Shown: positions 1 to 64,000 of the stretch, one piece after another
How positions within the stretch are numbered: the stretch's first letter is position 1
Layout of the letters: each line of letters opens with the position of its first letter
DNA from: Variovorax paradoxus
GTDB taxonomy: Bacteria; Pseudomonadota; Gammaproteobacteria; Burkholderiales; Burkholderiaceae_C
Reading direction: 5' to 3'
Assembly: GCA_016806145.1 (NCBI GenBank)
Contig: CP063167.1
Location: forward strand, 678,501 to 742,500
DNA: 64,000 nucleotides
Program-made: the position numbers and the translations under genes
Notes under the pieces: generated by a model
What the model was told of the DNA's origin: nothing
Databases searched by the model: none
Seen by the model: only the letters and a program-made list of their open reading frames with translations

Positions 1-627
1 CGAGTCCTGCCCGAAGTTCTTCACCATCTCCTGCTTCGCGACATCGGAGAGCTTGCGGCCCGGGCGCACGAAGTCGGGATCGAAGGCGCCGTTCGAGCCG
101 TCGGCACCCGCGTCGCTGAGCACCACGGCATAGTTGGCCAGCGCCATGCCCTGCAGCGGCAGCGCGAACTGCTGGCTGGTCTGCGTGCCCGCGGCGACCA
201 CGTCGGACTTCCAGGCGAAGCCGCCGCCGCCGAGCTGCACGAACTTCCCGTTCCACTGCGCCGGGATGTAGATCTGGTAGTTGATGTCACGCACACGGTA
301 GCTCGGGTCCTTCACGGCCGGGTCGACGCCGCCGGGCGAGGTGGGCTGGATCGTGCCCTTGACCAGGCAGTAGGCCGGCAGCGCGAGCCAGACCTGCTGG
401 ACGGACGTGACCTTGAAGCCGCCGGTCTTCGGCGAGGGAAAGCGGCTGCCGCGAAAGCCGTCGAGCACGGCGTCGCCGTACTGCGAACCATCGAGCTGGT
501 TCGAGCAGGTGCGCACGAGGGTGTTGGAAATGTCGTTGGCCGCCTGGGCCCACGAGGCGAGTGCGCCGCAGGCCAGCGCCACGAGCAGCGAGCGGATGCA
601 CCGCGCGAGGTTCTCTGTCTTGGTCAA
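1..627 (-). CDS. Tannase/feruloyl-esterase family hydrolase, N-terminal part (cut by window edge)
   Basis: This is the first 209 codons of a secreted alpha/beta-hydrolase; the rest lies beyond position 1. The frame begins at a TTG (625-627) preceded by a GGAG about eight bases upstream. A signal peptide follows, with a basic start, a Leu/Ala core and ending near SWAQA. Visible family landmarks are LPAYCLVKGTIQP, then an acceptor stretch with QWNGKFVQLGGGGFAW, then NYAVVLSDAG. These match the N-terminal half of the tannase/feruloyl esterase family, which hydrolyses ester bonds of plant phenolics outside the cytoplasm. The nucleophile Ser (GCSxGG-type motif) would lie in the missing part, so activity cannot be judged. 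The family assignment is by recognition, not search. Confidence 0.8.
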   Translation of the reverse strand, partial: MTKTENLARCIRSLLVALACGALASWAQAANDISNTLVRTCSNQLDGSQYGDAVLDGFRGSRFPSPKTGGFKVTSVQQVWLALPAYCLVKGTIQPTSPGGVDPAVKDPSYRVRDINYQIYIPAQWNGKFVQLGGGGFAWKSDVVAAGTQTSQQFALPLQGMALANYAVVLSDAGADGSNGAFDPDFVRPGRKLSDVAKQEMVKNFGQDS

Positions 628-796
628 GATGTGTCTCCAACGTGATCGGTTCGAATTCACAAGACCCCACGCCTGAGCCGGAGCGGGGACCACGCCTTCT
701 TCCAGAGGCGGTGAAATTCTTGATCGCGCTGGAATGGACCGCACTATCCCTGCGGCGCCAATCGAATGACTTCGGGCGCCCGTGGCCCGCGACGCC

Positions 797-2425
797 TCAA
801 GCCTCGCGCCGGATCTGCGGCGCGGGCAATCCCTCGATCATCACGTTGAGGCAGGCGGGCTTGCCGCTGGCGAGCGCGCGCCGTGCCGCGTCGGGCAGTG
901 CATCGGCCTCGGTGACGAGTTCGCCGTGCGCGCCGAAGGCCTGCGCCACCGCGTCGTAGCGCGTGGGCTGCAGCTCGCAGCCGATCAGCCGCTCGGGCCC
1001 GTAGTCGCGCAGCTGGATCTGGTATTCGGCGTTCCAGCGCGCATCGTTGCCCACCACGGCCACGAAGGGCAGGCGGTGCCGGATGGCGGTGTCGAACTCG
1101 GCGATGTGGAAGCCCACGGTGCCGTCGCCCATGACGGCGATCACCGGCGCCTCGGGCTGCGCGCAGCGCGCGCCGAGCGCATAGGCGAGTCCCGCGCCAA
1201 TCGCGCCCGCCACCCCGTTGTTGACGCGGTGCGGCGCGCTCAGGCAGGCCATTGCCCACTGGCCGATCTCGCCGCCATCGCAGACCAGCACCGACTCGGG
1301 ATGGCTGTCGAGCAGCGCTTGCAGCGGCCGCAGCATCTGCACCGGATGCAGGCGCTGCGGCAGCGAGGCGCGCGCGTCGTCCCAGGCGGCGGGGCGGTAG
1401 GCCAGCCATGCATGCGCTTCCCGCAGCCACGACGGATCCCTGGCGCCAGCCGCGGCCGCTGTCAGCGCCCGCATCGCCGGCCAGGCATCGGCCTGCGCTT
1501 CGGTGCGCAGGCGCTCGCCGAGGGCACGGCGGCTGCGCGCGAGTTCATCGGCATCGGGATCGATCTGGTGGACCCGTGCATCGGCAGCCAACGCGGCGCC
1601 GAACTTCAGCGTGAAGTCCAGCCGCTTGCCCAGCAGCAGCACGCAGTCCGCGCGCGCCAGCAGCTGCGCGAAGGCGCCGAGGCTCGCATCGCCGATGCCG
1701 CGCGGGCTCTCCATGCCGGCGACCGGCACGCCCGTGGCCTGCTCCAGCGCGGCGATCAGCGCGCGCCCATCGCGCGTGAGGCAGGAGGGGCCCGCGAGGA
1801 TCAGCGGACGCTCGGCCTCGGCGAGCTGCCGGGCCAGCTCGGTCGCGAGCGCCGGGTCGAGCAGCCGCGGCTCGGGCGCGAAGGCTTCCGGGCCGAAAGC
1901 GGGCACGGTGGCCGCGCCCTCGAGCACGTCGCTCGGCAGGCTCAGGTGCACCGGGCCGGGCCGCCCCGACTTCGCGATACGGATGGCCTTGGCGACATCG
2001 CCCGCCACCGCGTCGGCACTGGCGCAGCGCCACGCGGCCTTGCAGACCGGCTCGGCCATGTCGGCCTGGCGCATCTCCTGGAACGCGCCCTGGCCCAGCT
2101 GCTCGTTGGGCGCATGGCCCGACAGCAGCACCACCGGCGCCTCGGCCATATACGCGGTGTAGAGCGCGGCCACGGCGTTCGCATGGCCGGGACCGCCGGT
2201 GACGAGCGCGATGCCGACCTCGCCCGACACTCGCGACCAGGCATCGGCCATGTGCACGGTGCTGGCCTCGTGGCGCACGTGCACGAGTTCGATGACCGAG
2301 CCGAAGGCCGCGTCGAACACCGGCATGACGTGGTTGCCCGAGAGGGTGAAGATGCGCGCGACGCGGGCCGCGCGCAGGCATTCGATCAGCGCATCGGCGC
2401 CGCGAAAGGTTCGGGTGGAGGGCAT
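797..2425 (-). CDS. Thiamine-diphosphate-dependent enzyme (acetolactate synthase/decarboxylase superfamily)
   Basis: A 542-residue cytoplasmic enzyme with the three-domain TPP layout. The Pyr domain carries the cofactor-activating Glu53 in VRHEAS. A central domain follows at roughly 190-330. The PP domain carries the TPP/Mg motif GDG at 433 with its Asn near 460 (VVGNDARWN). Length and motifs fit the acetolactate synthase, benzoylformate decarboxylase and oxalyl-CoA decarboxylase superfamily. No small regulatory subunit lies nearby, so a biosynthetic IlvB role is unlikely. It is followed 18 bases upstream in the genome by the end of the MFS gene on the same strand, so the two probably share a transcript. 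The substrate cannot be named; a 2-oxo acid is inferred. Confidence 0.85.
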   Translation of the reverse strand: MPSTRTFRGADALIECLRAARVARIFTLSGNHVMPVFDAAFGSVIELVHVRHEASTVHMADAWSRVSGEVGIALVTGGPGHANAVAALYTAYMAEAPVVLLSGHAPNEQLGQGAFQEMRQADMAEPVCKAAWRCASADAVAGDVAKAIRIAKSGRPGPVHLSLPSDVLEGAATVPAFGPEAFAPEPRLLDPALATELARQLAEAERPLILAGPSCLTRDGRALIAALEQATGVPVAGMESPRGIGDASLGAFAQLLARADCVLLLGKRLDFTLKFGAALAADARVHQIDPDADELARSRRALGERLRTEAQADAWPAMRALTAAAAGARDPSWLREAHAWLAYRPAAWDDARASLPQRLHPVQMLRPLQALLDSHPESVLVCDGGEIGQWAMACLSAPHRVNNGVAGAIGAGLAYALGARCAQPEAPVIAVMGDGTVGFHIAEFDTAIRHRLPFVAVVGNDARWNAEYQIQLRDYGPERLIGCELQPTRYDAVAQAFGAHGELVTEADALPDAARRALASGKPACLNVMIEGLPAPQIRREA

Positions 2426-2443
2426 GCGGCGGACAAGGGGGAG

Positions 2444-3679
2444 CTAGGACTTGCGCGATTTTCCGGGCAACAGCGCCGCGACCACGCCGAGCAGCGGCAG
2501 GTAGGCGATCGCCTGGTAGACGAAGGCGATGCTGGTGTGGTCGGCCAGCAGGCCCAGCACCGCGGCGCCCAGGCCGCCCATGCCGAAGGCGAAGCCGAAG
2601 AACAGCCCCGAGACCATGCCGACCTTGCCCGGCATCAGCTCCTGCGAGTAGACGAGGATGGCCGAGAAGGCCGAGGACAGCACCAGCCCGATCACGATGG
2701 TCAGCGTGGTGGTCCAGAACAGGTCCGCGTGCGGCAGCAGCAGCGCGAACGGCGCCACGCCCAGGATCGACACCCAGATCACCGGCTTGCGGCCGATGCG
2801 GTCGCCGACCGGCCCGCCGAGCACCGTGCCGACGGCCGAGGCGAACAGGAAGAAGAACAGGTGCAGCTGCGCGCTCTGCACCGTGAGGCCGAAGCGGTCC
2901 ATCAGGTAGAAGGTGTAGAAGCTGCTGATGCCCGCCACGTAGAAGTACTTCGAGAAGATCAGCACCAGCAGCACCGTGATGGCGCCCAGCACCACGCGGC
3001 GTGGATAGGGCGACTCGACCGCGGCCTTCTTGCGCGCGCCGGCCGTGACGTGATGGAAGGCATACCAGCGGCTCACCTGCAGCAGCAGGCCGATGCCCAG
3101 CAGCGCGGCCAGGCCGAACCAGGCCACGCTGTGCTGGCCGAAGGGCACGATGACCGCCGCCGCGAGCAGCGGCCCGATCGCCGTGCCGAGGTTGCCGCCG
3201 ACCTGGAACACCGACTGCGCGAGCCCGTGCTGGCCGCCCGAGGCGAGCCGCGCGATGCGCGAGGACTCCGGATGGAAGATCGACGAGCCGAGCCCCACGA
3301 AGGCCGCGGCCAGCAGCACGATGCCGAAGCTGGGCGCGAAGGCCAGCAGCAGCAGGCCGATGAGCGTGGCCGTCATGCCGATCGGCAGCGAGTAGGGCTG
3401 CGGACGCCGGTCGGTGAACAGGCCGATCAGCGGCTGCAGCAGCGAGGCCGTCAGCTGGTAGGTCAGCGTGATCAGGCCGATCTGCGCGAAGCTCAGCGAG
3501 AACGCGCCCTTGAGGATCGGGTACATCGCGAGGATCAACGACTGCATCATGTCGTTGACCATGTGCGCGCTGCTGATGGCGCCCAGGATGCCGAAGGCCG
3601 GCTTGGCCTTCGCGGGACTGGCGGCGGCGCCAGCGGGCGTGGCCTGGGATTCGAGGGAAGCGGTCGCGGAGGGCGGCAT
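2444..3679 (-). CDS. MFS efflux transporter, fosmidomycin-resistance (Fsr) type
   Basis: A 411-residue integral inner-membrane protein with about twelve hydrophobic segments, starting after a soluble Ala/Pro-rich leader of about 25 residues. SSAHMVNDMMQSLILAMYP at the first helix, the QxGLITLTYQ stretch and the loop GDRIGRKPVIW are typical of the Fsr subgroup of MFS drug/metabolite exporters. I chose the ATG at 3679; an in-frame GTG twelve bases upstream is also possible. It is transcribed divergently from the AraC-type gene at 3824, an arrangement like NimT/NimR in E. coli, which suggests local control. The exported compound is unknown. Confidence 0.85.
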   Translation of the reverse strand: MPPSATASLESQATPAGAAASPAKAKPAFGILGAISSAHMVNDMMQSLILAMYPILKGAFSLSFAQIGLITLTYQLTASLLQPLIGLFTDRRPQPYSLPIGMTATLIGLLLLAFAPSFGIVLLAAAFVGLGSSIFHPESSRIARLASGGQHGLAQSVFQVGGNLGTAIGPLLAAAVIVPFGQHSVAWFGLAALLGIGLLLQVSRWYAFHHVTAGARKKAAVESPYPRRVVLGAITVLLVLIFSKYFYVAGISSFYTFYLMDRFGLTVQSAQLHLFFFLFASAVGTVLGGPVGDRIGRKPVIWVSILGVAPFALLLPHADLFWTTTLTIVIGLVLSSAFSAILVYSQELMPGKVGMVSGLFFGFAFGMGGLGAAVLGLLADHTSIAFVYQAIAYLPLLGVVAALLPGKSRKS

Positions 3680-3823
3680 GGGGACTTTCACACGGGGGAG
3701 ACGGGACCGGCCGGCACGAGGGGCGCGAGTTCGGGAGGAACGGGCCGCCGGCGCCCCGGAATTATGGGAGGATGCGCCTCGCCTGTCTTGCGCCAACCGA
3801 CCAACACCTTTCGCAAAAAGGAC

Positions 3824-4618
3824 ATGAACCTCCCGCGCCGTCCCAAGTCATTGCCCGAGGTGCTGCGCGAGATCGAGGGCGAGTCCTCGCCGATCGCGGG
3901 TCGCGCCACGGACTACCCCGCCGGCTGGCACATCCGGTCGCACCAGCACACCAAGCACCAGCTGATCTATGCCCTGCGCGGCGTGATGGTGGTGCAGGCC
4001 GAGGCCGGCCGCTGGGTGGTGCCGCCCACGCGCGCCATCTGGATGGCCGCGGGCATGGCGCACGAGATCCGCTGCGTCGGCGAGGTCCACATGCGCAGCC
4101 TGCTGGTGAAGCCCGAGGTGGCGCCGAAGACCTTGACCGCGACCCAGGCCGTGGGCATTCCGCCGCTGCTGCGCGAGCTGATCCGCGCGGCGATGGAAGT
4201 GAAGCAGCCCTATGCGCCCGGCACCCGCGACGGTCGGCTGATGCGCTTCATTCTCGACGAGCTGCGCAGCCTGCCCGTGCTGCCGCTGCACCTGCAGATG
4301 CCCGCCGACCCACGGCTGTTGCGCATCTGCGAACGGCTGCAACAGCATCTGGAAGATGCCTCCACCCTGGCCGACTGGGCCGGGCGGCTGTCGCTCGACG
4401 TGAAGACCATCCAGCGCCTGTTCACGAAGGAGACCGGCATGACCTTCGGCCAGTGGCGCCAGCAGGCCCGGCTGCTGCGCGCGCTGGAGCTGCTGGCCGA
4501 CGGCGAGAAGATCATCGACATCGCCCTGCGCCTGGGCTACGACAGTCCCGGGGCCTTCGCGACCATGTTCCGCAAGCACTTCGGGCAGACGCCGAGCCAG
4601 TTCTTCGCCGAGCCCTGA
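3824..4618 (+). CDS. AraC-family regulator with N-terminal cupin
   Basis: A 264-residue DNA-binding regulator. An N-terminal cupin/AraC-binding fold (about 25-110; HQHTKHQLIYALRG, then WVVPPTRAIWMAAGMAHE) senses a ligand. The C-terminal double helix-turn-helix occupies about 165-262 and ends in DIALRLGYDSPGAFATMFRKHFGQTPSQF, the AraC signature. The start ATG has an AAAAAGGA ribosome site just upstream. It diverges from the Fsr-like exporter across about 145 bases, so it probably controls that gene and itself. The domain order resembles the NimR (YeaM) subgroup. The inducer is unknown. Confidence 0.88.
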   Translation: MNLPRRPKSLPEVLREIEGESSPIAGRATDYPAGWHIRSHQHTKHQLIYALRGVMVVQAEAGRWVVPPTRAIWMAAGMAHEIRCVGEVHMRSLLVKPEVAPKTLTATQAVGIPPLLRELIRAAMEVKQPYAPGTRDGRLMRFILDELRSLPVLPLHLQMPADPRLLRICERLQQHLEDASTLADWAGRLSLDVKTIQRLFTKETGMTFGQWRQQARLLRALELLADGEKIIDIALRLGYDSPGAFATMFRKHFGQTPSQFFAEP

Positions 4619-4634
4619 GCGGGCGCGCCACGGG

Positions 4635-5240
4635 TCAGGCGTCGGCGCACTCCAGCGCGAAGGTCGGCACCTCCGCCTGGCGGCTCAGCCACACGCCGCC
4701 GCCCATTTCCTTGAAGCCGCGCGTCAGCCCGCGCCGGTACACCTGCGCGCGGTGGCGGAACAGGCGCGGGTCGCTGAGGTCCTCGTCGACCACGTCCTGC
4801 TCGAAGTCCTCCTGCGTCACGGCCTCGAGGTAGAGCGCGCCGGCGCTGAGCGACCCCAGGTTGCGCAGCGCGCGCTTGAGGTCGGAGGGTTCGAGGTAGG
4901 CCAGCACGCCCTGGCAGATCACGAGGTCGAAGCGCTCCCTCGCGCGATAGTCGACCACCGAGCCCCGCTCCCAGCCGTAGCGCTCGCACAGGTACTCGCT
5001 GAACTCGACGCCGTGGTAGCTGGCCTTCGGAAAATGCAACGCGATGGCATCGCGCCAGTGGCCGATGCCGCAGCCCATGTCGAGCACGCGCCGCACGGGC
5101 ACGCGCAGGTACTTGAGGTACGAACAGACGAAGGCCGCGAGGCGCTCGGCGTGCTGCGGGTCGACCACCTTCGTTTTCTTGTCGAAGTAGTAGCGCCGGT
5201 AGTAGGCCTCGTCGAAGGTCGCCGCGTCGGCAGATTGCAT
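4635..5240 (-). CDS. Class I SAM-dependent methyltransferase
   Basis: A 201-residue cytoplasmic protein with a Rossmann-type SAM fold. Motif I is VLDMGCGIGHW near residue 53. An acidic residue follows in YHGVEFSEYLC, and motif IV-like FDLVICQGVLAYL comes near 105. This is the generic small-molecule or lipid methyltransferase arrangement; the acceptor cannot be deduced. The C-terminal half contains an acidic stretch (QEDFEQDVVDEDLSDP). It is convergent with the AraC gene (16-base gap) and divergent from the bacteriophytochrome gene, so it appears to be a single-gene unit. Confidence 0.85.
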   Translation of the reverse strand: MQSADAATFDEAYYRRYYFDKKTKVVDPQHAERLAAFVCSYLKYLRVPVRRVLDMGCGIGHWRDAIALHFPKASYHGVEFSEYLCERYGWERGSVVDYRARERFDLVICQGVLAYLEPSDLKRALRNLGSLSAGALYLEAVTQEDFEQDVVDEDLSDPRLFRHRAQVYRRGLTRGFKEMGGGVWLSRQAEVPTFALECADA

Positions 5241-5362
5241 GCAGGTTGTCTTTCAGGAAGTGCGGGCCTGCTCGCGAGGCCCGGCGCCATTTTCGCCCCG
5301 GAACCCGCCCGCGCCCCACGGTAAAGCCCGACCGGCGCCCGCCCGGCCTCAGGCAAAATGCC

Positions 5363-7666
5363 ATGTCCCCTCCCCGCGCCCGGCGCGGTCCGTGGCTCCC
5401 TCACCTCACTCACGCGCAAGACGCCCACCGCCCCTTGGAACGGCCGCCCCACTCCACGTCCACGCAGCCCGTCACGCTGGCCAACTGCGACAGCGAGCCC
5501 ATCCACATCCCTGGCCTCGTGCAGCCCCACGGCGCGCTGTTCGCGTTCGATGCCTCGACCCTCACGCTGACGCGCGTCAGCGCGAACGCCCGCGAGCTGC
5601 TCGGCGACACGGCGCCCGCCCTGGGCGAGCGCCTTGCGGCCGACCATTTCATGGGCGACGCGCTGGTGCACGAGGCGCTGCACGAGGCCAACGGGGTGGC
5701 GGTCGATACCGACGAGGGGTCGCCGATCAACCTCGAGGTGAGTCTCGGCGAGCGCCGCTTCGACCTGATCCTGCACCGCATCGGCTACGAGCTGGTGGCC
5801 GAGTTCGAGGCCCGCGACGCCACGGCGGACGCGGTGTCGGACTTCGCGCTCAAGGCGCACCGCGCGATGGACCGGCTCAAGCGCCAGGGCTCGATCGACG
5901 GCCTGCTCAATCTCTCGGTGGAAGTCGTGCGGCAGCTCACGGGCTTCGACCGCGTGATGGCCTACCGCTTTCGCCACGACGACAGCGGCGAGGTGGTGGC
6001 CGAGCGTCGCCACGAGGCGCTCGAGCCCTTCGTGGGCCGTCGCTATCCGGCCAGCGACATCCCGGCGCAGGCGCGCCGGCTCTACGTGATCAACACCCTG
6101 CGCCTGATCGCCGACGTGCAGTCGACGCCGGTCGGGCTCGACGTGGCCGACCCGCAGCTGCCGCCGCTGGACATGAGCCACTGCACGCTGCGCAGCGTGT
6201 CGCCGATCCACATCGAGTACCTGCGCAACATGGGCGTGGGCGCGTCGATGAGCATCTCGATCGTCATCAACGGTCAGCTCTGGGGCATGCTGGCCTGCCA
6301 CCACCGCAGCGCCCACCAGGTGCCCTACGCCATCCGCATGGCCTGCGACGTGCTCGCGCAGGTGCTGGCCTCGAACGTGCAGAGCCTGCTGGCGCGCGAG
6401 CAGGCGGGCCGGGCCTCGAGCGCCGCGCAGCTGCGCGGCTCGCTGATCGAGGCGGTGCTGCATGCCGAGGACACCTTCAGCGCGCTGATCGGCCTGGCGC
6501 GCCCGCTGGCCGACGCCTTCGACGCGCAGGCGGCGGTCATCGCCGAGCAGTCGCGGCTGCACGTGGACGGCGACATGCCCCGCGAGGCCGCGGCGGCGCT
6601 GATGCAGTGGCTCACCGCCTCGACGAACGGCGACCAGATCGTGGCGCTGCACACGCGCGAGCAACTGCCCGAGAACCTGCGCTCGCTGGCCGGCGTGTGG
6701 TGCGGCTTTCTCGCGCTGCGCTTCGACGCGATCGACAACGGCTGGCTGGTGCTCGCGCGCAAGGAACAGATCGAGACCATCAACTGGGGCGGCAAGCCCG
6801 AGAAGCACTACGTGAGCGGCCCGCTCGGGCCCCGGCTCACGCCGCGCGGCTCCTTCGACGTCTGGAAACAGACGGTGCGCGACACCAGCGTGCCCTGGGG
6901 CGCCAACGATCTCGACTTCGCGCGCCAGCTGCGCGACGAGCTGATCCGCGCCAGCGCGGCGCGGCTGGCCGACACCTACAAGGCCCGCACCGAGCTGCTG
7001 GCCGTGCTGGGCCACGACCTGCGCGACCCGCTGCAGTCGATCACGATGGCCGCCAAGCTGCTCGAACGCAGCCTGCCCGACGGCAGCAACGCCGGCGCGC
7101 GGCTGGGCCAGCGCATCCAGACCTCGAGCAGCCGCATGGCGCGGCTGATCGGCCAGGTGCTCGATGCCTCGCGGCTGCAAAGCGGCATGGGCCTGCAGAT
7201 GGTGCCGGTGCAGATCGACCTGGCGCGGCTGCTGGAGGACGCGGTCGACGAGTCGCGCACCGCCTACCCCGGTTCGCAGCTCGAGCTCGAGGCACCCAAG
7301 ACGCTGCCCGTGCTGGCCGACCCCGACCGCATGGCGCAGCTGGTCGGCAACCTGGTGAGCAATGCGCGCCACCACGGCCTGCCCGGCGAGGCGGTGCACC
7401 TGCGGCTCGAACAGGTCGACGCGCACGTGGTGTTCAGCGTGGCCAACCGCGCACCGCCGATCGACGCCGCGCTGGTGCCCGACTTGTTCAGCGCCTTCAA
7501 GCAGCGCAGCGTGCCCAACGAGCGCAACAAGGGCGGACTGGGCCTGGGGCTGCACATCGCGCAAGCCATCGTGCGCTCGCACCGCGGCAGCATCGGCTAT
7601 GCGCATGTCGACGGCTACGTGGTGTTCACCGTGCGGCTGCCCCAGGTTCCCGCGCCCGCGCCCTGA
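5363..7666 (+). CDS. bphP: Bacteriophytochrome sensor histidine kinase
   Basis: A 767-residue red/far-red photoreceptor kinase of the cytoplasm. In order: a PAS domain (about 36-140) with the biliverdin-binding Cys42 in ANCDSEPIHIPG; a GAF chromophore domain with the PASDIP motif near 229 and later DMSHCTLRSVSPIHIEYL; a PHY domain (about 320-500) ending GSFDVWKQTV; a HisKA dimerisation domain with the phospho-acceptor His near 549 in GHDLRDPLQS; and an ATPase domain with the N-box near 662 and GLGLGLH near 725. The start at 5363 is favoured by AGG ten bases upstream and by family length; an in-frame ATG at 5246 would add 39 atypical residues. No response regulator or heme oxygenase gene is adjacent. 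Confidence 0.93.
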   Translation: MSPPRARRGPWLPHLTHAQDAHRPLERPPHSTSTQPVTLANCDSEPIHIPGLVQPHGALFAFDASTLTLTRVSANARELLGDTAPALGERLAADHFMGDALVHEALHEANGVAVDTDEGSPINLEVSLGERRFDLILHRIGYELVAEFEARDATADAVSDFALKAHRAMDRLKRQGSIDGLLNLSVEVVRQLTGFDRVMAYRFRHDDSGEVVAERRHEALEPFVGRRYPASDIPAQARRLYVINTLRLIADVQSTPVGLDVADPQLPPLDMSHCTLRSVSPIHIEYLRNMGVGASMSISIVINGQLWGMLACHHRSAHQVPYAIRMACDVLAQVLASNVQSLLAREQAGRASSAAQLRGSLIEAVLHAEDTFSALIGLARPLADAFDAQAAVIAEQSRLHVDGDMPREAAAALMQWLTASTNGDQIVALHTREQLPENLRSLAGVWCGFLALRFDAIDNGWLVLARKEQIETINWGGKPEKHYVSGPLGPRLTPRGSFDVWKQTVRDTSVPWGANDLDFARQLRDELIRASAARLADTYKARTELLAVLGHDLRDPLQSITMAAKLLERSLPDGSNAGARLGQRIQTSSSRMARLIGQVLDASRLQSGMGLQMVPVQIDLARLLEDAVDESRTAYPGSQLELEAPKTLPVLADPDRMAQLVGNLVSNARHHGLPGEAVHLRLEQVDAHVVFSVANRAPPIDAALVPDLFSAFKQRSVPNERNKGGLGLGLHIAQAIVRSHRGSIGYAHVDGYVVFTVRLPQVPAPAP

Positions 7667-7756
7667 GCTTTCTCGCGCCCGACGGCGCGCAAGCCGCTCC
7701 TATAATCTCGCCCCGCCGGCCGATGCAAACGAAAGCATCACCCAAGCCGGCGCGCG

Positions 7757-7925
7757 CGAAGGTGCGCCGGTTGCAGGACCGGCGTTAAACGGGAAGCAGG
7801 TGACGGGTCCTCCGGACCCCAGTCCTGCGCTGCCCCCGCAACGGTCGGCGGATTCGCGGTCCTCACGGTCGATGCCCTCGCGGGCATCGCAGCCACTGTG
7901 CCCCGGCATGGGAAGGCGAGGATCG
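7757..7925 (+). promoter_or_regulatory. Cobalamin (B12) riboswitch
   Basis: The 450-base gap between the phytochrome and TonB-receptor genes holds the conserved blocks of a cobalamin riboswitch in the right order. These are AAGGTGCGCCGG at the 5' end, TAAACGGGAAGCAGGTGAC, the B12-box-like CTGCCCCCGCAACGGT, GCCACTG, and a closing CGGCATGGGAAGGCG. It precedes a TonB receptor and a BtuFCD-type transporter. Binding of adenosylcobalamin would therefore be expected to reduce their expression when B12 is plentiful. The remaining 190 bases to the start codon hold no gene; they probably include the expression platform. Boundaries are approximate. Confidence 0.92.
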
Positions 7926-8119
7926 CGGCAACGGCGCATCTCCCGATGCACCGCTGCGCTCCGCAAGCCCGGATACCGGCCTTCGCCTCGTTCGGTCGCT
8001 GCGGGAGTGCAGGCAAGCCGTATCGGTCACGCATGGGCGCGGGGCCGGTCGCTGGCGGGTCCCCTCGGCGTCCGGTTGTTCTCATGGCCCGCGGGAGCGC
8101 GGGCCCGAAGGAAACCCTC

Positions 8120-10261
8120 GTGCGCAACTTCTCCCGGCGCGGCCGCGTCAGACCCCACCAAGCCCTCATCGGATCCGGCGTCATGCTGCTCGCCTCGGTC
8201 GCCTCGGCGCAGGACGCCGAGGGCTCGCTGCCGCCCACCACCGTCAGCGACCGCAAGACCATCTCCACCGCCACGCGCCAGGAGGCCGACACGCTGCGGC
8301 TGCCCTTCGCCACCTATTCGGTCGAACGCGCGCAGCTCGACGCGGTGGGCGCCGTCACGCTCGAGGACACGCTGCGCAGCGTGCCGGGCCTGCAGTACGG
8401 CACGCAGGGCAACTACTACTCGCGCTTCGAGACCCGCGGCCTGCGCGACACGCAGGACGTGCTGGTGCTGATGGACGGCGTGCCGCTGCGCCTGCTGCAG
8501 GGCAATGCCGACATCACGCTGATCGCGCCCGACCTGGTCGACCGGCTCGAATTCATCAAGGGCCCGGCCTCGGCGCTCTATGGCAAGAACGCGATCGGCG
8601 GCGTGGCGCAGTTCTTCATGAAGCCCGAGCGCGCGGGCGGCAGCCTCACGGCCACCATCGGCAGCTACGGCCGCCTCGACGGCAGCCTGCGCTACCGCTG
8701 GGACTTCGAGCGCGGCAATCTCTACGTGGGCGTGGCCAACAGCGACTACAACGGCTTTCAGCGCGATGCCGGCCGCGCACAGTCGGCCGTGCTGGTCGGC
8801 GGCGACTTCGCCGTCACGCGCCACTGGACCACCGGCTTCCAGCTCTACGACACGCGCGTGCGCGGCGACCGCGGCTCGATCGTGCCGCTGGTCAACGGCA
8901 AGCCGATCTTCGGCATCACATCGCGCGACAACTACGGCATTCCCGACTCCTACGTCACGGGCGACTACCAGTCGTTCTCGTGGAAGAACCGCTTCGAGCT
9001 CGGCGCCGGCTGGTCGATCAACCACCTGAGCAGCTTCGCGCGCTACAACCGCTTCTTCGCCGGCGGCATCACCATCGTTCCGCCGTCCGCGGCCGTGAGC
9101 AAGGGCTATTCCGAGAGCTACACCGCCGACCGCGGCGTCTACCACGAGCTCGCGGCCACGCACCTGATGGCGGGCAAGGGCTGGAGCAACGAGTTCCAGG
9201 CCGGCTTCAACCTCGAGCGCGGCTGGCAGGGCCTCGACTCGCCGAGCTTCAGCAACGCGCCCACCTACCGCGGGCCGTTCTACGACATCCCCGTGAGCAA
9301 CGTGCGCAACGATCCGCGCGGCGTGCGCGGCAGCATCACCTCCTCGCGCTTCGACCAGGAGGTGCGCAGCGTCTACCTGCAGGACCGCTTCGAGTACGGC
9401 CCGGTCGGCTTCACGCTGGGCGTGCGCCACGACCGCTTCGAGCAGACGCTGGGCCGCACGGGCACGCAGGTGATCTCGGCGCAGCAAGGCAGCCACACCA
9501 GCCCGCGCGCCGGCGTGGACTGGCTGTTCCTGCAGGGCGATGCCTCCTCGCACGCCGTGTTCGCGAACTGGAGCGAAGGCTTCCGGCCGCAGGCGGTGGC
9601 GCTCAACACGCGCGGCGGCGTGATCGTGCCCGACATCCTGCGGCCCGAGATCACGCGCAGCAAGGAAGTCGGCCTGAAGGGACGCGCGGCGGACGACCGC
9701 TGGAGCTACCAGCTCAGCCTGTTCGAGGCCGAGAAGATCGACGGCCAGCGCTCCTACCGCAACGGCCCCGACTCCTTCGTCTTCAGCAACGCGACCTCGC
9801 GCACCAAGGGCATCGAAACGCAGTTGCAGTTCCAGCTCACGCCGCGCTGGAACGGCTACCTGCACTACACCTGGCAGGACGCGCGGCTCAAGGACTTCCA
9901 GACCTACACCGACAGCGGCGCGCGCAGCACCAACTTCGGCGGCTACCGCGTGCGCATGTCGGCCCACAACATCGCGGGTGCGGGCCTGACCTATGCGCAC
10001 GGCGCCTGGGCCGTGACCGGCACCGCGAGCTACGTCGGCAGCCGCTACCTCCGCGACAATGCGGTCAATCCGCAGAAGCTGCCCGGCTACCTGCTGCTCA
10101 ACGTCGCCGTGGCCTATCGCGTCAATCCTTCGCTCACACTGCAGGCCGGGGTGAACAACCTGACGAACAAGTACTACATCGCCGACGACCTGTCGGCGCA
10201 GGAAGCCGGCAACGCCGGTGCACCGAGGACGGTGTTCGCCCGCGCGCGCTACACCTTCTGA
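8120..10261 (+). CDS. btuB: TonB-dependent outer-membrane receptor, probably for cobalamin
   Basis: A 713-residue outer-membrane beta-barrel importer. I place the start at a GTG (8120) with AAGGAAA seven bases upstream. This gives a signal peptide with a basic start, LIGSGVMLLASVASA, and cleavage before QDAEG. The plug domain follows (EDTLRSVPGLQYGTQG, FETRGLRDTQDVLVLMDGVPL, VDRLEFIKGPASALYGKNAIGG). The 22-strand barrel then ends in an aromatic residue, RARYTF. It sits directly behind the B12 riboswitch and three bases before a periplasmic binding protein, so cobalamin or a related corrinoid is the expected cargo. The ligand is inferred from context, since receptor families cannot be told apart by eye. 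Confidence 0.88.
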   Translation: MRNFSRRGRVRPHQALIGSGVMLLASVASAQDAEGSLPPTTVSDRKTISTATRQEADTLRLPFATYSVERAQLDAVGAVTLEDTLRSVPGLQYGTQGNYYSRFETRGLRDTQDVLVLMDGVPLRLLQGNADITLIAPDLVDRLEFIKGPASALYGKNAIGGVAQFFMKPERAGGSLTATIGSYGRLDGSLRYRWDFERGNLYVGVANSDYNGFQRDAGRAQSAVLVGGDFAVTRHWTTGFQLYDTRVRGDRGSIVPLVNGKPIFGITSRDNYGIPDSYVTGDYQSFSWKNRFELGAGWSINHLSSFARYNRFFAGGITIVPPSAAVSKGYSESYTADRGVYHELAATHLMAGKGWSNEFQAGFNLERGWQGLDSPSFSNAPTYRGPFYDIPVSNVRNDPRGVRGSITSSRFDQEVRSVYLQDRFEYGPVGFTLGVRHDRFEQTLGRTGTQVISAQQGSHTSPRAGVDWLFLQGDASSHAVFANWSEGFRPQAVALNTRGGVIVPDILRPEITRSKEVGLKGRAADDRWSYQLSLFEAEKIDGQRSYRNGPDSFVFSNATSRTKGIETQLQFQLTPRWNGYLHYTWQDARLKDFQTYTDSGARSTNFGGYRVRMSAHNIAGAGLTYAHGAWAVTGTASYVGSRYLRDNAVNPQKLPGYLLLNVAVAYRVNPSLTLQAGVNNLTNKYYIADDLSAQEAGNAGAPRTVFARARYTF

Positions 10262-10263
10262 GC

Positions 10264-11175
10264 GTGAACCGGCGCGACGCGATTCTCGGCATGGTGTGCA
10301 TGACGGCCGTTCTGCCCGCGGGCGCCGAGCAGGCGCCCCCGGGCGGCTTCCCGCGCGAGCTCGTCGATGCGCTGGGCCGGCGCGTCGTCGTGCCGCGCGC
10401 GCCGCAGCGCATCGTGGTGGTGTTCCCGAGCAACGTCGAGCTGGCCTGGGCGCTGGGCCTGGCCGACCGCGTGGTGGCCATCGGCGGGCGCGTGCGCTGG
10501 CCCGAGGGCGCGCGCGCCAAGCCCAGCATCGGCGGCGCGCTCGGCTACTCGGCCGAGGCGGTGGCCGCCTTCCAGCCCGACCTGCTCGTGGTCACGCCCT
10601 CGCACCATTCGGCGCTGTCGCTGGTCGATGCCTTCGACCGCGCGAAGCTCCCGTGCGTGGTGCTCGCGCATCCCGACCTGCCCTCGGTGTTCCGCAACAT
10701 CGACCTGCTCGGGCGCGCGACGGGTGCCGACGAACAGGCCCGCCGGGTGCGCGAGGACATGCAGGCGCGGCTGGCCGCGATCGAGCGCCGGCTCGAGGGC
10801 GCGCCGCGCCGCAGCGTCTATTTCGAAACGGCGGCCGCCGCGCGCGGCGCCTTCCAGACCGTGGGCACGGGCCACTATGCCAACGACGCGCTGGGCTGGG
10901 CCGGCGGACGCAACGTGTTCGCCGACCTGCAGGGCGCGGCCCAGGTCAGCGCCGAAGCGATCTTCGCGCGCGACCCCGACGTGATCGTCTCGCTGCAGCA
11001 GGTGCCGCGCGATCCGGCGCTGATCGGCCAGCGCCCCGGCTGGCACACGCTGCGCGCCGTGCGCACGAACCGCGTGGTCGTGCTCGAGCGCGGCCACAAG
11101 CTGATTCCCGGCCCGCGCCAGATCGAGGCGGTCGAGCAGTACGCACGCGCGCTGCATCCGGAGCGCTTCGCATGA
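10264..11175 (+). CDS. btuF: Periplasmic corrinoid-binding protein of ABC transporter (BtuF-like)
   Basis: A 303-residue protein beginning with GTG two bases after the receptor's stop codon. The N-terminus (VNRRDAILGMVCMTAVLPAGA) is a Sec-type signal with twin-Arg-like RRD. The mature part has the class III binding-protein fold: DALGRRVVVPRAPQRIVVVFPSNVELAWALGL, then AVAAFQPDLLVV, and a C-terminal lobe with DPDVIVSL. These are the metal-chelate/B12 (Fe-B12) binding-protein hallmarks. It should hand the ligand to the permease encoded next, whose ATG overlaps its stop by four bases. Confidence 0.85.
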   Translation: MNRRDAILGMVCMTAVLPAGAEQAPPGGFPRELVDALGRRVVVPRAPQRIVVVFPSNVELAWALGLADRVVAIGGRVRWPEGARAKPSIGGALGYSAEAVAAFQPDLLVVTPSHHSALSLVDAFDRAKLPCVVLAHPDLPSVFRNIDLLGRATGADEQARRVREDMQARLAAIERRLEGAPRRSVYFETAAAARGAFQTVGTGHYANDALGWAGGRNVFADLQGAAQVSAEAIFARDPDVIVSLQQVPRDPALIGQRPGWHTLRAVRTNRVVVLERGHKLIPGPRQIEAVEQYARALHPERFA

Positions 11176-12173
11176 GGCACGCCACCGACGGCCGACGCGC
11201 ATCGGCGACCACGGTCTGGCTCGTGCTGCTCCTGCTGCTGGCCGCGGCCGTGGTGCTCGCGCTGAGCGTGGGTGCCGCCACGGTCTGGCCCACCCAGTGG
11301 TGGGGCAGCGACACCCTGCAGGCCGAACTGGTGCGCGTGTGGCGCGCGCCGCGCGTGGCCGGGGCCTTCTTCGTCGGCGCCTGCCTGTCGCTGGCGGGCC
11401 TGGTGTTCCAGGGCGTGTTCCGCAATCCGCTGGCCGAACCCTACCTGCTCGGCAGCGCCAGCGGCGCAGCCGTGGGCGCCGCGGTCTCGCTGCTGCTGCC
11501 GGCGCTGGTGCCCACCGCGCTGAGCCTGCCGGTGCTGGCCTTCGCGGGCGCCTGGGGCGCGAGCTGGCTGGTGCTGCTGGCCGGCAGGCTCGGCGGTGGC
11601 TGGCAGAGCAACCGCCTGCTGCTCGCCGGCGTCGGCCTGGCCGCGATCCTGGCCGCCCTGCGCAGCCTCATCGTGATCGTGTTCGGCGACGAGTCGACCA
11701 ACCTGCGCGCCATCATCTCGTGGCAGCTCGGTGGCGTGCAGACGCCCACGAGCGGCGAGATCGCCGTGCTCGCGCCCGTGCTGCTGGTGCTGGTGCTGCT
11801 GGTGCGCGCGCTGGGCCGCGGCCTCGACGCGCTCGGCCTGGGCGAGGACACGGCCCATGCGATGGGCGTGCGCGCCGCCTCCTTCTCGGCCCGTGCCGTG
11901 CTCGTGGCCTCGCTCGCGACCGCACTGGCCGTGAGCTGGGGCGGCCTGATCGGCTTCGTGGGCCTGATCGTGCCGCACGTGATGCGCTGGTGGATCGGCC
12001 CGCTGCATGCGCGGCTCACCGTTCCATGCGCCATCGCGGGCGGCGGCCTCATGGTGCTGGTGGATGCACTGGCGCGCTCGGCCATGGCCCCGAGCGAGAT
12101 CCCCGCGGGCCTGCTGACGGCGCTGATCGGCGGCCCCTTCTTCCTCGCGCTGCTGCTGTGGAGGCGCGGATGA
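11172..12173 (+). CDS. btuC: FecCD/BtuC-family ABC permease
   Basis: A 333-residue inner-membrane permease with about ten hydrophobic helices. Family landmarks are WRAPRVAGAFFVGACLSLAGLVFQGVFRNPLAEPYLLGSASGA in the first third, WQLGG near 180, and GLIGFVGLIVPHVMRWWIG, the coupling-helix region that contacts the ATPase. The ATG overlaps the preceding stop (ATGA) and its own stop overlaps the next ATG, so the three transporter genes are translationally coupled. It forms the channel of the corrinoid importer. Confidence 0.9.
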   Translation: MRHATDGRRASATTVWLVLLLLLAAAVVLALSVGAATVWPTQWWGSDTLQAELVRVWRAPRVAGAFFVGACLSLAGLVFQGVFRNPLAEPYLLGSASGAAVGAAVSLLLPALVPTALSLPVLAFAGAWGASWLVLLAGRLGGGWQSNRLLLAGVGLAAILAALRSLIVIVFGDESTNLRAIISWQLGGVQTPTSGEIAVLAPVLLVLVLLVRALGRGLDALGLGEDTAHAMGVRAASFSARAVLVASLATALAVSWGGLIGFVGLIVPHVMRWWIGPLHARLTVPCAIAGGGLMVLVDALARSAMAPSEIPAGLLTALIGGPFFLALLLWRRG

Positions 12174-12910
12174 CGGCCGACGCCCTGCGCCTCGACGGCC
12201 TGCGGGTGCAGGCCTCGGGTCGCACCCTGCTCGACGGCATCGACCTTGCGATCCCCGAGCGCGGCCTGTTCGGCATCGTCGGCCCCAACGGCTCGGGCAA
12301 GACCACGCTGCTGCGCGCCGCGCTCGGGCTGGTGCGCCCGCGCGAGGGCCGCATCGCGCTGCTCGGGCGCGCGCTCGACCAATGGAAACCGGCCGAGCTC
12401 GCGCGCCACCTCGGCTATGTCGCGCAGCACGGCGAGAGCCATTGGGACCTGACGGTGCGCGAGATGCTGCAGCTGCAGCGCCCGGGCCGCGCGCCCGATC
12501 CCGCGCTGGTCGCGCGCTTCGAGCTCGACGCGCTGATCGACCGGCGCCATGCCTCGCTGTCGGGCGGCGAGCGTGCCCGCGTCGGCGTGGCGCGCGCGCT
12601 CGCGCACGACCCGCGTCTGCTGGTGGCCGACGAACCCGCGGCCCACCTCGACATCCCGCACCACCACCGCCTGATGGCCCTGCTGCGCGACAGCGCACGC
12701 ACGCGCGCCGTGCTCGTGGTGCTGCATGACCTGCATGTGGCCAGCACCTGGTGCGACCAGCTCGCGCTGCTCGGCCAGGGCCGGCTGGTGGCGACCGGAT
12801 CGCCCGACGAGGTGCTGCGCGACGAGCGCCTGGCGCAGGCCTATGGCCCGGGCATCGCCGCCTTCTCTAGCGGCGGCCTGCGCTTCTTCACGGCCGCGCC
12901 CGCGCCATGA
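12170..12910 (+). CDS. btuD: ABC transporter ATPase for corrinoid import
   Basis: A 246-residue nucleotide-binding subunit. Walker A is GPNGSGKTT near residue 40, the Q-loop is in YVAQHGESHWDLTV, the signature is LSGGERARV, Walker B is LLVADEPAAHLD and the switch His is in VVLHDLHVA. It belongs to the iron-chelate/B12 subgroup and would power the permease encoded upstream at the cytoplasmic face. Its start overlaps the permease stop and its stop overlaps the next start by four bases. Confidence 0.92.
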   Translation: MTADALRLDGLRVQASGRTLLDGIDLAIPERGLFGIVGPNGSGKTTLLRAALGLVRPREGRIALLGRALDQWKPAELARHLGYVAQHGESHWDLTVREMLQLQRPGRAPDPALVARFELDALIDRRHASLSGGERARVGVARALAHDPRLLVADEPAAHLDIPHHHRLMALLRDSARTRAVLVVLHDLHVASTWCDQLALLGQGRLVATGSPDEVLRDERLAQAYGPGIAAFSSGGLRFFTAAPAP

Positions 12911-13935
12911 CGGCATCGGCATTGCGCATCGACCTGGCCGGCTGGTCGCGCGAGGCCACGCTCGGACCGTCGCGCGAGTTCTTCGCGTTCTTCGAGGAGG
13001 CCGAACGGCTGGGCTTCGAAAGTGCGTGGTTCCATGAATTCCGCCTGCTGGCCGAGGGCGGCCCCTACCCCTCGCCGCTGCTGCTGGCGGCCGCATTGCT
13101 CGCGCGCACCGAACGCCTGCGCATCGGCGTCTCGGCGCTGGTGGTGCCGCTGCACCATCCGCTGCTGCTGGCCGAGGAGATCGCGCAGCTGGGGTTGCAG
13201 AGCGATGGCCGCTTCGACGCGGGATTGGGGCGTGGCACCGACGCATCCACGCTGCGCGCGCTCGAGATCAATCCGCAGCAGACGCGCGAGCGCTTCGCGC
13301 AGGGCTGCCGCCTGGTGATCGCGGCCCTGCGCGGCGAAAGCGTGTCGTCGAACGAAGGCCCCTGGCGCTTCGATGCGCAGCAGATCCGCCACCTCTCGAC
13401 CTCGGCGCCGCCGCTGTACATCGCGGGCTCGACCGAAGAGACGATGCGCTTCGCCGTCACGGAGGACCTGCCGCTGCTGCTGAGCCTGGAGCCACCGGAG
13501 CCGGCGCAGCTCGCGCATGTGGAGGCGGCCTTCGCTTCGCTCGGCGGTGAAGCGGTGGCGTCGCGACATGCTTCATTGCTGGCGCGCTCCTCGCTCTCAC
13601 GCTACGTCTGCATCGGTGCGACCTTGGCCGAGGCACGGCAGCAGTTCGACGAGCTGCTGCCCCTGCTCCACCGCCGGCGCGAGCATTTCGCGATCCTGCG
13701 CGGGCAGGCCCCCGGCACCTTGGCGATGCGCGATCCCGCCGAGGTGCTGCGCACGCAGGCGATCGTCGGCGATCCGGCTTCGTGCCTGGAACAGATACAG
13801 GCGCTCACCGCGCGCACGGGCATCCGGCAACTGCGCTGCGTCTTCAATGGCAACGGCGTGCTCGATCGCGCGGCGGCCTTGCGCGGAATGCGGTTGTTCG
13901 CGCAGGAGGTGCTGCCGACGCTCAAGCGGGGCTGA
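12907..13935 (+). CDS. LLM-class (luciferase-like) flavin-dependent oxidoreductase
   Basis: A 342-residue TIM-barrel flavoenzyme of the bacterial-luciferase superfamily. Visible features are the N-terminal FFEEAERLGFESAWFHEFR, the strand TERLRIGVSALVVPLHHPLLLAEEIAQL and the phosphate-binding region GRFDAGLGRGT. The C-terminal segment is GDPASCLEQIQALTARTGIRQL. These enzymes use reduced FMN (or F420) to oxidise or monooxygenate small substrates. The ATG overlaps the ATPase stop (ATGA), so it is coupled to the B12-uptake genes. That placement is unusual and its role there is unknown. Confidence 0.85.
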   Translation: MTASALRIDLAGWSREATLGPSREFFAFFEEAERLGFESAWFHEFRLLAEGGPYPSPLLLAAALLARTERLRIGVSALVVPLHHPLLLAEEIAQLGLQSDGRFDAGLGRGTDASTLRALEINPQQTRERFAQGCRLVIAALRGESVSSNEGPWRFDAQQIRHLSTSAPPLYIAGSTEETMRFAVTEDLPLLLSLEPPEPAQLAHVEAAFASLGGEAVASRHASLLARSSLSRYVCIGATLAEARQQFDELLPLLHRRREHFAILRGQAPGTLAMRDPAEVLRTQAIVGDPASCLEQIQALTARTGIRQLRCVFNGNGVLDRAAALRGMRLFAQEVLPTLKRG

Positions 13936-13981
13936 AGGAAGCGCCTTATCCTCCCGCGAGCCCACTCCTCCGGTACCTCGC

Positions 13982-14815
13982 ATGTCCGCTTCGCCTTTCA
14001 CCTCCGACGACCTCGCGTTCCTCGGATCGCTTCTCGCCAACGCCGCGCGCGAGGAAATCATGCCGCGCTTCCGCACGCTCCACGCCGTCGACCGCCGGCG
14101 CAAGACCTCGTCCTTCGACATCGTGACCGATGCCGACGAGGCCTGCGAGGCGGCGGTGCTCACGGCCTTGCGCGCGCGCCATCCCGAGGCCGTGCTGATC
14201 GGCGAGGAGGCCTGCGCGCGCGATCCGGGATTGCTCGAAGCCATCGATGACGCAGTCCTCGCGTTCATCGTCGACCCGCTCGACGGCACCAAGAATTTCG
14301 CGAGCGGCCTGCCCCTGTTCGGCACGATGGCCTCCGTGACGGTGCGCGGCGAAGTGGTCGCCGCGGCGATCCACGACCCCGTGCGCGCCGACACGGCCTT
14401 CGCGATCCGCGGTGAAGGCGCGTGGATCGAATCCGCCTCGGGCGCGAATCGGCGACTGCAAGTCGCGCCGGCCGTGCCCGTCGAGCAGATGGAAGCCATC
14501 GTCGGCACGAACTTCCTGCCCGAGCCGCTTCGCAGCGAAGTCAACGCGCGGCTGTCGCGCCTGGGCATGACCAACTGGTTCCGCTGCGCCGCGCACGAGT
14601 ACCGGCTCGCGGCCGCGGGCGACATCGACGCCCTGTTCTACAACAAGCTCATGCCCTGGGACCATGCCGCGGGCTGGCTGCTGCATCGCGAAGCAGGCGG
14701 CTACGCGGCGCATCACGACGGCTCGGCCTACCGGGCCGCCCATCGGACCGGTGGACTGATCTGCGCTGTCGATCGCGCCCGCTTCGACGCGGTGCGTGCG
14801 GCCTTGCTCGGCTGA
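13982..14815 (+). CDS. Inositol-monophosphatase-family phosphatase
   Basis: A 277-residue member of the Li+-sensitive Mg-dependent phosphatase fold. Metal-binding residues are seen in GEEA (Glu75-Glu76), DPLDGT (Asp98, Asp101) and the C-terminal PWDHAAGWLL near residue 222. Family members act on inositol phosphates, 3'-phosphoadenosine phosphate, histidinol phosphate or fructose bisphosphate; the sequence does not decide which. It starts 46 bases after the flavin enzyme and is probably the last gene of the B12-uptake transcript, though an independent promoter is possible. Confidence 0.88.
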   Translation: MSASPFTSDDLAFLGSLLANAAREEIMPRFRTLHAVDRRRKTSSFDIVTDADEACEAAVLTALRARHPEAVLIGEEACARDPGLLEAIDDAVLAFIVDPLDGTKNFASGLPLFGTMASVTVRGEVVAAAIHDPVRADTAFAIRGEGAWIESASGANRRLQVAPAVPVEQMEAIVGTNFLPEPLRSEVNARLSRLGMTNWFRCAAHEYRLAAAGDIDALFYNKLMPWDHAAGWLLHREAGGYAAHHDGSAYRAAHRTGGLICAVDRARFDAVRAALLG

Positions 14816-14890
14816 TTCGCAAGGTACGCCTCGGCAAGGCTCGGGAGGCTGCCGGCGGTCGTGACCTTCCTGCGTGGCCCGCCGGCCCCT

Positions 14891-15268
14891 TCACCGATTT
14901 CGCTCGCGTTCCTTCGATTCCGAGGACGGAACCGGCCGCGCCGACGATCCCTGGGCGCTGCGCCCATTGTCCGAAGGCGCGGTGTCCTGAGGATTGGTGC
15001 GCGTCAGCCCGCCGTTCGGACCGCCGCCGGGTGGGCGGTTCTGGCCGGTGCGCGCCTCGACGGGACCGTGCTCGCTGCTCAATGGCTCGGTGCCGCGTCC
15101 CGTGTCGACACGTGGACCCGTGGCGCCCTGAGCCTTGGGCGTGGAACCCCCCGCAGCCGGAGCGACCGATCCCTTCGGATTTCCGGTGGACGATTGCTGC
15201 GCGATCGCGAACGGTGTTGCAAGAGCCAGCGAGATCGAAATAAGAGCAAGCGGTTTTCGAATGAGCAT
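14891..15268 (-). CDS. Small secreted Gly/Pro/Ser-rich protein
   Basis: A 125-residue protein I do not recognise. A clear signal peptide (MLIRKPLALISISLALATPFAIA, cut before QQ) precedes about 100 residues of low-complexity, disordered-looking sequence rich in Gly, Pro, Ser, Thr, Asn and Gln, with no Cys. A GGAGG lies seven bases before the ATG. It is convergent with the phosphatase gene. A similar architecture, signal peptide plus Gly/Ser/Asn/Gln-rich tail, is encoded at 63421-63759. Function unknown; probably periplasmic or exported. Confidence 0.7.
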   Translation of the reverse strand: MLIRKPLALISISLALATPFAIAQQSSTGNPKGSVAPAAGGSTPKAQGATGPRVDTGRGTEPLSSEHGPVEARTGQNRPPGGGPNGGLTRTNPQDTAPSDNGRSAQGSSARPVPSSESKERERNR

Positions 15269-15376
15269 GCCGGGCCTCCAGAAAGAGATCGATTCTTGGA
15301 GCCTGCGACGGCACGCACGTAGGACAAGCGCGTTCCTGCTCGCGAATAAGAAAGCCGAATGCGCAGGTCCCCAAGC

Positions 15377-15586
15377 TCAGCGCTTGCCGGCCTCGTCCGT
15401 CCGCTCGGCATTGGTGGTGCTGCGCGATCCCTTGAGATGGAGTTCGATGTCCGAGGCGTTCGAGCCGACGGCGCGGATGGCTTCCTCGACCTGCTCGTGC
15501 GTGGCGTCGAGCTTGCGGGCCAGTTCCGCGATGTCCGAAGCGCTCTTCGAATCGATGGTCTGGGTTGGCGGGTTGGTGGATGTCAT
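15377..15586 (-). CDS. DUF3606-type small protein
   Basis: A 69-residue acidic cytoplasmic protein with an AGGAGA ribosome site. The core, ELARKLDATHEQVEEAIRAVGSNASDIELHL, matches the pattern of DUF3606 proteins: a helix, then xxLxxTxEQLxxAVxxVGxxxxxVxxxL. These occur in multiple copies in Proteobacteria, often near stress genes. No biochemical role is established. The neighbouring genes (SOD-propeller, catalase, small secreted protein) fit a stress-related setting. Confidence 0.75.
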   Translation of the reverse strand: MTSTNPPTQTIDSKSASDIAELARKLDATHEQVEEAIRAVGSNASDIELHLKGSRSTTNAERTDEAGKR

Positions 15587-15636
15587 GGTGTCTCCTGCAA
15601 AAAAAAGATGGACGAAAAGTTCTGCCGGGCAGATTC

Positions 15637-15873
15637 CTAGGCTTGCCCCTGCCCGTCACCCGTGCGGTCATGAACCCACCGCATGGCTTGTTGCTGGCCG
15701 TGTCGTAGCGCTTCTTCGGGGGTCGCGTAGGGATCGGCGTCCTGGGGCAGCCGCGTTGCCTGGTCGGGCTGCGCCATCCAGTCCACTGCGACCTGGTATT
15801 GCCCGCGCGGGTCCGGCTCGAGCACCAGCCGGAACGCGTGGCCGCTGTAGACAAAAGCATGTTCGTTGGTCAT
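15637..15873 (-). CDS. Hypothetical 78-residue protein
   Basis: I do not recognise this protein. It is preceded by GGAGATCCGA directly before the ATG, a strong ribosome site. The sequence pairs a beta-rich N-terminus (FVYSGHAFRLVLEPDPRGQYQVAVDW) with a short helix (TPEEALRHGQQQAMRWV). It is soluble, with no signal peptide or Cys. It is 34 bases beyond the SOD-propeller gene on the same strand, so it may be co-transcribed with it. Confidence 0.6.
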   Translation of the reverse strand: MTNEHAFVYSGHAFRLVLEPDPRGQYQVAVDWMAQPDQATRLPQDADPYATPEEALRHGQQQAMRWVHDRTGDGQGQA

Positions 15874-15907
15874 TCGGATCTCCAGGAAGTCGGGACTTGC
15901 AGCCGCG

Positions 15908-17437
15908 CTACCGCGGCATCGCGACGGTCACCACGTCGAAGGGAAGCACGGCCGGCGGGCTCTTCTGGCGATCGAGCTGCCCGTTGACCACCATCAGGCC
16001 GGACGGGACCACGGCCGCCGTGGTCGGATAGCGCAGGCGCGTGTCGGTGATGCGTTGCGTGACGCGACCCGCACTCCAGTCGGGCGCAAGTTCCACGCGC
16101 ACGAGCTCATGGTGCGCATTGCGGACCACGTAGAGATCGTTGCCACCGGCGAGCACGAGCCCATCACCGTCCGTGAGTTCGCCGCCGTCCACGCGCAGCT
16201 GCGAGACCGCGCGCGAGCGGGTATCGATGCGCCAGAGCTGGCCGGTCGCGAGCTGTATCGACAGCAGGTAGCGACCATCGGGCGACGCGACGATGCCGTT
16301 GAGGTTGATCTTGTTCGGCAGGTAGCGCAGTGGCGTCGACGACAGATCGAGCCACGGCTCCAGCGTCGCGCGCGCACCGGCGCCGGTGCGCACCCGGTAG
16401 ATCACCGGGCGGAACGAGTCGGTGATGTAGGCCGAGCCATCGCGTGCGATGACGAGGTCGTTGAGGAAGCTCGGCATGTCCTGCGGTGCCTTGGCCACGG
16501 CCAGCGTGCTCCCGTCGGTCACGTCGACCGCGGCCAGCGTGCCGCCGGGTCCGCCCGCGATCCACAGGCGTCCGCTGCCATCGAACTTCATGCCGAACGC
16601 GCCTTGCCGTCCCACCGCGCCGCCGGCCTGCACCAGCTCGGCCTTCGTGCCGCCCTGCCTGATGCGAAACAGGTCGCCATTGGTGCTCGAGCCGATGAAG
16701 GCGTCACCCGTGCGCGGATCGATCGCGATGCCTTCCGGGAACACCTGCGCGCCTTCGAGGGTGGCACGCGCGCGAACGACGCTGGGCGCGGTGGCCTCGA
16801 TCACGCCGCACAGGACCCGCGCACCGGAGTTGCCCGCGGGGTCGCTGCTGTAGTCGTCGGGATCCGCATGGACGACGACACTGCGGCCGATCACCGACGT
16901 GGGCGCGCGATCCAGCGAGAGATTCGTGTTGAGGTAGCGCAGCACCGCGCGACCGCCGGCGTCCGCCTGCAGGGCCGGCAGCTCGCCGGCATGCGCATGG
17001 GCCTTGTCGTCGCCCGGTCGCCCATGGTTGCGCGAGTTGCCGGGATCGAAGTGGCCGCCGGCGGCGCCGAAGTCGACGACCCGGCCGGTCGCTGCGTCGG
17101 GCCCGGGTGCGCATTCGCCATGCGCGTGCACATGGAAGCCGTGCACGCCCGGCGCGAGTCCTTCGACGTCCGCGTGGAGGACCACCGCGGTGCCGCCACC
17201 GGCCGGCGCGAAGCGCACGATGCCAGCCTGTTTGCCGGACGGTGTGAGAAGACGCGCCGACGCCACCGGCGCGGCGTCCGGCTGCGCGGATGCGCCGGCG
17301 CTTGCCTGCGTCGGGCCCGCTGCGCCGGCGCCGGGCATCGCGGCATGGGCGTGTGGCGCACTCGGGGGACTGCCGCACGCGCCCAGCAGGGCAGCAGCGC
17401 ACAGGGCGATCGGGCAGAGGATGCGTCGGGTGTTCAT
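15908..17437 (-). CDS. Cu/Zn superoxide dismutase fused to an SMP-30-like beta-propeller, lipoprotein
   Basis: A 509-residue envelope protein. Residues 1-21 form a lipoprotein signal (LLGAC, lipid Cys21). Residues about 62-215 are a SodC domain. Copper-ligand His are at 102 and 104 (GFHVHAHGEC), the bridging His at 129 (GGHFDP), further His at 138 and 149, and the last copper His at 190 (VVVHADPDD). The disulfide pair is Cys109/Cys210 (LCGVI). The zinc-site Asp of the usual HxGDLP is Glu152 here. From about 225 to the end there is a repeated-blade propeller (VFPEGIAIDPRTGDAFIGS; ILNGIVASPDGRYLLSI-like blades) of the SMP-30/gluconolactonase type. Superoxide dismutation is predicted from the first half; the propeller's ligand is unknown. 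ATG 17437 was preferred to 17458 because the signal begins there. Confidence 0.85.
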   Translation of the reverse strand: MNTRRILCPIALCAAALLGACGSPPSAPHAHAAMPGAGAAGPTQASAGASAQPDAAPVASARLLTPSGKQAGIVRFAPAGGGTAVVLHADVEGLAPGVHGFHVHAHGECAPGPDAATGRVVDFGAAGGHFDPGNSRNHGRPGDDKAHAHAGELPALQADAGGRAVLRYLNTNLSLDRAPTSVIGRSVVVHADPDDYSSDPAGNSGARVLCGVIEATAPSVVRARATLEGAQVFPEGIAIDPRTGDAFIGSSTNGDLFRIRQGGTKAELVQAGGAVGRQGAFGMKFDGSGRLWIAGGPGGTLAAVDVTDGSTLAVAKAPQDMPSFLNDLVIARDGSAYITDSFRPVIYRVRTGAGARATLEPWLDLSSTPLRYLPNKINLNGIVASPDGRYLLSIQLATGQLWRIDTRSRAVSQLRVDGGELTDGDGLVLAGGNDLYVVRNAHHELVRVELAPDWSAGRVTQRITDTRLRYPTTAAVVPSGLMVVNGQLDRQKSPPAVLPFDVVTVAMPR

Positions 17438-17447
17438 GGTCGGTTCC

Positions 17448-18707
17448 TCAGCGGGCATAGCTCACGCGATAGATCACGCCGTTCTGGTCCTCGGCGATCA
17501 GCAGGGAGCCGTCGGCGGCCACGGCGAGGCCCGCGAGCCTGCCGAACTGGGCCGGTCGACCCGCCTTCGACTGCTCGGCCGCGGGGCCCGCGCCGGGTTG
17601 CACGAGGTGGGCCGGCGGTGCCGGCAGCAGCCACCCCGTGACGAAGTCCTCGATCGATTGCGGCTTGCCCGCCGCGTCGAAGCGCACCCGCACCACCTTG
17701 TAGCCGCTGGGCTGCCCACGGTTCCACGAGCCTCGCATCGCCACGAAGGCACTGTTCCGATACTCGGCGGGAAACTGGCTGCCGCCATAGAAAACCAGCC
17801 CGATGGGCGCGGAGTGCGCCGTGGTCATCAGCGCCGGCGCCTCGGTGGTCGGGCAGAAGTCGGCGCGGGTGGAACCTTCGGGATCGTTCTGCTGCTTCAT
17901 GTCGACCTGCCTGTCACCCCAGCAGAAGGGCCACCCGTAGTGCCGGTTCGGCCGGATCGCGTTGAGTTCCTCGGGCGGCACGTCGTCGCCACGGTCGTCC
18001 GAGCCGTGGTCGAAGCCGTAGAGCGTGCCATCGACCGGACTGAAGGCAAAGCCCAGCGTGTTGCGAAGCCCGCGCGCGTACACGCTGCGCGCGCTACCGT
18101 CGGGTCGCATGCGCAGGACCGTCGCGGCCTCGGGATTGGTCTCCACGCAGTTGTTGCACTGCGAGCCCACGGTCACGTACAGGAAGCCGTCGGGACCGGA
18201 TGCCAGGGTGCGGTAGGGATGCTGTGATCCGTCGGGCAGGTCGTCGAGGAGAACCCGGGGCAGGGTCAGCGAGCCGTCAGGCTGCACATCGGCGACCAGC
18301 ACCTTCTTGTCGCTGGCCATGAACAGCTTGCCGTCCTTGAGCAGCAGCCCATGCACGTTCTTGATGTTCTGCGCCACGATCTGCTGCGCGTCGATCCTTC
18401 CGTCGCGATCGGTGTCGCGCAGCAGCAGCACATCGGCCTGCCTGGGGCGGCTCGCATAGACGTCGCCGTTGGGCGCCACCTGCAGCCAGCGCACATGCTG
18501 CATGTCCTTGGCGTACACGTCGATCTTGAAGCCAGGAGGCAGCTTCAGCTGCGAGAGCAGCGACTCGTCGAACTTCACCGGTGAGGGTTCGAGCATCACG
18601 GTGGACACGGTGTTCGGACCGTCGCCCGGCGGCAGCTGTGCCCACGCACCCGCGACTTGAAGCGTGCCCAGTGCGAGCACCGTGCGGAAGAATGAAGCTG
18701 CATGCAT
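17448..18707 (-). CDS. PQQ-type soluble sugar/sorbosone dehydrogenase (GSDH-like propeller)
   Basis: A 419-residue exported protein. A signal peptide ends near GAWA before QLPPGDG. The mature protein is a six-bladed propeller with LPPGFKIDVYAKDMQHVRWLQVAPNGDVYAS, a NVHGLL blade, GLRNTLGFAFSPVDGTLYGFDHGSDDRGDDVPPEELN, HYGWPFCWG and MRGSWNR. These motifs mark the glucose/sorbosone dehydrogenase family, which oxidises sugars in the periplasm with PQQ. The four-Cys arrangement (CNNC, FCWG, FC) is typical of the sorbosone dehydrogenase-like branch. Its stop is ten bases before the SOD-propeller start, so the two are one operon. PQQ use is inferred; no pqq gene is in the window. Confidence 0.88.
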   Translation of the reverse strand: MHAASFFRTVLALGTLQVAGAWAQLPPGDGPNTVSTVMLEPSPVKFDESLLSQLKLPPGFKIDVYAKDMQHVRWLQVAPNGDVYASRPRQADVLLLRDTDRDGRIDAQQIVAQNIKNVHGLLLKDGKLFMASDKKVLVADVQPDGSLTLPRVLLDDLPDGSQHPYRTLASGPDGFLYVTVGSQCNNCVETNPEAATVLRMRPDGSARSVYARGLRNTLGFAFSPVDGTLYGFDHGSDDRGDDVPPEELNAIRPNRHYGWPFCWGDRQVDMKQQNDPEGSTRADFCPTTEAPALMTTAHSAPIGLVFYGGSQFPAEYRNSAFVAMRGSWNRGQPSGYKVVRVRFDAAGKPQSIEDFVTGWLLPAPPAHLVQPGAGPAAEQSKAGRPAQFGRLAGLAVAADGSLLIAEDQNGVIYRVSYAR

Positions 18708-18888
18708 GAGTGGTCCCCGAAAATGATCGCCTCGGCAAGCTAGGAGGCGAGCGGGGTCCGAAGCGCACGAGCTTCACCCGAGCGGGCGTAGGACGTTCAG
18801 CCAGACAACCGGCGCATGGGGCGCGCCCGCAGAACTTTCGTTCGATCAGGCAGCGGGTTCGAGCGTCACCCGGTGAGGGCGCGCATCG

Positions 18889-20025
18889 TCATTGCCGTGA
18901 CGGCAGCCGCACGGTGAACTTCGTCCCCTCCGCGGCGCTCGACGTGGCGCTGACTTCGCCGCCATGCGCCTCCGCGATCTTGCTGACGATGTACAGCCCC
19001 AGGCCGACGCTGCGCGCCGCGCCGCCCGGGTTGCCACAGACCATGGGCTGAAAGAGCAGCGGCAGCGAATCGGCCGGGATCGGAGAACCGAAGTTGTGGA
19101 CCTCGACGGCCGCGCGACCGTCGTCTCCCCTGCGCGATGTCACAACGATGTCGCGGCCGGGGTCGCCGTAGGCGATCGCGTTCGACACCAGGTTTCCCAG
19201 CAGTTGCGAAAGCCGGTCCGGATCGGCATGGCAACCGCCCTCTCCCTCCTGGACGTGCGTGATCCGACGGTCCGGATAGGCAGTGGCGAGTTCCTCCAGG
19301 GCCTCCGCCACGACGCCATGGAGATCGATGGACTTGAACGACACCGACAGGCCGCGACCGATGCGGGCGGCGGTGAAGTCCAGGAGATCGGCGATGAGCC
19401 GATGCGCGCGCTCGGTCGAACGCGAGACGCGGCCAAGCACCCGAATCTGACTCGAGGTAAGTTCACTGCGCGACAGGGCGATGAGCCCCAGATGGATCGC
19501 CGACAGCGGATTGCGCAGATCGTGGCTCACGATACCCACCATCTGCTCGGCGAACAGCGCCCGGTCCTTGGCTTCCTCCTGCATCCGCGTGGCCTCGTGC
19601 ACCAGAATCCTGAGTTCCTCGCGCGAAGCCACCAGCTCGCGTTCGTACACGTCTCGGTCGCGGGCGATGAACAGCGCCAGATCGTGCACGACGGCGCCGC
19701 CGCGCTCGCGGCGCACGGCGTTGAAGATCATGGGAAGCAAGGTGCCGTCGCGATGCCTGACTTCGAGCTTGACCTCGGACACGGAGCCCTGCATCTGCAG
19801 CAAGGGCAGCCAGTGCGTCTGGTGGAAGATGCGCCCGCCCATGGTGAGCAGGTCCTGTATCCGCCTGCGGCGCACCAGATCGCTCTTGTCCACGCCGACC
19901 CAATCGCAGAACGTCCTGTTGGCCGCGAGGATCAGCCCCTTCGCATCGGTGGCGAGCAGCCCGCAGGCGGCGTCGTCGGGCGACGCCGGTTCCTCGCGGG
20001 GAAGCTCGTCGCCCCGGGATGTCAA
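18889..20025 (-). CDS. PAS-domain sensor histidine kinase
   Basis: A 378-residue soluble kinase. A PAS domain (about 20-130; GLLATDAKGLILAANRTFCDWVG, then EVRHRDGTLLPMIFNAV) leads into a short coiled coil (about 130-165). A HisKA domain follows with the phospho-His in GIVSHDLRNPLSAI near 180. The ATPase domain has DPDRLSQLLGNLVSNAI and SVGLGLYIVSKIAEAHGG. The start codon is a TTG (20025) that overlaps the hydrolase stop (TTGA), with GGGGAGGCGAGG just upstream, so it is translationally coupled to the RsbQ-like gene. No transmembrane segment and no adjacent response regulator are visible. The coupling suggests the hydrolase product is the PAS ligand. Confidence 0.88.
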   Translation of the reverse strand: MTSRGDELPREEPASPDDAACGLLATDAKGLILAANRTFCDWVGVDKSDLVRRRRIQDLLTMGGRIFHQTHWLPLLQMQGSVSEVKLEVRHRDGTLLPMIFNAVRRERGGAVVHDLALFIARDRDVYERELVASREELRILVHEATRMQEEAKDRALFAEQMVGIVSHDLRNPLSAIHLGLIALSRSELTSSQIRVLGRVSRSTERAHRLIADLLDFTAARIGRGLSVSFKSIDLHGVVAEALEELATAYPDRRITHVQEGEGGCHADPDRLSQLLGNLVSNAIAYGDPGRDIVVTSRRGDDGRAAVEVHNFGSPIPADSLPLLFQPMVCGNPGGAARSVGLGLYIVSKIAEAHGGEVSATSSAAEGTKFTVRLPSRQ

Positions 20026-20825
20026 AGACCTCGCCTCCCCAGAAAGGCGTCGATCGCTTCGGCGCTCGCACCGGGGGCGCTCAGGTGCGGACAGTGGCCG
20101 ACGTTGTCAATGACCACCATCTCGGCGTCCGGCAGGGTGCGCGCCATGTACTCACCCACGGCGACCGGCGCGATGATGTCGTCGTCGCACTGGAGGATGA
20201 GCGTGGGGGTCGTGAGCCGCGAAAGCTCGGCGCGATGGTCGGAGAGAAAGGTCGCACGAGCGAAGCGCGCCGCGTTGTCCGGGTCGGTGCGACAGAAGCT
20301 GTTGGACAACTCCGCCCCGAGCTCGGGCTGTCCGGGGGCACCCATGATGACGGGCGCCATGTTGCTCGACCACCCGAGGTAGTTGCCCTCGAGGGTTCGC
20401 AGCAGCGAGTCGACATCCTCGCGCGAGAACCCACCCACGTAGTCGCGGTCGTTCACATAGCACGGGGACGGCCCGATCATTGCATGGCCGGCGAACAGAC
20501 CTGGCGATGCCAGGTCGGCAAGCATGCCGATCATCGCGCTGACCGAGTGGCCCACGAAGATCGATCGACCTTGACCGAACTCGCGGGCAATCTCGACCAC
20601 GTCTTGCGCATAGCCTTCGAGCGTCGAGTACTTCTCCACCTCGTAGGCCCTCAGGTCCGACTCCCCGGCGCCCACATGGTCGAACATGACCGTCCTGTAC
20701 CGTGTGGCATAGATCGGCTCGAGCAATCGCCACATGTTCAGATCACAGCCGAAGCCGTGGGCAAAGATGATCGTGTCGACGCCGGCTCCACTGACGCGCA
20801 CGTTGTTGCGCTCTCGCACGCTCAT
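20022..20825 (-). CDS. RsbQ-like alpha/beta hydrolase
   Basis: A 267-residue hydrolase close in size and motif spacing to RsbQ/KAI2-type enzymes. The oxyanion region is FAHGFGCDLNMW, with MFDHVGAGESDL next. The nucleophile is Ser94 in VGHSVSAMIG, the acid is in CDDDIIAPV (near 216) and the base is His244 in NVGHCPHLS. Bacillus RsbQ activates the PAS-containing phosphatase RsbP, probably by delivering or modifying a small hydrophobic ligand. Here the partner is a PAS histidine kinase whose start overlaps this stop. ATG 20825 is chosen because GGAG lies six bases upstream; a longer frame would add 52 atypical residues. Confidence 0.88.
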   Translation of the reverse strand: MSVRERNNVRVSGAGVDTIIFAHGFGCDLNMWRLLEPIYATRYRTVMFDHVGAGESDLRAYEVEKYSTLEGYAQDVVEIAREFGQGRSIFVGHSVSAMIGMLADLASPGLFAGHAMIGPSPCYVNDRDYVGGFSREDVDSLLRTLEGNYLGWSSNMAPVIMGAPGQPELGAELSNSFCRTDPDNAARFARATFLSDHRAELSRLTTPTLILQCDDDIIAPVAVGEYMARTLPDAEMVVIDNVGHCPHLSAPGASAEAIDAFLGRRGL

Positions 20826-21007
20826 GGACGCTCCATTGATGCGCCGCGACGCAACGCTCGATGATTCTTGCACAGGGCCGGGCGCGCATTGCACACCCTG
20901 TACGCCACGCCCTGCCGCGCGAAGCGCGGAGCGCCTACGCGACGAAGCCCCGCGAGGTCCGAGTGTCCAAGCTTCATCCATTCATCCCAACGACGCGAGA
21001 GACACGC

Positions 21008-21337
21008 ATGGCCGATGCTGCCCACGGCACAGAACACGACAACCCACCGACATCCGACGACGCGCCCGCGAGCCAGCTGCGGCGCATCTCCATCCACGTG
21101 ATCGAGCCCGGCCCTGGCCGCTACCACTGGGTGCTCCTGGAGCAGGGTGTCGACCCGACGACCTGGGGCGAACTGCTCACGAGCCAGCGGCCTTGCAGGC
21201 ATTGGAACCATGCCTTGACCGACGGCATGGCAGCGCTGATGGAACTGGCGAGCGATGTGCGCGAAGGGCCGCGAGAGATCGGCACGGCCAGGCAATGGTC
21301 CGCGAACGAGCCGGAAGCCTCCTTGCGCAACTGGTAG
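21008..21337 (+). CDS. Hypothetical 109-residue protein
   Basis: I do not recognise this protein. After a polar, disordered N-terminus it has one compact segment, LRRISIHVIEPGPGRYHWVLLEQG, likely a beta-hairpin, followed by a helix (HALTDGMAALMELASDV). GAGAGA precedes the ATG by about six bases. It is divergent from the RsbQ-like gene and convergent with the small gene ending at 21363. Coding is supported mainly by the folded-looking core and the ribosome site. Confidence 0.55.
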   Translation: MADAAHGTEHDNPPTSDDAPASQLRRISIHVIEPGPGRYHWVLLEQGVDPTTWGELLTSQRPCRHWNHALTDGMAALMELASDVREGPREIGTARQWSANEPEASLRNW

Positions 21338-21362
21338 CTCAGCGCCGCGTCGACCTCTTTCC

Positions 21363-21581
21363 TCACTGTGATCGCTCGGCCCTGGAAATAGCCGCCCGGC
21401 CTTCGGGCGTGATGCGGAAGATGACCGAGGCGCCCTGCGTCAGCGGCATGTCGGGCGGAGGAAGCTGCGCCTCGATCATGCCCGCGGCCTCGAGGACGAT
21501 CGCATTGCGGATGTCGGCCTCGTCGTGCAGCGCGAGTGGGAACTGGGAATCCTTGATACGGCGAAGAAAGTCCATCGGCAT
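21363..21581 (-). CDS. Hypothetical 72-residue protein of the Crp/Fnr cluster
   Basis: An unrecognised small protein with GGAGG eight bases before the ATG. It contains FPLALHDEADIRNAIVLEAAGMIEAQLP and ends FRITPEGRAAISRAE. This ending is the kind of beta-turn-helix found at the end of winged-helix domains, and it resembles VTAEGHSALARAR in the 138-residue protein encoded just upstream (21615-22031). The two may be distant relatives. It is the last of four same-strand genes starting with a Crp/Fnr regulator. Confidence 0.65.
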   Translation of the reverse strand: MPMDFLRRIKDSQFPLALHDEADIRNAIVLEAAGMIEAQLPPPDMPLTQGASVIFRITPEGRAAISRAERSQ

Positions 21582-21614
21582 GTTGCTGGTCCTCCGGCGA
21601 TTGCGGAGGATAAA

Positions 21615-22031
21615 TCAGGAATCGGACACTTCCCGGGGAAGTACCGCGATCGCGCAGGGTTCCTGAACCACTCGGCTGGCCTCCTCGGCTGCCCCATCCG
21701 CTACCTTGGAAACGCGCCTCGAACGCGGTCGCCGTGCCGGCATGTCGTCGAAATGCTCGGGCTGCTGCCGCCGGGCGCGCGCCAATGCCGAATGCCCTTC
21801 CGCCGTCACTTCCAGCACGACCGCGCGCGGAATGTAGACATCGCCCGAGCGTTCCCGCACCGGGGCATCGAAGCTCGCCTTGACGAGGTTGGCGGCGTTC
21901 AGGCCGAGCAGCCGCTCGATGTCGTCCCTCGACGTGCATTCGGCGGGCAGTTGCTGCTGCCCGAAATGTGAAAGCAGCTTCATGCTGGCCAGCACGCGCA
22001 GTTCGCGCTCGCTCAGTGTCTTTCTACGCAC
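21615..22031 (-). CDS. Hypothetical 138-residue protein of the Crp/Fnr cluster
   Basis: No family recognised. The first 85 residues look folded (ELRVLASMKLLSHFGQQQL, then DDIERLLGLNAANLVKASFDAP, then VVLEVTAEGHSALARAR) and suggest a small winged-helix-like unit. The last 50 are basic and probably disordered. Its ATG lies eight bases inside the end of the preceding 72-residue gene, so translation is likely coupled. No signal peptide. Confidence 0.65.
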   Translation of the reverse strand: MRRKTLSERELRVLASMKLLSHFGQQQLPAECTSRDDIERLLGLNAANLVKASFDAPVRERSGDVYIPRAVVLEVTAEGHSALARARRQQPEHFDDMPARRPRSRRVSKVADGAAEEASRVVQEPCAIAVLPREVSDS

Positions 22032-22242
22032 CCGGCCGACCTTCGGTTCGAGGACCCGCGGCGGCCATCTGCTCGCGTGCCTGCAGCGCGGCCGCGTGCA
22101 GACGCTCCGCCGTCAAGGCGGCGGCATCCGCCGTCATCGTCACGGCGACCCCATCGGGGCCATCGAGGATCACCACGCCATCCTCGGCGGTGGCGTGGCC
22201 GGCGTCTTCGCGCGGTCCGGGAATGGTGCGGCGATCACTCAT
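22024..22242 (-). CDS. Hypothetical 72-residue protein coupled to the Crp/Fnr regulator
   Basis: A small acidic protein whose ATG overlaps the stop of the Crp/Fnr gene (ATGA). The conserved-looking core is GVVILDGPDGVAVTMTADAAALTAERLHAAALQA, a strand-turn-strand followed by a helix. Similar short proteins with a DGPDGVAVTxT motif are common hypotheticals in Proteobacteria, as far as I recall. Function unknown. The position suggests a role tied to the regulator. Confidence 0.65.
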   Translation of the reverse strand: MSDRRTIPGPREDAGHATAEDGVVILDGPDGVAVTMTADAAALTAERLHAAALQAREQMAAAGPRTEGRPGA

Positions 22243-22988
22243 GGGGGATTCCCGGTGTGGCCGACCGCGTGCGCCGCGGTCTGGGGGTTGAGGTACAGAT
22301 AGTGAGGGTCGAACCGCGCTCTTTCGACCAGGCCCTTCAGGTCCAGGATCTGCACGTTCGCGCCGCGAACATTGCACAGGCCGGATTCGCGCAGCTCGCG
22401 CAACACGCGGTTCACATGGACATTCGTGAGGCTGCAGACCTCGCCGATATCGGCTTGCGTCATGGGCAGCGGGAAGGCGTTGCCCTCGGACGCGCCGATC
22501 GCCAGCAGCCGGGCATGGGTCTCGCAGAGGAAGTGCGACACGCGCTGCAAAGCGTTGAGGCTTGCCAGTCTGTAGATCCACTGCCGGTGCATCGCCGCGT
22601 CCAACAGCGTGAGAAACCACAGACGCCGCGCGAGGCCCGGCTCCGATGTCTGGATCGCTTCGAGCGAGGCGTGGCGAAAGACCGCGACGGTGATGTCGGT
22701 CAACGCGGCGACATCGTGGTCGAGTTTCTTCAAGGCGTAGGCATGCAGGTCGACGAAGTCGCCCGGCACATGCAGCGCCACCGGGTGACGCCGGCCATCG
22801 GGCGCATCGACGTGGCGTGTCATGAGTCCCTTCACCAGCAGCGTGCTGATGTCGACCGGCACGCCCTGGCGCACGACCAGGCTGCCGGCCGGGTAGGTCT
22901 GCACATGGGAGATGGCGCCTTCCAGGAGACTGCGCTCGGCGTTGGAGATTTCTGCAGCACGGTTGCGGAATACGTTCTCGGTCAGCAT
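22239..22988 (-). CDS. Crp/Fnr-family transcription regulator
   Basis: A 249-residue regulator with an N-terminal cyclic-nucleotide-binding-type beta roll (about 20-140; YPAGSLVVRQGVPVD, VALHVPGDFVDLHAY). A long dimer helix follows, then a winged HTH (about 170-230; MTQADIGEVCSLTNVHVNRVLRELRESGLC). The N-terminal Cys cluster of oxygen-sensing Fnr is absent, so an Fe-S sensor is unlikely. It diverges from the catalase gene across about 185 bases, so control of katE is possible but not shown. Confidence 0.88.
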   Translation of the reverse strand: MLTENVFRNRAAEISNAERSLLEGAISHVQTYPAGSLVVRQGVPVDISTLLVKGLMTRHVDAPDGRRHPVALHVPGDFVDLHAYALKKLDHDVAALTDITVAVFRHASLEAIQTSEPGLARRLWFLTLLDAAMHRQWIYRLASLNALQRVSHFLCETHARLLAIGASEGNAFPLPMTQADIGEVCSLTNVHVNRVLRELRESGLCNVRGANVQILDLKGLVERARFDPHYLYLNPQTAAHAVGHTGNPP

Positions 22989-23175
22989 GGAGGGTCCTCA
23001 CATCGGATGTTGCACTGCCTCGCGCGATGGCGCATTAACCTGCATCAAGTTTGAGCCCGTGAGCCCATCGCGCGGCAACGACGGGCCAAAGACGTCCTTG
23101 TCCTACGCAGGCCATCGTCGCCGGTCCTCAAAGTCGCGCTCCTCCCACGACCCACTCCACGCGAAGCCCCACACC

Positions 23176-25599
23176 ATGTCCAAGAAAAAAGCCACCCCTT
23201 CCATAGCCAACCTCGACGCAGCACGCGCGGCGGCACGCAACACGGACAGCGGTCCCGCCGCGCCCGCTCCCACGGCCGCGGGGAAGGACGACCTTCCCGC
23301 CCAGAAGATGATCGACGCGCAGGCGCTCGCCGCCGCCATGCCCGCCAATCCGAACAAGCCACTCGAGCATGGCCTGGCGAATGCCCAGTCTGCGCCCGTG
23401 GGTGCGACCGCCACGCCGCCATCGCGCCTGCCCACCGGCAGCACGCTCTCGGAGACCAATGCCTCGGCCAAGACCGGCGGTGCGGCGCTCGAGGGCGTGA
23501 ACGCGACCATCGATTCGCTGGACCGCGTGCGGGTCGACGCTTCGGGCCGGACGCTCACCACCAACCAGGGCGTGCCGATCGCCGACAACCAGAACTCCCT
23601 GAAGGCAGGCGCGCGCGGGCCAGCGCTGCTCGAGGACTTCATCCTGCGCGAGAAGCTCACGCACTTCGACCACGAGCGCATCCCCGAGCGCATCGTGCAT
23701 GCGCGTGGCTCGGGCGCGCACGGCTTCTTCGAAGCCTACGAGCCGCTGACGAAGTACACCCGGGCCGCGCCTTTCAAGGAAGCGGGAAAGATCACGCCGG
23801 TGTTCGTGCGCTTCTCGACCGTGGCGGGCGAACGCGGCTCCAAGGACACGGCGCGCGACGTGCGCGGCTTCGCCGTCAAGTTCTACACCGACGAAGGCAA
23901 CTGGGACCTGGTCGGCAACAACATGCCGGTCTTCTTCATCCAGGACGCGATCAAGTTCCCCGACCTCGTCCATGCCGTGAAGCCCGAGCCCCACCACCAG
24001 ATGCCGCAGGCCGCGAGCGCGCACGACACCTTCTGGGACTTCGTTTCGCTGATGCCCGAGTCGACGCACATGCTGATGTGGCAGATGTCGGACCGCGCGA
24101 TCCCGCGCAGCTACCGCATGATGCAGGGCTTCGGGGTCCACACCTTCCGCCTCGTCAACGACGCGGGCGAGTCCTTCCTCGTCAAGTTCCACTGGCAGCC
24201 CAAGCTCGGCACCCACTCGATGGTGTGGGAGGAGGCGGTGAAGATCTCGGGCGCCGACCCGGACTTCCATCGCCGCGACCTGTGGGAGGCGATCGAGGCC
24301 GGCGAATATCCCGAGTGGGAACTGGGCCTGCAGATCTTCACCGAGGAACAGGCCGAGCAGTTCAGCTTCGACATCCTCGACGCGACCAAGCTGATTCCCG
24401 AGGAGCTGGTGCCGGTGCAGATCGTCGGGCGCATGGTGCTCAATCGCAACCCCGACAACTTCTTCGCCGAGACCGAGCAGGTGGCCTTCTGCACCGCGCA
24501 CATCGTGCCCGGCCTGGATTTCACCAACGACCCGCTGCTCGCGGGCCGGATCCACTCCTACGTGGACACGCAGATCAGCCGCCTGGGCGGGCCGAACTTC
24601 CATGAGCTGCCGATCAACGCACCGATCGCTCAGGTCCACAACAACCAGCGCGACGGCATGCACCGCCAGGCCATCCACCGCGGCCGTGTCTCCTACGAGC
24701 CCAACTCGCTCGCGGGCGGTTGCCCGTTCCAGGCTGGCGCCGCGCAGGGCTTCACCAGCGTCGCCAAGCGCCTCGATGCGAAGGAGAGCGCGGACAAGGT
24801 GCGCATCAAGCCAGAGAAGTTCGCCGACCACTACACCCAGGCCAGGCTCTTCTTCGAGAGCCAGTCGGAGGTCGAGAAGGCCCACATCGGCAACGCCTTC
24901 CGTTTCGAGCTGTCGAAGGTGACGGTGCCCGCGATCCGCGAGCGCGTGGTCGCGAGCCTCGCGAATGCATCGCCCGAACTGGCGGCGCGGCTCGCGCAGG
25001 ACCTGGGCATGGCACTGCCCGCGCCCCTGCCCAAGGCACTCGAGAACCCGGCCCAGCCCGAGGTCGAGGTCTCGCCGCCGCTGTCCCTGCTGGCCCGGCC
25101 CGGCGATGGCGGCATCCGCACGCGCAAGGTCGCGATCCTGATCGCGCACGGCGTGGAAGGAGCGTCGCTGGGCAAGCTGATCAGCGCGCTGGTCGAGGCC
25201 GGTGCCGTGCCGCGCCTCGTCGCGGCACGGCTCGGAACCTACAGCGGTGCCGCGGGCGAGAGCTTCGAAGCAGACGCCACGATGGAGAACTCGCCAGGCT
25301 TCCTGTTCGATGCGCTCGTCCTGCCCGACGGGGCCGCGGCCGTGGAAGCCCTGGACGCCGACGCCCACACGCTCGAATTCCTGCGCGCCCAGTACTGGCA
25401 CTGCAAGGCGATCCTGGCCTTCGGCGCTTCGGAAGCCCTGCTGGCCGAGGCACAGATCCCGCTGGCGCTGCCCGACGGCTCTGCGGACGCCGGACTGGTC
25501 CTCGCGGACGCCGCCGATGCGGATGCGGCGATCGCGGCCTTCATCGCCGCCATGCCGGTGCGTCATTTCGAGCGGGAGAACGATCCGCCGAAGAACTGA
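23176..25599 (+). CDS. katE: Large-subunit monofunctional catalase, HPII/KatE type
   Basis: An 807-residue heme catalase that converts hydrogen peroxide to water and oxygen. A disordered Ala/Pro-rich N-terminal extension (about 1-110) precedes the catalase core. The distal His is near 174 ([12 protein letters not shown]), the distal Asn near 247 ([10 protein letters not shown]) and the proximal heme Tyr near 461 in RIHSYVDTQ. The C-terminal 150 residues ([26 protein letters not shown] onward) form the flavodoxin/DJ-1-like domain that marks the large-subunit HPII clade. The start ATG gives the expected length. In enterics this clade is a stationary-phase or general-stress enzyme; regulation here is not visible. 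Confidence 0.95.
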
Positions 25600-25669
25600 T
25601 GCGCGCTCGTCGCGGCGCGATGGCGCGCCGGTTCCTTGTCGCCTCAACGAGGCCTTTTGAAGCAGGACC

Positions 25670-26359
25670 ATGATCGGAATCGTCATTCCAGCGCACAACG
25701 AAGAGATGGTGATCGGGCCTTGCCTCGCGCATGCACGGGCCTGCGCCCGCGACGCCGCGCTCGGGGGCGAACACGTGGAGATCCTCGTGGTGGCGGACCG
25801 CTGCAGCGATGCGACGGCTTCGATCGCCGCGCGATCTGGCGCGCGCGTGCTGGAGGTCGACGCGCGCAATGTGGGGCTGGCGCGGGCCGCGGGCGCCAGC
25901 GCGCTGCTCGCGCTCGGCGCCCGCTGGCTCGCCTTCACCGATGCCGACACCCTGGTCGCCGAGGACTGGCTGTCGCAGCAGCTCGCGCTCGACGCCGAGG
26001 CGGTGTGCGGCACGGTCGAGGTCACCGACTGGACGCCCCACGGCGAGAACGCCCTCTTTCTCTCGCGGCACTTCGCCACGAGTTATCGCGATGCCGACGG
26101 GCACCGTCATGTGCATGGCGCGAACCTCGGCGTGGCCGCGCATGCCTATTTGCGTGCCGGCGGCTTCCAGGACCTTGCCTGCAGCGAGGACGTGGCCCTC
26201 GTCACCGAACTGGAGCGCACCGGCGCGAGGATCTGCTGGAGCGCGCGGCCGCGCGTTCGCACGAGCGCGAGGAAGGTGGCGCGTGCGCCGGGAGGTTTCG
26301 CCGATGCGCTGCTGAACGCGGTGGCCTCGCAGTTCCTGGGCAAGCCGGCGGTCGCCTGA
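25670..26359 (+). CDS. Family 2 glycosyltransferase
   Basis: A 229-residue cytoplasmic GT-A enzyme. It opens directly with IGIVIPAHNEEMVIGPCL and has the nucleotide-binding EILVVADRCSDAT. The metal-binding DxD appears as FTDADT near residue 90, and an acceptor/base region follows in GFQDLACSEDVALVTELE. It lacks membrane segments. The family transfers sugars from nucleotide donors to lipids, proteins or polymers; the acceptor is unknown. It lies 70 bases after katE on the same strand, with a strong hairpin immediately downstream. Confidence 0.88.
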   Translation: MIGIVIPAHNEEMVIGPCLAHARACARDAALGGEHVEILVVADRCSDATASIAARSGARVLEVDARNVGLARAAGASALLALGARWLAFTDADTLVAEDWLSQQLALDAEAVCGTVEVTDWTPHGENALFLSRHFATSYRDADGHRHVHGANLGVAAHAYLRAGGFQDLACSEDVALVTELERTGARICWSARPRVRTSARKVARAPGGFADALLNAVASQFLGKPAVA

Positions 26360-26369
26360 AGGCCACCGT

Positions 26370-26397
26370 CTGAACGGCACGCAAGCGTGCCGTTCAG
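26370..26397. terminator. Bidirectional hairpin between convergent genes
   Basis: A perfect 13-base-pair inverted repeat, CTGAACGGCACGC / GCGTGCCGTTCAG, is separated by only AA. It lies ten bases after the glycosyltransferase stop and contains the stop codon of the small minus-strand gene. Because it is symmetric it could end transcription from both sides. There is no clear T-run, so intrinsic termination is inferred from stem strength and position. Confidence 0.7.
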
Positions 26398-26660
26398 GCG
26401 GGCGTGCGTGCCTCGACCTTGTGCCTCACGCAGTACTCGAGCGCCGCCTCGAGCATCGGCCAGCTGGCGAACACGTAGACACGCTCCACCCTGTCCCAGC
26501 GCCCGCCGAATTCCTTGAGCGTCAGCGCGAGCCCCGAGAGGCTGCCCAGCACGGCCGGTTTGAATTTTCCATAGGGTTCGCAGTGTTCGGCCACTGTGCA
26601 GCCAAGCCGCGCCGCGAGGCCCTGCACGCGGTCCGTACCGCTCGGAGGAGGAAGAAGCAT
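26394..26660 (-). CDS. Hypothetical 88-residue protein
   Basis: Unrecognised. The sequence looks like a small alpha/beta protein: RVQGLAARLGCTVAEHCEPYG, then LGSLSGLALTLKEFGG, then RVYVFASWPMLEAALEYCVRHKVE. Four residues contain three Cys-bearing segments but no metal motif. No strong ribosome site is visible before ATG 26660, so the exact start is uncertain. Its stop codon sits inside the 26370-26397 hairpin. It is convergent with the glycosyltransferase gene. Confidence 0.55.
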   Translation of the reverse strand: MLLPPPSGTDRVQGLAARLGCTVAEHCEPYGKFKPAVLGSLSGLALTLKEFGGRWDRVERVYVFASWPMLEAALEYCVRHKVEARTPA

Positions 26661-26773
26661 GCGCGGATTTTCGCAAAAGCCCGGGGGCGCATGTTTCTCG
26701 TCGCATCCCCCAAACGTGGGGTTGTCAACCGCGTTGCCGGTGTTTGGGCCGCGCCGGCTACCGAAAGCTGGCC

Positions 26774-27412
26774 TCAGGATGAGGGCAGTTCGATCAGTCC
26801 CGCGAGCGGCACCGCCTCGATCCGCTCGGCGCTTGCGATCACTATCGCGCGGTCGTGCCGGCCTGCGCTGTCGGCAAGAGTGCGCCACAGGAAGCGGATC
26901 GAGTTGGCATCGAGCGCCGCGGTGGGTTCGTCGAGCAAGGTGAGTGCGCGTCCCGACGCGAGTGCCGCCGCCAGCCAGACCTTCCGCTTCGACCCGGTCG
27001 AGAGCATGTACATCGGCTTCTCGAGATGCGGCGTCAGGGAGAAGCCCTCCACGAGGGCTTGCCACCTCTGCGCATCGAAGCCTGGATCGCCCGCACTCAA
27101 CGACGCGGTGCACTGCGTCGCCGAGATGTTGTTGAACGCGTCGGTCTCCGGGTCGACGAAGAAAACGTTCCGGGCATAGGCGTCGCGGTCCTCGTCCAGA
27201 CGCACGCCGACTAGCTCCAGTCGGCCTTCGCCACGAAGGCTGCCTGCAAGCAGCCGCAGGACCGTCGACTTTCCGCTGCCGTCGCCGCCGTAAAGCTGGG
27301 TCAGACCGGCGCCGATGCGAGCGCTCCAGGCGGTCAGGAGGGCGGGCCGGCGTGGATAGGCGAAGCTCAAGTCTTCGACGACGAGGAGGGGCTCGATGGA
27401 CGCTGGGTTCAT
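26774..27412 (-). CDS. Orphan ABC-type ATPase with degenerate signature
   Basis: A 212-residue nucleotide-binding protein. Walker A is GGDGSGKST near 42 and Walker B is ALTLLDEPTAALD near 165. The ABC signature is LSTGSKRKV instead of LSGGQ, and the D-loop is present. The switch region lacks an obvious His (AIVIASAERIE). The size and altered signature resemble CcmA/heme-exporter-like and other small ATPases, but no membrane subunit is encoded next to it. It lies between an 88-residue hypothetical gene and the IclR gene, both on the same strand. ATP binding is well supported; the partner is not. Confidence 0.8.
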   Translation of the reverse strand: MNPASIEPLLVVEDLSFAYPRRPALLTAWSARIGAGLTQLYGGDGSGKSTVLRLLAGSLRGEGRLELVGVRLDEDRDAYARNVFFVDPETDAFNNISATQCTASLSAGDPGFDAQRWQALVEGFSLTPHLEKPMYMLSTGSKRKVWLAAALASGRALTLLDEPTAALDANSIRFLWRTLADSAGRHDRAIVIASAERIEAVPLAGLIELPSS

Positions 27413-27447
27413 GCCTCGACCCTACCGTAAAACCGGCGCGTGCCGCG

Positions 27448-28254
27448 CTATGGATGCCACGTCGAGACGACCGCGGGCGTCTGTGCGGTGGGACGTCCGG
27501 CCAGTGCATAGGAGAGTTCGTTCGCGGCTTTCATGATCGTCTTCGCGTGACCGATCAACTTGGCTTTGGGCAAGCGATCTGCGGGACCTGAAATGCAGAC
27601 GGAGCCGAGCAGGGCCCAACGCAGGCCGAACACCGGCGCGGAGACGGTCGCCACGTTCTTCTCGCGTTCGCCGATGGAGAAGTGATAGCCCTTCTTGCGG
27701 ATGTCCTCGTACTGCTTGCCGGGCTCCCCCGAGAACGCCAGGATCACCCGCCCCGGGGAACCCAGGTCCAGCGGAAGCATCGCGCCCATGCGCGCATGGT
27801 GGCGAATGGGTTGCGGCCCCTCCACCCGTGCGAGGCAGGTTCGCGAATTGCCTTCGCGCACATAGAAGGCGGCGCTCTCGCCCGTGGCTTGCGACAGCGC
27901 GAGCAGCATCGGCTCCACCACGTTGTTGGCATCGAAGCTCGACTGGTAGCGCGCACCGAGCCAGCCGGCCGCGGGGCCGAGTCGCCACTCGCCGTCGTCG
28001 CGCTGCACCACGTAGCCCGCGAGCGCCAGTGTCCGAAGCAGCCGCAGCGCGGTGGTCTTGTGCATGCCGCTGCGCCGGGTCAGCTCGGCCAGCGTGAGCC
28101 GCTCGTCGTGCATCCCGAAGGTGTCGAGCAGCTGCAGGGCGCGGGTCACCGCCGTCACGCCACCAGCGGCCTCGAGGTCGGCTTCGCGCGGCGCTTCGAC
28201 GACTTCAGCCGTGCGCCTGGACTTCGCTGGCCGGGTGGTCTTCGCGGTCGTCAT
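27448..28254 (-). CDS. IclR-family transcription regulator
   Basis: A 268-residue regulator. A basic, disordered start of about 30 residues precedes a winged HTH (about 34-95; VTRALQLLDTFGMHDERLTLAELTRRSGMHKTTALRLLRTL). The effector domain follows (about 110-255; RVEGPQPIRHHARMGAMLPLDLGSPGRVILAF, and GLRWALLGSVCISGP). IclR proteins usually control catabolic genes next to them and sense an aromatic or carboxylic acid. It diverges from the Bug/amidohydrolase operon, which it probably controls. Confidence 0.9.
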   Translation of the reverse strand: MTTAKTTRPAKSRRTAEVVEAPREADLEAAGGVTAVTRALQLLDTFGMHDERLTLAELTRRSGMHKTTALRLLRTLALAGYVVQRDDGEWRLGPAAGWLGARYQSSFDANNVVEPMLLALSQATGESAAFYVREGNSRTCLARVEGPQPIRHHARMGAMLPLDLGSPGRVILAFSGEPGKQYEDIRKKGYHFSIGEREKNVATVSAPVFGLRWALLGSVCISGPADRLPKAKLIGHAKTIMKAANELSYALAGRPTAQTPAVVSTWHP

Positions 28255-28284
28255 GTTGTTTCACTCCGTGGTCCATGTTGCGCC

Positions 28285-28297
28285 TGGTGGACCACCA
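28285..28297. promoter_or_regulatory. Candidate operator between IclR gene and Bug operon
   Basis: TGGTGGACCACCA is a perfect inverted repeat (TGGTGG/CCACCA around one base), 31 bases upstream of the IclR start. The same gap also holds TATGGAACGGAACG, a second candidate. Position in the divergent promoter region makes either a plausible regulator site. No other copy was noticed, so support is weak. Confidence 0.35.
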
Positions 28298-28383
28298 TTG
28301 TATGGAACGGAACGCAAATCTAAAGTCGCCGCATGGCCTGGAGCAACGCTGTCAGGCACGCATCGACCGATCAGGAGACACCC

Positions 28384-29370
28384 ATGCGCACCTCGAGCAA
28401 CAGCTCCATTTCCCGTCGGGCCGCACTCGGCCTCGCCCTCGCATTCACCGCCGTTTCGGCGGTGGCGCAGGCCTATCCCACGCGTCCCATCCGGCTCGTC
28501 GTGCCGTTCCCGCCCGGTGGCGGCACCGACATCATCGCCCGCGAGGTGGCGAACAAGGTGGCCGTCTCCGAGGGGTGGACCATCGTCATCGACAACAAGC
28601 CCGGTTCGGGCGGAAACATCGGCGTCGATGCGGCTGCGAAGGCCAGCCCGGACGGCTACACGCTGGTGCTCGGACAGACCAGCAACCTCGCGATCAATCC
28701 GTCGCTCTATGCCAAGCTGCCCTACGACCCGGTCAAGGACCTGGCCGCGGTCGGGCTCGTCGCCTCGGCGCCCCTGGTTCTCGTGGTGTCCGCCGCGTCG
28801 CCCTACAAGAAGCTCGCCGACGTGGTGTCCGCCGCCAAGGCGAAGCCGACCGCGCTGAACTACGCAAGTTCGGGCAACGGCACCGTGGCCCACCTCGCCA
28901 CCGAGCAGTTCCAGAAGGCGGCGGGCGTGCAGTTCACGCACGTTCCCTACAAGGGCGCTTCGCAGGGCCTGACCGACCTGGTGGGCGGCCAGATCCAGAT
29001 GTACATCTCCTCGATGCCGACACTGATCGCCCAGATCAGGTCCGGCCAATTGCGCGCGCTGGCGGTGACCTCGCTGCAGCGCAACCGCGACCTGCCCGAT
29101 GTGCCCACCATGGCCGAGTCCGGCTACAAGGATTTCGAAGCCGTGACGTGGTTCGGGGTTGCAGGCCCCGCCGCGATGCCGAAGGAGGCCATCACCAGGC
29201 TCAACGTGGCGTTCAACAAGGCTCTCGCCACCGCCGATGTGCAGAAGAAGCTCGCCGCCCAGGGCGCGGACGTGGTGTCCGGCCCGCCCGAGAAGTTCGC
29301 ATCGCTGATCCGCACCGACGGCGTCCGTTGGGGCGGCATCGTGAAGTCGTCCGGCGTCAAGATGGATTGA
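28384..29370 (+). CDS. Bug-family (TctC-like) periplasmic solute receptor 1
   Basis: A 328-residue periplasmic binding protein. ATG 28384 follows AGGAGACACCC. The signal peptide ends AVAQA before YPTRPIRLVVPFPPGGGTD, the family hallmark. Further hallmarks are VIDNKPGSGGNIG, SPDGYTLVLG, HVPYKGASQGLTDLVGGQIQMY and LRALAVTS. Bug proteins bind carboxylates and related compounds; some work with TctAB permeases encoded elsewhere. It is the first gene of the operon facing the IclR gene and lies seven bases before an amidohydrolase gene, hinting that the hydrolase acts on the imported compound. Confidence 0.93.
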   Translation: MRTSSNSSISRRAALGLALAFTAVSAVAQAYPTRPIRLVVPFPPGGGTDIIAREVANKVAVSEGWTIVIDNKPGSGGNIGVDAAAKASPDGYTLVLGQTSNLAINPSLYAKLPYDPVKDLAAVGLVASAPLVLVVSAASPYKKLADVVSAAKAKPTALNYASSGNGTVAHLATEQFQKAAGVQFTHVPYKGASQGLTDLVGGQIQMYISSMPTLIAQIRSGQLRALAVTSLQRNRDLPDVPTMAESGYKDFEAVTWFGVAGPAAMPKEAITRLNVAFNKALATADVQKKLAAQGADVVSGPPEKFASLIRTDGVRWGGIVKSSGVKMD

Positions 29371-29377
29371 TTTCGGC

Positions 29378-30286
29378 ATGGCCGAGCTCTTCGCTTCGGA
29401 TGCAGATGCGCCTGTCGCGCCGTTCTCGGCGGGGCGGGGCCGCACCGCCATCGACGTTCCGCCCGACGCCTGCGATTGCCATGTGCATCTGTACGGCGCG
29501 CGCTATCCGGTGGTCGAGGGCGCCAGGCTGAGGCCGCCGGAAGCCAGCGCGGAGGACTACCGTCGACTTCAGCAACGCACGGGAACGCGGCGCGTCGTGT
29601 TCGTGACGCCCTCGACCTACGGAAGCGACAACGCATCCCTGCGCGACGCACTCGCAGCCTTCGGCGCGAAGGCACGCGGCGTGGCCGTGATCGACGAGCG
29701 CACCAGCGACAGCGAACTGGAAGACCTGCATGACCGCGGCGTGCGTGGCATCCGCCTGAACCTCTCGCTGGGGGTCGTGAACTCGGCGTCGCAGATCGCG
29801 CCCCTGTCACGCCGCATCGCGCCGTTGGGCTGGCATCTGCAGCTGCTCGCCCCCGCACACGGCTGGAGCGATCTCGCCGACGTGCTCGAGGACCTGCCCG
29901 TGCCGATCGTGTTCGATCACTTCGGCCGGCTGTCGCCCTCCATGGCCGGCAGGCATCCGTCGCACGCGCTGATCCTTCGCATGCTCGAGCGCCGCCGCGC
30001 CTGGGTCAAGCTGTCCGGCGCCTACATCGTCAGCGAGCGGGGCGCGCCCGGGTATGAGGACATGGCCGTGCTTGCCCGGAGCTTTCTGGATGCCGCGCCG
30101 GATCGCGTGCTCTGGGGCAGCGACTGGCCCCATGCGTCAGCCACCGCGGGCCACCAGGCCTTGCCGGACGACGCACGACTGATGGCCTTGCTCGCCGAGT
30201 GGACCGGCAGCGCGCGGCTGTTGCATCGCGTACTGGTCGACAACCCGCGCGAACTCTACGGGTTCGACGCACCCGCAACTCCTTAG
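29378..30286 (+). CDS. Amidohydrolase-family lactonase, 2-pyrone-4,6-dicarboxylate hydrolase-like (1)
   Basis: A 302-residue TIM-barrel hydrolase. The HxH metal/substrate motif is in DCHVHLYG near 35, then VTPSTYGSDN, VRGIRLNL, VFDHFGR, WVKLSGAY and the terminal Asp in LWGSDWPHAS near 250. This layout fits the LigI-like amidohydrolase_2 branch, whose best-known member opens 2-pyrone-4,6-dicarboxylate; others hydrolyse sugar or aromatic lactones. The substrate here is unknown. Paralogs are encoded at 34987 and 43702, each also beside a Bug receptor. Confidence 0.87.
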   Translation: MAELFASDADAPVAPFSAGRGRTAIDVPPDACDCHVHLYGARYPVVEGARLRPPEASAEDYRRLQQRTGTRRVVFVTPSTYGSDNASLRDALAAFGAKARGVAVIDERTSDSELEDLHDRGVRGIRLNLSLGVVNSASQIAPLSRRIAPLGWHLQLLAPAHGWSDLADVLEDLPVPIVFDHFGRLSPSMAGRHPSHALILRMLERRRAWVKLSGAYIVSERGAPGYEDMAVLARSFLDAAPDRVLWGSDWPHASATAGHQALPDDARLMALLAEWTGSARLLHRVLVDNPRELYGFDAPATP

Positions 30287-30295
30287 GACTCTCCC

Positions 30296-31282
30296 ATGCT
30301 TCGCATTCACAGGCGCCGCTTCGGCGCCCTGGGCCTCGCCGCACTCGGCCTCGCCTCGGCTCCCGCCTTTGCGCAGGGCCAATGGCCCACCGGCAAGCCC
30401 ATCACCTGGGTCGTGCCGTATCCACCCGGTGGCACGACCGACATCCTGGGCCGCGCCATCGCGCTGCGGCTGGGCACGTCCCTGGGCGCCACGGTCATCG
30501 TGGACAACAAGGCGGGCGCCACGGGCACCATCGGCTCGGCCTTCGTGGCGCGCGCCGCACCCGACGGCTACACCCTGCTGGGCACCTCCATCGGCCCGCA
30601 GGCGATCGTGCCGAACCTGCTGCCCAGGATGCAGTACGACGCCGTCAAGGCGTTCGCGCCGGTGTCGCTCATCGGAACCATTCCGCACGTGCTGATCGTC
30701 GGCGCCAGCCAGCCATTCCGCAGCGTCGCGGACCTCGTCGCGCAAGCGAAGGCACGACCCGACGAATTGTCTTTCGCATCCGGCGGCAACGGCACGGTCC
30801 TGCAGATGCAAGGCGAGCTCCTGAGGCTGCAGACGGGGGTGAGGATGACGCACGTTCCCTACAAGGGCGACACGCCGGCCATCCAGGACGTGCTGGCGGG
30901 CCACGCGACGTTCATGTTCGCCCCGGTCGCCGCGGCGCTGCCCCATGTCCAGAGCGGCCACCTGAGGGCATTGGCCGTGACTTCGGCCGCACGCCTGAAG
31001 GCCTTGCCCGATGTGCCGACCATGGGGCAGGCCGGCTTCAAGGACTTCGTCGTGGAGCAATGGCAGGCCGTCTACGCGCCGGCCGGCACGCCCGCACCCG
31101 TGGTCCGGCGCCTGCATGACGAGGTGGTGCGCCATCTGAAGGACCCCGAGCTCGTCGCGATGGCCGACAAGCTCGGCGTCACCCTCGTCGGAAGCACGCC
31201 CGAACAGCTGGCCGACACCCAGAGATCGGACCTGGCCAAGTGGGCCAAGGTCATCAAGGACGCCGGCGTGAAGCCGGACTGA
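30296..31282 (+). CDS. Bug-family periplasmic solute receptor 2
   Basis: A 328-residue protein. The Sec signal with RRRFGALGL ends APAFA before QGQWPTGKPITWVVPYPPGGTTD. Family motifs follow: VIVDNKAGATGTIG, APDGYTLLG, HVPYKGDTPAIQDVLAG and LRALAVTSAARL. It lies nine bases after the amidohydrolase stop. Cargo unknown; dicarboxylate or keto-acid binding is a family-level expectation. Confidence 0.93.
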   Translation: MLRIHRRRFGALGLAALGLASAPAFAQGQWPTGKPITWVVPYPPGGTTDILGRAIALRLGTSLGATVIVDNKAGATGTIGSAFVARAAPDGYTLLGTSIGPQAIVPNLLPRMQYDAVKAFAPVSLIGTIPHVLIVGASQPFRSVADLVAQAKARPDELSFASGGNGTVLQMQGELLRLQTGVRMTHVPYKGDTPAIQDVLAGHATFMFAPVAAALPHVQSGHLRALAVTSAARLKALPDVPTMGQAGFKDFVVEQWQAVYAPAGTPAPVVRRLHDEVVRHLKDPELVAMADKLGVTLVGSTPEQLADTQRSDLAKWAKVIKDAGVKPD

Positions 31283-31288
31283 ACCTCG

Positions 31289-31339
31289 CTCCCCCCTCCT
31301 CTCCTTTCCTCTCCTTTCCTCTTCCTTCCTCTCCTTCCC
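31289..31339 (+). repeat. 51-base uninterrupted pyrimidine tract
   Basis: The gap between the second Bug receptor and the RraA-like gene contains only C and T for 51 bases, with CTCCTTTCCT repeated in tandem and looser CTTCCTTCCTCTCCTT copies. In the transcript it would be an unstructured C/U-rich leader. As duplex DNA it is a homopurine-homopyrimidine tract. Repetition makes length change by slippage possible. The RraA ribosome site would have to lie in the last dozen bases, where no purine-rich motif except GAAAG is seen. Confidence 0.8.
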
Positions 31340-31351
31340 GAAAGCACCTTC

Positions 31352-32041
31352 ATGTCTTCCAACCCACCCGACATCATTCGCGACTTCGAGCGCGTGCCCG
31401 CAAGCATCGTGGCGCGAGCCGCCGAGTTCCAGCCCGCCATCCTCGCCGACGTGGCCGGGCGCCGCGGCGCGCTCGACGGGCGCATCAAGGCGCTGCGCCC
31501 GCGCATGAAGCTGGCCGGCACGGCGATCACGGTGGAAGTGCGTCCTGGCGACAACCTGATGATCCACGCGGCCATGGCCATCGCGAAGCCTGGCGACGTG
31601 CTGGTGATCGACGGCAAGGGCGACCAGAGCTCGGCCCTGATGGGCACGATCATGATGACGGCCTGCAAGAAGCTCGGCATCGCCGGCGTGGTGATGGACG
31701 GGGCCTGCCGAGACAGCCTGGAGATCGACGAGATGGACTTTCCGGTCTTCAGCGTGGGCACCAACCCGAACGGACCGACCAAGAACATCGCCGGCCGCAT
31801 CGGACATCCGGTGTCCATCGGTGGCGTGACGGTGCGCTCGGGCGACTTCGTCGTCGCCGACGGCGATGGCGTGGTCGTCGTGGAGCGCGAGAAGATCGAA
31901 TCCCTGCTGCCGCTGGCGGCCAGGAAAGTGAGCGACGAAGCGGCGCGCATCGCCGCCATCAAGGAGGGCGACACCGCGGCCAAATGGCTGAACACCGCGC
32001 TGCGCACCGCGGGGGTTCTGAAAGAGGGCGAAACGCTGTGA
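31352..32041 (+). CDS. RraA/HMG-aldolase-family protein (1)
   Basis: A 229-residue member of the RraA-like class II pyruvate aldolase fold. The metal/substrate region is seen as DVLVIDGKGDQSSALMGTIM, then GIAGVVMDGACRDSLEI (the conserved GxxRD). PVFSVGTNPNGPTKN and GDFVVADGDGVVVVE follow. Characterised relatives cleave 4-carboxy-4-hydroxy-2-oxoadipate or HMG, or decarboxylate oxaloacetate; RraA itself inhibits RNase E. The setting among transport and hydroxyacid genes favours an aldolase or decarboxylase. The GTG of the next gene overlaps its stop. Confidence 0.88.
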   Translation: MSSNPPDIIRDFERVPASIVARAAEFQPAILADVAGRRGALDGRIKALRPRMKLAGTAITVEVRPGDNLMIHAAMAIAKPGDVLVIDGKGDQSSALMGTIMMTACKKLGIAGVVMDGACRDSLEIDEMDFPVFSVGTNPNGPTKNIAGRIGHPVSIGGVTVRSGDFVVADGDGVVVVEREKIESLLPLAARKVSDEAARIAAIKEGDTAAKWLNTALRTAGVLKEGETL

Positions 32042-32964
32042 CCGCCATCCTCGTGACGGGTGCCGACCTGGCGCCGCAGGCGCTCGCCTTGCTCGAAGGC
32101 CATGACATCGTCTATGCGGGCAAGGCACCGACCGAAGCCGATCTGGTCGCGCTGTGCCGCACGCACGATCCCGTGGCGATCATCGTGCGCTACGGCAAGG
32201 TGGGAGCGGCCGTGATGGACGCGGCCCCCTCGCTGCGGGTGATTTCGAAGCACGGCAGCGGAACCGACACGATCGACAAGGCCGCCGCGCAGGCGCGTGG
32301 CATCGAGGTCGTGGCGGCCGTGGGCGCCAATGCCGCCGCCGTGGCCGAGCAGGCGCTCGCCCTGCTGCTCGCCTGCGCCAAGTCGGTGGTGAGCCTCGAT
32401 GCACGCATGCATGCCGGCCACTGGGACAAGGCGACGCACAAGAGCGTCGAACTCGGCGGGCGCACCATCGGTCTGGTGGGGCTGGGTGCCATCGGCCTGC
32501 GGTTCGCGCGCATGGCCGACGCGCTCGGAATGCGTGTGCTCGGCTACGACCCCTACGCCAGGAACCTCCCGGCCTATGTGCAGGCCGTCGAACTGCCGGT
32601 CCTCTGGGCCGAGTCGGATGTCGTCTCCCTGCACTGCCCCCTGACCGAGGACAACCGCGGCCTTCTCGATGCCGGCACGCTGGCGCAATGCAAACGCGGC
32701 GTGATCGTCATCAACACCGCGCGCGGTGGCTTGATCGACGAGGACGCGTTGCTGGAGGCCGTACGCTCGGGCCACGTCGCCATGGCCGGGCTGGACAGCT
32801 TCGCGGTGGAGCCGATGACCGCGGGCCATCCATTCCAGGGCGAGAAGAACATCGTGCTCAGCCCGCATATCGGCGGCGTGACCGGCGACGCCTACGTGAA
32901 CATGGGCGTCGGTGCGGCCCGGAATCTGCTGGCGGTGATCGCGCGCCAGCCGGCAACCCTCTGA
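32038..32964 (+). CDS. D-2-hydroxyacid dehydrogenase, NAD(P)-dependent
   Basis: A 308-residue enzyme starting at GTG 32038, overlapping the aldolase stop (GTGA). The nucleotide-binding motif is TIGLVGLGAIGLRFA near 145. The catalytic triad of the family is visible as Arg in NTARGGLIDE, Glu in FAVEPM and His in LSPHIGGVT. It interconverts a 2-hydroxy acid and a 2-oxo acid in the cytoplasm. Coupling to the RraA-like aldolase suggests they handle the same keto or hydroxy acid. Confidence 0.9.
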   Translation: MTAILVTGADLAPQALALLEGHDIVYAGKAPTEADLVALCRTHDPVAIIVRYGKVGAAVMDAAPSLRVISKHGSGTDTIDKAAAQARGIEVVAAVGANAAAVAEQALALLLACAKSVVSLDARMHAGHWDKATHKSVELGGRTIGLVGLGAIGLRFARMADALGMRVLGYDPYARNLPAYVQAVELPVLWAESDVVSLHCPLTEDNRGLLDAGTLAQCKRGVIVINTARGGLIDEDALLEAVRSGHVAMAGLDSFAVEPMTAGHPFQGEKNIVLSPHIGGVTGDAYVNMGVGAARNLLAVIARQPATL

Positions 32965-32975
32965 GGGGACCTGAA

Positions 32976-33968
32976 ATGACGAGACGTGAAACCCCTCGCT
33001 GCGCGGCGGCGACGCTCGGGATGGCCGCTTGCCTGGCGGTGCCGCTCCAGACGCAGGCACAGCCGCAGGCATGGCCGGCCAAGCCCGTGCGCCTGCTGGT
33101 GGGCTTCTCGGCGGGCGGCCCCACCGACGTGGTGGCCCGCGCCTTCGCCGACCACGCGGCGCGTGCCTTGGGGCAGCCTTTCATCGTGGACAACAAGCCC
33201 GGCGCGAACACGATCCTGGCCGCCGAAGCGGTGGCCGCGGCCCCCGCGGACGGCTACACCCTGCTGCTCGGCGCGACCAATCACACGATGATTCCCGCGT
33301 TGTACAGCCAGCGGGTGAAGTTCGATGCCGTGCGCTCGTTCGCCCCGGTCTGCTCGCTCGCCGTGAGTCCGACGGTGCTGGTGGTCGGACCCTCGATGCC
33401 CGTCAAGTCCCTGGGCGAGTTCCTGCGCACGGTCAAGTCCGAGCCCGGAAAGCGCACCTATGCGACGCCGGGCGCGGGCAGCTCCGGACACTTCGCGAGC
33501 GCGCAATTCACCCGGCTGACGGGGACCTCGATGAACCATATCCCCTACAAGGGCGCGGCACAGGCAACGGCCGATCTGCTGGGCGGCCAGGTCGACAGCT
33601 CCTTCGCGACGCTGGGCTCCGTGCTCGGCCAGGTGCAATCCGGAAAGCTCAGGGCGCTGGCCGTCGCCTCGCCGAAGCGCTCGGCACTGCTGCCCGAGGT
33701 GCCCACCTTCGAGGAGGAGGGCGTGAAGGGCTACACGGCCGACGCCTGGTATGGCCTGCTGGCACCCGCGAGGACACCGCCGGAAGTGCTGGCCACCTTG
33801 CGCCGGATCGCCACCGAGTTCGTGGGTACGCCTGCCACGCAGGAGAAGCTTCGCTCGCTCGGCATGGAGGGGCGAAACACCTGCGGCGAGGCTTTCGGCG
33901 CGCAATTGACGAGCGAGGTCAGGCTGTATGGCGATCTGGCTCGATCCCTGGACCTCAAAGCCGAATGA
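32976..33968 (+). CDS. Bug-family periplasmic solute receptor 3
   Basis: A 330-residue receptor whose ATG at 32976 lies eleven bases past the dehydrogenase stop with GAGGGGA upstream. The signal ends near LQTQA before QPQAWPAKPVRLLVGFSAGGPTD. Motifs FIVDNKPGANT, PADGYTLLLGATNH, HIPYKGAAQATADLLGGQVDSS and LRALAVASPKR confirm the family. A single Cys pair (VCSL, NTCGE) is present in the mature part. Cargo unknown. Confidence 0.92.
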   Translation: MTRRETPRCAAATLGMAACLAVPLQTQAQPQAWPAKPVRLLVGFSAGGPTDVVARAFADHAARALGQPFIVDNKPGANTILAAEAVAAAPADGYTLLLGATNHTMIPALYSQRVKFDAVRSFAPVCSLAVSPTVLVVGPSMPVKSLGEFLRTVKSEPGKRTYATPGAGSSGHFASAQFTRLTGTSMNHIPYKGAAQATADLLGGQVDSSFATLGSVLGQVQSGKLRALAVASPKRSALLPEVPTFEEEGVKGYTADAWYGLLAPARTPPEVLATLRRIATEFVGTPATQEKLRSLGMEGRNTCGEAFGAQLTSEVRLYGDLARSLDLKAE

Positions 33969-34021
33969 GGCCGAGTCACCATCGCACCGCATCGCCAACG
34001 ACCCCTCACATCGAAGACACC

Positions 34022-34987
34022 ATGACCAAGTTCATCCGACGCCTGCTCGCCGCGTGCCTGTGCGCCACCGCGTTCGCGCACCTCGCCCATGCCGGGTACC
34101 CGGAACGGCCCATCACCCTCGTGGTTCCCTACGCACCGGGCGGATCGGCCGACGCGTTGGCGCGCGTGCTCGCGGTTCGCATCGGCGCGAAGCTCGGCAC
34201 CAGCGTGATCGTCGACAACCGCGCGGGCGCCAGCGGCACGATCGGCGCGAGCTTCGCCGCCAAGGCGGCGCCCGACGGCTACACGGTGCTCTACGACGCG
34301 ACACCCTACTCGATCAATCCGCATCTCTTTCCCCGCATGCCGTACGCCGATGGCGCCTTGCAGCCGCTGTCGCTCGTTGCGCTGGCGCCCAACATCGTGA
34401 TCGTGCGTGCGGACTCGCCGCTCAAGAGCATCCAGGACCTGGTCGCCAAAGCCAAGGCCGAGCCGGGCAAGATCAATTTCGCATCCGGCGGCAGCGGCAC
34501 CGTGCAGCGTCTCGCGGCGGAACTGCTGCGCCAGCGCCTGGCCCTCGACATGGTCCACGTCGGCTACAAGAGCGGCGGCCCCGCCATCGTCGACGTCATG
34601 GGCGGCCAGGTCGACTTCATGTTCAGCACCATCGCCGCGTCGTACCCGCTGGTGTCGTCCGGCAAGCTGCGCGCCCTGGCGGCATCCTCGCCCCAGCGCT
34701 CGCCGCGACTGCCCGCGGTTCCAACGCTGGGAGAGACCGTCGCGCCAGGCTACGAAGCCTACGAGTGGAACGGACTGCTGCTGCCCGCCGGCACGCCCGC
34801 GCCCATTGCGGACAGGCTTCACAAGGCAGTGGTCGAGGTGCTGAAGGAAGACGAGGTGAAGCAGCGCTTCGTCGACGTCGGCGTGCAGCCCGTGGGCTCG
34901 ACGCCGGCCGAGTTCGCCGAGTTTCTGAAGAAGGAAGATGCGAAGTGGGCGGAAGTGATCCGCAAGGGCCACATCAAGCTCGATTGA
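34022..34987 (+). CDS. Bug-family periplasmic solute receptor 4
   Basis: A 321-residue receptor with signal MTKFIRRLLAACLCATAFA and mature start YPERPITLVVPYAPGGSAD. Hallmarks are VIVDNRAGASGTIGASFA, APDGYTVLYDA, HVGYKSGGPAIVDVMGGQVDF and LRALAASSPQR. Two Bug genes in a row (with 32976) are unusual inside one operon. The stop overlaps the next ATG (TGATGG), so the following amidohydrolase is coupled. Confidence 0.93.
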   Translation: MTKFIRRLLAACLCATAFAHLAHAGYPERPITLVVPYAPGGSADALARVLAVRIGAKLGTSVIVDNRAGASGTIGASFAAKAAPDGYTVLYDATPYSINPHLFPRMPYADGALQPLSLVALAPNIVIVRADSPLKSIQDLVAKAKAEPGKINFASGGSGTVQRLAAELLRQRLALDMVHVGYKSGGPAIVDVMGGQVDFMFSTIAASYPLVSSGKLRALAASSPQRSPRLPAVPTLGETVAPGYEAYEWNGLLLPAGTPAPIADRLHKAVVEVLKEDEVKQRFVDVGVQPVGSTPAEFAEFLKKEDAKWAEVIRKGHIKLD

Positions 34988-35940
34988 TGGCCGCCATGAC
35001 CCTCGTGCCCGACGCGCAGAAGGTTCCCCATTCGGTGGGCACCAACCGCCCCGCGCTGGCGTTGCCCCGCCATGCGTGCGACAGCCACATGCACATCTTC
35101 GACCCGCGGTTCGCGCCGTCCCCCCACTGGACGCGGCAACCACCGCGCGCCGAGGTCGATGCCTACCTCCGCCTGCGACAGCGGCTCGGAACCTCTCGCA
35201 CGGTCGTGGTCAATCCCTCGACCTATGGAACGGACAACGCCTGCACGCTGGACGCGGTCGCTCGACTGGGCGAGCAGGCGCGCGGCATCGCGGTCGTCCC
35301 CCACGAGGTGCCCGACAGCGAACTCGACGCCCTCGCGGCGCAGCGCATCTGCGGTTTGCGCGTGAACTTCGTGACGCCGCAGTCGTGGGGCGTCACCACC
35401 CCCGGGATGCTGACCACGCTGGCACGCAAGGTGGCCCGGCTGGGCTGGCACATCCAGGTCTTCGTGCATCCCGAGCAACTGATCGAGCTTGCGCCCATCC
35501 TCGCGCAACTGCCGGTGCCGCTGGTCATCGACCACATGGCCCGTATCGACCCGCGCGACGGCGTCGACGGCGAGGCCTGCGCCACGGCGCGCCGGCTGTT
35601 GGATGGCGGCAACACCTGGATGAAGCTGTCGGGCGTCTACATGCGGTCGCGCGACGGTGCCCCCGCCTACGGCGATGCCTTCGGTCTCGGGCGGGCACTG
35701 GTGGCCGCCGCGCCGGAACGGCTGGTGTGGGGCAGCGACTGGCCGCACACCACCGAAGCCCCGGAGACCGTCAACGACGCCGATCTGCTCGATGTCCTCG
35801 CGAGCTGGTGTGGCACCGCCGCCATGCGCGACCGCATCCTGGTGGACAACCCCGCGAAGCTCTATGGGTTCTCGAGCGAGCACGCCGGCTCGGAAACGCC
35901 CATCATCGGCGGTCGCGACGCCACCCGCCAAGGAGATTGA
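34987..35940 (+). CDS. Amidohydrolase-family lactonase, LigI-like (2)
   Basis: A 317-residue TIM-barrel hydrolase. Motifs in order are CDSHMHIFDPRF near 38, VVNPSTYGTDN, ICGLRVNF, VIDHMARID, WMKLSGVYMRS and LVWGSDWPHTTE. It is closely similar in motif order to the protein encoded at 29378 (for example PSTYGxDNA and the LxxxLGWHxQ region), so they look like paralogs within one operon. Hydrolysis of a lactone is the family expectation. The ATG shares a base with the preceding Bug stop. Confidence 0.87.
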   Translation: MAAMTLVPDAQKVPHSVGTNRPALALPRHACDSHMHIFDPRFAPSPHWTRQPPRAEVDAYLRLRQRLGTSRTVVVNPSTYGTDNACTLDAVARLGEQARGIAVVPHEVPDSELDALAAQRICGLRVNFVTPQSWGVTTPGMLTTLARKVARLGWHIQVFVHPEQLIELAPILAQLPVPLVIDHMARIDPRDGVDGEACATARRLLDGGNTWMKLSGVYMRSRDGAPAYGDAFGLGRALVAAAPERLVWGSDWPHTTEAPETVNDADLLDVLASWCGTAAMRDRILVDNPAKLYGFSSEHAGSETPIIGGRDATRQGD

Positions 35941-35941
35941 C

Positions 35942-36892
35942 ATGTACCTTCTGCAAGCGCCCCAGGTACTGGAACTGCAAACCTTCACGTCGATGCCGCC
36001 GTCGTTGCGGCGGCGCGAGCGCAGCGTCTGGGCCGATGCGAACCGCGGCGGTGTCGCGACCGACTCCTTCCTCGAGGGGCCGGTGTTCGACGACGCCGGC
36101 AACCTCTATGTCTGCGACATCCCCTTCGGCCGGATCTTCCGGATCGATCCCGCGGGCACGTGGACCCAGGTGACCGAGTACGACGGCGAACCGAACGGCA
36201 TGAAGTTCGTCGACGCGACCACCTTGCTCGTCACCGACTACAAGAACGGCCTGATGCGGGTGGACGTGCCGACCGGGCGCGTCACGCCGCACCTGCAGCG
36301 ACGCAATACCGAAAGCTTCAAGGGGGTGAACGACTTGGTGCTCGATGCCGAGGGCAACATCTACTTCACGGACCAGGGCCAGAGCGGCCTGCACGATCCG
36401 TCGGGGCGGCTTTTTCGCTTGCGCCCTGGCGGGCAGCTCGACCTGCTGCTGTCCAACGTGCCCAGTCCGAACGGCGTGGCCCTCTCTCCCGACGGCAGGA
36501 TCCTCTACCTGGCGGTCACGCGAGGAAACTGCGTCTGGCGCGTGCCGCTGCTGGCCGACGGGAGCGTCGCGAAGGTGAGCCAGTTCTTCACGTCCTACGG
36601 ACCCAGCGGGCCCGATGGACTCGCGGTCGACGCGCAGGGCCGGGTGCTGGTCGCCAATCCCGGCCTGGGCTATGTCTGGGTGCTCAACCCGCGCGCGGAA
36701 CCCGTGGTGGTGCTGCGTGGACCCGCCGGTGCGTCGACGACGAACATCGCCTTCGGCGGGCCGGGACGATCCACCTTGTTCGTCACCGACTCCACCCATG
36801 GCGATGTACTGATGCACGCACTCGACGTACCGGGCGTTGCGTTGCATGGCCTGCCGCCTCTCGACGAAGCACAAGCGAAACATGGGCACTGA
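35942..36892 (+). CDS. SMP-30/gluconolactonase-family lactonase (1)
   Basis: A 316-residue six-bladed propeller without a signal peptide. Blade and metal motifs include FLEGPVFDDAGNLYVCDIPFGRIF (first metal Glu), YDGEPNGMKF, GVNDLVLDAEGNIYFTDQGQSGLHDPSGRLFRL, VPSPNGVALSPDG and SGPDGLAVDAQGRV. The family hydrolyses sugar or other lactones with a divalent metal. It closes the IclR-linked operon, starting one base after the amidohydrolase stop. A close paralog with the same motif wording is encoded at 50867. Confidence 0.9.
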   Translation: MYLLQAPQVLELQTFTSMPPSLRRRERSVWADANRGGVATDSFLEGPVFDDAGNLYVCDIPFGRIFRIDPAGTWTQVTEYDGEPNGMKFVDATTLLVTDYKNGLMRVDVPTGRVTPHLQRRNTESFKGVNDLVLDAEGNIYFTDQGQSGLHDPSGRLFRLRPGGQLDLLLSNVPSPNGVALSPDGRILYLAVTRGNCVWRVPLLADGSVAKVSQFFTSYGPSGPDGLAVDAQGRVLVANPGLGYVWVLNPRAEPVVVLRGPAGASTTNIAFGGPGRSTLFVTDSTHGDVLMHALDVPGVALHGLPPLDEAQAKHGH

Positions 36893-36992
36893 ACGGAACG
36901 AGGGCCACGATCCATCCCTGCGCGGTCGGGTCGAAGCCGTGAACGAGGCCGGCTGCGACTTGCCTGTTCAGAACCTGTGCGAAGCCCCTGGC

Positions 36993-37015
36993 GCGCAGGC
37001 CCTCAAGCCCTGCGC
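36993..37015. terminator. Possible hairpin between convergent operons
   Basis: GCGCAGG and CCTGCGC form a 7-base-pair stem with a 9-base loop in the 110-base gap between the convergent SMP-30 and GntR genes. The GntR stop codon lies in the loop. There is no T-run and the stem is short, so a terminator role is only possible. Nothing else is seen in the gap. Confidence 0.35.
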
Positions 37016-37866
37016 AACTTCATGTTGAACCTGAACTTCTCCGCCGGATAGAGGTTGACCGAGACTTCAGCCACCTGGTCCGAGGACGTGCGGTAGGTGC
37101 GGCGCACCTCCACCACGCTCGATGCGGGGTCCACATCGAGCCCCGCGGCGACTTCCGCCGGCACCGGGCGCACGCGCAGGCTCTGCTCCACGTCCACCAG
37201 CCGCTCGCCGTACATGTCCTCGATGAGCTGCCAGATGGGACCGCTGCGGCGCGGCAGGAGCCGTTCGACACCGGCGAACTCCGCGGCGACGAAGACCTCG
37301 GTCCAGCAAACCGGCGGCGTGTCCGCGGCCTCGGTGGCCTGCGCCAGTCGGAAGCCCTGCAGGCGCAGCCAGCTGCGCTTCTCCGGCAACGGCAGCTCGT
37401 CGGGCGAGACCTGGTGGCTCTCGATGACCTCGGAGCGGTCCACCACGTAGCGGCTCTCCGCCGCGTAGGCGATCAGCTCGTCGATGGACGCGACCTGGTG
37501 CACGTTGAACGGCGTGCTCGGTGGCGGCGCCATCACCGTGGTGCCCGACCCCTGGCGCGACGACACCAGGCCGTCGGCGCGCAATTGCTGCAAGGCTACG
37601 CGCACCGTGTGACGGCTCACGGCGAAGCGCTCGCACAGTTCTTCCTCGGTGGGCAGCTGCACGCCGACGCGAAAGACGCCCTTGATGATGTCCTCGCGCA
37701 GCGCCTGCACCAGCTGGCGCCACAGCGGCTCGCCGGACGTGCCGGCCAGGCGGGTGGGCTGGGGGCCGCGCTGGCCGGCACCCTGCGCCTGGGGCGACTT
37801 CTTGCGGGCGACGGCCCCTCGGGCAGGGGCGGACTTCTTCGGAGTGGGCATGCCGCGATTCTGCAT
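37003..37866 (-). CDS. GntR-family (HutC/UTRA type) transcription regulator
   Basis: A 287-residue regulator. A basic Ala/Lys/Pro-rich leader (about 1-45) precedes a GntR winged HTH (about 50-115; PLWRQLVQALREDIIKGVF, QLPTEEELCERFAVSRHTVRVALQQL). The UTRA effector domain follows (about 130-285), with the typical end PIWQLIEDMYGERLVDVEQSLRV and VVEVRRTYRTSSD. The start is uncertain: GTG 37869, ATG 37866 or ATG 37851. It is the last gene of the acyl-CoA dehydrogenase operon, 38 bases after MaoC. The TTGTACGTACAA palindromes at four promoters around it are its likely sites, which would give autoregulation. Confidence 0.9.
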   Translation of the reverse strand: MQNRGMPTPKKSAPARGAVARKKSPQAQGAGQRGPQPTRLAGTSGEPLWRQLVQALREDIIKGVFRVGVQLPTEEELCERFAVSRHTVRVALQQLRADGLVSSRQGSGTTVMAPPPSTPFNVHQVASIDELIAYAAESRYVVDRSEVIESHQVSPDELPLPEKRSWLRLQGFRLAQATEAADTPPVCWTEVFVAAEFAGVERLLPRRSGPIWQLIEDMYGERLVDVEQSLRVRPVPAEVAAGLDVDPASSVVEVRRTYRTSSDQVAEVSVNLYPAEKFRFNMKLRRA

Positions 37867-37904
37867 CACCCCCCCGCGGGCCCGAGCCCGCGCCGCCAGG
37901 GCGC

Positions 37905-38411
37905 TCAGTCGTCCAGCGCGTGGCCGCGCTTCGGCACCAGCACGCTGCGCTCGAAGCTGATCACCTCTGTGCCGTCGGCCTTGCGGCCCACGGTCCGCAC
38001 CGTCACGATGCCCTGCGTCGGCCGGCTCGCGGACTCGCGCGTGGCCAGCACGGTGGACTCGGCATAGAGCGTGTCGCCGCAGAAGACCGGCGCGGTCAGC
38101 TTGATGTCGTTCCAGCCCAGGTTGCCGATCGCCTTCTGGCTCACGTCGCTCACGCTCATGCCCACCACGATCGACAGCGTGAGGCAGCTGTTGACCAGCG
38201 CGCGTCCGAACTCCGACTTCGCCGCGTACTCATTGTCGAAGTGCAGCGGGTGGGTGTTCATGGTGAGCAGCGTGAACCAGATGTTGTCGTTCTCGGTCAC
38301 GGTGCGGCCGGGCCGGTGCTCGTACACGTGGCCCACCTCGAAGTCCTCGAAGTGGCGGCCGAAGCTCTCGCGGAAGCGGCCGGGCTGGATCTCGATGGCG
38401 GTGCGGGTCAT
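37905..38411 (-). CDS. MaoC-family enoyl-CoA hydratase/dehydratase
   Basis: A 168-residue hot-dog-fold hydratase. The catalytic Asp/His hydratase motif is seen in DNIWFTLLTMNTHPLHFDNEYA near 40-60, with EFGRALVNSCLTLSIVVGMSVSDVSQ and the C-terminal FCGDTLYAESTVL. This wording is typical of the mesaconyl/itaconyl-CoA hydratase-like branch of MaoC proteins, which adds water to a 2-enoyl-CoA. The ATG overlaps the CaiB-2 stop by four bases. The partners (CaiB, acyl-CoA dehydrogenase, and the CitE-like lyase at 44653) fit a CoA-dependent C5-dicarboxylate type route. The substrate is inferred. Confidence 0.87.
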   Translation of the reverse strand: MTRTAIEIQPGRFRESFGRHFEDFEVGHVYEHRPGRTVTENDNIWFTLLTMNTHPLHFDNEYAAKSEFGRALVNSCLTLSIVVGMSVSDVSQKAIGNLGWNDIKLTAPVFCGDTLYAESTVLATRESASRPTQGIVTVRTVGRKADGTEVISFERSVLVPKRGHALDD

Positions 38412-39529
38412 GGATGGGGTTCCTCGGAAAACAGTTCGTGGCGGTGCTGGTCGAGCGCGGGCGCATCGAGATCGATGGCCGCGGGTTCGTCCAGGAATCG
38501 GATCGGGCTGGCGACATGGGGCCGGCCCTCGGCGTCGCGCAGCACCATGCCGCGCGCAAGCAGCTGCGCATCGGCGAAGGCTTCGGGCAGGGTGTTCACC
38601 GCGCCGAAGCAGACATCGAGCGCACCCAGGCGCTGCTCCCACTCGGCGCGCGTGGCCTGCCGGAAGGCATCGGCCAGGAAGTCCATCACCGGCTGCTGGT
38701 GCGCACCCGGCCCGCGCAGCACCAGCGGTGCGAGATCGGCGCGGCCGAGCGCGCCCAGCAGCGCATGGATGAACTTCGGCTCCTGCCCGGCCAGCGCGAT
38801 GTGCCGGCCGTCCCGTGTCTCGTAGAGCCGGTAGAAGGCGCTGCCCCCGGTGGTTCGCTCCAGCTTCGGATCGGGCTGCCGTCCTTCGGCGAAGGTCGGG
38901 CCGGTGACGTTGCGCAGCGCGGCCGCCATGCAGTCGAGCATCGCGATGTCGATGCGATCGCCGCGCCCCGTGCGCTCGCGCCGCAGCAGCGCCATCAGCA
39001 CTCCCGACAGGCCCTGGAGCCCGGCGAGCAGGTCGGCCACCGGCAGGGCGGGAATCGCGGGCGTGCCGTCGGCACCGAGGCTCAGGCTCAATGCGCCGCT
39101 GAGCGCCTCCACGGCCAGGTCGTGCGCCGGTCGCGCCGCGCAGGGCCCGTCCTGGCCGAACGCGCTGATCGAGCAGTACACGAGCCGGGGGTTGCGCTCG
39201 CGCAGGGTCTCGGCGTCCATCCCCAGCCGTTGCGCGACGCCCGGACGGAAGGACTCGATGAACACATCCGCGCTGTCGGCCAGCTGCAGCAGACGCGCGC
39301 GCCCCGCTTCGGTCTTCAGGTCGAGCACCACGCTCTTCTTGCCGCGATTGAGGTTGCGGAAGAACACGGTGTGGGGACCGTCGGCCAGGCCGATGTGCCG
39401 CCCCGGGTCGCCTTCGCCGGGCTGCTCGACCTTGATCACCTCGGCGCCGTGATCCGCCATCTCCAGGCTCAGGTAGGGGCCGGGCAGGAAGTTGCTCAGG
39501 TCGACGACGCGAATGCCTGCCAGCTTCAT
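38408..39529 (-). CDS. CaiB/BaiF-family CoA-transferase (2)
   Basis: A 373-residue class III CoA-transferase. Landmarks are LAGIRVVDLSNFLPGPYLSLEMADHGAEVIKVEQP, NRGKKSVVLDLK, DVFIESFRPGVAQRLG and LVYCSISAFGQDGP. The catalytic Asp region is in ARPAHDLAVEALSG. It moves CoA from a donor acid such as succinate to the substrate acid. It overlaps its neighbours on both sides by four bases and lies next to a second, different CaiB gene. The two may form a heteromeric enzyme or act on different acids. Confidence 0.92.
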   Translation of the reverse strand: MKLAGIRVVDLSNFLPGPYLSLEMADHGAEVIKVEQPGEGDPGRHIGLADGPHTVFFRNLNRGKKSVVLDLKTEAGRARLLQLADSADVFIESFRPGVAQRLGMDAETLRERNPRLVYCSISAFGQDGPCAARPAHDLAVEALSGALSLSLGADGTPAIPALPVADLLAGLQGLSGVLMALLRRERTGRGDRIDIAMLDCMAAALRNVTGPTFAEGRQPDPKLERTTGGSAFYRLYETRDGRHIALAGQEPKFIHALLGALGRADLAPLVLRGPGAHQQPVMDFLADAFRQATRAEWEQRLGALDVCFGAVNTLPEAFADAQLLARGMVLRDAEGRPHVASPIRFLDEPAAIDLDAPALDQHRHELFSEEPHP

Positions 39530-40731
39530 GCCAGGTCCTCCTGCACGGGTTTCTCGACGGACGAGAGCACCGCCTCCGTGTCCGCGCCAAGCGCGGCGCA
39601 GGGCCGCAGCGCGGGGCGGCGACCATCGAACTTCAACGGATTGGCCAGCATCCGCAGGCGCGCCCGGGCCGGATGGTCGAGCTCGGCCAGCATCCCGCTT
39701 TCGGCGAAGAAGTCCGAATGCAGCGCCTCGTCCAGGCTGCGCACCGGCGCCACCGGCAACACGCCCTGGAGCTTTTGCAGCCAATGGGCCGTGTCGTGGG
39801 TGCGAAAGTGCGCATCGAGCATTCCGGTCAGCAGGCCGCGGTGGCGATTGCGCGATTCGGCATCGGCGAACTCCGGCATCTCGCCCAGCGCGGGCTGGCC
39901 GAGCGCGGCCACCAGGGCTTCCCAGAACTTCTGCGTCATGCACATGACGAAGATCCAGCCGTCGGCCGTCGGGAAGGTCTGCACCGGCGCGAGCGAATAG
40001 TGGCCGCTGCGAGGCTGCCGCTGCGCCACGTGGTCCTCGTTGAGCAGCCAGGTCGCCGCGTAGCCGAGCTGGTGCAGCGTGACGTCGAAGAGACTGGTGT
40101 CGACGTCGCAGCCCTGCCCCGTCTCGCGCGCCCGCAGCAAGGCGGCCAGCAGGCCGACCATCGCGGTGATCCCCGTCATGTGGTCGACGATCGAGGGCGC
40201 GCCCACGCGCGCGGGTGGCGTGTCGGGCTCGCCGGTCAGGTGCATCAGGCCGGTCTCGGCCTGCATCAGGTAGTCGTAGCCCGGCCATGCGGCCCGGCTG
40301 TTGTCGCGGCCGTAGGCGGAGATATGGGCACAGACGATGGCCGGCTTGATCAGGCCCAGCGTCTCGTGGTCCAGGCCCAGGCGCGCCGGCAGGTCGCCAC
40401 GCAGGTTGTTGAGCACGACGTCGGCATCGCGCACCAGCGCTTCGAAGGCGGCGCGGCCTTCGGGCGACTTGATGTCCAGCGCCACGCTGCGCTTGTTGCT
40501 GTTCCAGCCCTGGAAGTACTGGCTGTCGTCGGGCCCGAGCATGTAGGGGCCGGTCTGGCGCGAAGGATCGCCCCGGGTCGCGGGATTCTCGATCTTGATC
40601 ACCTCGGCACCCAGGTGCGCGAGGAACATGGTGCCGTAGGGACCCGCGCCGAATTGCTCGACCGCCAGGATCCGCACGCCGGCCAGGGGCTGGTCGGAAG
40701 GGCGCCGCGCGGGCTGAGTTCGCGCGTTCAT
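39526..40731 (-). CDS. CaiB/BaiF-family CoA-transferase (1)
   Basis: A 401-residue class III CoA-transferase. Landmarks are LAGVRILAVEQFGAGPYGTMFLAHLGAEVIKIENP, SNKRSVALDIKSPEG, DVVLNNLRGDLPARLG and VCAHISAYGRDN. WPGYDYLMQAETGLM holds the conserved Asp, and there is a C-terminal lid. It is more divergent from the 38408 copy than a recent duplicate would be. It starts 43 bases after the acyl-CoA dehydrogenase and its stop overlaps the next ATG. Confidence 0.92.
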   Translation of the reverse strand: MNARTQPARRPSDQPLAGVRILAVEQFGAGPYGTMFLAHLGAEVIKIENPATRGDPSRQTGPYMLGPDDSQYFQGWNSNKRSVALDIKSPEGRAAFEALVRDADVVLNNLRGDLPARLGLDHETLGLIKPAIVCAHISAYGRDNSRAAWPGYDYLMQAETGLMHLTGEPDTPPARVGAPSIVDHMTGITAMVGLLAALLRARETGQGCDVDTSLFDVTLHQLGYAATWLLNEDHVAQRQPRSGHYSLAPVQTFPTADGWIFVMCMTQKFWEALVAALGQPALGEMPEFADAESRNRHRGLLTGMLDAHFRTHDTAHWLQKLQGVLPVAPVRSLDEALHSDFFAESGMLAELDHPARARLRMLANPLKFDGRRPALRPCAALGADTEAVLSSVEKPVQEDLA

Positions 40732-40774
40732 CGTGGAGCCTCCGCGCTGGTCGTCCGGGAAAAATCGCCGCGGC

Positions 40775-41953
40775 TCATGCGACCGGGTTCCTCTTGACCC
40801 ACTGCTTCGCGATGATGATGCGCTGCATCTCGTTCGTGCCTTCGCCGATGCAGGTCAGCGGCGCATCGCGGTACAGGCGCTCGATGTCGTACTCCTTCGA
40901 GTAGCCGTAAGCGCCGTGGATGCGCATCGACTCGATGCTGTTCTCCAGCGCGGCCTCGGACGAGAAGTACTTCGCCATGCCCGCTTCCATGTCGCAGCGC
41001 TCGCCCCGGTCGAAGCTCGCCGCGGCATCGAGCGTGAGCAGCCGCGCCGCGCGCGCGCGGGTGGCCATCTCGCCGAGCTTGAGCGCGATCGCCTGGTGCT
41101 CGGCGATCGGCTTGCCGAAGGTCTTGCGGACCTGCGCGTACTCGGTCGCCAGGCGCAAGGCACCCTCGGCGATGCCCACGCCGCGCGAGGCGACGTTGAT
41201 GCGCCCGAGCTCGAGCCCGCCGGTGGCCTGGTAGAAGCCCTGGCCTTCGACACCCCCGATCAGATGCTCGGCCGACAGGCGGAAACCATCGGCCACCAGT
41301 TCGCCGCTGTCGATCGACTTGTAGCCCAGCTTGGGCAGCTTGCGGCTGCTGAAGAAGCCCTCGCCCTTCGGCGCGATGAACAGGCTCATGCCCGCATGGC
41401 GCGGCTGCGACTGCGGATCGGTCTTCACGAGCAGCGCGAAGCAGGAGCCCTCGACCGAGTTCGTGATCCAGGTCTTGGTGCCGTTGATGAGGTAGTGGTC
41501 GCCCTCGCGGCGCGCGGTCATGCGGATGCCCTGCAGGTCGGTGCCGGCGTCGGGCTCGGTCAGCGCCAGCCCGCCGCGCACTTCGCCGGAGGCCAGTTTC
41601 GGCAGCCACAGGGCCTTCTGCTGCGGCGTGCCGAACTTCTCGATCGCCAGCGCCAGCATCAGGTGCGAGTTGAAGATGCCGGTGACCGCCATCCACACCG
41701 ACGAGATGCGCATCACGATCTTCGCGTAGGTGCTCGCGGGCAGGCCCAGTCCGCCGTATTCGGTCGAGACGGTGGCGCCGAACAGGCCGAGCGCCTTCAT
41801 CTCCTCGACGATGCGATGCGGATAGGTGTCGGCGTGATCGTGTTCGCGCACGACTTCGGGCGTGAGCGAGCGCTCCACCCAGCGATCGATGGCGGCAAGA
41901 AGCTCGGCCTCTTCGGCCGGGTCGATGGTGCGCAGGTTGCGGTGCAGGTCCAT
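40775..41953 (-). CDS. Acyl-CoA dehydrogenase
   Basis: A 392-residue FAD enzyme. The N-terminal helical domain is about 1-120. FAD-binding loops follow, LALTEPDAGTDLQG and TWITNSVEG. The C-terminal helical domain has FGKPIAEHQAIALKLGEMATRARAARLL, SIESMRIHGAYGYSKEYDIERLYRDAP and the conserved EGTNEMQRIIIAK near 373. It oxidises an acyl-CoA to the 2-enoyl-CoA and passes electrons to ETF. It is first in an operon that has its own near-consensus promoter and a GntR-type palindrome 18 bases before the ATG. Confidence 0.94.
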   Translation of the reverse strand: MDLHRNLRTIDPAEEAELLAAIDRWVERSLTPEVVREHDHADTYPHRIVEEMKALGLFGATVSTEYGGLGLPASTYAKIVMRISSVWMAVTGIFNSHLMLALAIEKFGTPQQKALWLPKLASGEVRGGLALTEPDAGTDLQGIRMTARREGDHYLINGTKTWITNSVEGSCFALLVKTDPQSQPRHAGMSLFIAPKGEGFFSSRKLPKLGYKSIDSGELVADGFRLSAEHLIGGVEGQGFYQATGGLELGRINVASRGVGIAEGALRLATEYAQVRKTFGKPIAEHQAIALKLGEMATRARAARLLTLDAAASFDRGERCDMEAGMAKYFSSEAALENSIESMRIHGAYGYSKEYDIERLYRDAPLTCIGEGTNEMQRIIIAKQWVKRNPVA

Positions 41954-41970
41954 TCGGTCTCTTTCTGAAT

Positions 41971-41986
41971 ATGTACGTACAACTAT
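41971..41986. promoter_or_regulatory. GntR-type operator O1 (acyl-CoA dehydrogenase promoter)
   Basis: ATGTACGTACAACTAT contains the palindrome TGTACGTACA. It overlaps the predicted -10 box and transcription start of the minus-strand promoter at 41982-42011, the position expected for a repressor. The same core recurs at 42105, 45500, 45579 and 45601. Confidence 0.75.
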
Positions 41987-42011
41987 ATTTGGATCTTCAC
42001 CCTCCTGTCAA
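41982..42011 (-). promoter_or_regulatory. Sigma-70 promoter of the acyl-CoA dehydrogenase operon
   Basis: On the minus strand TTGACA (42011-42006) is followed after 18 bases by TATAGT (41987-41982): a perfect -35 box and a one-mismatch -10 box. This is rare in such GC-rich DNA. The predicted start, near 41975, falls inside operator O1 and about 20 bases before the ATG. Confidence 0.75.
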
Positions 42012-42104
42012 CGAATCGCGTGCATTCGATTCCATTGTTTCCCTCATTGAAATCCGTACGGGAAAACCCGAAAGCGCACCCAGGGCATGATCGCTAGTAT
42101 TCAT

Positions 42105-42120
42105 TGTTGTACGTACAACA
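42105..42120. promoter_or_regulatory. GntR-type operator O2 (cupin promoter)
   Basis: TGTTGTACGTACAACA is a perfect 16-base palindrome 28 bases before the cupin ATG. TAGTAT, a possible -10 box, ends five bases before it, so the site would cover the transcription start. It is the best-formed copy of the motif in the window and was taken as the reference. Confidence 0.78.
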
Positions 42121-42147
42121 TGAAGCAATGACCCCGAAAGGATTCCG

Positions 42148-42675
42148 ATGAACGACCTGGCCGCCATCCACGCCTCCGCCAGCGACGACGCAGCCCGCCT
42201 GCGCTTCTCGATGCGCAACCTGCCGCTGCTCGAAGGCGGCGCCACCATGGAGCTTCTCGGCCTGTCGCCGATGCTGTGGGCCCACTCGAAGGTCTATTCG
42301 TCCGGCGGGGAGAACGCGCTCCACAGCCACGACATCGAGGACCATGTCTTCCTGATCCTGCAGGGCGAAGCGACCTTCAACTTCGGCGACGGCAGCACCA
42401 CGCAGGTCAGGGCCTTCGAAGGCGTGACCGTGCCGCGCGGCACGCGCTACTCGTTCCAGGCGAACGAGGCCGGCGGCAATCTGGTGATGTTCCGGGTCGG
42501 CGCGGCGCTGGTGAAGGACTCGTCCGAGCTCGACCCCAAGTTCGCCATTCCGCGCGAGGCGCTGCAAAGCCGCCGCGATCCTTCGGGCGGCTATGCCGCC
42601 GGCGATGCGCGCAAGAACGGCGCCGCCTCGCAGCCCACGGTCTTCAAGGCGGGCGCCTTCTTCGCGCCCGACTGA
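42148..42675 (+). CDS. Cupin-domain protein
   Basis: A 175-residue single-domain cupin. Motif 1 is seen as GGENALHSHDIEDHVFLILQGEATFNF, whose HxH and E residues would bind a metal. Motif 2 is EGVTVPRGTRYSF. The C-terminal 40 residues are polar. Such small cupins serve as isomerases, dioxygenases or ligand sensors; the sequence does not say which. It is first in an operon with a Bug receptor and an amidohydrolase, under the GntR-type palindrome O2. Confidence 0.85.
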   Translation: MNDLAAIHASASDDAARLRFSMRNLPLLEGGATMELLGLSPMLWAHSKVYSSGGENALHSHDIEDHVFLILQGEATFNFGDGSTTQVRAFEGVTVPRGTRYSFQANEAGGNLVMFRVGAALVKDSSELDPKFAIPREALQSRRDPSGGYAAGDARKNGAASQPTVFKAGAFFAPD

Positions 42676-42719
42676 AGCGTCGCGGCACCGCACACCCAGC
42701 AACCACCGGAGACATCCTC

Positions 42720-43694
42720 ATGCAACGCAGAACCTTGCTGCGCGGCGCGGCCGCGGCCGTCGCGGCGCAGGCCTCGCAGTCCTTCGCGCAATCCTCGGCG
42801 CAGGGCTATCCCAACCACGCCGTCACCCTCATCGTTCCCTACGCCGCCGGCGGCAACGCCGACCTGACGGCGCGCCTGTTCGGCGATGCGCTCGGCAAGG
42901 CGCTGGGTCAACCCGTGGTGGTGGACAACCGCGCGGGCGGGGGCGGCGCGATCGGCGCCAACGCGGTCGTCAACGCGCGCCCCGACGGCTACACCCTGCT
43001 GTTCTCCGCGCCCAGCGTGTTCTCGGTCACGCCGCACCTGGTGAAGGTCAACTACAGCACCGCGAGCGTGCGTCCCGTGTGCCTGGTCAGCAAGACGCCG
43101 CTGGTGCTGGTGGTCAAGAAGGGCAGCCGCTACAAGTCGCTGGCCGATGTGGTCACGGCCGCCAAGGCCGCGCCGGCAGGCGTCGCCATGGGCTACAGCG
43201 GCCTGGGCACGCCCAACCACCTGGCGATGCTGAACCTCGAGGCCGTGGCCCAGGTGCGCTTCAACGGCATTCCCTACAAGGGCTCGGGCCCGATGCTGCA
43301 GGACATGCTGGCCGGCCAGATCGAGGTCGGCGCGGACCAGATCTCGACCTCCAGGCCCTACATCGAGTCGGGCGACCTGATCCCCCTGGCGGTGTTCGGA
43401 TCGAAGCTGGAGGCCCTGCCCGAAGTGCCCTCCGTGTCCACGCTCGGCAAGGAGCCCTTCGACGTCACGACCTATCTCGGCATCGCCGCGCCCAGCGCGA
43501 CGCCCGATGCGCTGGTGGCCGCACTGCAGAAGGCCGCCGGCACGGCGCTGCAGGACGCCCGCTTCACCGCCGGCATGGCCAAGCTCGGCGCGCTGGTGCA
43601 AGGCGGCAGCGGTGCCGACTACGAGCGCCTGATGCGCACCGAGAACGAGTTCATGGCGCAGATGGTGGCTTCGGGCCGGGTCAAGCAGGAGTGA
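42720..43694 (+). CDS. Bug-family periplasmic solute receptor 5
   Basis: A 324-residue receptor. The signal MQRRTLLRGAAAAVAAQASQ ends near SFA before QSSAQGYPNHAVTLIVPYAAGGNAD. Hallmarks are VVVDNRAGGGGAIGANA, RPDGYTLLFSAPS, GIPYKGSGPMLQDMLAGQIEV and IPLAVFGSKLEALPEVPS. It is placed between the cupin and the third amidohydrolase, 44 bases after the former and seven before the latter. Confidence 0.92.
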   Translation: MQRRTLLRGAAAAVAAQASQSFAQSSAQGYPNHAVTLIVPYAAGGNADLTARLFGDALGKALGQPVVVDNRAGGGGAIGANAVVNARPDGYTLLFSAPSVFSVTPHLVKVNYSTASVRPVCLVSKTPLVLVVKKGSRYKSLADVVTAAKAAPAGVAMGYSGLGTPNHLAMLNLEAVAQVRFNGIPYKGSGPMLQDMLAGQIEVGADQISTSRPYIESGDLIPLAVFGSKLEALPEVPSVSTLGKEPFDVTTYLGIAAPSATPDALVAALQKAAGTALQDARFTAGMAKLGALVQGGSGADYERLMRTENEFMAQMVASGRVKQE

Positions 43695-43701
43695 TGCACG
43701 C

Positions 43702-44622
43702 ATGAATGCAGCCCACGCCCCGGCGCCGCATGCCGGACAACCCGGCCATGCGGCGCGCGCCCCCGACGACATCGACCCGCCACCGGACCCGGCGCCCCAT
43801 CCGCCGCGCGGTTTTCGGCTGCCGGCTGGCGCGGTCGACACCCATGCCCACGTGATCGGCCGCGCGTACATCGCCGGTCGCAGCTACACGCCGCGGCCCG
43901 CCCCCGCATCCGACTATCTGCGCATGCTCGACGCCACCGGCATGCAGCACGGCGTGCTGGTCCAGGTCAGCGTGCACGGCAGCGACAACACCCTGCTGCT
44001 GCAGGCCTTGAGCGAGCAGCCCGGGCGCCTGCGCGGCATCGCGGTCGCGCCGCACGACCTCGCGCACGCCGAGTGGGAGACGCTCGCGGCGGCCGGCGTG
44101 GTGGGCCTGCGGTTGAACACCACCACCGGCGGCGGCGTGGGCGTGGCGGCGCTGGCCGAATACGAGGCGGTGTGCCTCGAGTTCGGCTGGCACCTGCAGT
44201 TCCTGGTCGAGTCGCGCCGCCTGCCCGAACTGGCGCCCGGCATCTCGCGCCTGCGCGTGCCGGCCGTGTTCGACCACATGGGCTACGTGCACGCCGGCCA
44301 GGACCGTGGCGTCGAAGGACACACGCTGCGCGCGCTGGTGCGCGACGGCGCCTGGGTCAAGCTGTCGGGCGCGTTCCGCAATTCCGAGGCCGGGCCGCCC
44401 TACGACGACACCCTCGAGTTCACCGCGGCCCTGGCCGAAGCCGGGCCGCAGCGCTGCGTCTGGGGATCGGACTGGCCGCATGTGAGTTTCCGCGGGCGCA
44501 TGCCCAACCCGGGCGACCTGCTCGACGTGCTCGGGCGCGCCGTGCCCGACGCGCAACGGCGCGACGCCATCCTCGCGACCAATGCGCAGCGGCTCTACGG
44601 CTTCACGCCATCCGCGGCGTAG
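43702..44622 (+). CDS. Amidohydrolase-family lactonase, LigI-like (3)
   Basis: A 306-residue hydrolase with a Pro/Ala-rich N-terminal tail (about 1-40). The TIM barrel has VDTHAHVIG near 46, VSVHGSDNTLLL, VVGLRLNTTTG, VFDHMGYVH, WVKLSGAFRNSE and CVWGSDWPHVSF. The first metal motif reads HAH rather than HxHL/HMHI as in the other two paralogs. The substrate is unknown; the third Bug-plus-amidohydrolase pairing in the window strengthens the link between the two families. Confidence 0.87.
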   Translation: MNAAHAPAPHAGQPGHAARAPDDIDPPPDPAPHPPRGFRLPAGAVDTHAHVIGRAYIAGRSYTPRPAPASDYLRMLDATGMQHGVLVQVSVHGSDNTLLLQALSEQPGRLRGIAVAPHDLAHAEWETLAAAGVVGLRLNTTTGGGVGVAALAEYEAVCLEFGWHLQFLVESRRLPELAPGISRLRVPAVFDHMGYVHAGQDRGVEGHTLRALVRDGAWVKLSGAFRNSEAGPPYDDTLEFTAALAEAGPQRCVWGSDWPHVSFRGRMPNPGDLLDVLGRAVPDAQRRDAILATNAQRLYGFTPSAA

Positions 44623-44625
44623 CAA

Positions 44626-44648
44626 GGCGCGCGGAGCTGCGCCGCGCC
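44626..44648. terminator. Possible hairpin between convergent genes
   Basis: GGCGCG and CGCGCC form a 6-base-pair GC-only stem with an 11-base loop in the 30-base gap between the convergent amidohydrolase and CitE-like genes. No T-run follows, so it is a weak terminator candidate. Confidence 0.3.
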
Positions 44649-44652
44649 CCGC

Positions 44653-45498
44653 TCATGCGCGGGCCCTGGACAGCAGACTTCGCGCGCGCTCGATGACGGG
44701 GCGATCCACCATCTCGTTGCGATAGCGGATCGCTCCCGCGCCACCGCCGGCCGCCTCCACCGCCTGCATCACGCCGTGCGCCCATTCGAGGGCGGCCGCA
44801 TCCGGGGCAAAGGCTTCGCGCACCGGCGCAATCTGCGCCGGGTGGATGCACAGCTTGGCGCCGAAGCCCAACCGCCGCGCGCGCACACCGTCCGCATGGA
44901 TGCGGGCCAGGTCGCTCGTCGACAGGGTCACGCCATCGACGGGGGCGCCGATGCCGGCCAGGCGCGAGGCCAGGACGAGCTCCGAACGCGCGAACAGCAA
45001 GGCCTCGTCATCGCCCTCGATGCCGAGGTCCTGCTGGAAGTCCACGGAGCCGAACACCAATCGCAGCACGCCCGGCGCCCGCGCCAGTTCACGCGCGGCG
45101 GCAAGGCCAAGCGCCGACTCGACGATCGGCAACAGCGCTGCGTCGTGCGGCATCGCCGCGCGCACGCGCGAGAGGTCTTGCGCGCTGCACGCCTTCGGCA
45201 GCATCGCCGCGGCCACGCGGGGCAGCGACAGCAGCGCCAGGTCCTGCTCGAAATGCGGCGTGTCGGCCGCGTTGATGCGCACGCAGACGCGCGCGCCCGG
45301 CGCGCCCAGCGCCTCGCGCAACTGCTCGCGCGCGCTGCGCTTCGCGACTTCGGCCACGGCGTCCTCGAGGTCGACGATCACCGCGTCGGCCCCGCTGGCA
45401 AGCGCCTTCGCGAGGCGCTCGGGGCGATCCGCCGGCACGAACAGCCAGGCGCAGGCGGCCGCGAAGGAAGCATTCGGGTGTTCTTGGTCCATCTTCAT
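44653..45498 (-). CDS. HpcH/HpaI (CitE-like) aldolase/CoA-ester lyase
   Basis: A 281-residue TIM-barrel enzyme. Motifs are AWLFVPADRPERLAKALASGADAVIVDLEDAV (metal-site Glu/Asp), VCVRINAADT, AAMLPKACSAQDL, LLPIVESALGL, LRLVFGSVDFQQDLGI and GFGAKLCIHPAQIAPV. These are CitE-subfamily signatures, whose members include citramalyl-CoA and malyl-CoA lyases. Cleavage of a 3-hydroxyacyl-CoA would complete the CaiB, dehydrogenase and MaoC series encoded nearby. The operator palindrome lies one base before the ATG, so the message would be nearly leaderless. A second ATG is six bases further in. Confidence 0.88.
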   Translation of the reverse strand: MKMDQEHPNASFAAACAWLFVPADRPERLAKALASGADAVIVDLEDAVAEVAKRSAREQLREALGAPGARVCVRINAADTPHFEQDLALLSLPRVAAAMLPKACSAQDLSRVRAAMPHDAALLPIVESALGLAAARELARAPGVLRLVFGSVDFQQDLGIEGDDEALLFARSELVLASRLAGIGAPVDGVTLSTSDLARIHADGVRARRLGFGAKLCIHPAQIAPVREAFAPDAAALEWAHGVMQAVEAAGGGAGAIRYRNEMVDRPVIERARSLLSRARA

Positions 45499-45499
45499 A

Positions 45500-45511
45500 T
45501 TGTACGTACAA
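45500..45511. promoter_or_regulatory. GntR-type operator O3 (CitE-like gene)
   Basis: TTGTACGTACAA is a perfect 12-base palindrome directly upstream of the CitE-like ATG at 45498. On the minus strand CATAGT, a possible -10 box, immediately precedes it (as TATAGT precedes O1), so the motif again covers the expected transcription start. No good -35 box was found. Confidence 0.75.
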
Positions 45512-45567
45512 CTATGAGAATCCATGAATTGGTGCTCTTGCTCTTCAGGGATTTCCACTAGCAGTGG

Positions 45568-45596
45568 TTGACTTCTGGTTGTCCGTACACGATGAT
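45568..45596 (+). promoter_or_regulatory. Tentative promoter of the eight-gene operon
   Basis: TTGACT (45568-45573) is a good -35 box. GATGAT seventeen bases later is a weak -10 box. Operator-like sequences lie in the spacer and directly downstream. The call rests mainly on the -35 box and the operators. Confidence 0.45.
45579..45590. promoter_or_regulatory. GntR-type operator O4, imperfect
   Basis: TTGTCCGTACAC differs from the TTGTACGTACAA palindrome at two positions and lies between the tentative -35 and -10 boxes of the eight-gene operon. Alone it would be weak; its spacing to O5 (about two helical turns) supports it. Confidence 0.55.
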
Positions 45597-45600
45597 TTAT

Positions 45601-45624
45601 TTGTTCGTACAACTTTGTACGACC
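45601..45624. promoter_or_regulatory. GntR-type operator O5 with adjacent half-site
   Basis: TTGTTCGTACAA (45601-45612) has a single mismatch to the palindrome and is followed after two bases by the half-site TTGTACGACC (45615-45624). Together with O4 this promoter has a cluster of sites, unlike the single sites at the other promoters. That may give tighter or cooperative control. Confidence 0.65.
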
Positions 45625-45681
45625 ACCGGATCGCGCGGCACCCGCGCAGACCGCCCCCACACCGCCGCCCCGGAGCCACCC

Positions 45682-46662
45682 ATGCCTTTCCTGCAACCCT
45701 CTCGCCGAAGCGCGCTGCTGTTCGCGCTGTGCATCGCCTGCGGTCCGTGGCATGGCCTCGCCGCGGCCGAGCCGGCCTTTCCCTCGAAGCCGATCCGCGT
45801 GATCGTGGCCTTCGGCCCCGGCAGCGGCGGCGACAACCTGGCACGGCTGCTGGGCCAGTACCTGCAGCCCGAGCTCGACACGCCGGTGGTGATCGAGAAC
45901 AAGGTGGGTGCGCTGGGCCAGATCGCCACGACCGCGCTCGCACGGGCCACGCCCGACGGCTACACGCTAGGCATGGGCAGCTCCTCCACGCATTCGACCG
46001 CGCCCTTTCTCACGCGCAACCTGCCCTACGACCCGGTACGGGACTTCACCACCGTCGGCGGACTCAACAACTACACCTTCGTGCTGCTGGTGAATGCGAG
46101 CGCCCCCGATAGCGACGTGCCGGGGCTGGTGGCACGGCTGCGAGCGAAGGGCAGCGCGTTCTATGGCTACGGCAACGCCTCCGGCCGCGTGGGCGGCGCG
46201 CATTTCCGCCGCGTCGCGGAATTCGCCGCGACCGAAGTGGCCTACAAGAGTTCGCCCGAGGCCCTCACCGACCTGGCGGCGGGACGGGTCGACTTCCTCT
46301 TCACCGACTGGGGCTCCGCGCGGCCCTTCGTCGAATCGGGACGGCTGCGCGCCCTCGGCGTGATGGCGAACGCACGCTCGCCGATCCTGCCCGAGCTGCC
46401 CGCGGTCGGCGAGCGCTATCCGGGCTTCGACTTCGACAACTGGGGCGGGCTGCTCGCCCCCGCGGGCACGCCGGCGGCGGTCGTCGTCACCCTCAACACC
46501 GCCTTGCTGCGCGTGCTCGGCAAGCCCGAGGTGCGGCAGCGCATGGCGGCCATGGGCCTCGAGGTGCGCCCCGGCAGCCCGGCCGAACTCGCCGCGCTGG
46601 TCCAGGCACAGCAGCGCGCCTGGGGCGCGGCCATCCAGGCCGCCGGCCTCCAGCCCGAATGA
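45682..46662 (+). CDS. Bug-family periplasmic solute receptor 6
   Basis: A 326-residue receptor. The signal ends near HGLAAA before EPAFPSKPIRVIVAFGPGSGGDN. Hallmarks are VVIENKVGALGQIA, TPDGYTLGMGSSSTHS, VAYKSSPEALTDLAAGRVDF and LRALGVMANARSPILPELP. It opens the eight-gene operon under operators O4/O5. DNxxAR replaces the more usual TDxxAR after the glycine loop, so ligand contacts may differ from the other Bugs in the window. Confidence 0.92.
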   Translation: MPFLQPSRRSALLFALCIACGPWHGLAAAEPAFPSKPIRVIVAFGPGSGGDNLARLLGQYLQPELDTPVVIENKVGALGQIATTALARATPDGYTLGMGSSSTHSTAPFLTRNLPYDPVRDFTTVGGLNNYTFVLLVNASAPDSDVPGLVARLRAKGSAFYGYGNASGRVGGAHFRRVAEFAATEVAYKSSPEALTDLAAGRVDFLFTDWGSARPFVESGRLRALGVMANARSPILPELPAVGERYPGFDFDNWGGLLAPAGTPAAVVVTLNTALLRVLGKPEVRQRMAAMGLEVRPGSPAELAALVQAQQRAWGAAIQAAGLQPE

Positions 46663-46709
46663 ACGGGCCGCCCCCGAACCCTTTCAACCATCACGCCGAA
46701 AGAAGCTTC

Positions 46710-48197
46710 ATGCAGACCGAGACACCGCAGTTCCAGAACCACATCGCCGGCCGCACCGAACCCGCGCGCGCCGGACGCAGCTTCACCAGCACGAACCCCG
46801 CCACCGGCGCTCCCTGGGGCCGTTTCGCCGACTCGGACGCCGACGACGTGGATCGGGCGGTGCGCGCCGCGCAAGCGGCGCTCGACGGCGAATGGGGCCG
46901 GCTGTCGAACACCCGGCGCGGCCGCCTCCTGATGGCCTGGGGCGAGCGCATCGCCGCCCACAGCGAGGTCATCGCGCGCCTGGAATCGGCCCAGAACGGC
47001 AAGCTGCTGGCCGAGATGAAGGCGCAGGCCACCGTGGTGCGCGAGTGGCTCTACTACTTCGGCGGGCTGGCCGACAAGATCGAGGGCCGCGTGATCCCGC
47101 TCGAGCGCCAGAGCGTGCTGAACTACACGCTGCGGGAACCGCTCGGCGTGATCGGCGTGATCGTGCCCTGGAACTCGCCGACCTTCCTCACCATCATGAG
47201 CTGCGCGCCGGCGCTGGCGGCCGGCAACACGGTGGTGCTCAAGCCTTCCGAAGTCACCTCGGCCTCGGCCTTCGAACTGGTGCGCCTCGCCGAGGAGGCG
47301 GGCATCCCGCCGGGAACCATCAACGTCGTGACCGGCGCGCGCGCGGCCGGCGAAGCGCTGGTCGACCATCCGGGCGTGGCCAAGATCTGCTTCACCGGCA
47401 GCGATGGCGCGGGCCGTGCGATCGCCGCGCGCGCCGGGGCACGGCTCGCGAGCTGCACGCTCGAGCTCGGGGGCAAGAGTCCGAACATCGTGTTCGACGA
47501 CGCGCCCGTCGACAACGCCGTGGTGGGCCTGCTGTCGGGCATCTTCGCCGCCGCCGGCCAGACCTGCATCGCCGGTTCGCGCGCGTACATCCACGAGCGC
47601 ATCTACGACCAGGTGGTGGAGCGGCTGGTCCAGCGCGCCCGCGCGATCCGCCTGGGCGACCCGCTCTCCGCCGACACCCAGATGGGGCCCGCGGCCACGG
47701 CGGCGCAGCTCGACAAGAACCTGTCGCTGGTCGCCAAGGCCGTGTCCGCCGGTGGCGAAGTGCTGCAGGGCGGGCGCCGCGCCACGGTGCCGGGCCTGGA
47801 GCAGGGCTACTTCTTCGAGCCGACGATCCTGCATCGGCTCGGCCGCGACAACCCGATCCTCGAGGAGGAGGTGTTCGGCCCGGTGCTCGCGGTGCTCCCC
47901 TTCTCCGACGACGACGAGGTGCTGGCCCTGGCCAACGGCAACCGCTTCGGCCTCGCCGCGGGCGTGTGGACGCGCGACCTGCGCCGCGCGCATTCGATGG
48001 CGCGCAGGCTGCAGGCCGGCACGGTGTGGATCAACACCTACCGGGCGATGGCCTTCAACTCGCCCTTCGGCGGCTACAAGGACAGCGGCATCGGGCGCGT
48101 CAACGGCATGGAGTCGGTCGAGCAGTTCCTGCAGACGAAGAGCGTCTGGTGCGAGACCAGCGACGAGATCCAGGACCCCTTCGTGCTGAAGGTCTGA
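46710..48197 (+). CDS. NAD(P)-dependent aldehyde dehydrogenase
   Basis: A 495-residue ALDH-superfamily enzyme. PWNSPTFLTIMSCAPALAAGNTVVLKPSE and FTGSDGAG form the cofactor site. The general base Glu is near 252 (LELGGKSPN) and the nucleophile Cys near 289 (GQTCIAGSR); EEVFGPVLAVL follows. It oxidises an aldehyde to the acid. It is followed two bases after its stop by a TPP enzyme, so it probably takes the aldehyde made by that decarboxylase, as MdlD does in the mandelate pathway. The actual aldehyde is unknown. Confidence 0.94.
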   Translation: MQTETPQFQNHIAGRTEPARAGRSFTSTNPATGAPWGRFADSDADDVDRAVRAAQAALDGEWGRLSNTRRGRLLMAWGERIAAHSEVIARLESAQNGKLLAEMKAQATVVREWLYYFGGLADKIEGRVIPLERQSVLNYTLREPLGVIGVIVPWNSPTFLTIMSCAPALAAGNTVVLKPSEVTSASAFELVRLAEEAGIPPGTINVVTGARAAGEALVDHPGVAKICFTGSDGAGRAIAARAGARLASCTLELGGKSPNIVFDDAPVDNAVVGLLSGIFAAAGQTCIAGSRAYIHERIYDQVVERLVQRARAIRLGDPLSADTQMGPAATAAQLDKNLSLVAKAVSAGGEVLQGGRRATVPGLEQGYFFEPTILHRLGRDNPILEEEVFGPVLAVLPFSDDDEVLALANGNRFGLAAGVWTRDLRRAHSMARRLQAGTVWINTYRAMAFNSPFGGYKDSGIGRVNGMESVEQFLQTKSVWCETSDEIQDPFVLKV

Positions 48198-48199
48198 GC

Positions 48200-49828
48200 A
48201 TGACGCAGCAATCCATTGCGGAACTCGTCGCGCGCGGCTGCGCGGCCCATGGCGTGAAACGCGCGTTCGGCGTGCCGGGCGGCGGCAGCTCGCTCGACCT
48301 GATCGAGGCCTTCGACCGCCACGGCATCGACTTCGTGCTGTGCCGCACCGAAACCGGTGCCGCGCTGATGGCCGCGGCCGATGCGGAACTGCGCCATGGC
48401 TTCGGCGTCGCCGTCGCGACGCAGGGCCCGGGCGCCGCCAGTGCGATGAACGGACTGGCCCATGCGAGCCTGGACCGGGCACCGGTGCTCTTCATCAGCG
48501 ATGGCTGGACCGACGCGCAACGCGCGCTCGATGCGCACCAGGTGTTCGACCAGCACGCGATGTCCGCGCCGGTCGTCAAGGCCGCGGCACGGCTCGAGTC
48601 CGAGGCTCCGGCGCTCGAGTTCGACAGGCTGGTCGACGCGATGCTGGCCGCGCCCTGGGGACCGGCGCACCTCGTGTTGACGGGCGCCAACGCGAAACGG
48701 CGCGTGGTCATCGATGCGACCGCGCCGCCGCGGCCGGCGCCGGCAAGCGCGCCGCAGCCACAAACACGGTTGCAGGCCGACGCCACGGCCCTGCTCGCGC
48801 GGGCGAAGCGACCGGTCGTCCTGCTGGGCCTGGAAGCGCGCGAGCCCCGAACCCTGCAGCAGGTGGTGCGGCTCGTGCAGCAACTGCATTGCCCGGTGCT
48901 GACCACCTACAAGGCCAAGGGACTGTTCAGCGACGACGCCGAATGGACGGTCGGCCACGTCACGGGCGGCGCCGCCGAACGAGCCACGCTCGATGCGGCG
49001 GACCTCGTGCTCTCGATCGGGCTCGACCCGGTCGAGCTGATCGGCCCGGTGCGCTGCGGCGACACGCCGGTGCTCGAGCTCGCCCTGTTCACGCGGCCGG
49101 TGCAGCCGGTGCGGGCCGCGGCGAGCCTGCTGGGCCCGCTCGCGCCCGCGCTGGCCTCCCTGCTGCCCGAATGCCGCCGCTCGCAGTGGAGCTCCGAGGA
49201 GATAGCCGCGCTGCGCCTCGGAATGCGCGAGCGCCTCGGCTGCGCGGGCGGCGAGGACGGTGCGGCGCTGTCGCCGCAGGCCGTGGTGGAGGTCGCGCTC
49301 GACGCGGCCGCGTCGCCGCGGCCCGCGATCACGGTCGACGCCGGTGCCCACATGTTCTCCGCCATGGCGCTCTGGCGCGCCGATGTGCCGGGCGGCGCGC
49401 TGATCTCGAACGGCCTGGCGACCATGGGCTTCGCCCTGCCCGCCGCCATCGCGCGCGCGCTGCACGATCCCGCCCGGCCGACGCTCGCGTTCACCGGCGA
49501 TGGCGGCCTGATGATGTGCGCGGGCGAACTGGCCACCGCGGCGCAGCAACGCGCGCGGCTGTGCGTGGTGGTCTTCAACGACGGCGCCCTGTCCCTGATC
49601 GCGCTCAAGCAGCGCAACCGGGGCATGGCGCCCGCCGGCGTCGGCTGGTCCCGCGCCGACTTCGCCGACGTCGCCCGTGGCTTCGGCCTGCGCGCCTTCA
49701 GCGTGCACGACGAGGCCGGCTACCGCCAGGCGCTGCGCGCCGCGCTCGACCACGACGGTCCGAGCCTGATCGACGTGCGCGTCGATCCCACCGGCTACCA
49801 GGCGCAGGCGCGCGCGCTGCGCGGCTGA
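48200..49828 (+). CDS. TPP-dependent 2-oxoacid decarboxylase-like enzyme
   Basis: A 542-residue TPP enzyme. The activating Glu51 is in CRTETGAAL, and the N-terminal loop is FGVPGGGSSLDL. The cofactor motif is GDGGLMMCAGEL at 433 with Asn-Asp in VVFNDGALSLI. The flanking ALDH and FMN oxidase genes make a benzoylformate-decarboxylase-type role (2-oxo acid to aldehyde) more likely than acetolactate synthesis. It is the same length as the TPP enzyme at 797, but the two differ clearly in sequence and are not a recent duplication. Confidence 0.88.
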   Translation: MTQQSIAELVARGCAAHGVKRAFGVPGGGSSLDLIEAFDRHGIDFVLCRTETGAALMAAADAELRHGFGVAVATQGPGAASAMNGLAHASLDRAPVLFISDGWTDAQRALDAHQVFDQHAMSAPVVKAAARLESEAPALEFDRLVDAMLAAPWGPAHLVLTGANAKRRVVIDATAPPRPAPASAPQPQTRLQADATALLARAKRPVVLLGLEAREPRTLQQVVRLVQQLHCPVLTTYKAKGLFSDDAEWTVGHVTGGAAERATLDAADLVLSIGLDPVELIGPVRCGDTPVLELALFTRPVQPVRAAASLLGPLAPALASLLPECRRSQWSSEEIAALRLGMRERLGCAGGEDGAALSPQAVVEVALDAAASPRPAITVDAGAHMFSAMALWRADVPGGALISNGLATMGFALPAAIARALHDPARPTLAFTGDGGLMMCAGELATAAQQRARLCVVVFNDGALSLIALKQRNRGMAPAGVGWSRADFADVARGFGLRAFSVHDEAGYRQALRAALDHDGPSLIDVRVDPTGYQAQARALRG

Positions 49829-49874
49829 ACCGCGCCCTTCTTTTCCCCTTCGACAAAAACCCCTGGAGACATCC

Positions 49875-50861
49875 ATGCCCAAGTGCTTCAAGAACCTGCT
49901 GGCCGGCCTGATCGGCCTCGGCCTCCTGCTGTCCGCGCTCGTCGCGGGCGCGCAAACGTCCGCGCCGAACTGGCCGACGCGGCCGATCCGCTGGATCGTG
50001 CCCTTCGCCGCCGGCGGCACGGCCGACGCGACCGCGCGCCACATCGCGCAGAAGCTCACCGAACGCTGGGGCCAGCAGGTGATGGTGGACAACAAGCCCG
50101 GCGCCAACACGATCATCGCGGCGGTGGAGGCCGCGCGCGCCGCGCCGGACGGCTACACCCTGTTCCAGCCGATCAACTCCACGCTCACCGTCAACCAGTT
50201 CGCCGTCACGAGGCTGCCGTACGACGCGCTCAAGGACTTCACCCCGATCGCCGTCATCGCCTCGGTGCCGCTGATCTTCGTGGCCAACGACACGATGCCG
50301 GCGCACACCATGCAGGAGTTCATCGCGCTGGCGAAGAAGTCCCCCGAGGCCTTCACGATGGGCGGTGGCGTGGTCGGCGTGCAGCTGGCCGCCGAGCGCT
50401 TCATGCGCGACGCGGGCGTGAAGACGCGGTACGTGGCCTACAAGAGCGGCGCCGACGTGACCAAGGGGCTGCTGTCGGGCGAGATCCATTCGGGCCTCGA
50501 TGGCGTGCCGGCCTATCCGCCGCTGTTCAAGGCGGGCAAGCTGCGCCCGCTGGCGACCAACAGCGCCCGGCGCATCGCCTCGCTGCCCGACGTTCCCACG
50601 CTGGGCGAACTCGGGCTGAAGAATTCGGAGGCCCCGATGTGGCACGCCCTCATGGGCCCGGCCGGCCTGCCCGCGCCGATCCGGCAGAAGATCTCGGACG
50701 ACCTCAAGGAAGTGCTCGCCATGCCCGACCTGCGCGACAAGATGGGCGCGCTCGGCCTGGAAGCGAACTGGATCGGCGCCGACGACTTCGTGAAGCTCAT
50801 CAAGTCCGAATCGGCCAACATGGGTCCGCTGGTGAAGGACCTCGGCATCCGGATGGAGTGA
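49875..50861 (+). CDS. Bug-family periplasmic solute receptor 7
   Basis: A 328-residue receptor with signal MPKCFKNLLAGLIGLGLLLSALVAGA. The mature start is NWPTRPIRWIVPFAAGGTAD. Hallmarks are MVDNKPGANTIIA, APDGYTLFQPINS, VAYKSGADVTKGLLSGEIHSG and LRPLATNSARRIASLPDVP. It is the second Bug in the same operon, 46 bases after the TPP gene and five before an SMP-30 lactonase gene. Confidence 0.93.
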   Translation: MPKCFKNLLAGLIGLGLLLSALVAGAQTSAPNWPTRPIRWIVPFAAGGTADATARHIAQKLTERWGQQVMVDNKPGANTIIAAVEAARAAPDGYTLFQPINSTLTVNQFAVTRLPYDALKDFTPIAVIASVPLIFVANDTMPAHTMQEFIALAKKSPEAFTMGGGVVGVQLAAERFMRDAGVKTRYVAYKSGADVTKGLLSGEIHSGLDGVPAYPPLFKAGKLRPLATNSARRIASLPDVPTLGELGLKNSEAPMWHALMGPAGLPAPIRQKISDDLKEVLAMPDLRDKMGALGLEANWIGADDFVKLIKSESANMGPLVKDLGIRME

Positions 50862-50866
50862 GCACC

Positions 50867-51811
50867 ATGTACGCCGCACCGCCAAGCCGGAAGTTCGAAG
50901 TCTTCGCCACCGTTCCCGAGCGCTTCCACGTCAGGAACAGAAGCTCCACCTGGGTCGACGTGCAGCTGCACGGGGCCAAGGCGCCCGCCTTCCTCGAAGG
51001 CCCGTCCTTCGACGCCCGGGGCGACCTCTGGGTGACCGACATCCCCTGGGGCCGCCTCTTCAGGATCGACCCCGAGGCGAACATGCACTGCGAGCTCGAG
51101 TACGACGGCGAGCCCAACGGCCTCGCGTTCCATCCCGACGGCCGCGCCTTCATCGCCGACAACAAGAACGGGCTGATGGTGTTCGACCCGCGCACCGGAA
51201 AGGTCGAGCCCTTCCTCGATCGCGCGCTCGTCCAGCGCTTCAAGGGGTTGAACGACCTGAGCTTCGCCTCGAACGGCGACCTGTACTTCACCGACCAGGG
51301 ACAGACCGGCCTGCACGATGCGACCGGCCGCGTCTATCGCCTCGCCGCCGATGGCCGGCTCGACTGTCTGCTCTCGAACGTGCCCAGCCCCAATGGCCTC
51401 GTGCTCAACCTGCACGAGGATGTGCTGTTCGTCGCCGTCACGCGCGCCAACGCGATCTGGCGTGTGCCGCTCGTGAAGCAGCACGGCCTCGTGACCAAGG
51501 TCGGCAGCTGGATCCAGCTGTCGGGTGGCGGCGGTCCCGACGGCCTCGCGCTCGACGAGGGCGGAGGCATCGCCGTGTGCCACGTGGGCCTGGGCGCGGT
51601 CTGGATCTTCGACGAGCTCGGCCAACCCGCGCTGCGGCTGGATTCGCCGGTCGGGCGCATGACCACCAACTGCGCCTACGGCGGGCCCGGCCGCGGGCGG
51701 ATCTTCGTCACGGCCGGCGAGCACGTGCTGGTCGCCGAAGTGCAGACCCCCGGCGCGCCCACGCAGGCGCAGCGGACGGCATCCGGCCAAGCGAAGGGCG
51801 CGCACGCATGA
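50867..51811 (+). CDS. SMP-30/gluconolactonase-family lactonase (2)
   Basis: A 314-residue propeller without a signal peptide. FLEGPSFDARGDLWVTDIPWGRLFRIDPE, YDGEPNGLAF, GLNDLSFASNGDLYFTDQGQTGLHDATGRVYRL, LLSNVPSPNGLVL and GGPDGLALDEGG match, motif by motif, the protein encoded at 35942. The two lactonases are evident paralogs serving different operons. Its stop overlaps the FMN oxidase ATG by four bases. Confidence 0.9.
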   Translation: MYAAPPSRKFEVFATVPERFHVRNRSSTWVDVQLHGAKAPAFLEGPSFDARGDLWVTDIPWGRLFRIDPEANMHCELEYDGEPNGLAFHPDGRAFIADNKNGLMVFDPRTGKVEPFLDRALVQRFKGLNDLSFASNGDLYFTDQGQTGLHDATGRVYRLAADGRLDCLLSNVPSPNGLVLNLHEDVLFVAVTRANAIWRVPLVKQHGLVTKVGSWIQLSGGGGPDGLALDEGGGIAVCHVGLGAVWIFDELGQPALRLDSPVGRMTTNCAYGGPGRGRIFVTAGEHVLVAEVQTPGAPTQAQRTASGQAKGAHA

Positions 51812-53022
51812 GCGCCACGCCTGCCCAATGCCTGAGCATCGCGGATCTGCAGCGCCAGGCACGTCGCTATCTCCCGCGGGTGATCTACGACTACCTCGAG
51901 GGCGGCGCCGACGACGAGGAGGCCCTCGCGCGCAACGAGCGCCGCCTGCGGACGCACCTGCTGCGGCCGCGCTATCTGGTGGACATCTCGACGCGCTCGC
52001 AGCAGGTCACCGTGTTCGGCAAGACCTACGGCTCGCCGTTCGGCATCGGCCCGATGGGCATGCTGGGAATGGTGCGCCACCAGGGCGACCTGCTGCTGGC
52101 CGAGACCGCGCATCGCAACGGGCTGCCCTTCGTGCTGTCCGGCGCCTCGAATGCCACGACCGAGGCCATCGCGGAGAAGGCACCGGGCGCCTGGCTCCAG
52201 TACTACCCGTGCAAGGACGCGAAGATCGAGGCCGACCTGCTGCGGCGGGCCGCAGCCAGCGGCATCGAGACGCTGGTGGTCACGGTCGACGTGCCGCTGC
52301 ATGCCAAGCGCGAGCGCAACATGCGCAGCGGCTGGGTGCGTCCCTACAAGCCGACACCCGCGGTGATCCTCGAGTCACTGCGCCATCCCGCCTGGGTCGC
52401 GCGCTACCTGCGCAACGGCCTGCCGGTGATGGAGAACGTCCTGCCCTATGCGCCCGCGGGCATCGGTGCGCGCGAGCTCACGAGCTTCTATGCGTCGCAG
52501 GTCCCCACGCCGCACCGCTGGTCGCTGGTCGAGCGGCTGCGCCAGCAATGGACGGGCCACCTGGTCCTCAAGGGCATCCTGAGCGCGGAAGACTCGCAAC
52601 ACGCCGCGACGCTGGGCGTGGACGGCGTGATCGTCTCCAACCACGGCGGCCGGCAACTCGATCGCGGGGTCGCTGCCATCGACGCGCTGCCCGAGGTCGT
52701 CGCCGCCGTCGGCAAGCGGATGGTCGTGATGTTCGACAGCGGCATCCGGCGCGGCTCCGACATCGCCGTGGCGCTGTGCCTGGGCGCGCGGCTGTGCTTC
52801 GTGGGCCGCGCCGCGGGCTATGGCCTGGCCGCGCACGGTGCCGCCGGCGCGCAGCGCGCGGTCGAGATTCTTCGCGCCGAACTGGACCTCACGCTCGGCC
52901 AGATCGGCTGCCCCAATGCAGCCGATCTGGCCCGCGACTTCCTGTGGGAGGAGCGCGGGCACCCGCCCGAGCCAGCGGACATCCGCGTCCCGCCGCGGGA
53001 GGTGGCCGCCGATGTCCAGTGA
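51808..53022 (+). CDS. FMN-dependent 2-hydroxyacid oxidase/dehydrogenase
   Basis: A 404-residue member of the lactate dehydrogenase (LldD), mandelate dehydrogenase and glycolate oxidase family. It starts with the family-typical DLQRQARRYLPRVIYDYLEGGADDE. It has PFGIGPMGMLGMV near the flavin, WLQYYPCKD, LVVTVDVPLHAKRERNMRSG, and LVLKGIL with the FMN Lys. The catalytic His is at 279 in VSNHGGRQLD, and DSGIRRGSDIAVAL closes the phosphate site. It converts a 2-hydroxy acid to the 2-oxo acid. With the TPP and ALDH genes it forms a mandelate-like series. Confidence 0.93.
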   Translation: MSATPAQCLSIADLQRQARRYLPRVIYDYLEGGADDEEALARNERRLRTHLLRPRYLVDISTRSQQVTVFGKTYGSPFGIGPMGMLGMVRHQGDLLLAETAHRNGLPFVLSGASNATTEAIAEKAPGAWLQYYPCKDAKIEADLLRRAAASGIETLVVTVDVPLHAKRERNMRSGWVRPYKPTPAVILESLRHPAWVARYLRNGLPVMENVLPYAPAGIGARELTSFYASQVPTPHRWSLVERLRQQWTGHLVLKGILSAEDSQHAATLGVDGVIVSNHGGRQLDRGVAAIDALPEVVAAVGKRMVVMFDSGIRRGSDIAVALCLGARLCFVGRAAGYGLAAHGAAGAQRAVEILRAELDLTLGQIGCPNAADLARDFLWEERGHPPEPADIRVPPREVAADVQ

Positions 53023-53737
53023 CCGTTCCCGCATGGCCGCGAGCCCGAATGCCTTCACCGCCCGGCTGCGCGCGCGCGAGCCCGTGACCATGGTCAATGT
53101 GGGCGGACGCAATCCCGACCTGATGCCGCTGCTTGCGCGCCACGGTGCGGATGCGGCCTTCATCGACTGCGAACGCACCGGGATCGGGCTGGATGCGGCC
53201 GCGGAGCTGATCGTCGCCGCGCGTGCCTGCGGCCTGCCCGCGGCCGTGCGCTCCCATTCGCGCGCGGGCCCCGAGCTGATCCGTCTGCTGGACCGCGGCG
53301 CCGATGCGCTCGTCGTGCCGCACATCGAGACCGCGGCCCAGGTCGAGGAGGCCGCGGAACTCGTGCGCTACGCCTGCGGCGAGGACGCGATCCGCAAGTC
53401 GCTGGTGATCCAGATCGAGACCCGGTCATCGCTCGAGTCGCTGCATGCGATCGCCGCGGTCCCGGGCGTGGATGCCTTCCTCATCGGTCCGAACGACATC
53501 GCCTACGAACTGGCCGGCCGACGCGGACGCCACACGCCGCAGACCCTCGCGGCCATCGACGAGGCCTGCGCCACCCTGCACGGCCTCGGTCGGAGCTTCG
53601 GCTATCCGGCCACGACCGAGGAACTGCCCTTGTTCCAGCGCCGTGGCGCCAACCTGCGCTACGTCTCGGTGGACTGGCTCATCGAGGCCGGCATGCGCGC
53701 CTGCGTCCCCCAAGAGCCGATCGGAGCACGGCCATGA
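53012..53737 (+). CDS. HpcH/HpaI-family aldolase
   Basis: A 241-residue class II pyruvate aldolase-like TIM barrel. FTARLRAREPVTMVNVGGRNPDLMPLLARHGADAAFIDCERTGI, AVRSHSRAGPELIRLLDRGADALVVPHIETAAQVEEA, LVIQIETRSSLESL and VDAFLIGPNDIAYEL are the HpaI signatures (metal Glu, Asp). It probably cleaves a hydroxy-oxo acid to pyruvate plus an aldehyde, or the reverse. ATG 53012 overlaps the oxidase end by eleven bases; ATG 53033 is an alternative. Its stop overlaps the next ATG. Confidence 0.9.
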   Translation: MSSDRSRMAASPNAFTARLRAREPVTMVNVGGRNPDLMPLLARHGADAAFIDCERTGIGLDAAAELIVAARACGLPAAVRSHSRAGPELIRLLDRGADALVVPHIETAAQVEEAAELVRYACGEDAIRKSLVIQIETRSSLESLHAIAAVPGVDAFLIGPNDIAYELAGRRGRHTPQTLAAIDEACATLHGLGRSFGYPATTEELPLFQRRGANLRYVSVDWLIEAGMRACVPQEPIGARP

Positions 53738-55005
53738 CGCGGACCGTGCGCCTCGAGGACCTGGACCTCGCCAGCTACGTGCGGCCCGGCGACGGCATCG
53801 TGTTCGGCCAGGGCACGGGCGAGCCGCTGAGCCTGACCGAGAGACTGGTGGCGCAGCGCGCCGCCTTCAGCGGCGCCGGCGTGTTCTTCTGCACCACCGC
53901 CTTCTCCAGCACCTTCGGTCCGCAGCACGCCGACCACCTGCGCTTCAGCGGCATCGGCGGCATCGGGTCGCTCAGGAAGCTCGTGGCCGCGGGCGCGCTC
54001 GACCCCATGCCGTGCCACTTCTCGTCGATCGGCCCGATGCTCGAGGCCGGGCAGATCCGCAGCGACGTGGTGATGCTGCTCGTGAGCCCCGCCAATGCGC
54101 GCGGCGAGCACAGCTTCGGCCTGGTCAACGACCATCTGCGCACGGCCCTGCGCCGCGCCCGCGTCGTGATCGCCGAGGTGAGCGCGAACGTGCCCTGGAC
54201 GCCCTGCGACGAACCGCTGCGCGCCGACGAGATCTCGGTGGTCGTGCCCACCGATCGCATGCCGATCGAACTGCCCACGGCGCGCTTCGGTGCGATCGAG
54301 CGGCAGATCGCCTCCAGGCTGGCCGACGCCATTCCCGATCGGGCGACCTTACAGATCGGCGTCGGTGCGATCCCCGAAGCCGTCGTCGCGATGCTGTCCG
54401 ATCGCCGCGACCTCGGCATCCATTCGGGAATGATCGGCGACTCGGTCGTCGACCTGGTGGAAAGCGGTGCCATCAGCAATGCGCACAAGGGCATCGATCC
54501 CGGCGTGACCGTCACCGGCATGCTGTTCGGCACCCGGCGCCTCTACCGCTTCGCGCACGAGAACCGAGGCCTGCGCCTGTGCCACGCGAGCTACACCCAC
54601 GCCGCCGCGACGCTGGCGCGCGTCAAGCGGCTCGTGTCCATCAACTCGGCGCTCGAGGTCGACCTGACCGGACAGGTCAACGCCGAAGCGATCGAGGGCG
54701 ACCACATCGGCGCGGTCGCGGGGCAGGTCGATTTCGTGCGCGCCGCATCGCAATCGGACGGCGGGGTCTCGATCATCGCGCTGCCGTCCACCGGGAAGGA
54801 CGGCCGCTCGAAGATCGTCAGCCGGCTCCATGGACCGGTGACGACGGCCCGCAGCGATGTCGACGTGATCGCCACCGAGCACGGCATGGCCCGGCTGCGA
54901 GGGCTGACGATCCGCGAGCGCGTGGCGGCCATGGTGTCGATCGCGGCGCCCGAGCACCGCGAGGCGCTGCAGCGCGAAGCAGGAGCACTGCTTCGCCGCG
55001 CGTGA
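53734..55005 (+). CDS. Acetyl-CoA hydrolase/4-hydroxybutyrate-type CoA-transferase
   Basis: A 423-residue class I CoA-transferase-fold protein. GQGTGEPLSLTERLVAQ, HFSSIGPMLEAGQIRSDVVMLLVSPANARGEHSFG, LQIGVGAIPEAVVAML, LGIHSGMIGDSVVDLVESGAI, SINSALEVDLTGQVNAE and ATEHGMARLRG are the Ach1/Cat2-type signatures. The catalytic Glu is expected in the SALEVDLTGQ region. It would activate a carboxylate with acyl-CoA. It is last in the eight-gene operon and ends five bases from a convergent gene. Confidence 0.9.
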   Translation: MTRTVRLEDLDLASYVRPGDGIVFGQGTGEPLSLTERLVAQRAAFSGAGVFFCTTAFSSTFGPQHADHLRFSGIGGIGSLRKLVAAGALDPMPCHFSSIGPMLEAGQIRSDVVMLLVSPANARGEHSFGLVNDHLRTALRRARVVIAEVSANVPWTPCDEPLRADEISVVVPTDRMPIELPTARFGAIERQIASRLADAIPDRATLQIGVGAIPEAVVAMLSDRRDLGIHSGMIGDSVVDLVESGAISNAHKGIDPGVTVTGMLFGTRRLYRFAHENRGLRLCHASYTHAAATLARVKRLVSINSALEVDLTGQVNAEAIEGDHIGAVAGQVDFVRAASQSDGGVSIIALPSTGKDGRSKIVSRLHGPVTTARSDVDVIATEHGMARLRGLTIRERVAAMVSIAAPEHREALQREAGALLRRA

Positions 55006-55010
55006 GCGAA

Positions 55011-55811
55011 TCAGGACGCCGCGATCACCGGAAAGTCCGTCCCCAACCACTTCTGATAGAGCTTGTTGAGCTCGCCATTCGCACGGTTGCGCGCGACGAA
55101 CTCGTCGAGCGTCTTCTTCAGCTCGGCCTGGCCGGGCCGCATGGCGATGGCCATGACCTGCTCGCGCACGGTGAACTTCTTCTCGTAGGTGTCGGGCGGC
55201 ACGCGCTTGGCGATCTGCGCGGCGACGGTGGTGGAGCAGCCGATCGCATCGACCTGGCCCGAGATCAGCGCCTGCATGCCCGAGGCATCGTCGTCGAAGC
55301 GGCGGATCTCGGTGCCCTCGGGCGCCATGGCGGTCAGCGCCACGTCCTGGACGCTCGCGCGCGCCACGCCGATGCGCCGCCCCTTGAGGTCGGCCGCGCT
55401 CTTGATGTCGACCTTCTTCGCGCCGTACAGGATCACGGTGGCGGTCGCATAGGGCGCCGAGAAGTCGACCTGCTTCGCGCGCTCGGGCGTGATCGCGAGC
55501 GAGGCCACGAGCAGGTCGACCTTGTTGGTCAGCAGGAACGGGATGCGGTTGGGCCCGGTGACGGGCACGAGGTTGAGCTTGACGCCGAGGTCCTTGGCCA
55601 GCAGCCGCGCGACATCGGCGTCGTAGCCGTCGGGCTGGTTCTGCGCATTGGTGGTGCCGTAGGGCGGAAAGTCCACGAGCAGCCCGATCGTGAGCTGGCC
55701 CTTCTTCTGGATTTCCGCGGCGCTTTGCGCCGCGGCGGCGCCGGACAGGCCGGCCATGGCGGCACCGGCCGCGACCGCCAGCAGCTGCCGGCGCGACATC
55801 GAATCGAACAT
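55011..55811 (-). CDS. Periplasmic amino-acid-type solute-binding protein
   Basis: A 266-residue family 3 binding protein. The Sec/Tat-like signal MFDSMSRRQLLAVAAGAAMAGLSGAAAA is followed by IQKKGQLTIGLLVDFPPYGTTNAQNQPDGYDADVARLLAKDLGVKLNLV. SLAITPERAKQVDFSAPY, LKGRRIGVARAS and MQALISGQVDAIGCS come later. Family members bind amino or organic acids for ABC importers. No permease or ATPase is adjacent; the only neighbour in the unit is the RraA-like gene 55 bases upstream. Confidence 0.92.
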   Translation of the reverse strand: MFDSMSRRQLLAVAAGAAMAGLSGAAAAQSAAEIQKKGQLTIGLLVDFPPYGTTNAQNQPDGYDADVARLLAKDLGVKLNLVPVTGPNRIPFLLTNKVDLLVASLAITPERAKQVDFSAPYATATVILYGAKKVDIKSAADLKGRRIGVARASVQDVALTAMAPEGTEIRRFDDDASGMQALISGQVDAIGCSTTVAAQIAKRVPPDTYEKKFTVREQVMAIAMRPGQAELKKTLDEFVARNRANGELNKLYQKWLGTDFPVIAAS

Positions 55812-55866
55812 GTGAGTCTCCTTGTTAATTAGTCGGCGAGTACGGGAGAAAAGCGAGGCGGCCCCG

Positions 55867-56553
55867 TCACATCACGCCGAAGGTCTCGAAGGCTTCGACC
55901 GTGCTCATCCCGTTGCGGATGGCGGTGCGCACCGCGTTCTCGGTGCTGGCCTTCTCGAGCGCGCGGCGCAAGGCCTCGACCTCGGCCTCCTTCGGCACGA
56001 TCAGCACGCCGTCCTGGTCGCCGAAGACGATGTCGCCCGGACGCACGCGCACGCCCTGGATCTCCACCGGCACGCGGTAGTCGACGACCTTGCCGCGCGG
56101 GCCCTGGTCCTGCGAATAGCCGCCGAGCGAGAAGACCGGCAGGCCCAGCTCCAGCACCTCGTTGGTGTCGCGCGAGTAGCCGTCGAGCACCGCGCCCGCC
56201 GCCTTCAGGTGCTGGGCCCGCGTCGTCATGAGCCCGCCCCAGAGCGCGAACTGCGGCGCGCAGCCGGTCGCGACATAGACCTCGTGGGGCTTCAGGTCGT
56301 CGAGCGCCTGGAACAGCAGGCCGAAGGGCTGCCGGCTCAGCGGCGTCTTGCCCTCGGGCTCGGTGCGCGCGAAGCAGTTGGTCTCGAGCACCGGCATCGC
56401 GCGGCCCGCGATCACCATCGAGCGCTCCACCGGCCGGATGGCGGGCGGCAGGAACTGCCGCAGCAGCCCCATGGTGTCGAGGATGTCGCCCACGACGGCG
56501 GGGAACAGCTTGGTCTTCATGAGCTGGAACAGCTCGTCATCGTCTTTCCACAT
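55867..56553 (-). CDS. RraA/HMG-aldolase-family protein (2)
   Basis: A 228-residue RraA-like protein. FPAVVGDILDTMGLLRQFLPPAIRP at the start, LKAAGAVLDGYSRDTNEVLELGLPVFS (the conserved GxxRD) and VRPGDIVFGDQDGVLIVPKE are the visible motifs. It is distinct from the 31352 protein. It is the first gene of a two-gene unit with the binding protein and is divergent from the FadR-type regulator, so it may act on what that regulator senses, probably a keto or hydroxy acid. Confidence 0.88.
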   Translation of the reverse strand: MWKDDDELFQLMKTKLFPAVVGDILDTMGLLRQFLPPAIRPVERSMVIAGRAMPVLETNCFARTEPEGKTPLSRQPFGLLFQALDDLKPHEVYVATGCAPQFALWGGLMTTRAQHLKAAGAVLDGYSRDTNEVLELGLPVFSLGGYSQDQGPRGKVVDYRVPVEIQGVRVRPGDIVFGDQDGVLIVPKEAEVEALRRALEKASTENAVRTAIRNGMSTVEAFETFGVM

Positions 56554-56631
56554 GCTTGTCTCTTCGTTCGTTCAGCCAGTCGATCAATGGCCCGATTGAA
56601 CGGGGCGCCCGCCTGGGTCGCAAGCTCTCAC

Positions 56632-56644
56632 CCTATATGATAGG
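56632..56644. promoter_or_regulatory. Candidate FadR-type operator
   Basis: CCTATATGATAGG is an inverted repeat (CCTAT/ATAGG with a three-base centre) ending five bases before the ATG of the GntR/FadR-type gene at 56650, in the gap to the divergent RraA gene. Position and symmetry fit an autoregulatory site. AT-rich content in this GC-rich DNA also allows it to be part of a -10 box. Confidence 0.5.
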
Positions 56645-56649
56645 TAGCG

Positions 56650-57375
56650 ATGACCGCCCACCCCTTCGTCCTGGACAAGCTCGAGCGCGTGCCGCTGTCG
56701 GAGCAGGCCGTGCAGAGCCTGCTCGGCTACATCGAGCGCTCGCGGCTGGCGCCCGGCGCCGCGCTGCCCGGCGAAGGCCGGCTGGCCGAGATCCTCGGCG
56801 TGAGCCGGCCCGTAGTGCGCGAGGCGCTGCGCACGCTCAAGGGCATGGGGGTGGTCGACATCGCCAACGGCAAGAGCCCGATCATCCGGCGCGACCTCGA
56901 CGCCACCGCGATGTCGATCTACTTCGCGCGCGCGCTGCAGGTGCTCGACAACTCCACCGAGGACCTGATGGCCGTGCGCGCGGCGCTCGAAGGCCAGTCC
57001 GCGGCGCTCGCGGCCGCGCGCCGGCAGCCGGCCCAGATCGAGCGCATGACGGCGCTGGTGACGCGCATGCAGGGCTGCCTGCGCGACCCGGCCACCTATG
57101 CGGCGCTCGACACCGAACTGCACGTCGAGATCGCGCGCGCCAGCGGCAACCCCTTGCTGTGGCAGATGATCGGATCGATCCGCGCGTCGCTGGAATCGCT
57201 GTCGCGCCAGGGCATGGAACGGCGCAAGACGCGCAAGAGCCTGCAGCAGGTGCAGGATGGCCACGCCGAACTCGTGGCCCGCATCTGCGAGGGCGACGTG
57301 GCCGGCGCCGCGGCCGCCATGCAGGCCCACATGGCGGCGGCGCTGCATGCGCTGCTGCGCGAACCTCAGGCGTGA
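56650..57375 (+). CDS. GntR-family (FadR/FCD type) transcription regulator
   Basis: A 241-residue regulator. A winged HTH (about 15-85; LSEQAVQSLLGYIERSRLAPGAALPGEGRLAEILGVSRPVVREALRTLKGMGVV) is followed by an all-helical FCD effector domain (about 100-235). The FCD metal-binding Asp/His set is seen in LDTELHVEIARASGN and QDGHAELVARICEGD. It probably controls the divergent RraA/binding-protein unit and itself. The effector is likely a carboxylate held by a metal ion. Confidence 0.9.
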   Translation: MTAHPFVLDKLERVPLSEQAVQSLLGYIERSRLAPGAALPGEGRLAEILGVSRPVVREALRTLKGMGVVDIANGKSPIIRRDLDATAMSIYFARALQVLDNSTEDLMAVRAALEGQSAALAAARRQPAQIERMTALVTRMQGCLRDPATYAALDTELHVEIARASGNPLLWQMIGSIRASLESLSRQGMERRKTRKSLQQVQDGHAELVARICEGDVAGAAAAMQAHMAAALHALLREPQA

Positions 57376-58208
57376 TCGGTCGAGCGCGTCACCGCTTCCC
57401 AGGCATCGATCTCCCCGGACGTCGCCGCGAGACCGGCGCGCACGAGCCCCAGCGCATCGGTGCCCAGCAACAGGTGCGCCGGCGGATTCGGCGCATCGAC
57501 CAGCGCGAGCAGTGCCTGTGCCGCCTTCGCGGGGTCGCCGGTCTGCGCCCCGCTCTTGGCCTGCCTGGCCGCGCGAATCGGGTCGAAGAGCGCGTCGTAG
57601 TCCGCGATGCTGCGCTCCGATCGCACCATCGAGCGCCCGGCCCAGTCGGTACGGAACGAGCCTGGCGCGACGGCGGTGACATGGATGCCGAAGCCCGCGA
57701 CCTCCTTGCCGAGCACTTCGGAGATGCCCTCGAGCGCGAACTTGCTGCCGCAGTAGTAGGCGATGCCGGGCATGGTGATGTAGCCGGCCATCGAGGTGAT
57801 GTTGACGATGTGGCCGCGGCGGCGCGTGCGCATCGAGGGCAGCACGGCCTTGATCATCGCGACCGCGCCGAAGACGTTCACGTCGAACTGGCGCTGCATC
57901 TCGGCCAAGCTGGACTCCTCGAGCGTGCCCTCGTGCCCGTAGCCCGCGTTGTTGACCAGCACGTCGATGGGCCCGTGCTGAGCGAGCAGGTGGGGAACGG
58001 AACGCTCGATCGCGTCGAAATCGGTGACGTCGAGCACCACGGCATGCGATCGGCCGGGCACGCTGCGCTCGAAGGCTTCCTTGTTGCTTTCATTCCTCAC
58101 GGTGCCGAGCACCGTGTGCCCCTGCGCCAGGGCGGCTGCAGCGAAGGCTTTTCCGAATCCCGAGTTGACGCCCGTGATGAGGAAGGTTTTGGGTGTGGTC
58201 TGTGTCAT
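57366..58208 (-). CDS. Short-chain dehydrogenase/reductase
   Basis: A 280-residue classical SDR. The NAD(P) motif is FLITGVNSGFGKA at 9-21 with Arg in TVRNES, which favours NADPH. NNAG appears in VLVNNAGYGHEG, the catalytic Ser in NITSMAG and the Tyr/Lys pair in YYCGSK. PGSFRTDWAG follows. It reduces or oxidises a carbonyl/alcohol that cannot be named. It is divergent from an AraC regulator at 58345, the common arrangement for a regulator and its target oxidoreductase. It overlaps the 3' end of the convergent FadR-type gene by ten bases. Confidence 0.92.
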   Translation of the reverse strand: MTQTTPKTFLITGVNSGFGKAFAAAALAQGHTVLGTVRNESNKEAFERSVPGRSHAVVLDVTDFDAIERSVPHLLAQHGPIDVLVNNAGYGHEGTLEESSLAEMQRQFDVNVFGAVAMIKAVLPSMRTRRRGHIVNITSMAGYITMPGIAYYCGSKFALEGISEVLGKEVAGFGIHVTAVAPGSFRTDWAGRSMVRSERSIADYDALFDPIRAARQAKSGAQTGDPAKAAQALLALVDAPNPPAHLLLGTDALGLVRAGLAATSGEIDAWEAVTRSTDHA

Positions 58209-58344
58209 GGTCGGCTCCTTGAAGATCAGGCACCGATCGTAGAAATCGCAGCACGGTCGCGATATGCCGAGTCGCACACATGGCTTGCCTAAAACTACGA
58301 AGCCGTGGACCCGGCGGCCCGGCTGTGGCAGATTCGCGGCTCCC

Positions 58345-59310
58345 ATGAACGACGCTCGTCCACGCAACGCACCGCCGCAGGTCTCCCATGTGCAGCAGCA
58401 GATGGTCGATCTGGTGCAGCCCCTGGCGCCGATCGAAGGCTACAACCTGACCGTGCTGCCCGATGTCCGGATCCTCCGGTCCGACCGGCCGCTGGCCCGC
58501 GCGCCGGTGCTCTACGAGCCCGGCATCGTCATCGTGTTGCAGGGCCGCAAGCGCGGCTTCCTCGGCGACGAGGTCTACCTCTACGACGCGCAGCACTACC
58601 TGGCCGTGTCGGTGCCGGTTCCCTTCTCGATGGACACGGACGCATCGGCGCAGGAGCCGCTGCTGGCCATCTACTTCCGCCTCGACTTCCAGGTCGCGGC
58701 GGAACTGATGATGAAGCTCGACGAGCACGGATCCGACGAAGGCGCGGCGCCCAAGGGCCTGATGTCGACCCCGATGGACGAGCGCCTGGCCCGCGCCGTG
58801 CTGCGTTTTCTCGAGGCGATGAACTCGCCGCTCGAGGCCCCCATCCTCGGCCCCGACCTGGTTCGCGAGATCTACTTCCGCGTTCTCACCGGCGAGCAGG
58901 GCAGCGCCATCCGGGCCTCGCTCACGCGCCAGGGCCATTTCGGCAAGATCGCGAAGGCCATCCGCACCATCCATGCGCGCTTCGACCAGAAGCTCGATAT
59001 CGACGGTCTCGCCGACGAAGCGGGCATGAGCCCCACCTCGTTCCACGCGCACTTCAAGGCGGTCACGTCGACCTCGCCGATCCAGTACCTGAAGACCACG
59101 CGCCTGCACCAGGCCCGGCTGATCATGGCCCGCCACCAGGTCACAGCCGCGCATGCCAGCGCGCAGGTGGGCTACGAAAGCCCCTCGCAGTTCAGCCGCG
59201 AGTTCAAGCGCATGTTCGGCCGCGGCCCGGCCGAGGAGGCCGCGCGCATGCGCGAGGCGTTCGCGCGGCCCGATCCCTCGCCGCATGCGCTGTACGTGGC
59301 CGCGCACTGA
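58345..59310 (+). CDS. AraC-family regulator with AraC_N domain
   Basis: A 321-residue regulator. The N-terminal AraC_N-type ligand domain (about 10-185; VLPDVRILRSDRPLARAPVLYEPGIVIVLQGRKRGFLGDEVYLYDAQHYLAVSVPVPF) resembles YqhC-like regulators of aldehyde reductases. The C-terminal double HTH (about 210-305) contains MSPTSFHAHFKAVTSTSPIQYLKTTRLHQAR and VGYESPSQFSREFKRMFGRGP. ATG 58345 gives the family's usual start. It diverges from the SDR gene, its probable target. Confidence 0.9.
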   Translation: MNDARPRNAPPQVSHVQQQMVDLVQPLAPIEGYNLTVLPDVRILRSDRPLARAPVLYEPGIVIVLQGRKRGFLGDEVYLYDAQHYLAVSVPVPFSMDTDASAQEPLLAIYFRLDFQVAAELMMKLDEHGSDEGAAPKGLMSTPMDERLARAVLRFLEAMNSPLEAPILGPDLVREIYFRVLTGEQGSAIRASLTRQGHFGKIAKAIRTIHARFDQKLDIDGLADEAGMSPTSFHAHFKAVTSTSPIQYLKTTRLHQARLIMARHQVTAAHASAQVGYESPSQFSREFKRMFGRGPAEEAARMREAFARPDPSPHALYVAAH

Positions 59311-59315
59311 AGACC

Positions 59316-60227
59316 ATGACGCCGCTTCCGCCACTCAACCCGCTGAAGATGTTCGAGGCCGCGGGGCGCCTGCTGAGCATCTCGAAGGCGGCCGAGGAAC
59401 TGTTCGTGACACCGGCGGCCGTCAGCCGGCAGATCCGCGTGCTCGAGGAGTTCCTGAACTTCCAGCTCTTCCGCCGCGAGCATGGCGGCCTGTCGCTGAC
59501 GCCCGCGGGCGCGAAATATCTGGCGGAGATCACGCCCCTCTTCATGGCCCTGCGGGAGACCACCAACGCTGCGATGGGTGGCGGCTACCGGCGGCGCGTG
59601 CTGCGGATCCGCTCGCCGGCCACCTTCGCGGTGCGCTGGCTGATTCCTCGGCTCGCGGGCTTCCATCAGCTGCACCCGGGCATCGACGTCCAACTGACCG
59701 CATCGGCGGCGCCGCTGGACTTCAGCCGGGAAGACATCGACGCCGGCATCGAACTCGGCGACGGCCACTGGCCGCGGCTGATCGTGCAGAAGCTGGTGCC
59801 GAACGAGCTCGTGCCGGTGATGGCGCCGCGCGCGGGCGCCACCGGTCCGCGGGAGCCGCGCGAACTGGCCTCCGAGACGCTGCTGCACTCGCTCGCGCGC
59901 ATCGACGACTGGGCGCTGTGGCTGCGCGCGGCCGGCGCGCCCGGCGTCAACGCCTACCAGGGCATGAAGTACGAGACCTCGCTGCTGTCCTACCAAGCGG
60001 CGGTCGAGGGACATGGCGTGGCCATGGCGCAGAAGGCGCTGGTCGAGAAGGACCTCGCCGAGGGAAGGCTGGTGATGCCGTTCGGGCTCGCGCTCGATCG
60101 CGGCGATCACACCTACTACTTCGCCTCGCCCCGCGAGCGCGAAGAGTCGGTCGAGCTGGCCGCGTTCCGGCGCTGGCTGGCGGACGCGGTCGCCGCGTCG
60201 AGCACCACGATGCCCTCGGCGCTTTAA
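59316..60227 (+). CDS. LysR-family regulator, GcvA-like
   Basis: A 303-residue regulator. The N-terminal winged HTH (about 8-65; LKMFEAAGRLLSISKAAEELFVTPAAVSRQIRVLEEFLNFQLFRRE) resembles the GcvA/AmpR branch. The effector domain (about 95-295) has RIRSPATFAVRWLIPRLAGFHQLHPGIDVQL, GIELGDGHW and VEGHGVAMAQKALVEKDLAEGRLVMPF. It starts five bases after the AraC gene and is followed by the CaiB/enoyl-CoA hydratase/Bug operon 136 bases on, which it may control. Confidence 0.9.
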   Translation: MTPLPPLNPLKMFEAAGRLLSISKAAEELFVTPAAVSRQIRVLEEFLNFQLFRREHGGLSLTPAGAKYLAEITPLFMALRETTNAAMGGGYRRRVLRIRSPATFAVRWLIPRLAGFHQLHPGIDVQLTASAAPLDFSREDIDAGIELGDGHWPRLIVQKLVPNELVPVMAPRAGATGPREPRELASETLLHSLARIDDWALWLRAAGAPGVNAYQGMKYETSLLSYQAAVEGHGVAMAQKALVEKDLAEGRLVMPFGLALDRGDHTYYFASPREREESVELAAFRRWLADAVAASSTTMPSAL

Positions 60228-60363
60228 CAAAAAGTCAAAGCCTCGGCAGCAAATGTCGTTTGCCCGCGAGGCAGCCGATTTCTATTCTCGAGCCTCGTTG
60301 AAACCACCCCCTGACGGTGGGCGCCGGCATACCGCCGGCTTCGAGAACAAGAGGCAAGAACAC

Positions 60364-61584
60364 ATGTTGGGAACCAGTTTGGCCGGGCTGCGCGTGCTCG
60401 ACTTCTCGCACGTCGTCGCGGGTCCGTTGTGCGGCATGCTGCTCGGCGACCTCGGCGCCGAGGTCGTCAAGATCGAGTCGCCCCAAGGCGAGATGGGGCG
60501 GCGCATCGGACCGCCCTGGCTCCACGGCGAGAGCGTGATCTCGCTCAGCGTGAACCGCAACAAGCAGGGCCTCGCGGTCGACCTCAAGACACCGCAGGGC
60601 CGCGACCTCGTGCGGCGCCTGATGGCCTCCGCGGACGTGGTCATCGAGAGCTTCAGGCCCGGCGTGATGAAGCGCTTCGGCCTCGACTTCGACAGCGTGC
60701 GCGAGGCCAATCCCTCGCTGGTCTACTGCTCGATCTCGGCCTACGGGCAGCACGGCCCTTCGAGTGGCAAGGCCGGCGTGGACGGGATCATCCAGGCGGT
60801 CGCGGGCTTGATGAGCACCCTCGGCCCGGCGGGGTCGCCACCCTCGAAAGTCCCGAGCCCCATCGCCGACATGGCGACCGGCTACTTGGCGACCATCGCG
60901 ATCCTCGGTGCGCTCGTCCCGGTGCGGCAAGGACGCGAAGGCCAGCACATCGACGTCAGCCTCTACAACGCCACGCTGATGCTCCAGCAGGTGGGACTCG
61001 CGTCCTACCTGGCCAGCGGCATCGAGCCCGGCAAGAGCGGGAGCGCCGCACCGTATGCGGCGCCGAACGAAGCCTTTCCGACCGCCGATGGCTGGATCAT
61101 GGTGGCGGCCTACCAGCCCGAGCGCTGGAGCGCGCTTTGCCATGCCATCGGCCAGCCCGCGCTCGAGAGGGACCCGCTGTTCGCGGACAACGTGTCGCGG
61201 GTCAGGCATCGCGACGCGCTGTTCCAGCAACTGGCCGCGGCGTTCCAGCAGCGGCCGACCGAGGCCTGGCTCTCGACGCTCGAAGCGGTGGACATCCTCT
61301 GCGCGCCGATCGCCGGCTATGCGGAGGTCACGTCCTCGCTCCAGTACCGCAGCAGCGGCGTCGAAACCGTGATCGAGCATCCGATCGCCGGCGCGGTGCG
61401 CATGCCCGGATTCGCGATCCGAAACGCAGGCGGCGATGGCCCACGCGCCACACCGCCACCGCTCGTGGGACAGCACTCCGCGGCGGTGCTCGCGGCCTAC
61501 GGCATCCCCCAGCAAGAGATCGACGCGCTGCTTCGCTGCGGCGCCATCACCACCACTCCCCCCTCCCAAAGCCTTACCGCATGA
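60364..61584 (+). CDS. CaiB/BaiF-family CoA-transferase (3)
   Basis: A 406-residue class III CoA-transferase. Landmarks are LAGLRVLDFSHVVAGPLCGMLLGDLGAEVVKIESP, NRNKQGLAVDLKTPQG, DVVIESFRPGVMKRFG and LVYCSISAYGQHGP. GKAGVDGIIQAVAGLM holds the conserved Asp, and the lid region is FPTADGWIMVAAYQPERW. I use ATG 60364 because the alignment to the family begins there; an upstream in-frame ATG at 60253 would add 37 atypical residues. Its stop overlaps the next ATG. Confidence 0.92.
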   Translation: MLGTSLAGLRVLDFSHVVAGPLCGMLLGDLGAEVVKIESPQGEMGRRIGPPWLHGESVISLSVNRNKQGLAVDLKTPQGRDLVRRLMASADVVIESFRPGVMKRFGLDFDSVREANPSLVYCSISAYGQHGPSSGKAGVDGIIQAVAGLMSTLGPAGSPPSKVPSPIADMATGYLATIAILGALVPVRQGREGQHIDVSLYNATLMLQQVGLASYLASGIEPGKSGSAAPYAAPNEAFPTADGWIMVAAYQPERWSALCHAIGQPALERDPLFADNVSRVRHRDALFQQLAAAFQQRPTEAWLSTLEAVDILCAPIAGYAEVTSSLQYRSSGVETVIEHPIAGAVRMPGFAIRNAGGDGPRATPPPLVGQHSAAVLAAYGIPQQEIDALLRCGAITTTPPSQSLTA

Positions 61585-62381
61585 CCTCCTCCCCTTCCGA
61601 CCTCGTCGCATCGCGCATCGATGGCGCCGTTCTCACGATCACCATGCAGTCCGCCGCCACCGGCAACGCGCTGAACCTCGCGATGACCTCGGCGCTCGCC
61701 GATGCGCTCGAGCGCGTCAACGCGCACGAGGAGGTCCGCTGCGTGGTCCTGCGCGCCAGCGGCAAGAACTTCTGCACCGGCGGCAACGTCAACGACATGC
61801 GCGACGGCACCGACCTGATGGCGGGCAGCACGACGCAGGTGCGCGAACGGCTGCTCAAGAGCCTGCATCGCATCACGCACGCAGTTCACGGCATCGAGGT
61901 GCCGGTCATTGCCGCGGTCAACGGCCTCGCGATCGGCGCGGGCTTCGACCTGTCGCTCATGTGCGATGTGCGCCTGTGCAGCGACGACGCCCGCTTCTCC
62001 GAGAGCTTCCTGCGCCTAGGGCTCGTATCGGGCATCGGCGGCGCCTGGTTCCTGACGCGCCTCGTCGGCCTGTCGAAGGCCATGGAGCTCACGCTGACGA
62101 GCGAGTTCATCGACGCGCAGGCCGCCTTGCGCCTGGGCGTCGTTTCCCAGGTGTTCGGCGCGGGCCAGCTCCAGGAGGAAGCACGCAAGCTCGCCGAGCG
62201 GATCGCGATGAACCCGCCGCATGGCATGCGCATGGCCAAGCGACTCGTGCGCGATGCCAGCCAGTCGACGCTGTCCGGCGCGCTCGAGCAGGCGGCCTCG
62301 ATGCAGGCCATCCTGCTGTGCGGCGACGAGCACAAGAACGCGGTGCGCGGCTTCCTCGCGAACGCGCGCGGCGCCCGCTAA
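61581..62381 (+). CDS. Enoyl-CoA hydratase/isomerase (crotonase fold)
   Basis: A 266-residue crotonase-family enzyme. The first oxyanion-hole segment is ASGKNFCTGGNVNDM and the second is AAVNGLAIGAGFDLSLMCDVRL. FSESFLRLGLVSGIGGAWFLTRLVGLSKAMELTLTSEFIDAQAALRLGVVSQV holds the second acid region. It hydrates or isomerises an enoyl-CoA. Coupled (ATGA) to the CaiB gene, it would act on the CoA ester formed by that enzyme. Confidence 0.92.
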   Translation: MTSSPSDLVASRIDGAVLTITMQSAATGNALNLAMTSALADALERVNAHEEVRCVVLRASGKNFCTGGNVNDMRDGTDLMAGSTTQVRERLLKSLHRITHAVHGIEVPVIAAVNGLAIGAGFDLSLMCDVRLCSDDARFSESFLRLGLVSGIGGAWFLTRLVGLSKAMELTLTSEFIDAQAALRLGVVSQVFGAGQLQEEARKLAERIAMNPPHGMRMAKRLVRDASQSTLSGALEQAASMQAILLCGDEHKNAVRGFLANARGAR

Positions 62382-62414
62382 TCATCGAGAACGAGCAAGA
62401 CAGGAGACAAGCAG

Positions 62415-63407
62415 ATGAACAACACCGCCAGCCAGCTTTTCCGAATCGTCCGTTCGGCCTGCGTCCTCGCGGCCGCGACGATGGCGATGCCCGCCGTGTG
62501 GGCGCAAGCCGCCCCCTATCCGAGCAAACCGATCGTCCTGGTCGTTCCCTTCGGCGCGGGCAGCGCCACCGACCAGCTCGCGCGGGCGGTCGGTGCCAGC
62601 GTCGCGGAGCGCCTCAAGCAGCCGGTCGTCGTCGAGAACAAGGGCGGAGCGAGCGGGCTCATCGCGAGCCAGGAGGTGGCCCGGGCCGCGGGCGACGGCT
62701 ATACGGTACTGATCACGACCAACACCACGCAGGTCGCGAACCCGCACCTGTTCAAGAAGCTTCCCTACGATCCGGTGAAGGACTTCAAGCCGGTGACCGG
62801 CCTGGGCCGCGGCGGCATGGTGCTGGTGGTGCGCCCGGACTCGCGGCTGAAGAGCCTCGCCGACGTCATCGCCGCCGCGCGCGCCGCTCCCGGAAAGCTG
62901 TCGTTCGGCGCCGGCAACTCGTCGAGCCGCATCGCCGGCGAGATGTTCAAGCAGATGAGCGGCACCGACCTGCTCTACGTGCCCTATCGCAGCAACCCTA
63001 GCGCCATGACCGACCTCATCGGCGGGCAGCTCGACATGATGATCGTCGACACCGTGACGGGCATTCCGAAGATCGAGGGCGGACGACTGCGCGCGATCGC
63101 CGTCTCGTCCGCCAAGCGGGTACCGGCGCTCGCCGGCGTGCCGACCTTCGACGAGTCGGGCATCAAGGGCTACGACCTCGGCTACTGGTTCGCGGCCTAT
63201 GTGCCCGCCGCCACGCCGGCGCCCGTGGTGTCGAAATTGCGCGACGCACTGGCCGCTGCCGTCGGCGGCCGCCGGACGCAAAGCTTCCTGCAGGCCTCGG
63301 GCGCCTCCGCGTGGACGACCGAGCCAGAGGAACTCGCGAGATTTCAGGCCGCAGAGTCGCGCCGGTGGAGCGAGGTCATCCAGGCCGCAGGCATCGAGCC
63401 GGAGTGA
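62415..63407 (+). CDS. Bug-family periplasmic solute receptor 8
   Basis: A 330-residue receptor with AGGAGACAAGC before the ATG. The signal ends near AVWAQA before APYPSKPIVLVVPFGAGSATD. Hallmarks are VVVENKGGASGLIASQ, AGDGYTVLITTNTTQ, YVPYRSNPSAMTDLIGGQLDMM and LRAIAVSSAKR. It closes the CaiB/hydratase operon, so its cargo is probably the acid that the CoA-transferase activates. Confidence 0.93.
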   Translation: MNNTASQLFRIVRSACVLAAATMAMPAVWAQAAPYPSKPIVLVVPFGAGSATDQLARAVGASVAERLKQPVVVENKGGASGLIASQEVARAAGDGYTVLITTNTTQVANPHLFKKLPYDPVKDFKPVTGLGRGGMVLVVRPDSRLKSLADVIAAARAAPGKLSFGAGNSSSRIAGEMFKQMSGTDLLYVPYRSNPSAMTDLIGGQLDMMIVDTVTGIPKIEGGRLRAIAVSSAKRVPALAGVPTFDESGIKGYDLGYWFAAYVPAATPAPVVSKLRDALAAAVGGRRTQSFLQASGASAWTTEPEELARFQAAESRRWSEVIQAAGIEPE

Positions 63408-63420
63408 CCCACGCTCTTCT

Positions 63421-63759
63421 TTACTGAGGGCTTGTCGTGCGGCCCTGTCCCGTGGCTTGCGTGTTGGGGTTCTCGCCCATTCGGGAACCCGTCGTCGAGC
63501 TCGTTCCGGGGCGTGCCTGCTGGTTCGACGCCTTGCCCTGCGGGTTCAGGTTGCCACCCGACATCGAATTGCCCTGGCTGGTCGCGGAAGGCTGGGTGGT
63601 GGCCGAGGTGCCGCCATTCTTCGGTTGCGTCGCGACGCTGTCCGAGCTGTTCAGGCCCGGCCCGCCGCCGCCACCGCCGCTGCCACCGGACTGGGCCACG
63701 GCGGGCACGACGGCCAGCGCGAAACCGCTGGCGCAAAGGATTCGAGTGATTCGGTTCAT
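63421..63759 (-). CDS. Small secreted Gly/Ser/Asn/Gln-rich protein
   Basis: A 112-residue unrecognised protein. Signal peptide MNRITRILCASGFALAVVPAVA is followed by a low-complexity tail with a six-Gly run, QPKNGGTSATTQPSATSQGNS and many Ser, Thr, Gln and Asn residues, and no Cys. The start at 63759 is chosen because the signal begins there. The architecture resembles the protein at 14891-15268. It is convergent with the last Bug gene. The 240 bases upstream, to the window end, show no supported gene. Confidence 0.65.
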   Translation of the reverse strand: MNRITRILCASGFALAVVPAVAQSGGSGGGGGGPGLNSSDSVATQPKNGGTSATTQPSATSQGNSMSGGNLNPQGKASNQQARPGTSSTTGSRMGENPNTQATGQGRTTSPQ

Positions 63760-64000
63760 GGAGAAGACTTTCGTGAAGTGATGGAGAGAAGACTTCAATG
63801 GACCGCCATGCCGCATCGGCCAGGGTGGGGCATCCGCGCCCTCCCGTGTCAGCCAACGCGCATCCCGCGCGACCCACGTCATGAGCCGCCGGTCTCCTAC
63901 GGCCGGCCCGCGAACGCGCCGGCACGGTGACGGCCATGGCCTCCTCCTCGACCCGAACCATCCCCGCGACCCCAAAGCCCTCAAAGCCCTCTCTCCCGCG

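Follow-up and report, generated by a model that had tools for sequence, protein, structure and literature searches.

Gene Organization of the Locus

The window, namely the whole stretch of 64,000 nt analyzed here, derives from Variovorax paradoxus (host genome 9.44 Mb) and carries four gene units that together comprise 17 genes. The first unit, acd-caiB-caiB-maoC-gntR, runs on the reverse strand from 41953 down to 37003. It begins with an acyl-CoA dehydrogenase gene (acd, 40775..41953; Pfam), followed by the genes of two CaiB-type (family III) CoA transferases (39526..40731 and 38408..39529; Pfam CoA_transf_3, 2e-111 and 1.7e-104, respectively), a MaoC-type hydratase gene (37905..38411) and, in last position, the gene of a GntR/UTRA (HutC-type) regulator of 288 aa (37003..37869; Pfam GntR 6.6e-22, UTRA 1.2e-09). 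The second unit, on the forward strand (42148-44622), encodes a cupin (42148..42675; Pfam Cupin_2), a first Bug/TctC periplasmic binding protein (42720..43694; Pfam TctC 1.9e-51) and an amidohydrolase (43702..44622; Pfam Amidohydro_2, 1.5e-42). A gene for a CitE-like acyl-CoA lyase, starting at 45498 or 45492 and read down to 44653 on the reverse strand, forms the third unit. The fourth, on the forward strand (45682-55005), comprises eight genes, bug-aldh-tpp-bug-smp30-fmn-hpcH-CoA transferase. These encode a second Bug/TctC binding protein (bug2, 45682..46662; Pfam TctC), an aldehyde dehydrogenase (aldh, 46659..48197; Pfam Aldedh 4e-162), a thiamine-diphosphate enzyme that, among solved structures, is best matched by catabolic acetolactate synthases (48200..49828), a third Bug/TctC binding protein (49875..50861; Pfam TctC 2.6e-59), a SMP-30/gluconolactonase-like protein (50867..51811; Pfam SGL 3.5e-42), a member of the FMN-dependent 2-hydroxy acid dehydrogenase family (51808..53022; Pfam FMN_dh 9.7e-118), a member of the HpcH/HpaI aldolase family (53012..53737; Pfam 7e-19) and, at the operon end, a CoA transferase of the acetyl-CoA hydrolase/transferase family (53734..55005; Pfam AcetylCoA_hyd_C 1.6e-48). 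This is the layout described in an earlier note on this DNA, which had recognized the HutC-type GntR gene as the last of the first operon and about 17 genes in four units.

Palindromic Sites in the Window and in the Genome

Seven matches to the palindrome TTGTACGTACAA with up to three mismatches are found in the window (shuffled sequences: mean 2.82, sd 1.60, with 2 of 100 reaching seven), and six of them lie in two divergent intergenic regions, where the earlier note had placed its copies; the remaining match, at 35226 with three mismatches, lies away from both. The sites stand, as had also been claimed, before all four gene units. The candidate operator of the acd promoter (41971..41982, one mismatch, with the core TGTACGTACA at 41972-41981) overlaps the predicted start as well as the last part of the -10 box, while that of the cupin promoter is a perfect 16-bp palindrome (42105..42120) around a mismatch-free TTGTACGTACAA at 42107-42118. 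The mismatch-free site at citE (45500..45511) can be placed more precisely, 1 or 7 bases 5' of the start codon, and is therefore a candidate start-site operator. Upstream of bug2, one candidate with two mismatches (45579..45590) falls in the promoter spacer and another with one mismatch (45601..45612), whose letters TTGTTCGTACAA are the core of the AraR box ORA1, at the predicted start of the operon; a degenerate half-site (45615..45626, three mismatches) is weak alone.

Across the 9.44-Mb genome, a search allowing one mismatch, as the earlier note had suggested, returned four sites, all confined to the two divergent intergenic regions (4/4), compared with two sites for a reversed-pattern control. 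At up to two mismatches the genome has 21 sites, five of them in the locus and the other 16 scattered, no two of the latter being less than 10 kb apart. At this threshold there is no genome-wide enrichment, since the reversed control gives 44 sites, and the two-mismatch motif is less frequent than its reversed control in 6/6 genomes (the own genome and five others). The loose pattern is thus clustered at the locus and not enriched over the genome, and for this reason the argument is built on clustering and conservation and not on totals.

Conservation in Related Loci

Six other loci were chosen for carrying a gene related to that of the UTRA/HutC-type GntR regulator, the motif being no search criterion; the UTRA gene is present in all six because it served as query. 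The regulator relatives are 63-73% identical in five of them and 40% in one (an Aminobacter plasmid), and acd protein identity across six related loci is 79.5-92%. Rule-defined upstream zones, which make up 5331 of 133975 bp (4%) over the six other loci, contain all ten sites with up to one mismatch (10/10) and 23 of the 27 with up to two (4/27 lie outside), motif and zone rule having been set after the first sites were known; a control of 119 shuffled palindromes over the same loci gave a mean of 0.24 and a maximum of 3.

The motif stands at the promoters of the same genes in the six other loci, although gene order differs. A site precedes acd in 6/6 betaproteobacterial loci (window, L035, L036, L037, L038, G785), the cupin gene in 5/5 loci having it (window, L035, L036, L038, G785), and bug2 or aldh in the window, L035, L036 and L037. 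In the window, L035 and G785 the gntR gene closes the acd operon; in L036, L037, L038 and L054 it faces a site-bearing region. The operators of L036-L038 are partly degenerate (2-3 mismatches), and the acd unit of L054 has no site at up to two mismatches and only one at three. The homologues of 41-45% identity in G022, G253 and G255, and the one on a Sphingobium plasmid, have no site adjoining gntR; in G022 a site pair lies 6 kb from gntR. In the genus Variovorax, the regulator was found at E <= 1e-60 in two of 101 genomes, the same two in which TTGTNCGNACAA is most frequent (4 and 6 copies, vs 0-3 in the other 99), with 3/4 and 3/6 of these sites inside the locus. Farther afield, WTGTNCGNACAW occurs upstream of 13/29 more distant UTRA regulator genes, and in Bordetella petrii two ATGTACGTACAA sites, one mismatch from a candidate site of the Variovorax regulon, flank a second UTRA gene and a CaiB/HMGL pair.

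Placement of the Sites at the Promoters

Two sigma-70-like sites are found within 41900-45750, and both touch candidate operators. These are the predicted acd promoter (41982..42011, reverse strand; TTGACA - 18 - TATAGT, 11/12) and the predicted promoter of the bug2 operon (45568..45596, forward strand; TTGACT - 17 - GATGAT, 9/12), with operators in the spacer and just downstream; the same consensus search of 41900-45750 found none for cupin and citE. In all six betaproteobacterial acd promoters TTGAC lies 28-29 bp 5' of the operator, and the first base of the operator is the last of the -10 box (6/6 in both cases). The six acd upstream regions have 13-28 of 60 bases identical in register, and the kept TTGAC has a mononucleotide-shuffle probability of 0.001-0.003 for each of them. 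The candidate operator overlaps the core promoter in these six cases and at bug2, and the predicted acd layout would suit repression by promoter occlusion. Site pairs 97-101 bp apart are present in five loci (window, L035, L036, L037, L038). This distance is close to nine and a half turns, and the pairs may merely reflect one site per divergent promoter, so that no looping is claimed.

The Regulator Protein

The regulator has an N-terminal GntR winged helix-turn-helix (PF00392, 77.4 bits, cut-off 27) and a C-terminal UTRA effector domain of chorismate-lyase-like fold (PF07702, 38.5 bits, cut-off 23.8, profile positions 43-141 of 141). Its structure model resembles YvoA/NagR and DasR in Foldseek, with TMt values against effector domains of 0.78 for Pseudomonas HutC (2pkh), 0.75-0.76 for DasR, 0.73-0.74 for M. 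smegmatis PhnF and 0.67 for PhnF 2fa1. In the effector pocket, Arg174, Trp189 and Arg257 are invariant in 32/32 aligned homologues. The helix-turn-helix aligns without gaps with that of AraR (4egy), and the four base-contacting residues of AraR given in Table 1 of PMC4494728, Arg-63, His-64, Gln-83 and Gly-84, correspond to Arg86, His87, Gln106 and Gly107 (4/4), His87 being conserved in 25/32 aligned homologues. This residue match alone is weak, since SRHTVR is also found in many more distant homologues. That the recognition-helix His alone fixes the centre-adjacent base was considered and rejected, as L013 and L022 have the His but T/C.

Proposed Mechanism and Alternative Explanations

Taken as a comparison of sequences, these data make it very probable that the palindromes serve as operators for a repressor, the UTRA/HutC-type GntR protein encoded at 37003-37869, which would occlude four promoters until a pathway intermediate lifts it. 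A dimer of the regulator would bind TTGTACGTACAA at the -10/start region of the four promoters and block RNA polymerase at acd-caiB-caiB-maoC-gntR, at cupin-bug-amidohydrolase, at citE and at the eight-gene operon from bug2 to the CoA transferase gene; with its place at the end of the first unit, gntR would also repress itself. The presumed ligand of the UTRA domain is an acid or CoA-ester intermediate of the pathway, whose binding would free the four units at once. The earlier note had attributed the reading of the palindrome and the control of the four units to this HutC-type protein, and the proposal finds support in what was computed: the sites and the genome-wide confinement of those with up to one mismatch, their retention at same-gene promoters in six loci, the fixed placement over the -10 end at acd, the contact residues shared with AraR, and the lack, in the stretches retrieved for the six other loci, of an orthologue of the other GntR protein encoded nearby. 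Direct binding, repression in vivo, a joint response of the 17 genes and an inducer would then be expected.

A chance origin of the palindromes, or their being a structural DNA feature such as an attenuator or a repeat element, is hardly credible. Short palindromes do arise by chance, enrichment in the window is modest at up to three mismatches (7 vs 2.8 expected), and the genome has fewer two-mismatch sites than the reversed control; however, the confinement of the sites with up to one mismatch and the conservation in six loci, set against the 119 control palindromes, led us to reject this explanation. It is also very improbable that the UTRA gene is a mere passenger and the palindrome is read by another regulator, be it the FCD-type GntR protein encoded at 56650-57375 or a distant member of the TetR or LacI families. 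The spacing GT-N4-AC suits HutC proteins as these are described in PMC4494728, WTGTNCGNACAW stands upstream of their own genes in the 13/29 more distant UTRA homologues mentioned above, and the UTRA gene was indeed the query in the six loci, yet the motif was no search criterion. Such sites might in principle also be read by members of other palindrome-binding families, and the FCD gene lies 1.6 kb past the eight-gene operon, but the stretches fetched for the six loci gave no orthologue of the FCD protein, the only matches there being to the helix-turn-helix of the UTRA gene, and the FCD protein was rejected as the binder.

Some GntR proteins activate, and the two or three sites in several promoter regions, including the 97-101 bp pairs of five loci, might accord with an activating or dual regulator rather than a plain repressor. 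This is unlikely, given that the -10 end and the likely start share bases with the operator in 6/6 betaproteobacterial acd promoters, that a protein bound there would block the polymerase, and that the -35 of these promoters is near consensus.

Repression by the UTRA protein would provide a specific candidate operator for one regulator of the class found beside Bug/CaiB gene islands, and would join 17 genes into one proposed regulon. It would also make the substrate findable, because a compound that lifts binding to TTGTACGTACAA would be the inducer, and offer a natural test case for the recognition of the central bases in HutC-type operators.

The Proposed Catabolic Pathway

The pathway may start from a lactone or a 2-hydroxy acid, shortening of which would give a branched dicarboxylic acid; the later steps would be transfer of CoA, dehydrogenation, hydration and cleavage by the lyase. 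The genes ict, ich, ccl, mcd and mmgE form the itaconate/methylsuccinate cluster of Cupriavidus necator and Pseudomonas aeruginosa as reported in PMC12290011, and the set of CoA transferase, hydratase, citramalyl-CoA lyase and acyl-CoA dehydrogenase described there is similar to that of the window. In contrast to that cluster, the window has two CaiB genes and no MmgE/PrpD among the 17, and adds the FMN dehydrogenase, the TPP enzyme, the aldehyde dehydrogenase, the SMP-30-like protein and the amidohydrolase. Canonical itaconate degradation was rejected on the NCBIfam scores. The MaoC gene has RipB/Ich as nearest model (NF038241) at 231.7 bits, below the cut-off of 340, and the CitE-like gene RipC/Ccl (NF038242) at 147.9 bits, below 375; in the whole genome the MaoC gene, at 232.5 bits, is the best of 10 RipB matches, and 0/10 are above the cut-off. 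By title or abstract, the open-access literature searched for GntR/CaiB/Bug or itaconate/methylsuccinate regulons gave no match to the four-unit system.

A Possible Operator Code of the Clade

It is quite possible, though we would stop just short of calling it probable, that a large proteobacterial UTRA/GntR clade shares the operator code WTGT-N-CG-N-ACAW, converged with Bacillus AraR in Arg-His (recognition helix) and Gln-Gly (wing), and that at least part of it controls CaiB/Bug-type acid catabolism. Its members would vary mainly the base beside the central CG, with A in the present sites and T or C elsewhere, for which reason paralogues of one genome could overlap in their reading. If so, the regulon would be one node in a family of acid-catabolism switches that are cross-reading and sit on movable islands. 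The CG-centred HutC motif of such a clade may already stand in the supplementary motif tables of PMC4494728.

Comparison With Known Systems

The system resembles those of the HutC subfamily (NagR/YvoA, DasR, HutC) in the winged helix-turn-helix joined to UTRA, in the fold match, in the GT-N4-AC palindrome and in a proposed regulon of neighbouring catabolic genes, where promoters diverge and every operon has a site close by. Four nt between GT and AC are given for most HutC proteins in PMC4494728, and the TTGT-ACGT-ACAA sites have this spacing. The subfamily consensus in the same source, NyGTMTAKACNy, has exceptions and is no strict criterion; its centre GTMTAKAC differs from that of the window sites, which is CG vs TA. 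This arrangement of divergent promoters, each with a site nearby, is also described there for divergons with separate double sites. As for NagR, G at position -5 goes with Arg38 in the account of PMC4333415, whereas the window has T at -5, in line with Glu76. In the literature searched, the motif or its variants are met with AraR (PMC5289569, PMC4218819), in a primer (PMC9239209) and in an actinobacterial LexA motif (PMC2248561). Other literature occurrences of TTGTACGTACAA, TGTACGTACA or four variants concern non-bacterial subjects by title.

The sensor of AraR is a LacI-type sugar-binding C-terminal domain. In the present regulator, Pfam finds UTRA there instead of the AraR-subfamily domain, and the protein is therefore predicted to be AraR-like in DNA reading but not an AraR. 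AraR belongs to Bacillota and arabinose, whereas the window regulon belongs to Pseudomonadota and CoA-linked acid catabolism. The likeness to the Bacillus subtilis system lies in the operator core TTGTACGTACAA, present in the window sites and in the AraR box At(T/A)tGTaCGTAcaa(A/T)T, whose ORA1 version contains TTGTTCGTACAA as at window position 45601 (PMC4218819); in all four base-contacting residues tabulated in PMC4494728; and in several operators per promoter region of a catabolic regulon that is repressed, as proposed here for the window (PMC4218819, PMC4494728). Judged from sequence, the likeness to AraR is one of DNA-binding domain and site, and not of membership in the AraR subfamily.

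Genomic Distribution of the Palindrome

The palindrome TTGTACGTACAA, placed by the earlier note in two divergent intergenic regions, is confirmed there: with up to three mismatches the window holds seven matches, six of which fall inside 41971-42118 and 45500-45626. In the source genome (9,439,028 bases, 3 contigs) exactly four sites are found with up to one mismatch, and all four lie within the locus, the reversed pattern used as a control giving two sites. With up to two mismatches, 21 sites are found, five of them at the locus, against 44 for the reversed control; the loose motif is therefore clustered at the locus without being enriched genome-wide. No match with up to three mismatches was found in the window beyond 45626, so that the eight-gene unit downstream would depend on the sites at 45500-45626.

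In a survey of the genus, the regulator was found at E <= 1e-60 in two of 101 genomes, and these two have the highest counts of TTGTNCGNACAA (4 and 6, the remaining 99 genomes having 0-3). Three of the 4 copies in the source genome and three of the 6 in the genome G354 belong to the locus, clustering in the other genomes of the genus being judged among the matches listed.

Gene Content and Candidate Pathway

According to gene calls by hmmscan and start checks, the four units comprise 17 genes, whose neighbours within each unit overlap or are separated by gaps of 2-46 bp. The minus strand carries genes for an acyl-CoA dehydrogenase (acd), two CaiB-type CoA transferases, a MaoC hydratase and the GntR/UTRA regulator (gntR, 37003-37869), as well as the separate gene for a CitE-like lyase. 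On the plus strand are found a unit encoding a cupin, a Bug/TctC protein and an amidohydrolase, and the eight-gene unit (bug2) encoding a Bug protein, an aldehyde dehydrogenase, a TPP enzyme, a second Bug protein, an SMP-30-like protein, an FMN-dependent dehydrogenase, an HpcH/HpaI aldolase and a CoA transferase. A GntR gene of the FCD type (56650-57375) lies directly outside the regulon, and its orthologue was not found in the six related stretches.

Among NCBIfam models, those of the itaconate enzymes RipB and RipC come closest to the maoC and citE products, respectively, both scoring below cut-off. Of the described clusters considered that include an acyl-CoA dehydrogenase, the closest is the methylsuccinate/itaconate cluster of C. 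necator (PMC12290011). A possible order of reactions would begin with lactone opening, followed by 2-hydroxy acid oxidation, decarboxylation and aldehyde oxidation, and might continue with CoA transfer, dehydrogenation and hydration, a lyase finally cleaving a branched dicarboxylyl-CoA.

Conservation in Related Loci

The search of named genomes gave four orthologues of the regulator (63-73% identity), in Variovorax sp. Sphag1AA (L035), Bordetella petrii MY10 (L036), an Alcaligenaceae bacterium (L037) and Bordetella genomosp. 7 (L038). A fifth (G785, 72% identical) came from the family search, and a sixth relative, 40% identical, is carried by plasmid pUSP2 of Aminobacter sp. MSH1 (L054). Searches by tblastn with the window proteins found acd in all six loci (79.5-92% identical), together with many shared enzymes in altered gene order. 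The motif is present with up to one mismatch in 6/6. The arrangement of L035 is that of the window, a pair of sites occupying each of two divergent regions; in L036 and L038 gntR stands opposite the cupin gene with the sites in between, in L037 opposite bug2 and in L054 opposite caiB. Sites precede acd in L035, L036, L037, L038 and G785, and in L054 a 3-mismatch site only. The proposal that TTGTACGTACAA marks four promoters of one regulon, under a HutC-type GntR protein, is supported by this comparison.

The placement of the sites was evaluated in zones set by rule: every orthologous gene preceded by at least 60 bp of free space was given the stretch in front of it, to a maximum of 250 bp. This rule, too, was set after the first sites were seen, and the zones cover 5331 of the 133975 bp of the related loci. 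These zones contain 10/10 sites with up to one mismatch and 23/27 with up to two. Identical counts had come from a first analysis whose zones were chosen manually with the sites already in view. As a control, 119 other palindromes built from the same half-site letters had no zone match at one mismatch, and a mean of 0.24 (maximum 3) at two.

In the plasmid locus L054, the related acd/CaiB/MaoC/ALDH/lyase module spans 6153-20147 (acd 79.5% identical), with TTGTTCGTACAA between caiB and gntR. The plasmid is typed as conjugative, and an IS3 transposase gene adjoins the module while an IS5 one lies inside it; the module apparently moves from class to class.

Promoter Geometry

In the six acd promoters (window, L035, L036, L037, L038 and G785), the start of TTGAC precedes the operator by 28 or 29 bp, and a -10-like hexamer recognized by eye (TATAGT, AATACT or CATACT) shares its last T with the operator. 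Aligned in register, the 60-bp upstream stretches have 13-28 identical bases, so that the -35 box has been retained despite divergence. A sigma-70-like scan of 41900-45750 gave two sites and none for cupin or citE: the first ends at the putative operator 41971-41982, and the second has the operator 45579-45590 inside its spacer and 45601-45612 just downstream. Judged from sequence, the layout of the acd and bug2 promoters is that expected of a repressor that would block the polymerase. At the start of citE (45492-45511), the perfect operator (45500-45511) stops 1 or 7 bases short of the start codon; should transcription begin within it, as is inferred for acd, the citE mRNA would have almost no leader.

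The Wider UTRA Family

A separate homologue search listed 44 matches besides the gene of the window, 29 of them with a locus (28-45% identical, tblastn). In the 300 bp preceding the regulator match, WTGTNCGNACAW occurs in 13 of the 29 loci, the highest value among 360 permuted patterns, nine of the 13 being a single group in which ATGTTCGAACAT-like sites come in pairs, and thus not independent; its density is 22 sites in 8.7 kb upstream vs 4 in the remaining 100 kb. In a UTRA group (L010, L013, L015, L017, L018, L019, L021, L022 and L024) two ATGTTCGAACAT-like sites lie 24-27 bp apart, and such a pair upstream of its own regulator gene is likely autoregulatory.

One-mismatch sites elsewhere were taken from the related genomes other than G785 and G354, and for G883 among the matches listed. 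Among these, B. petrii has two, before another UTRA gene and a CaiB gene. On its contig L055, two ATGTACGTACAA sites (8103-8114 and 11228-11239) lie on opposite strands with an HMGL-type lyase gene between them, one before the CaiB gene and the other 111 bp upstream of a second UTRA/GntR gene (29% identical); by its sequence this is a putative regulon paralogous to the one here, its operator being almost the same. In the Alcaligenaceae genome, also among the matches listed, one such site separates a UTRA gene from a BKACE domain, and another, within a LysR-type gene, looks unrelated. For the 41-45% identical homologues in the genomes G022, G253 and G255, no site was found at the regulator gene. 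In G022 (L048), a pair of operator-like sites with a spacing of 105 bp (3886-4002) precedes an ORF at 4101 whose start resembles, by eye only, a secreted binding protein; a UTRA gene of 41-43% identity lies about 6 kb away from the pair.

The Regulator Compared with AraR and HutC Proteins

The structural model of the regulator (32 sequences; pLDDT 81.2, pTM 0.60) matches YvoA/NagR and DasR. The whole-chain TM is about 0.5, and the effector domain alone reaches a TMt of 0.75-0.76 against DasR; the low whole-chain value is probably due to domain orientation.

The helix-turn-helix (HTH) domain aligns without gaps to that of AraR solved with DNA (4egy), on which residue numbering was matched. The AraR box is printed as At(T/A)tGTaCGTAcaa(A/T)T and the ORA1 box as AATTGTTCGTACAAAT (PMC4218819), and a putative Geobacillus araD operator as ATTGTACGTACAA (PMC5289569). 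The base-contact residues of AraR, as given in Table 1 of PMC4494728, are Arg-63, His-64, Gln-83 and Gly-84, and 4/4 are identical in the regulator (Arg86, His87, Gln106 and Gly107). In NagR, according to PMC4333415, Arg38 reads G at -5, whereas the regulator has Glu76 and the operators carry T at -5; among 32 aligned homologues this position is E in 18, G in 8, D in 4 and L in 2, and never Arg. Met is usual at HTH position 39 of HutC proteins, with a preference for an A/T centre that is non-significant (PMC4494728), whereas here His is found (25/32 homologues) with a CG centre. All these agreements between residues and operator were spotted once the motif was known. By comparative evidence overall, the case for a new regulon of an already known kind appears well-founded, its operator centre departing from the HutC consensus and equalling that of AraR.
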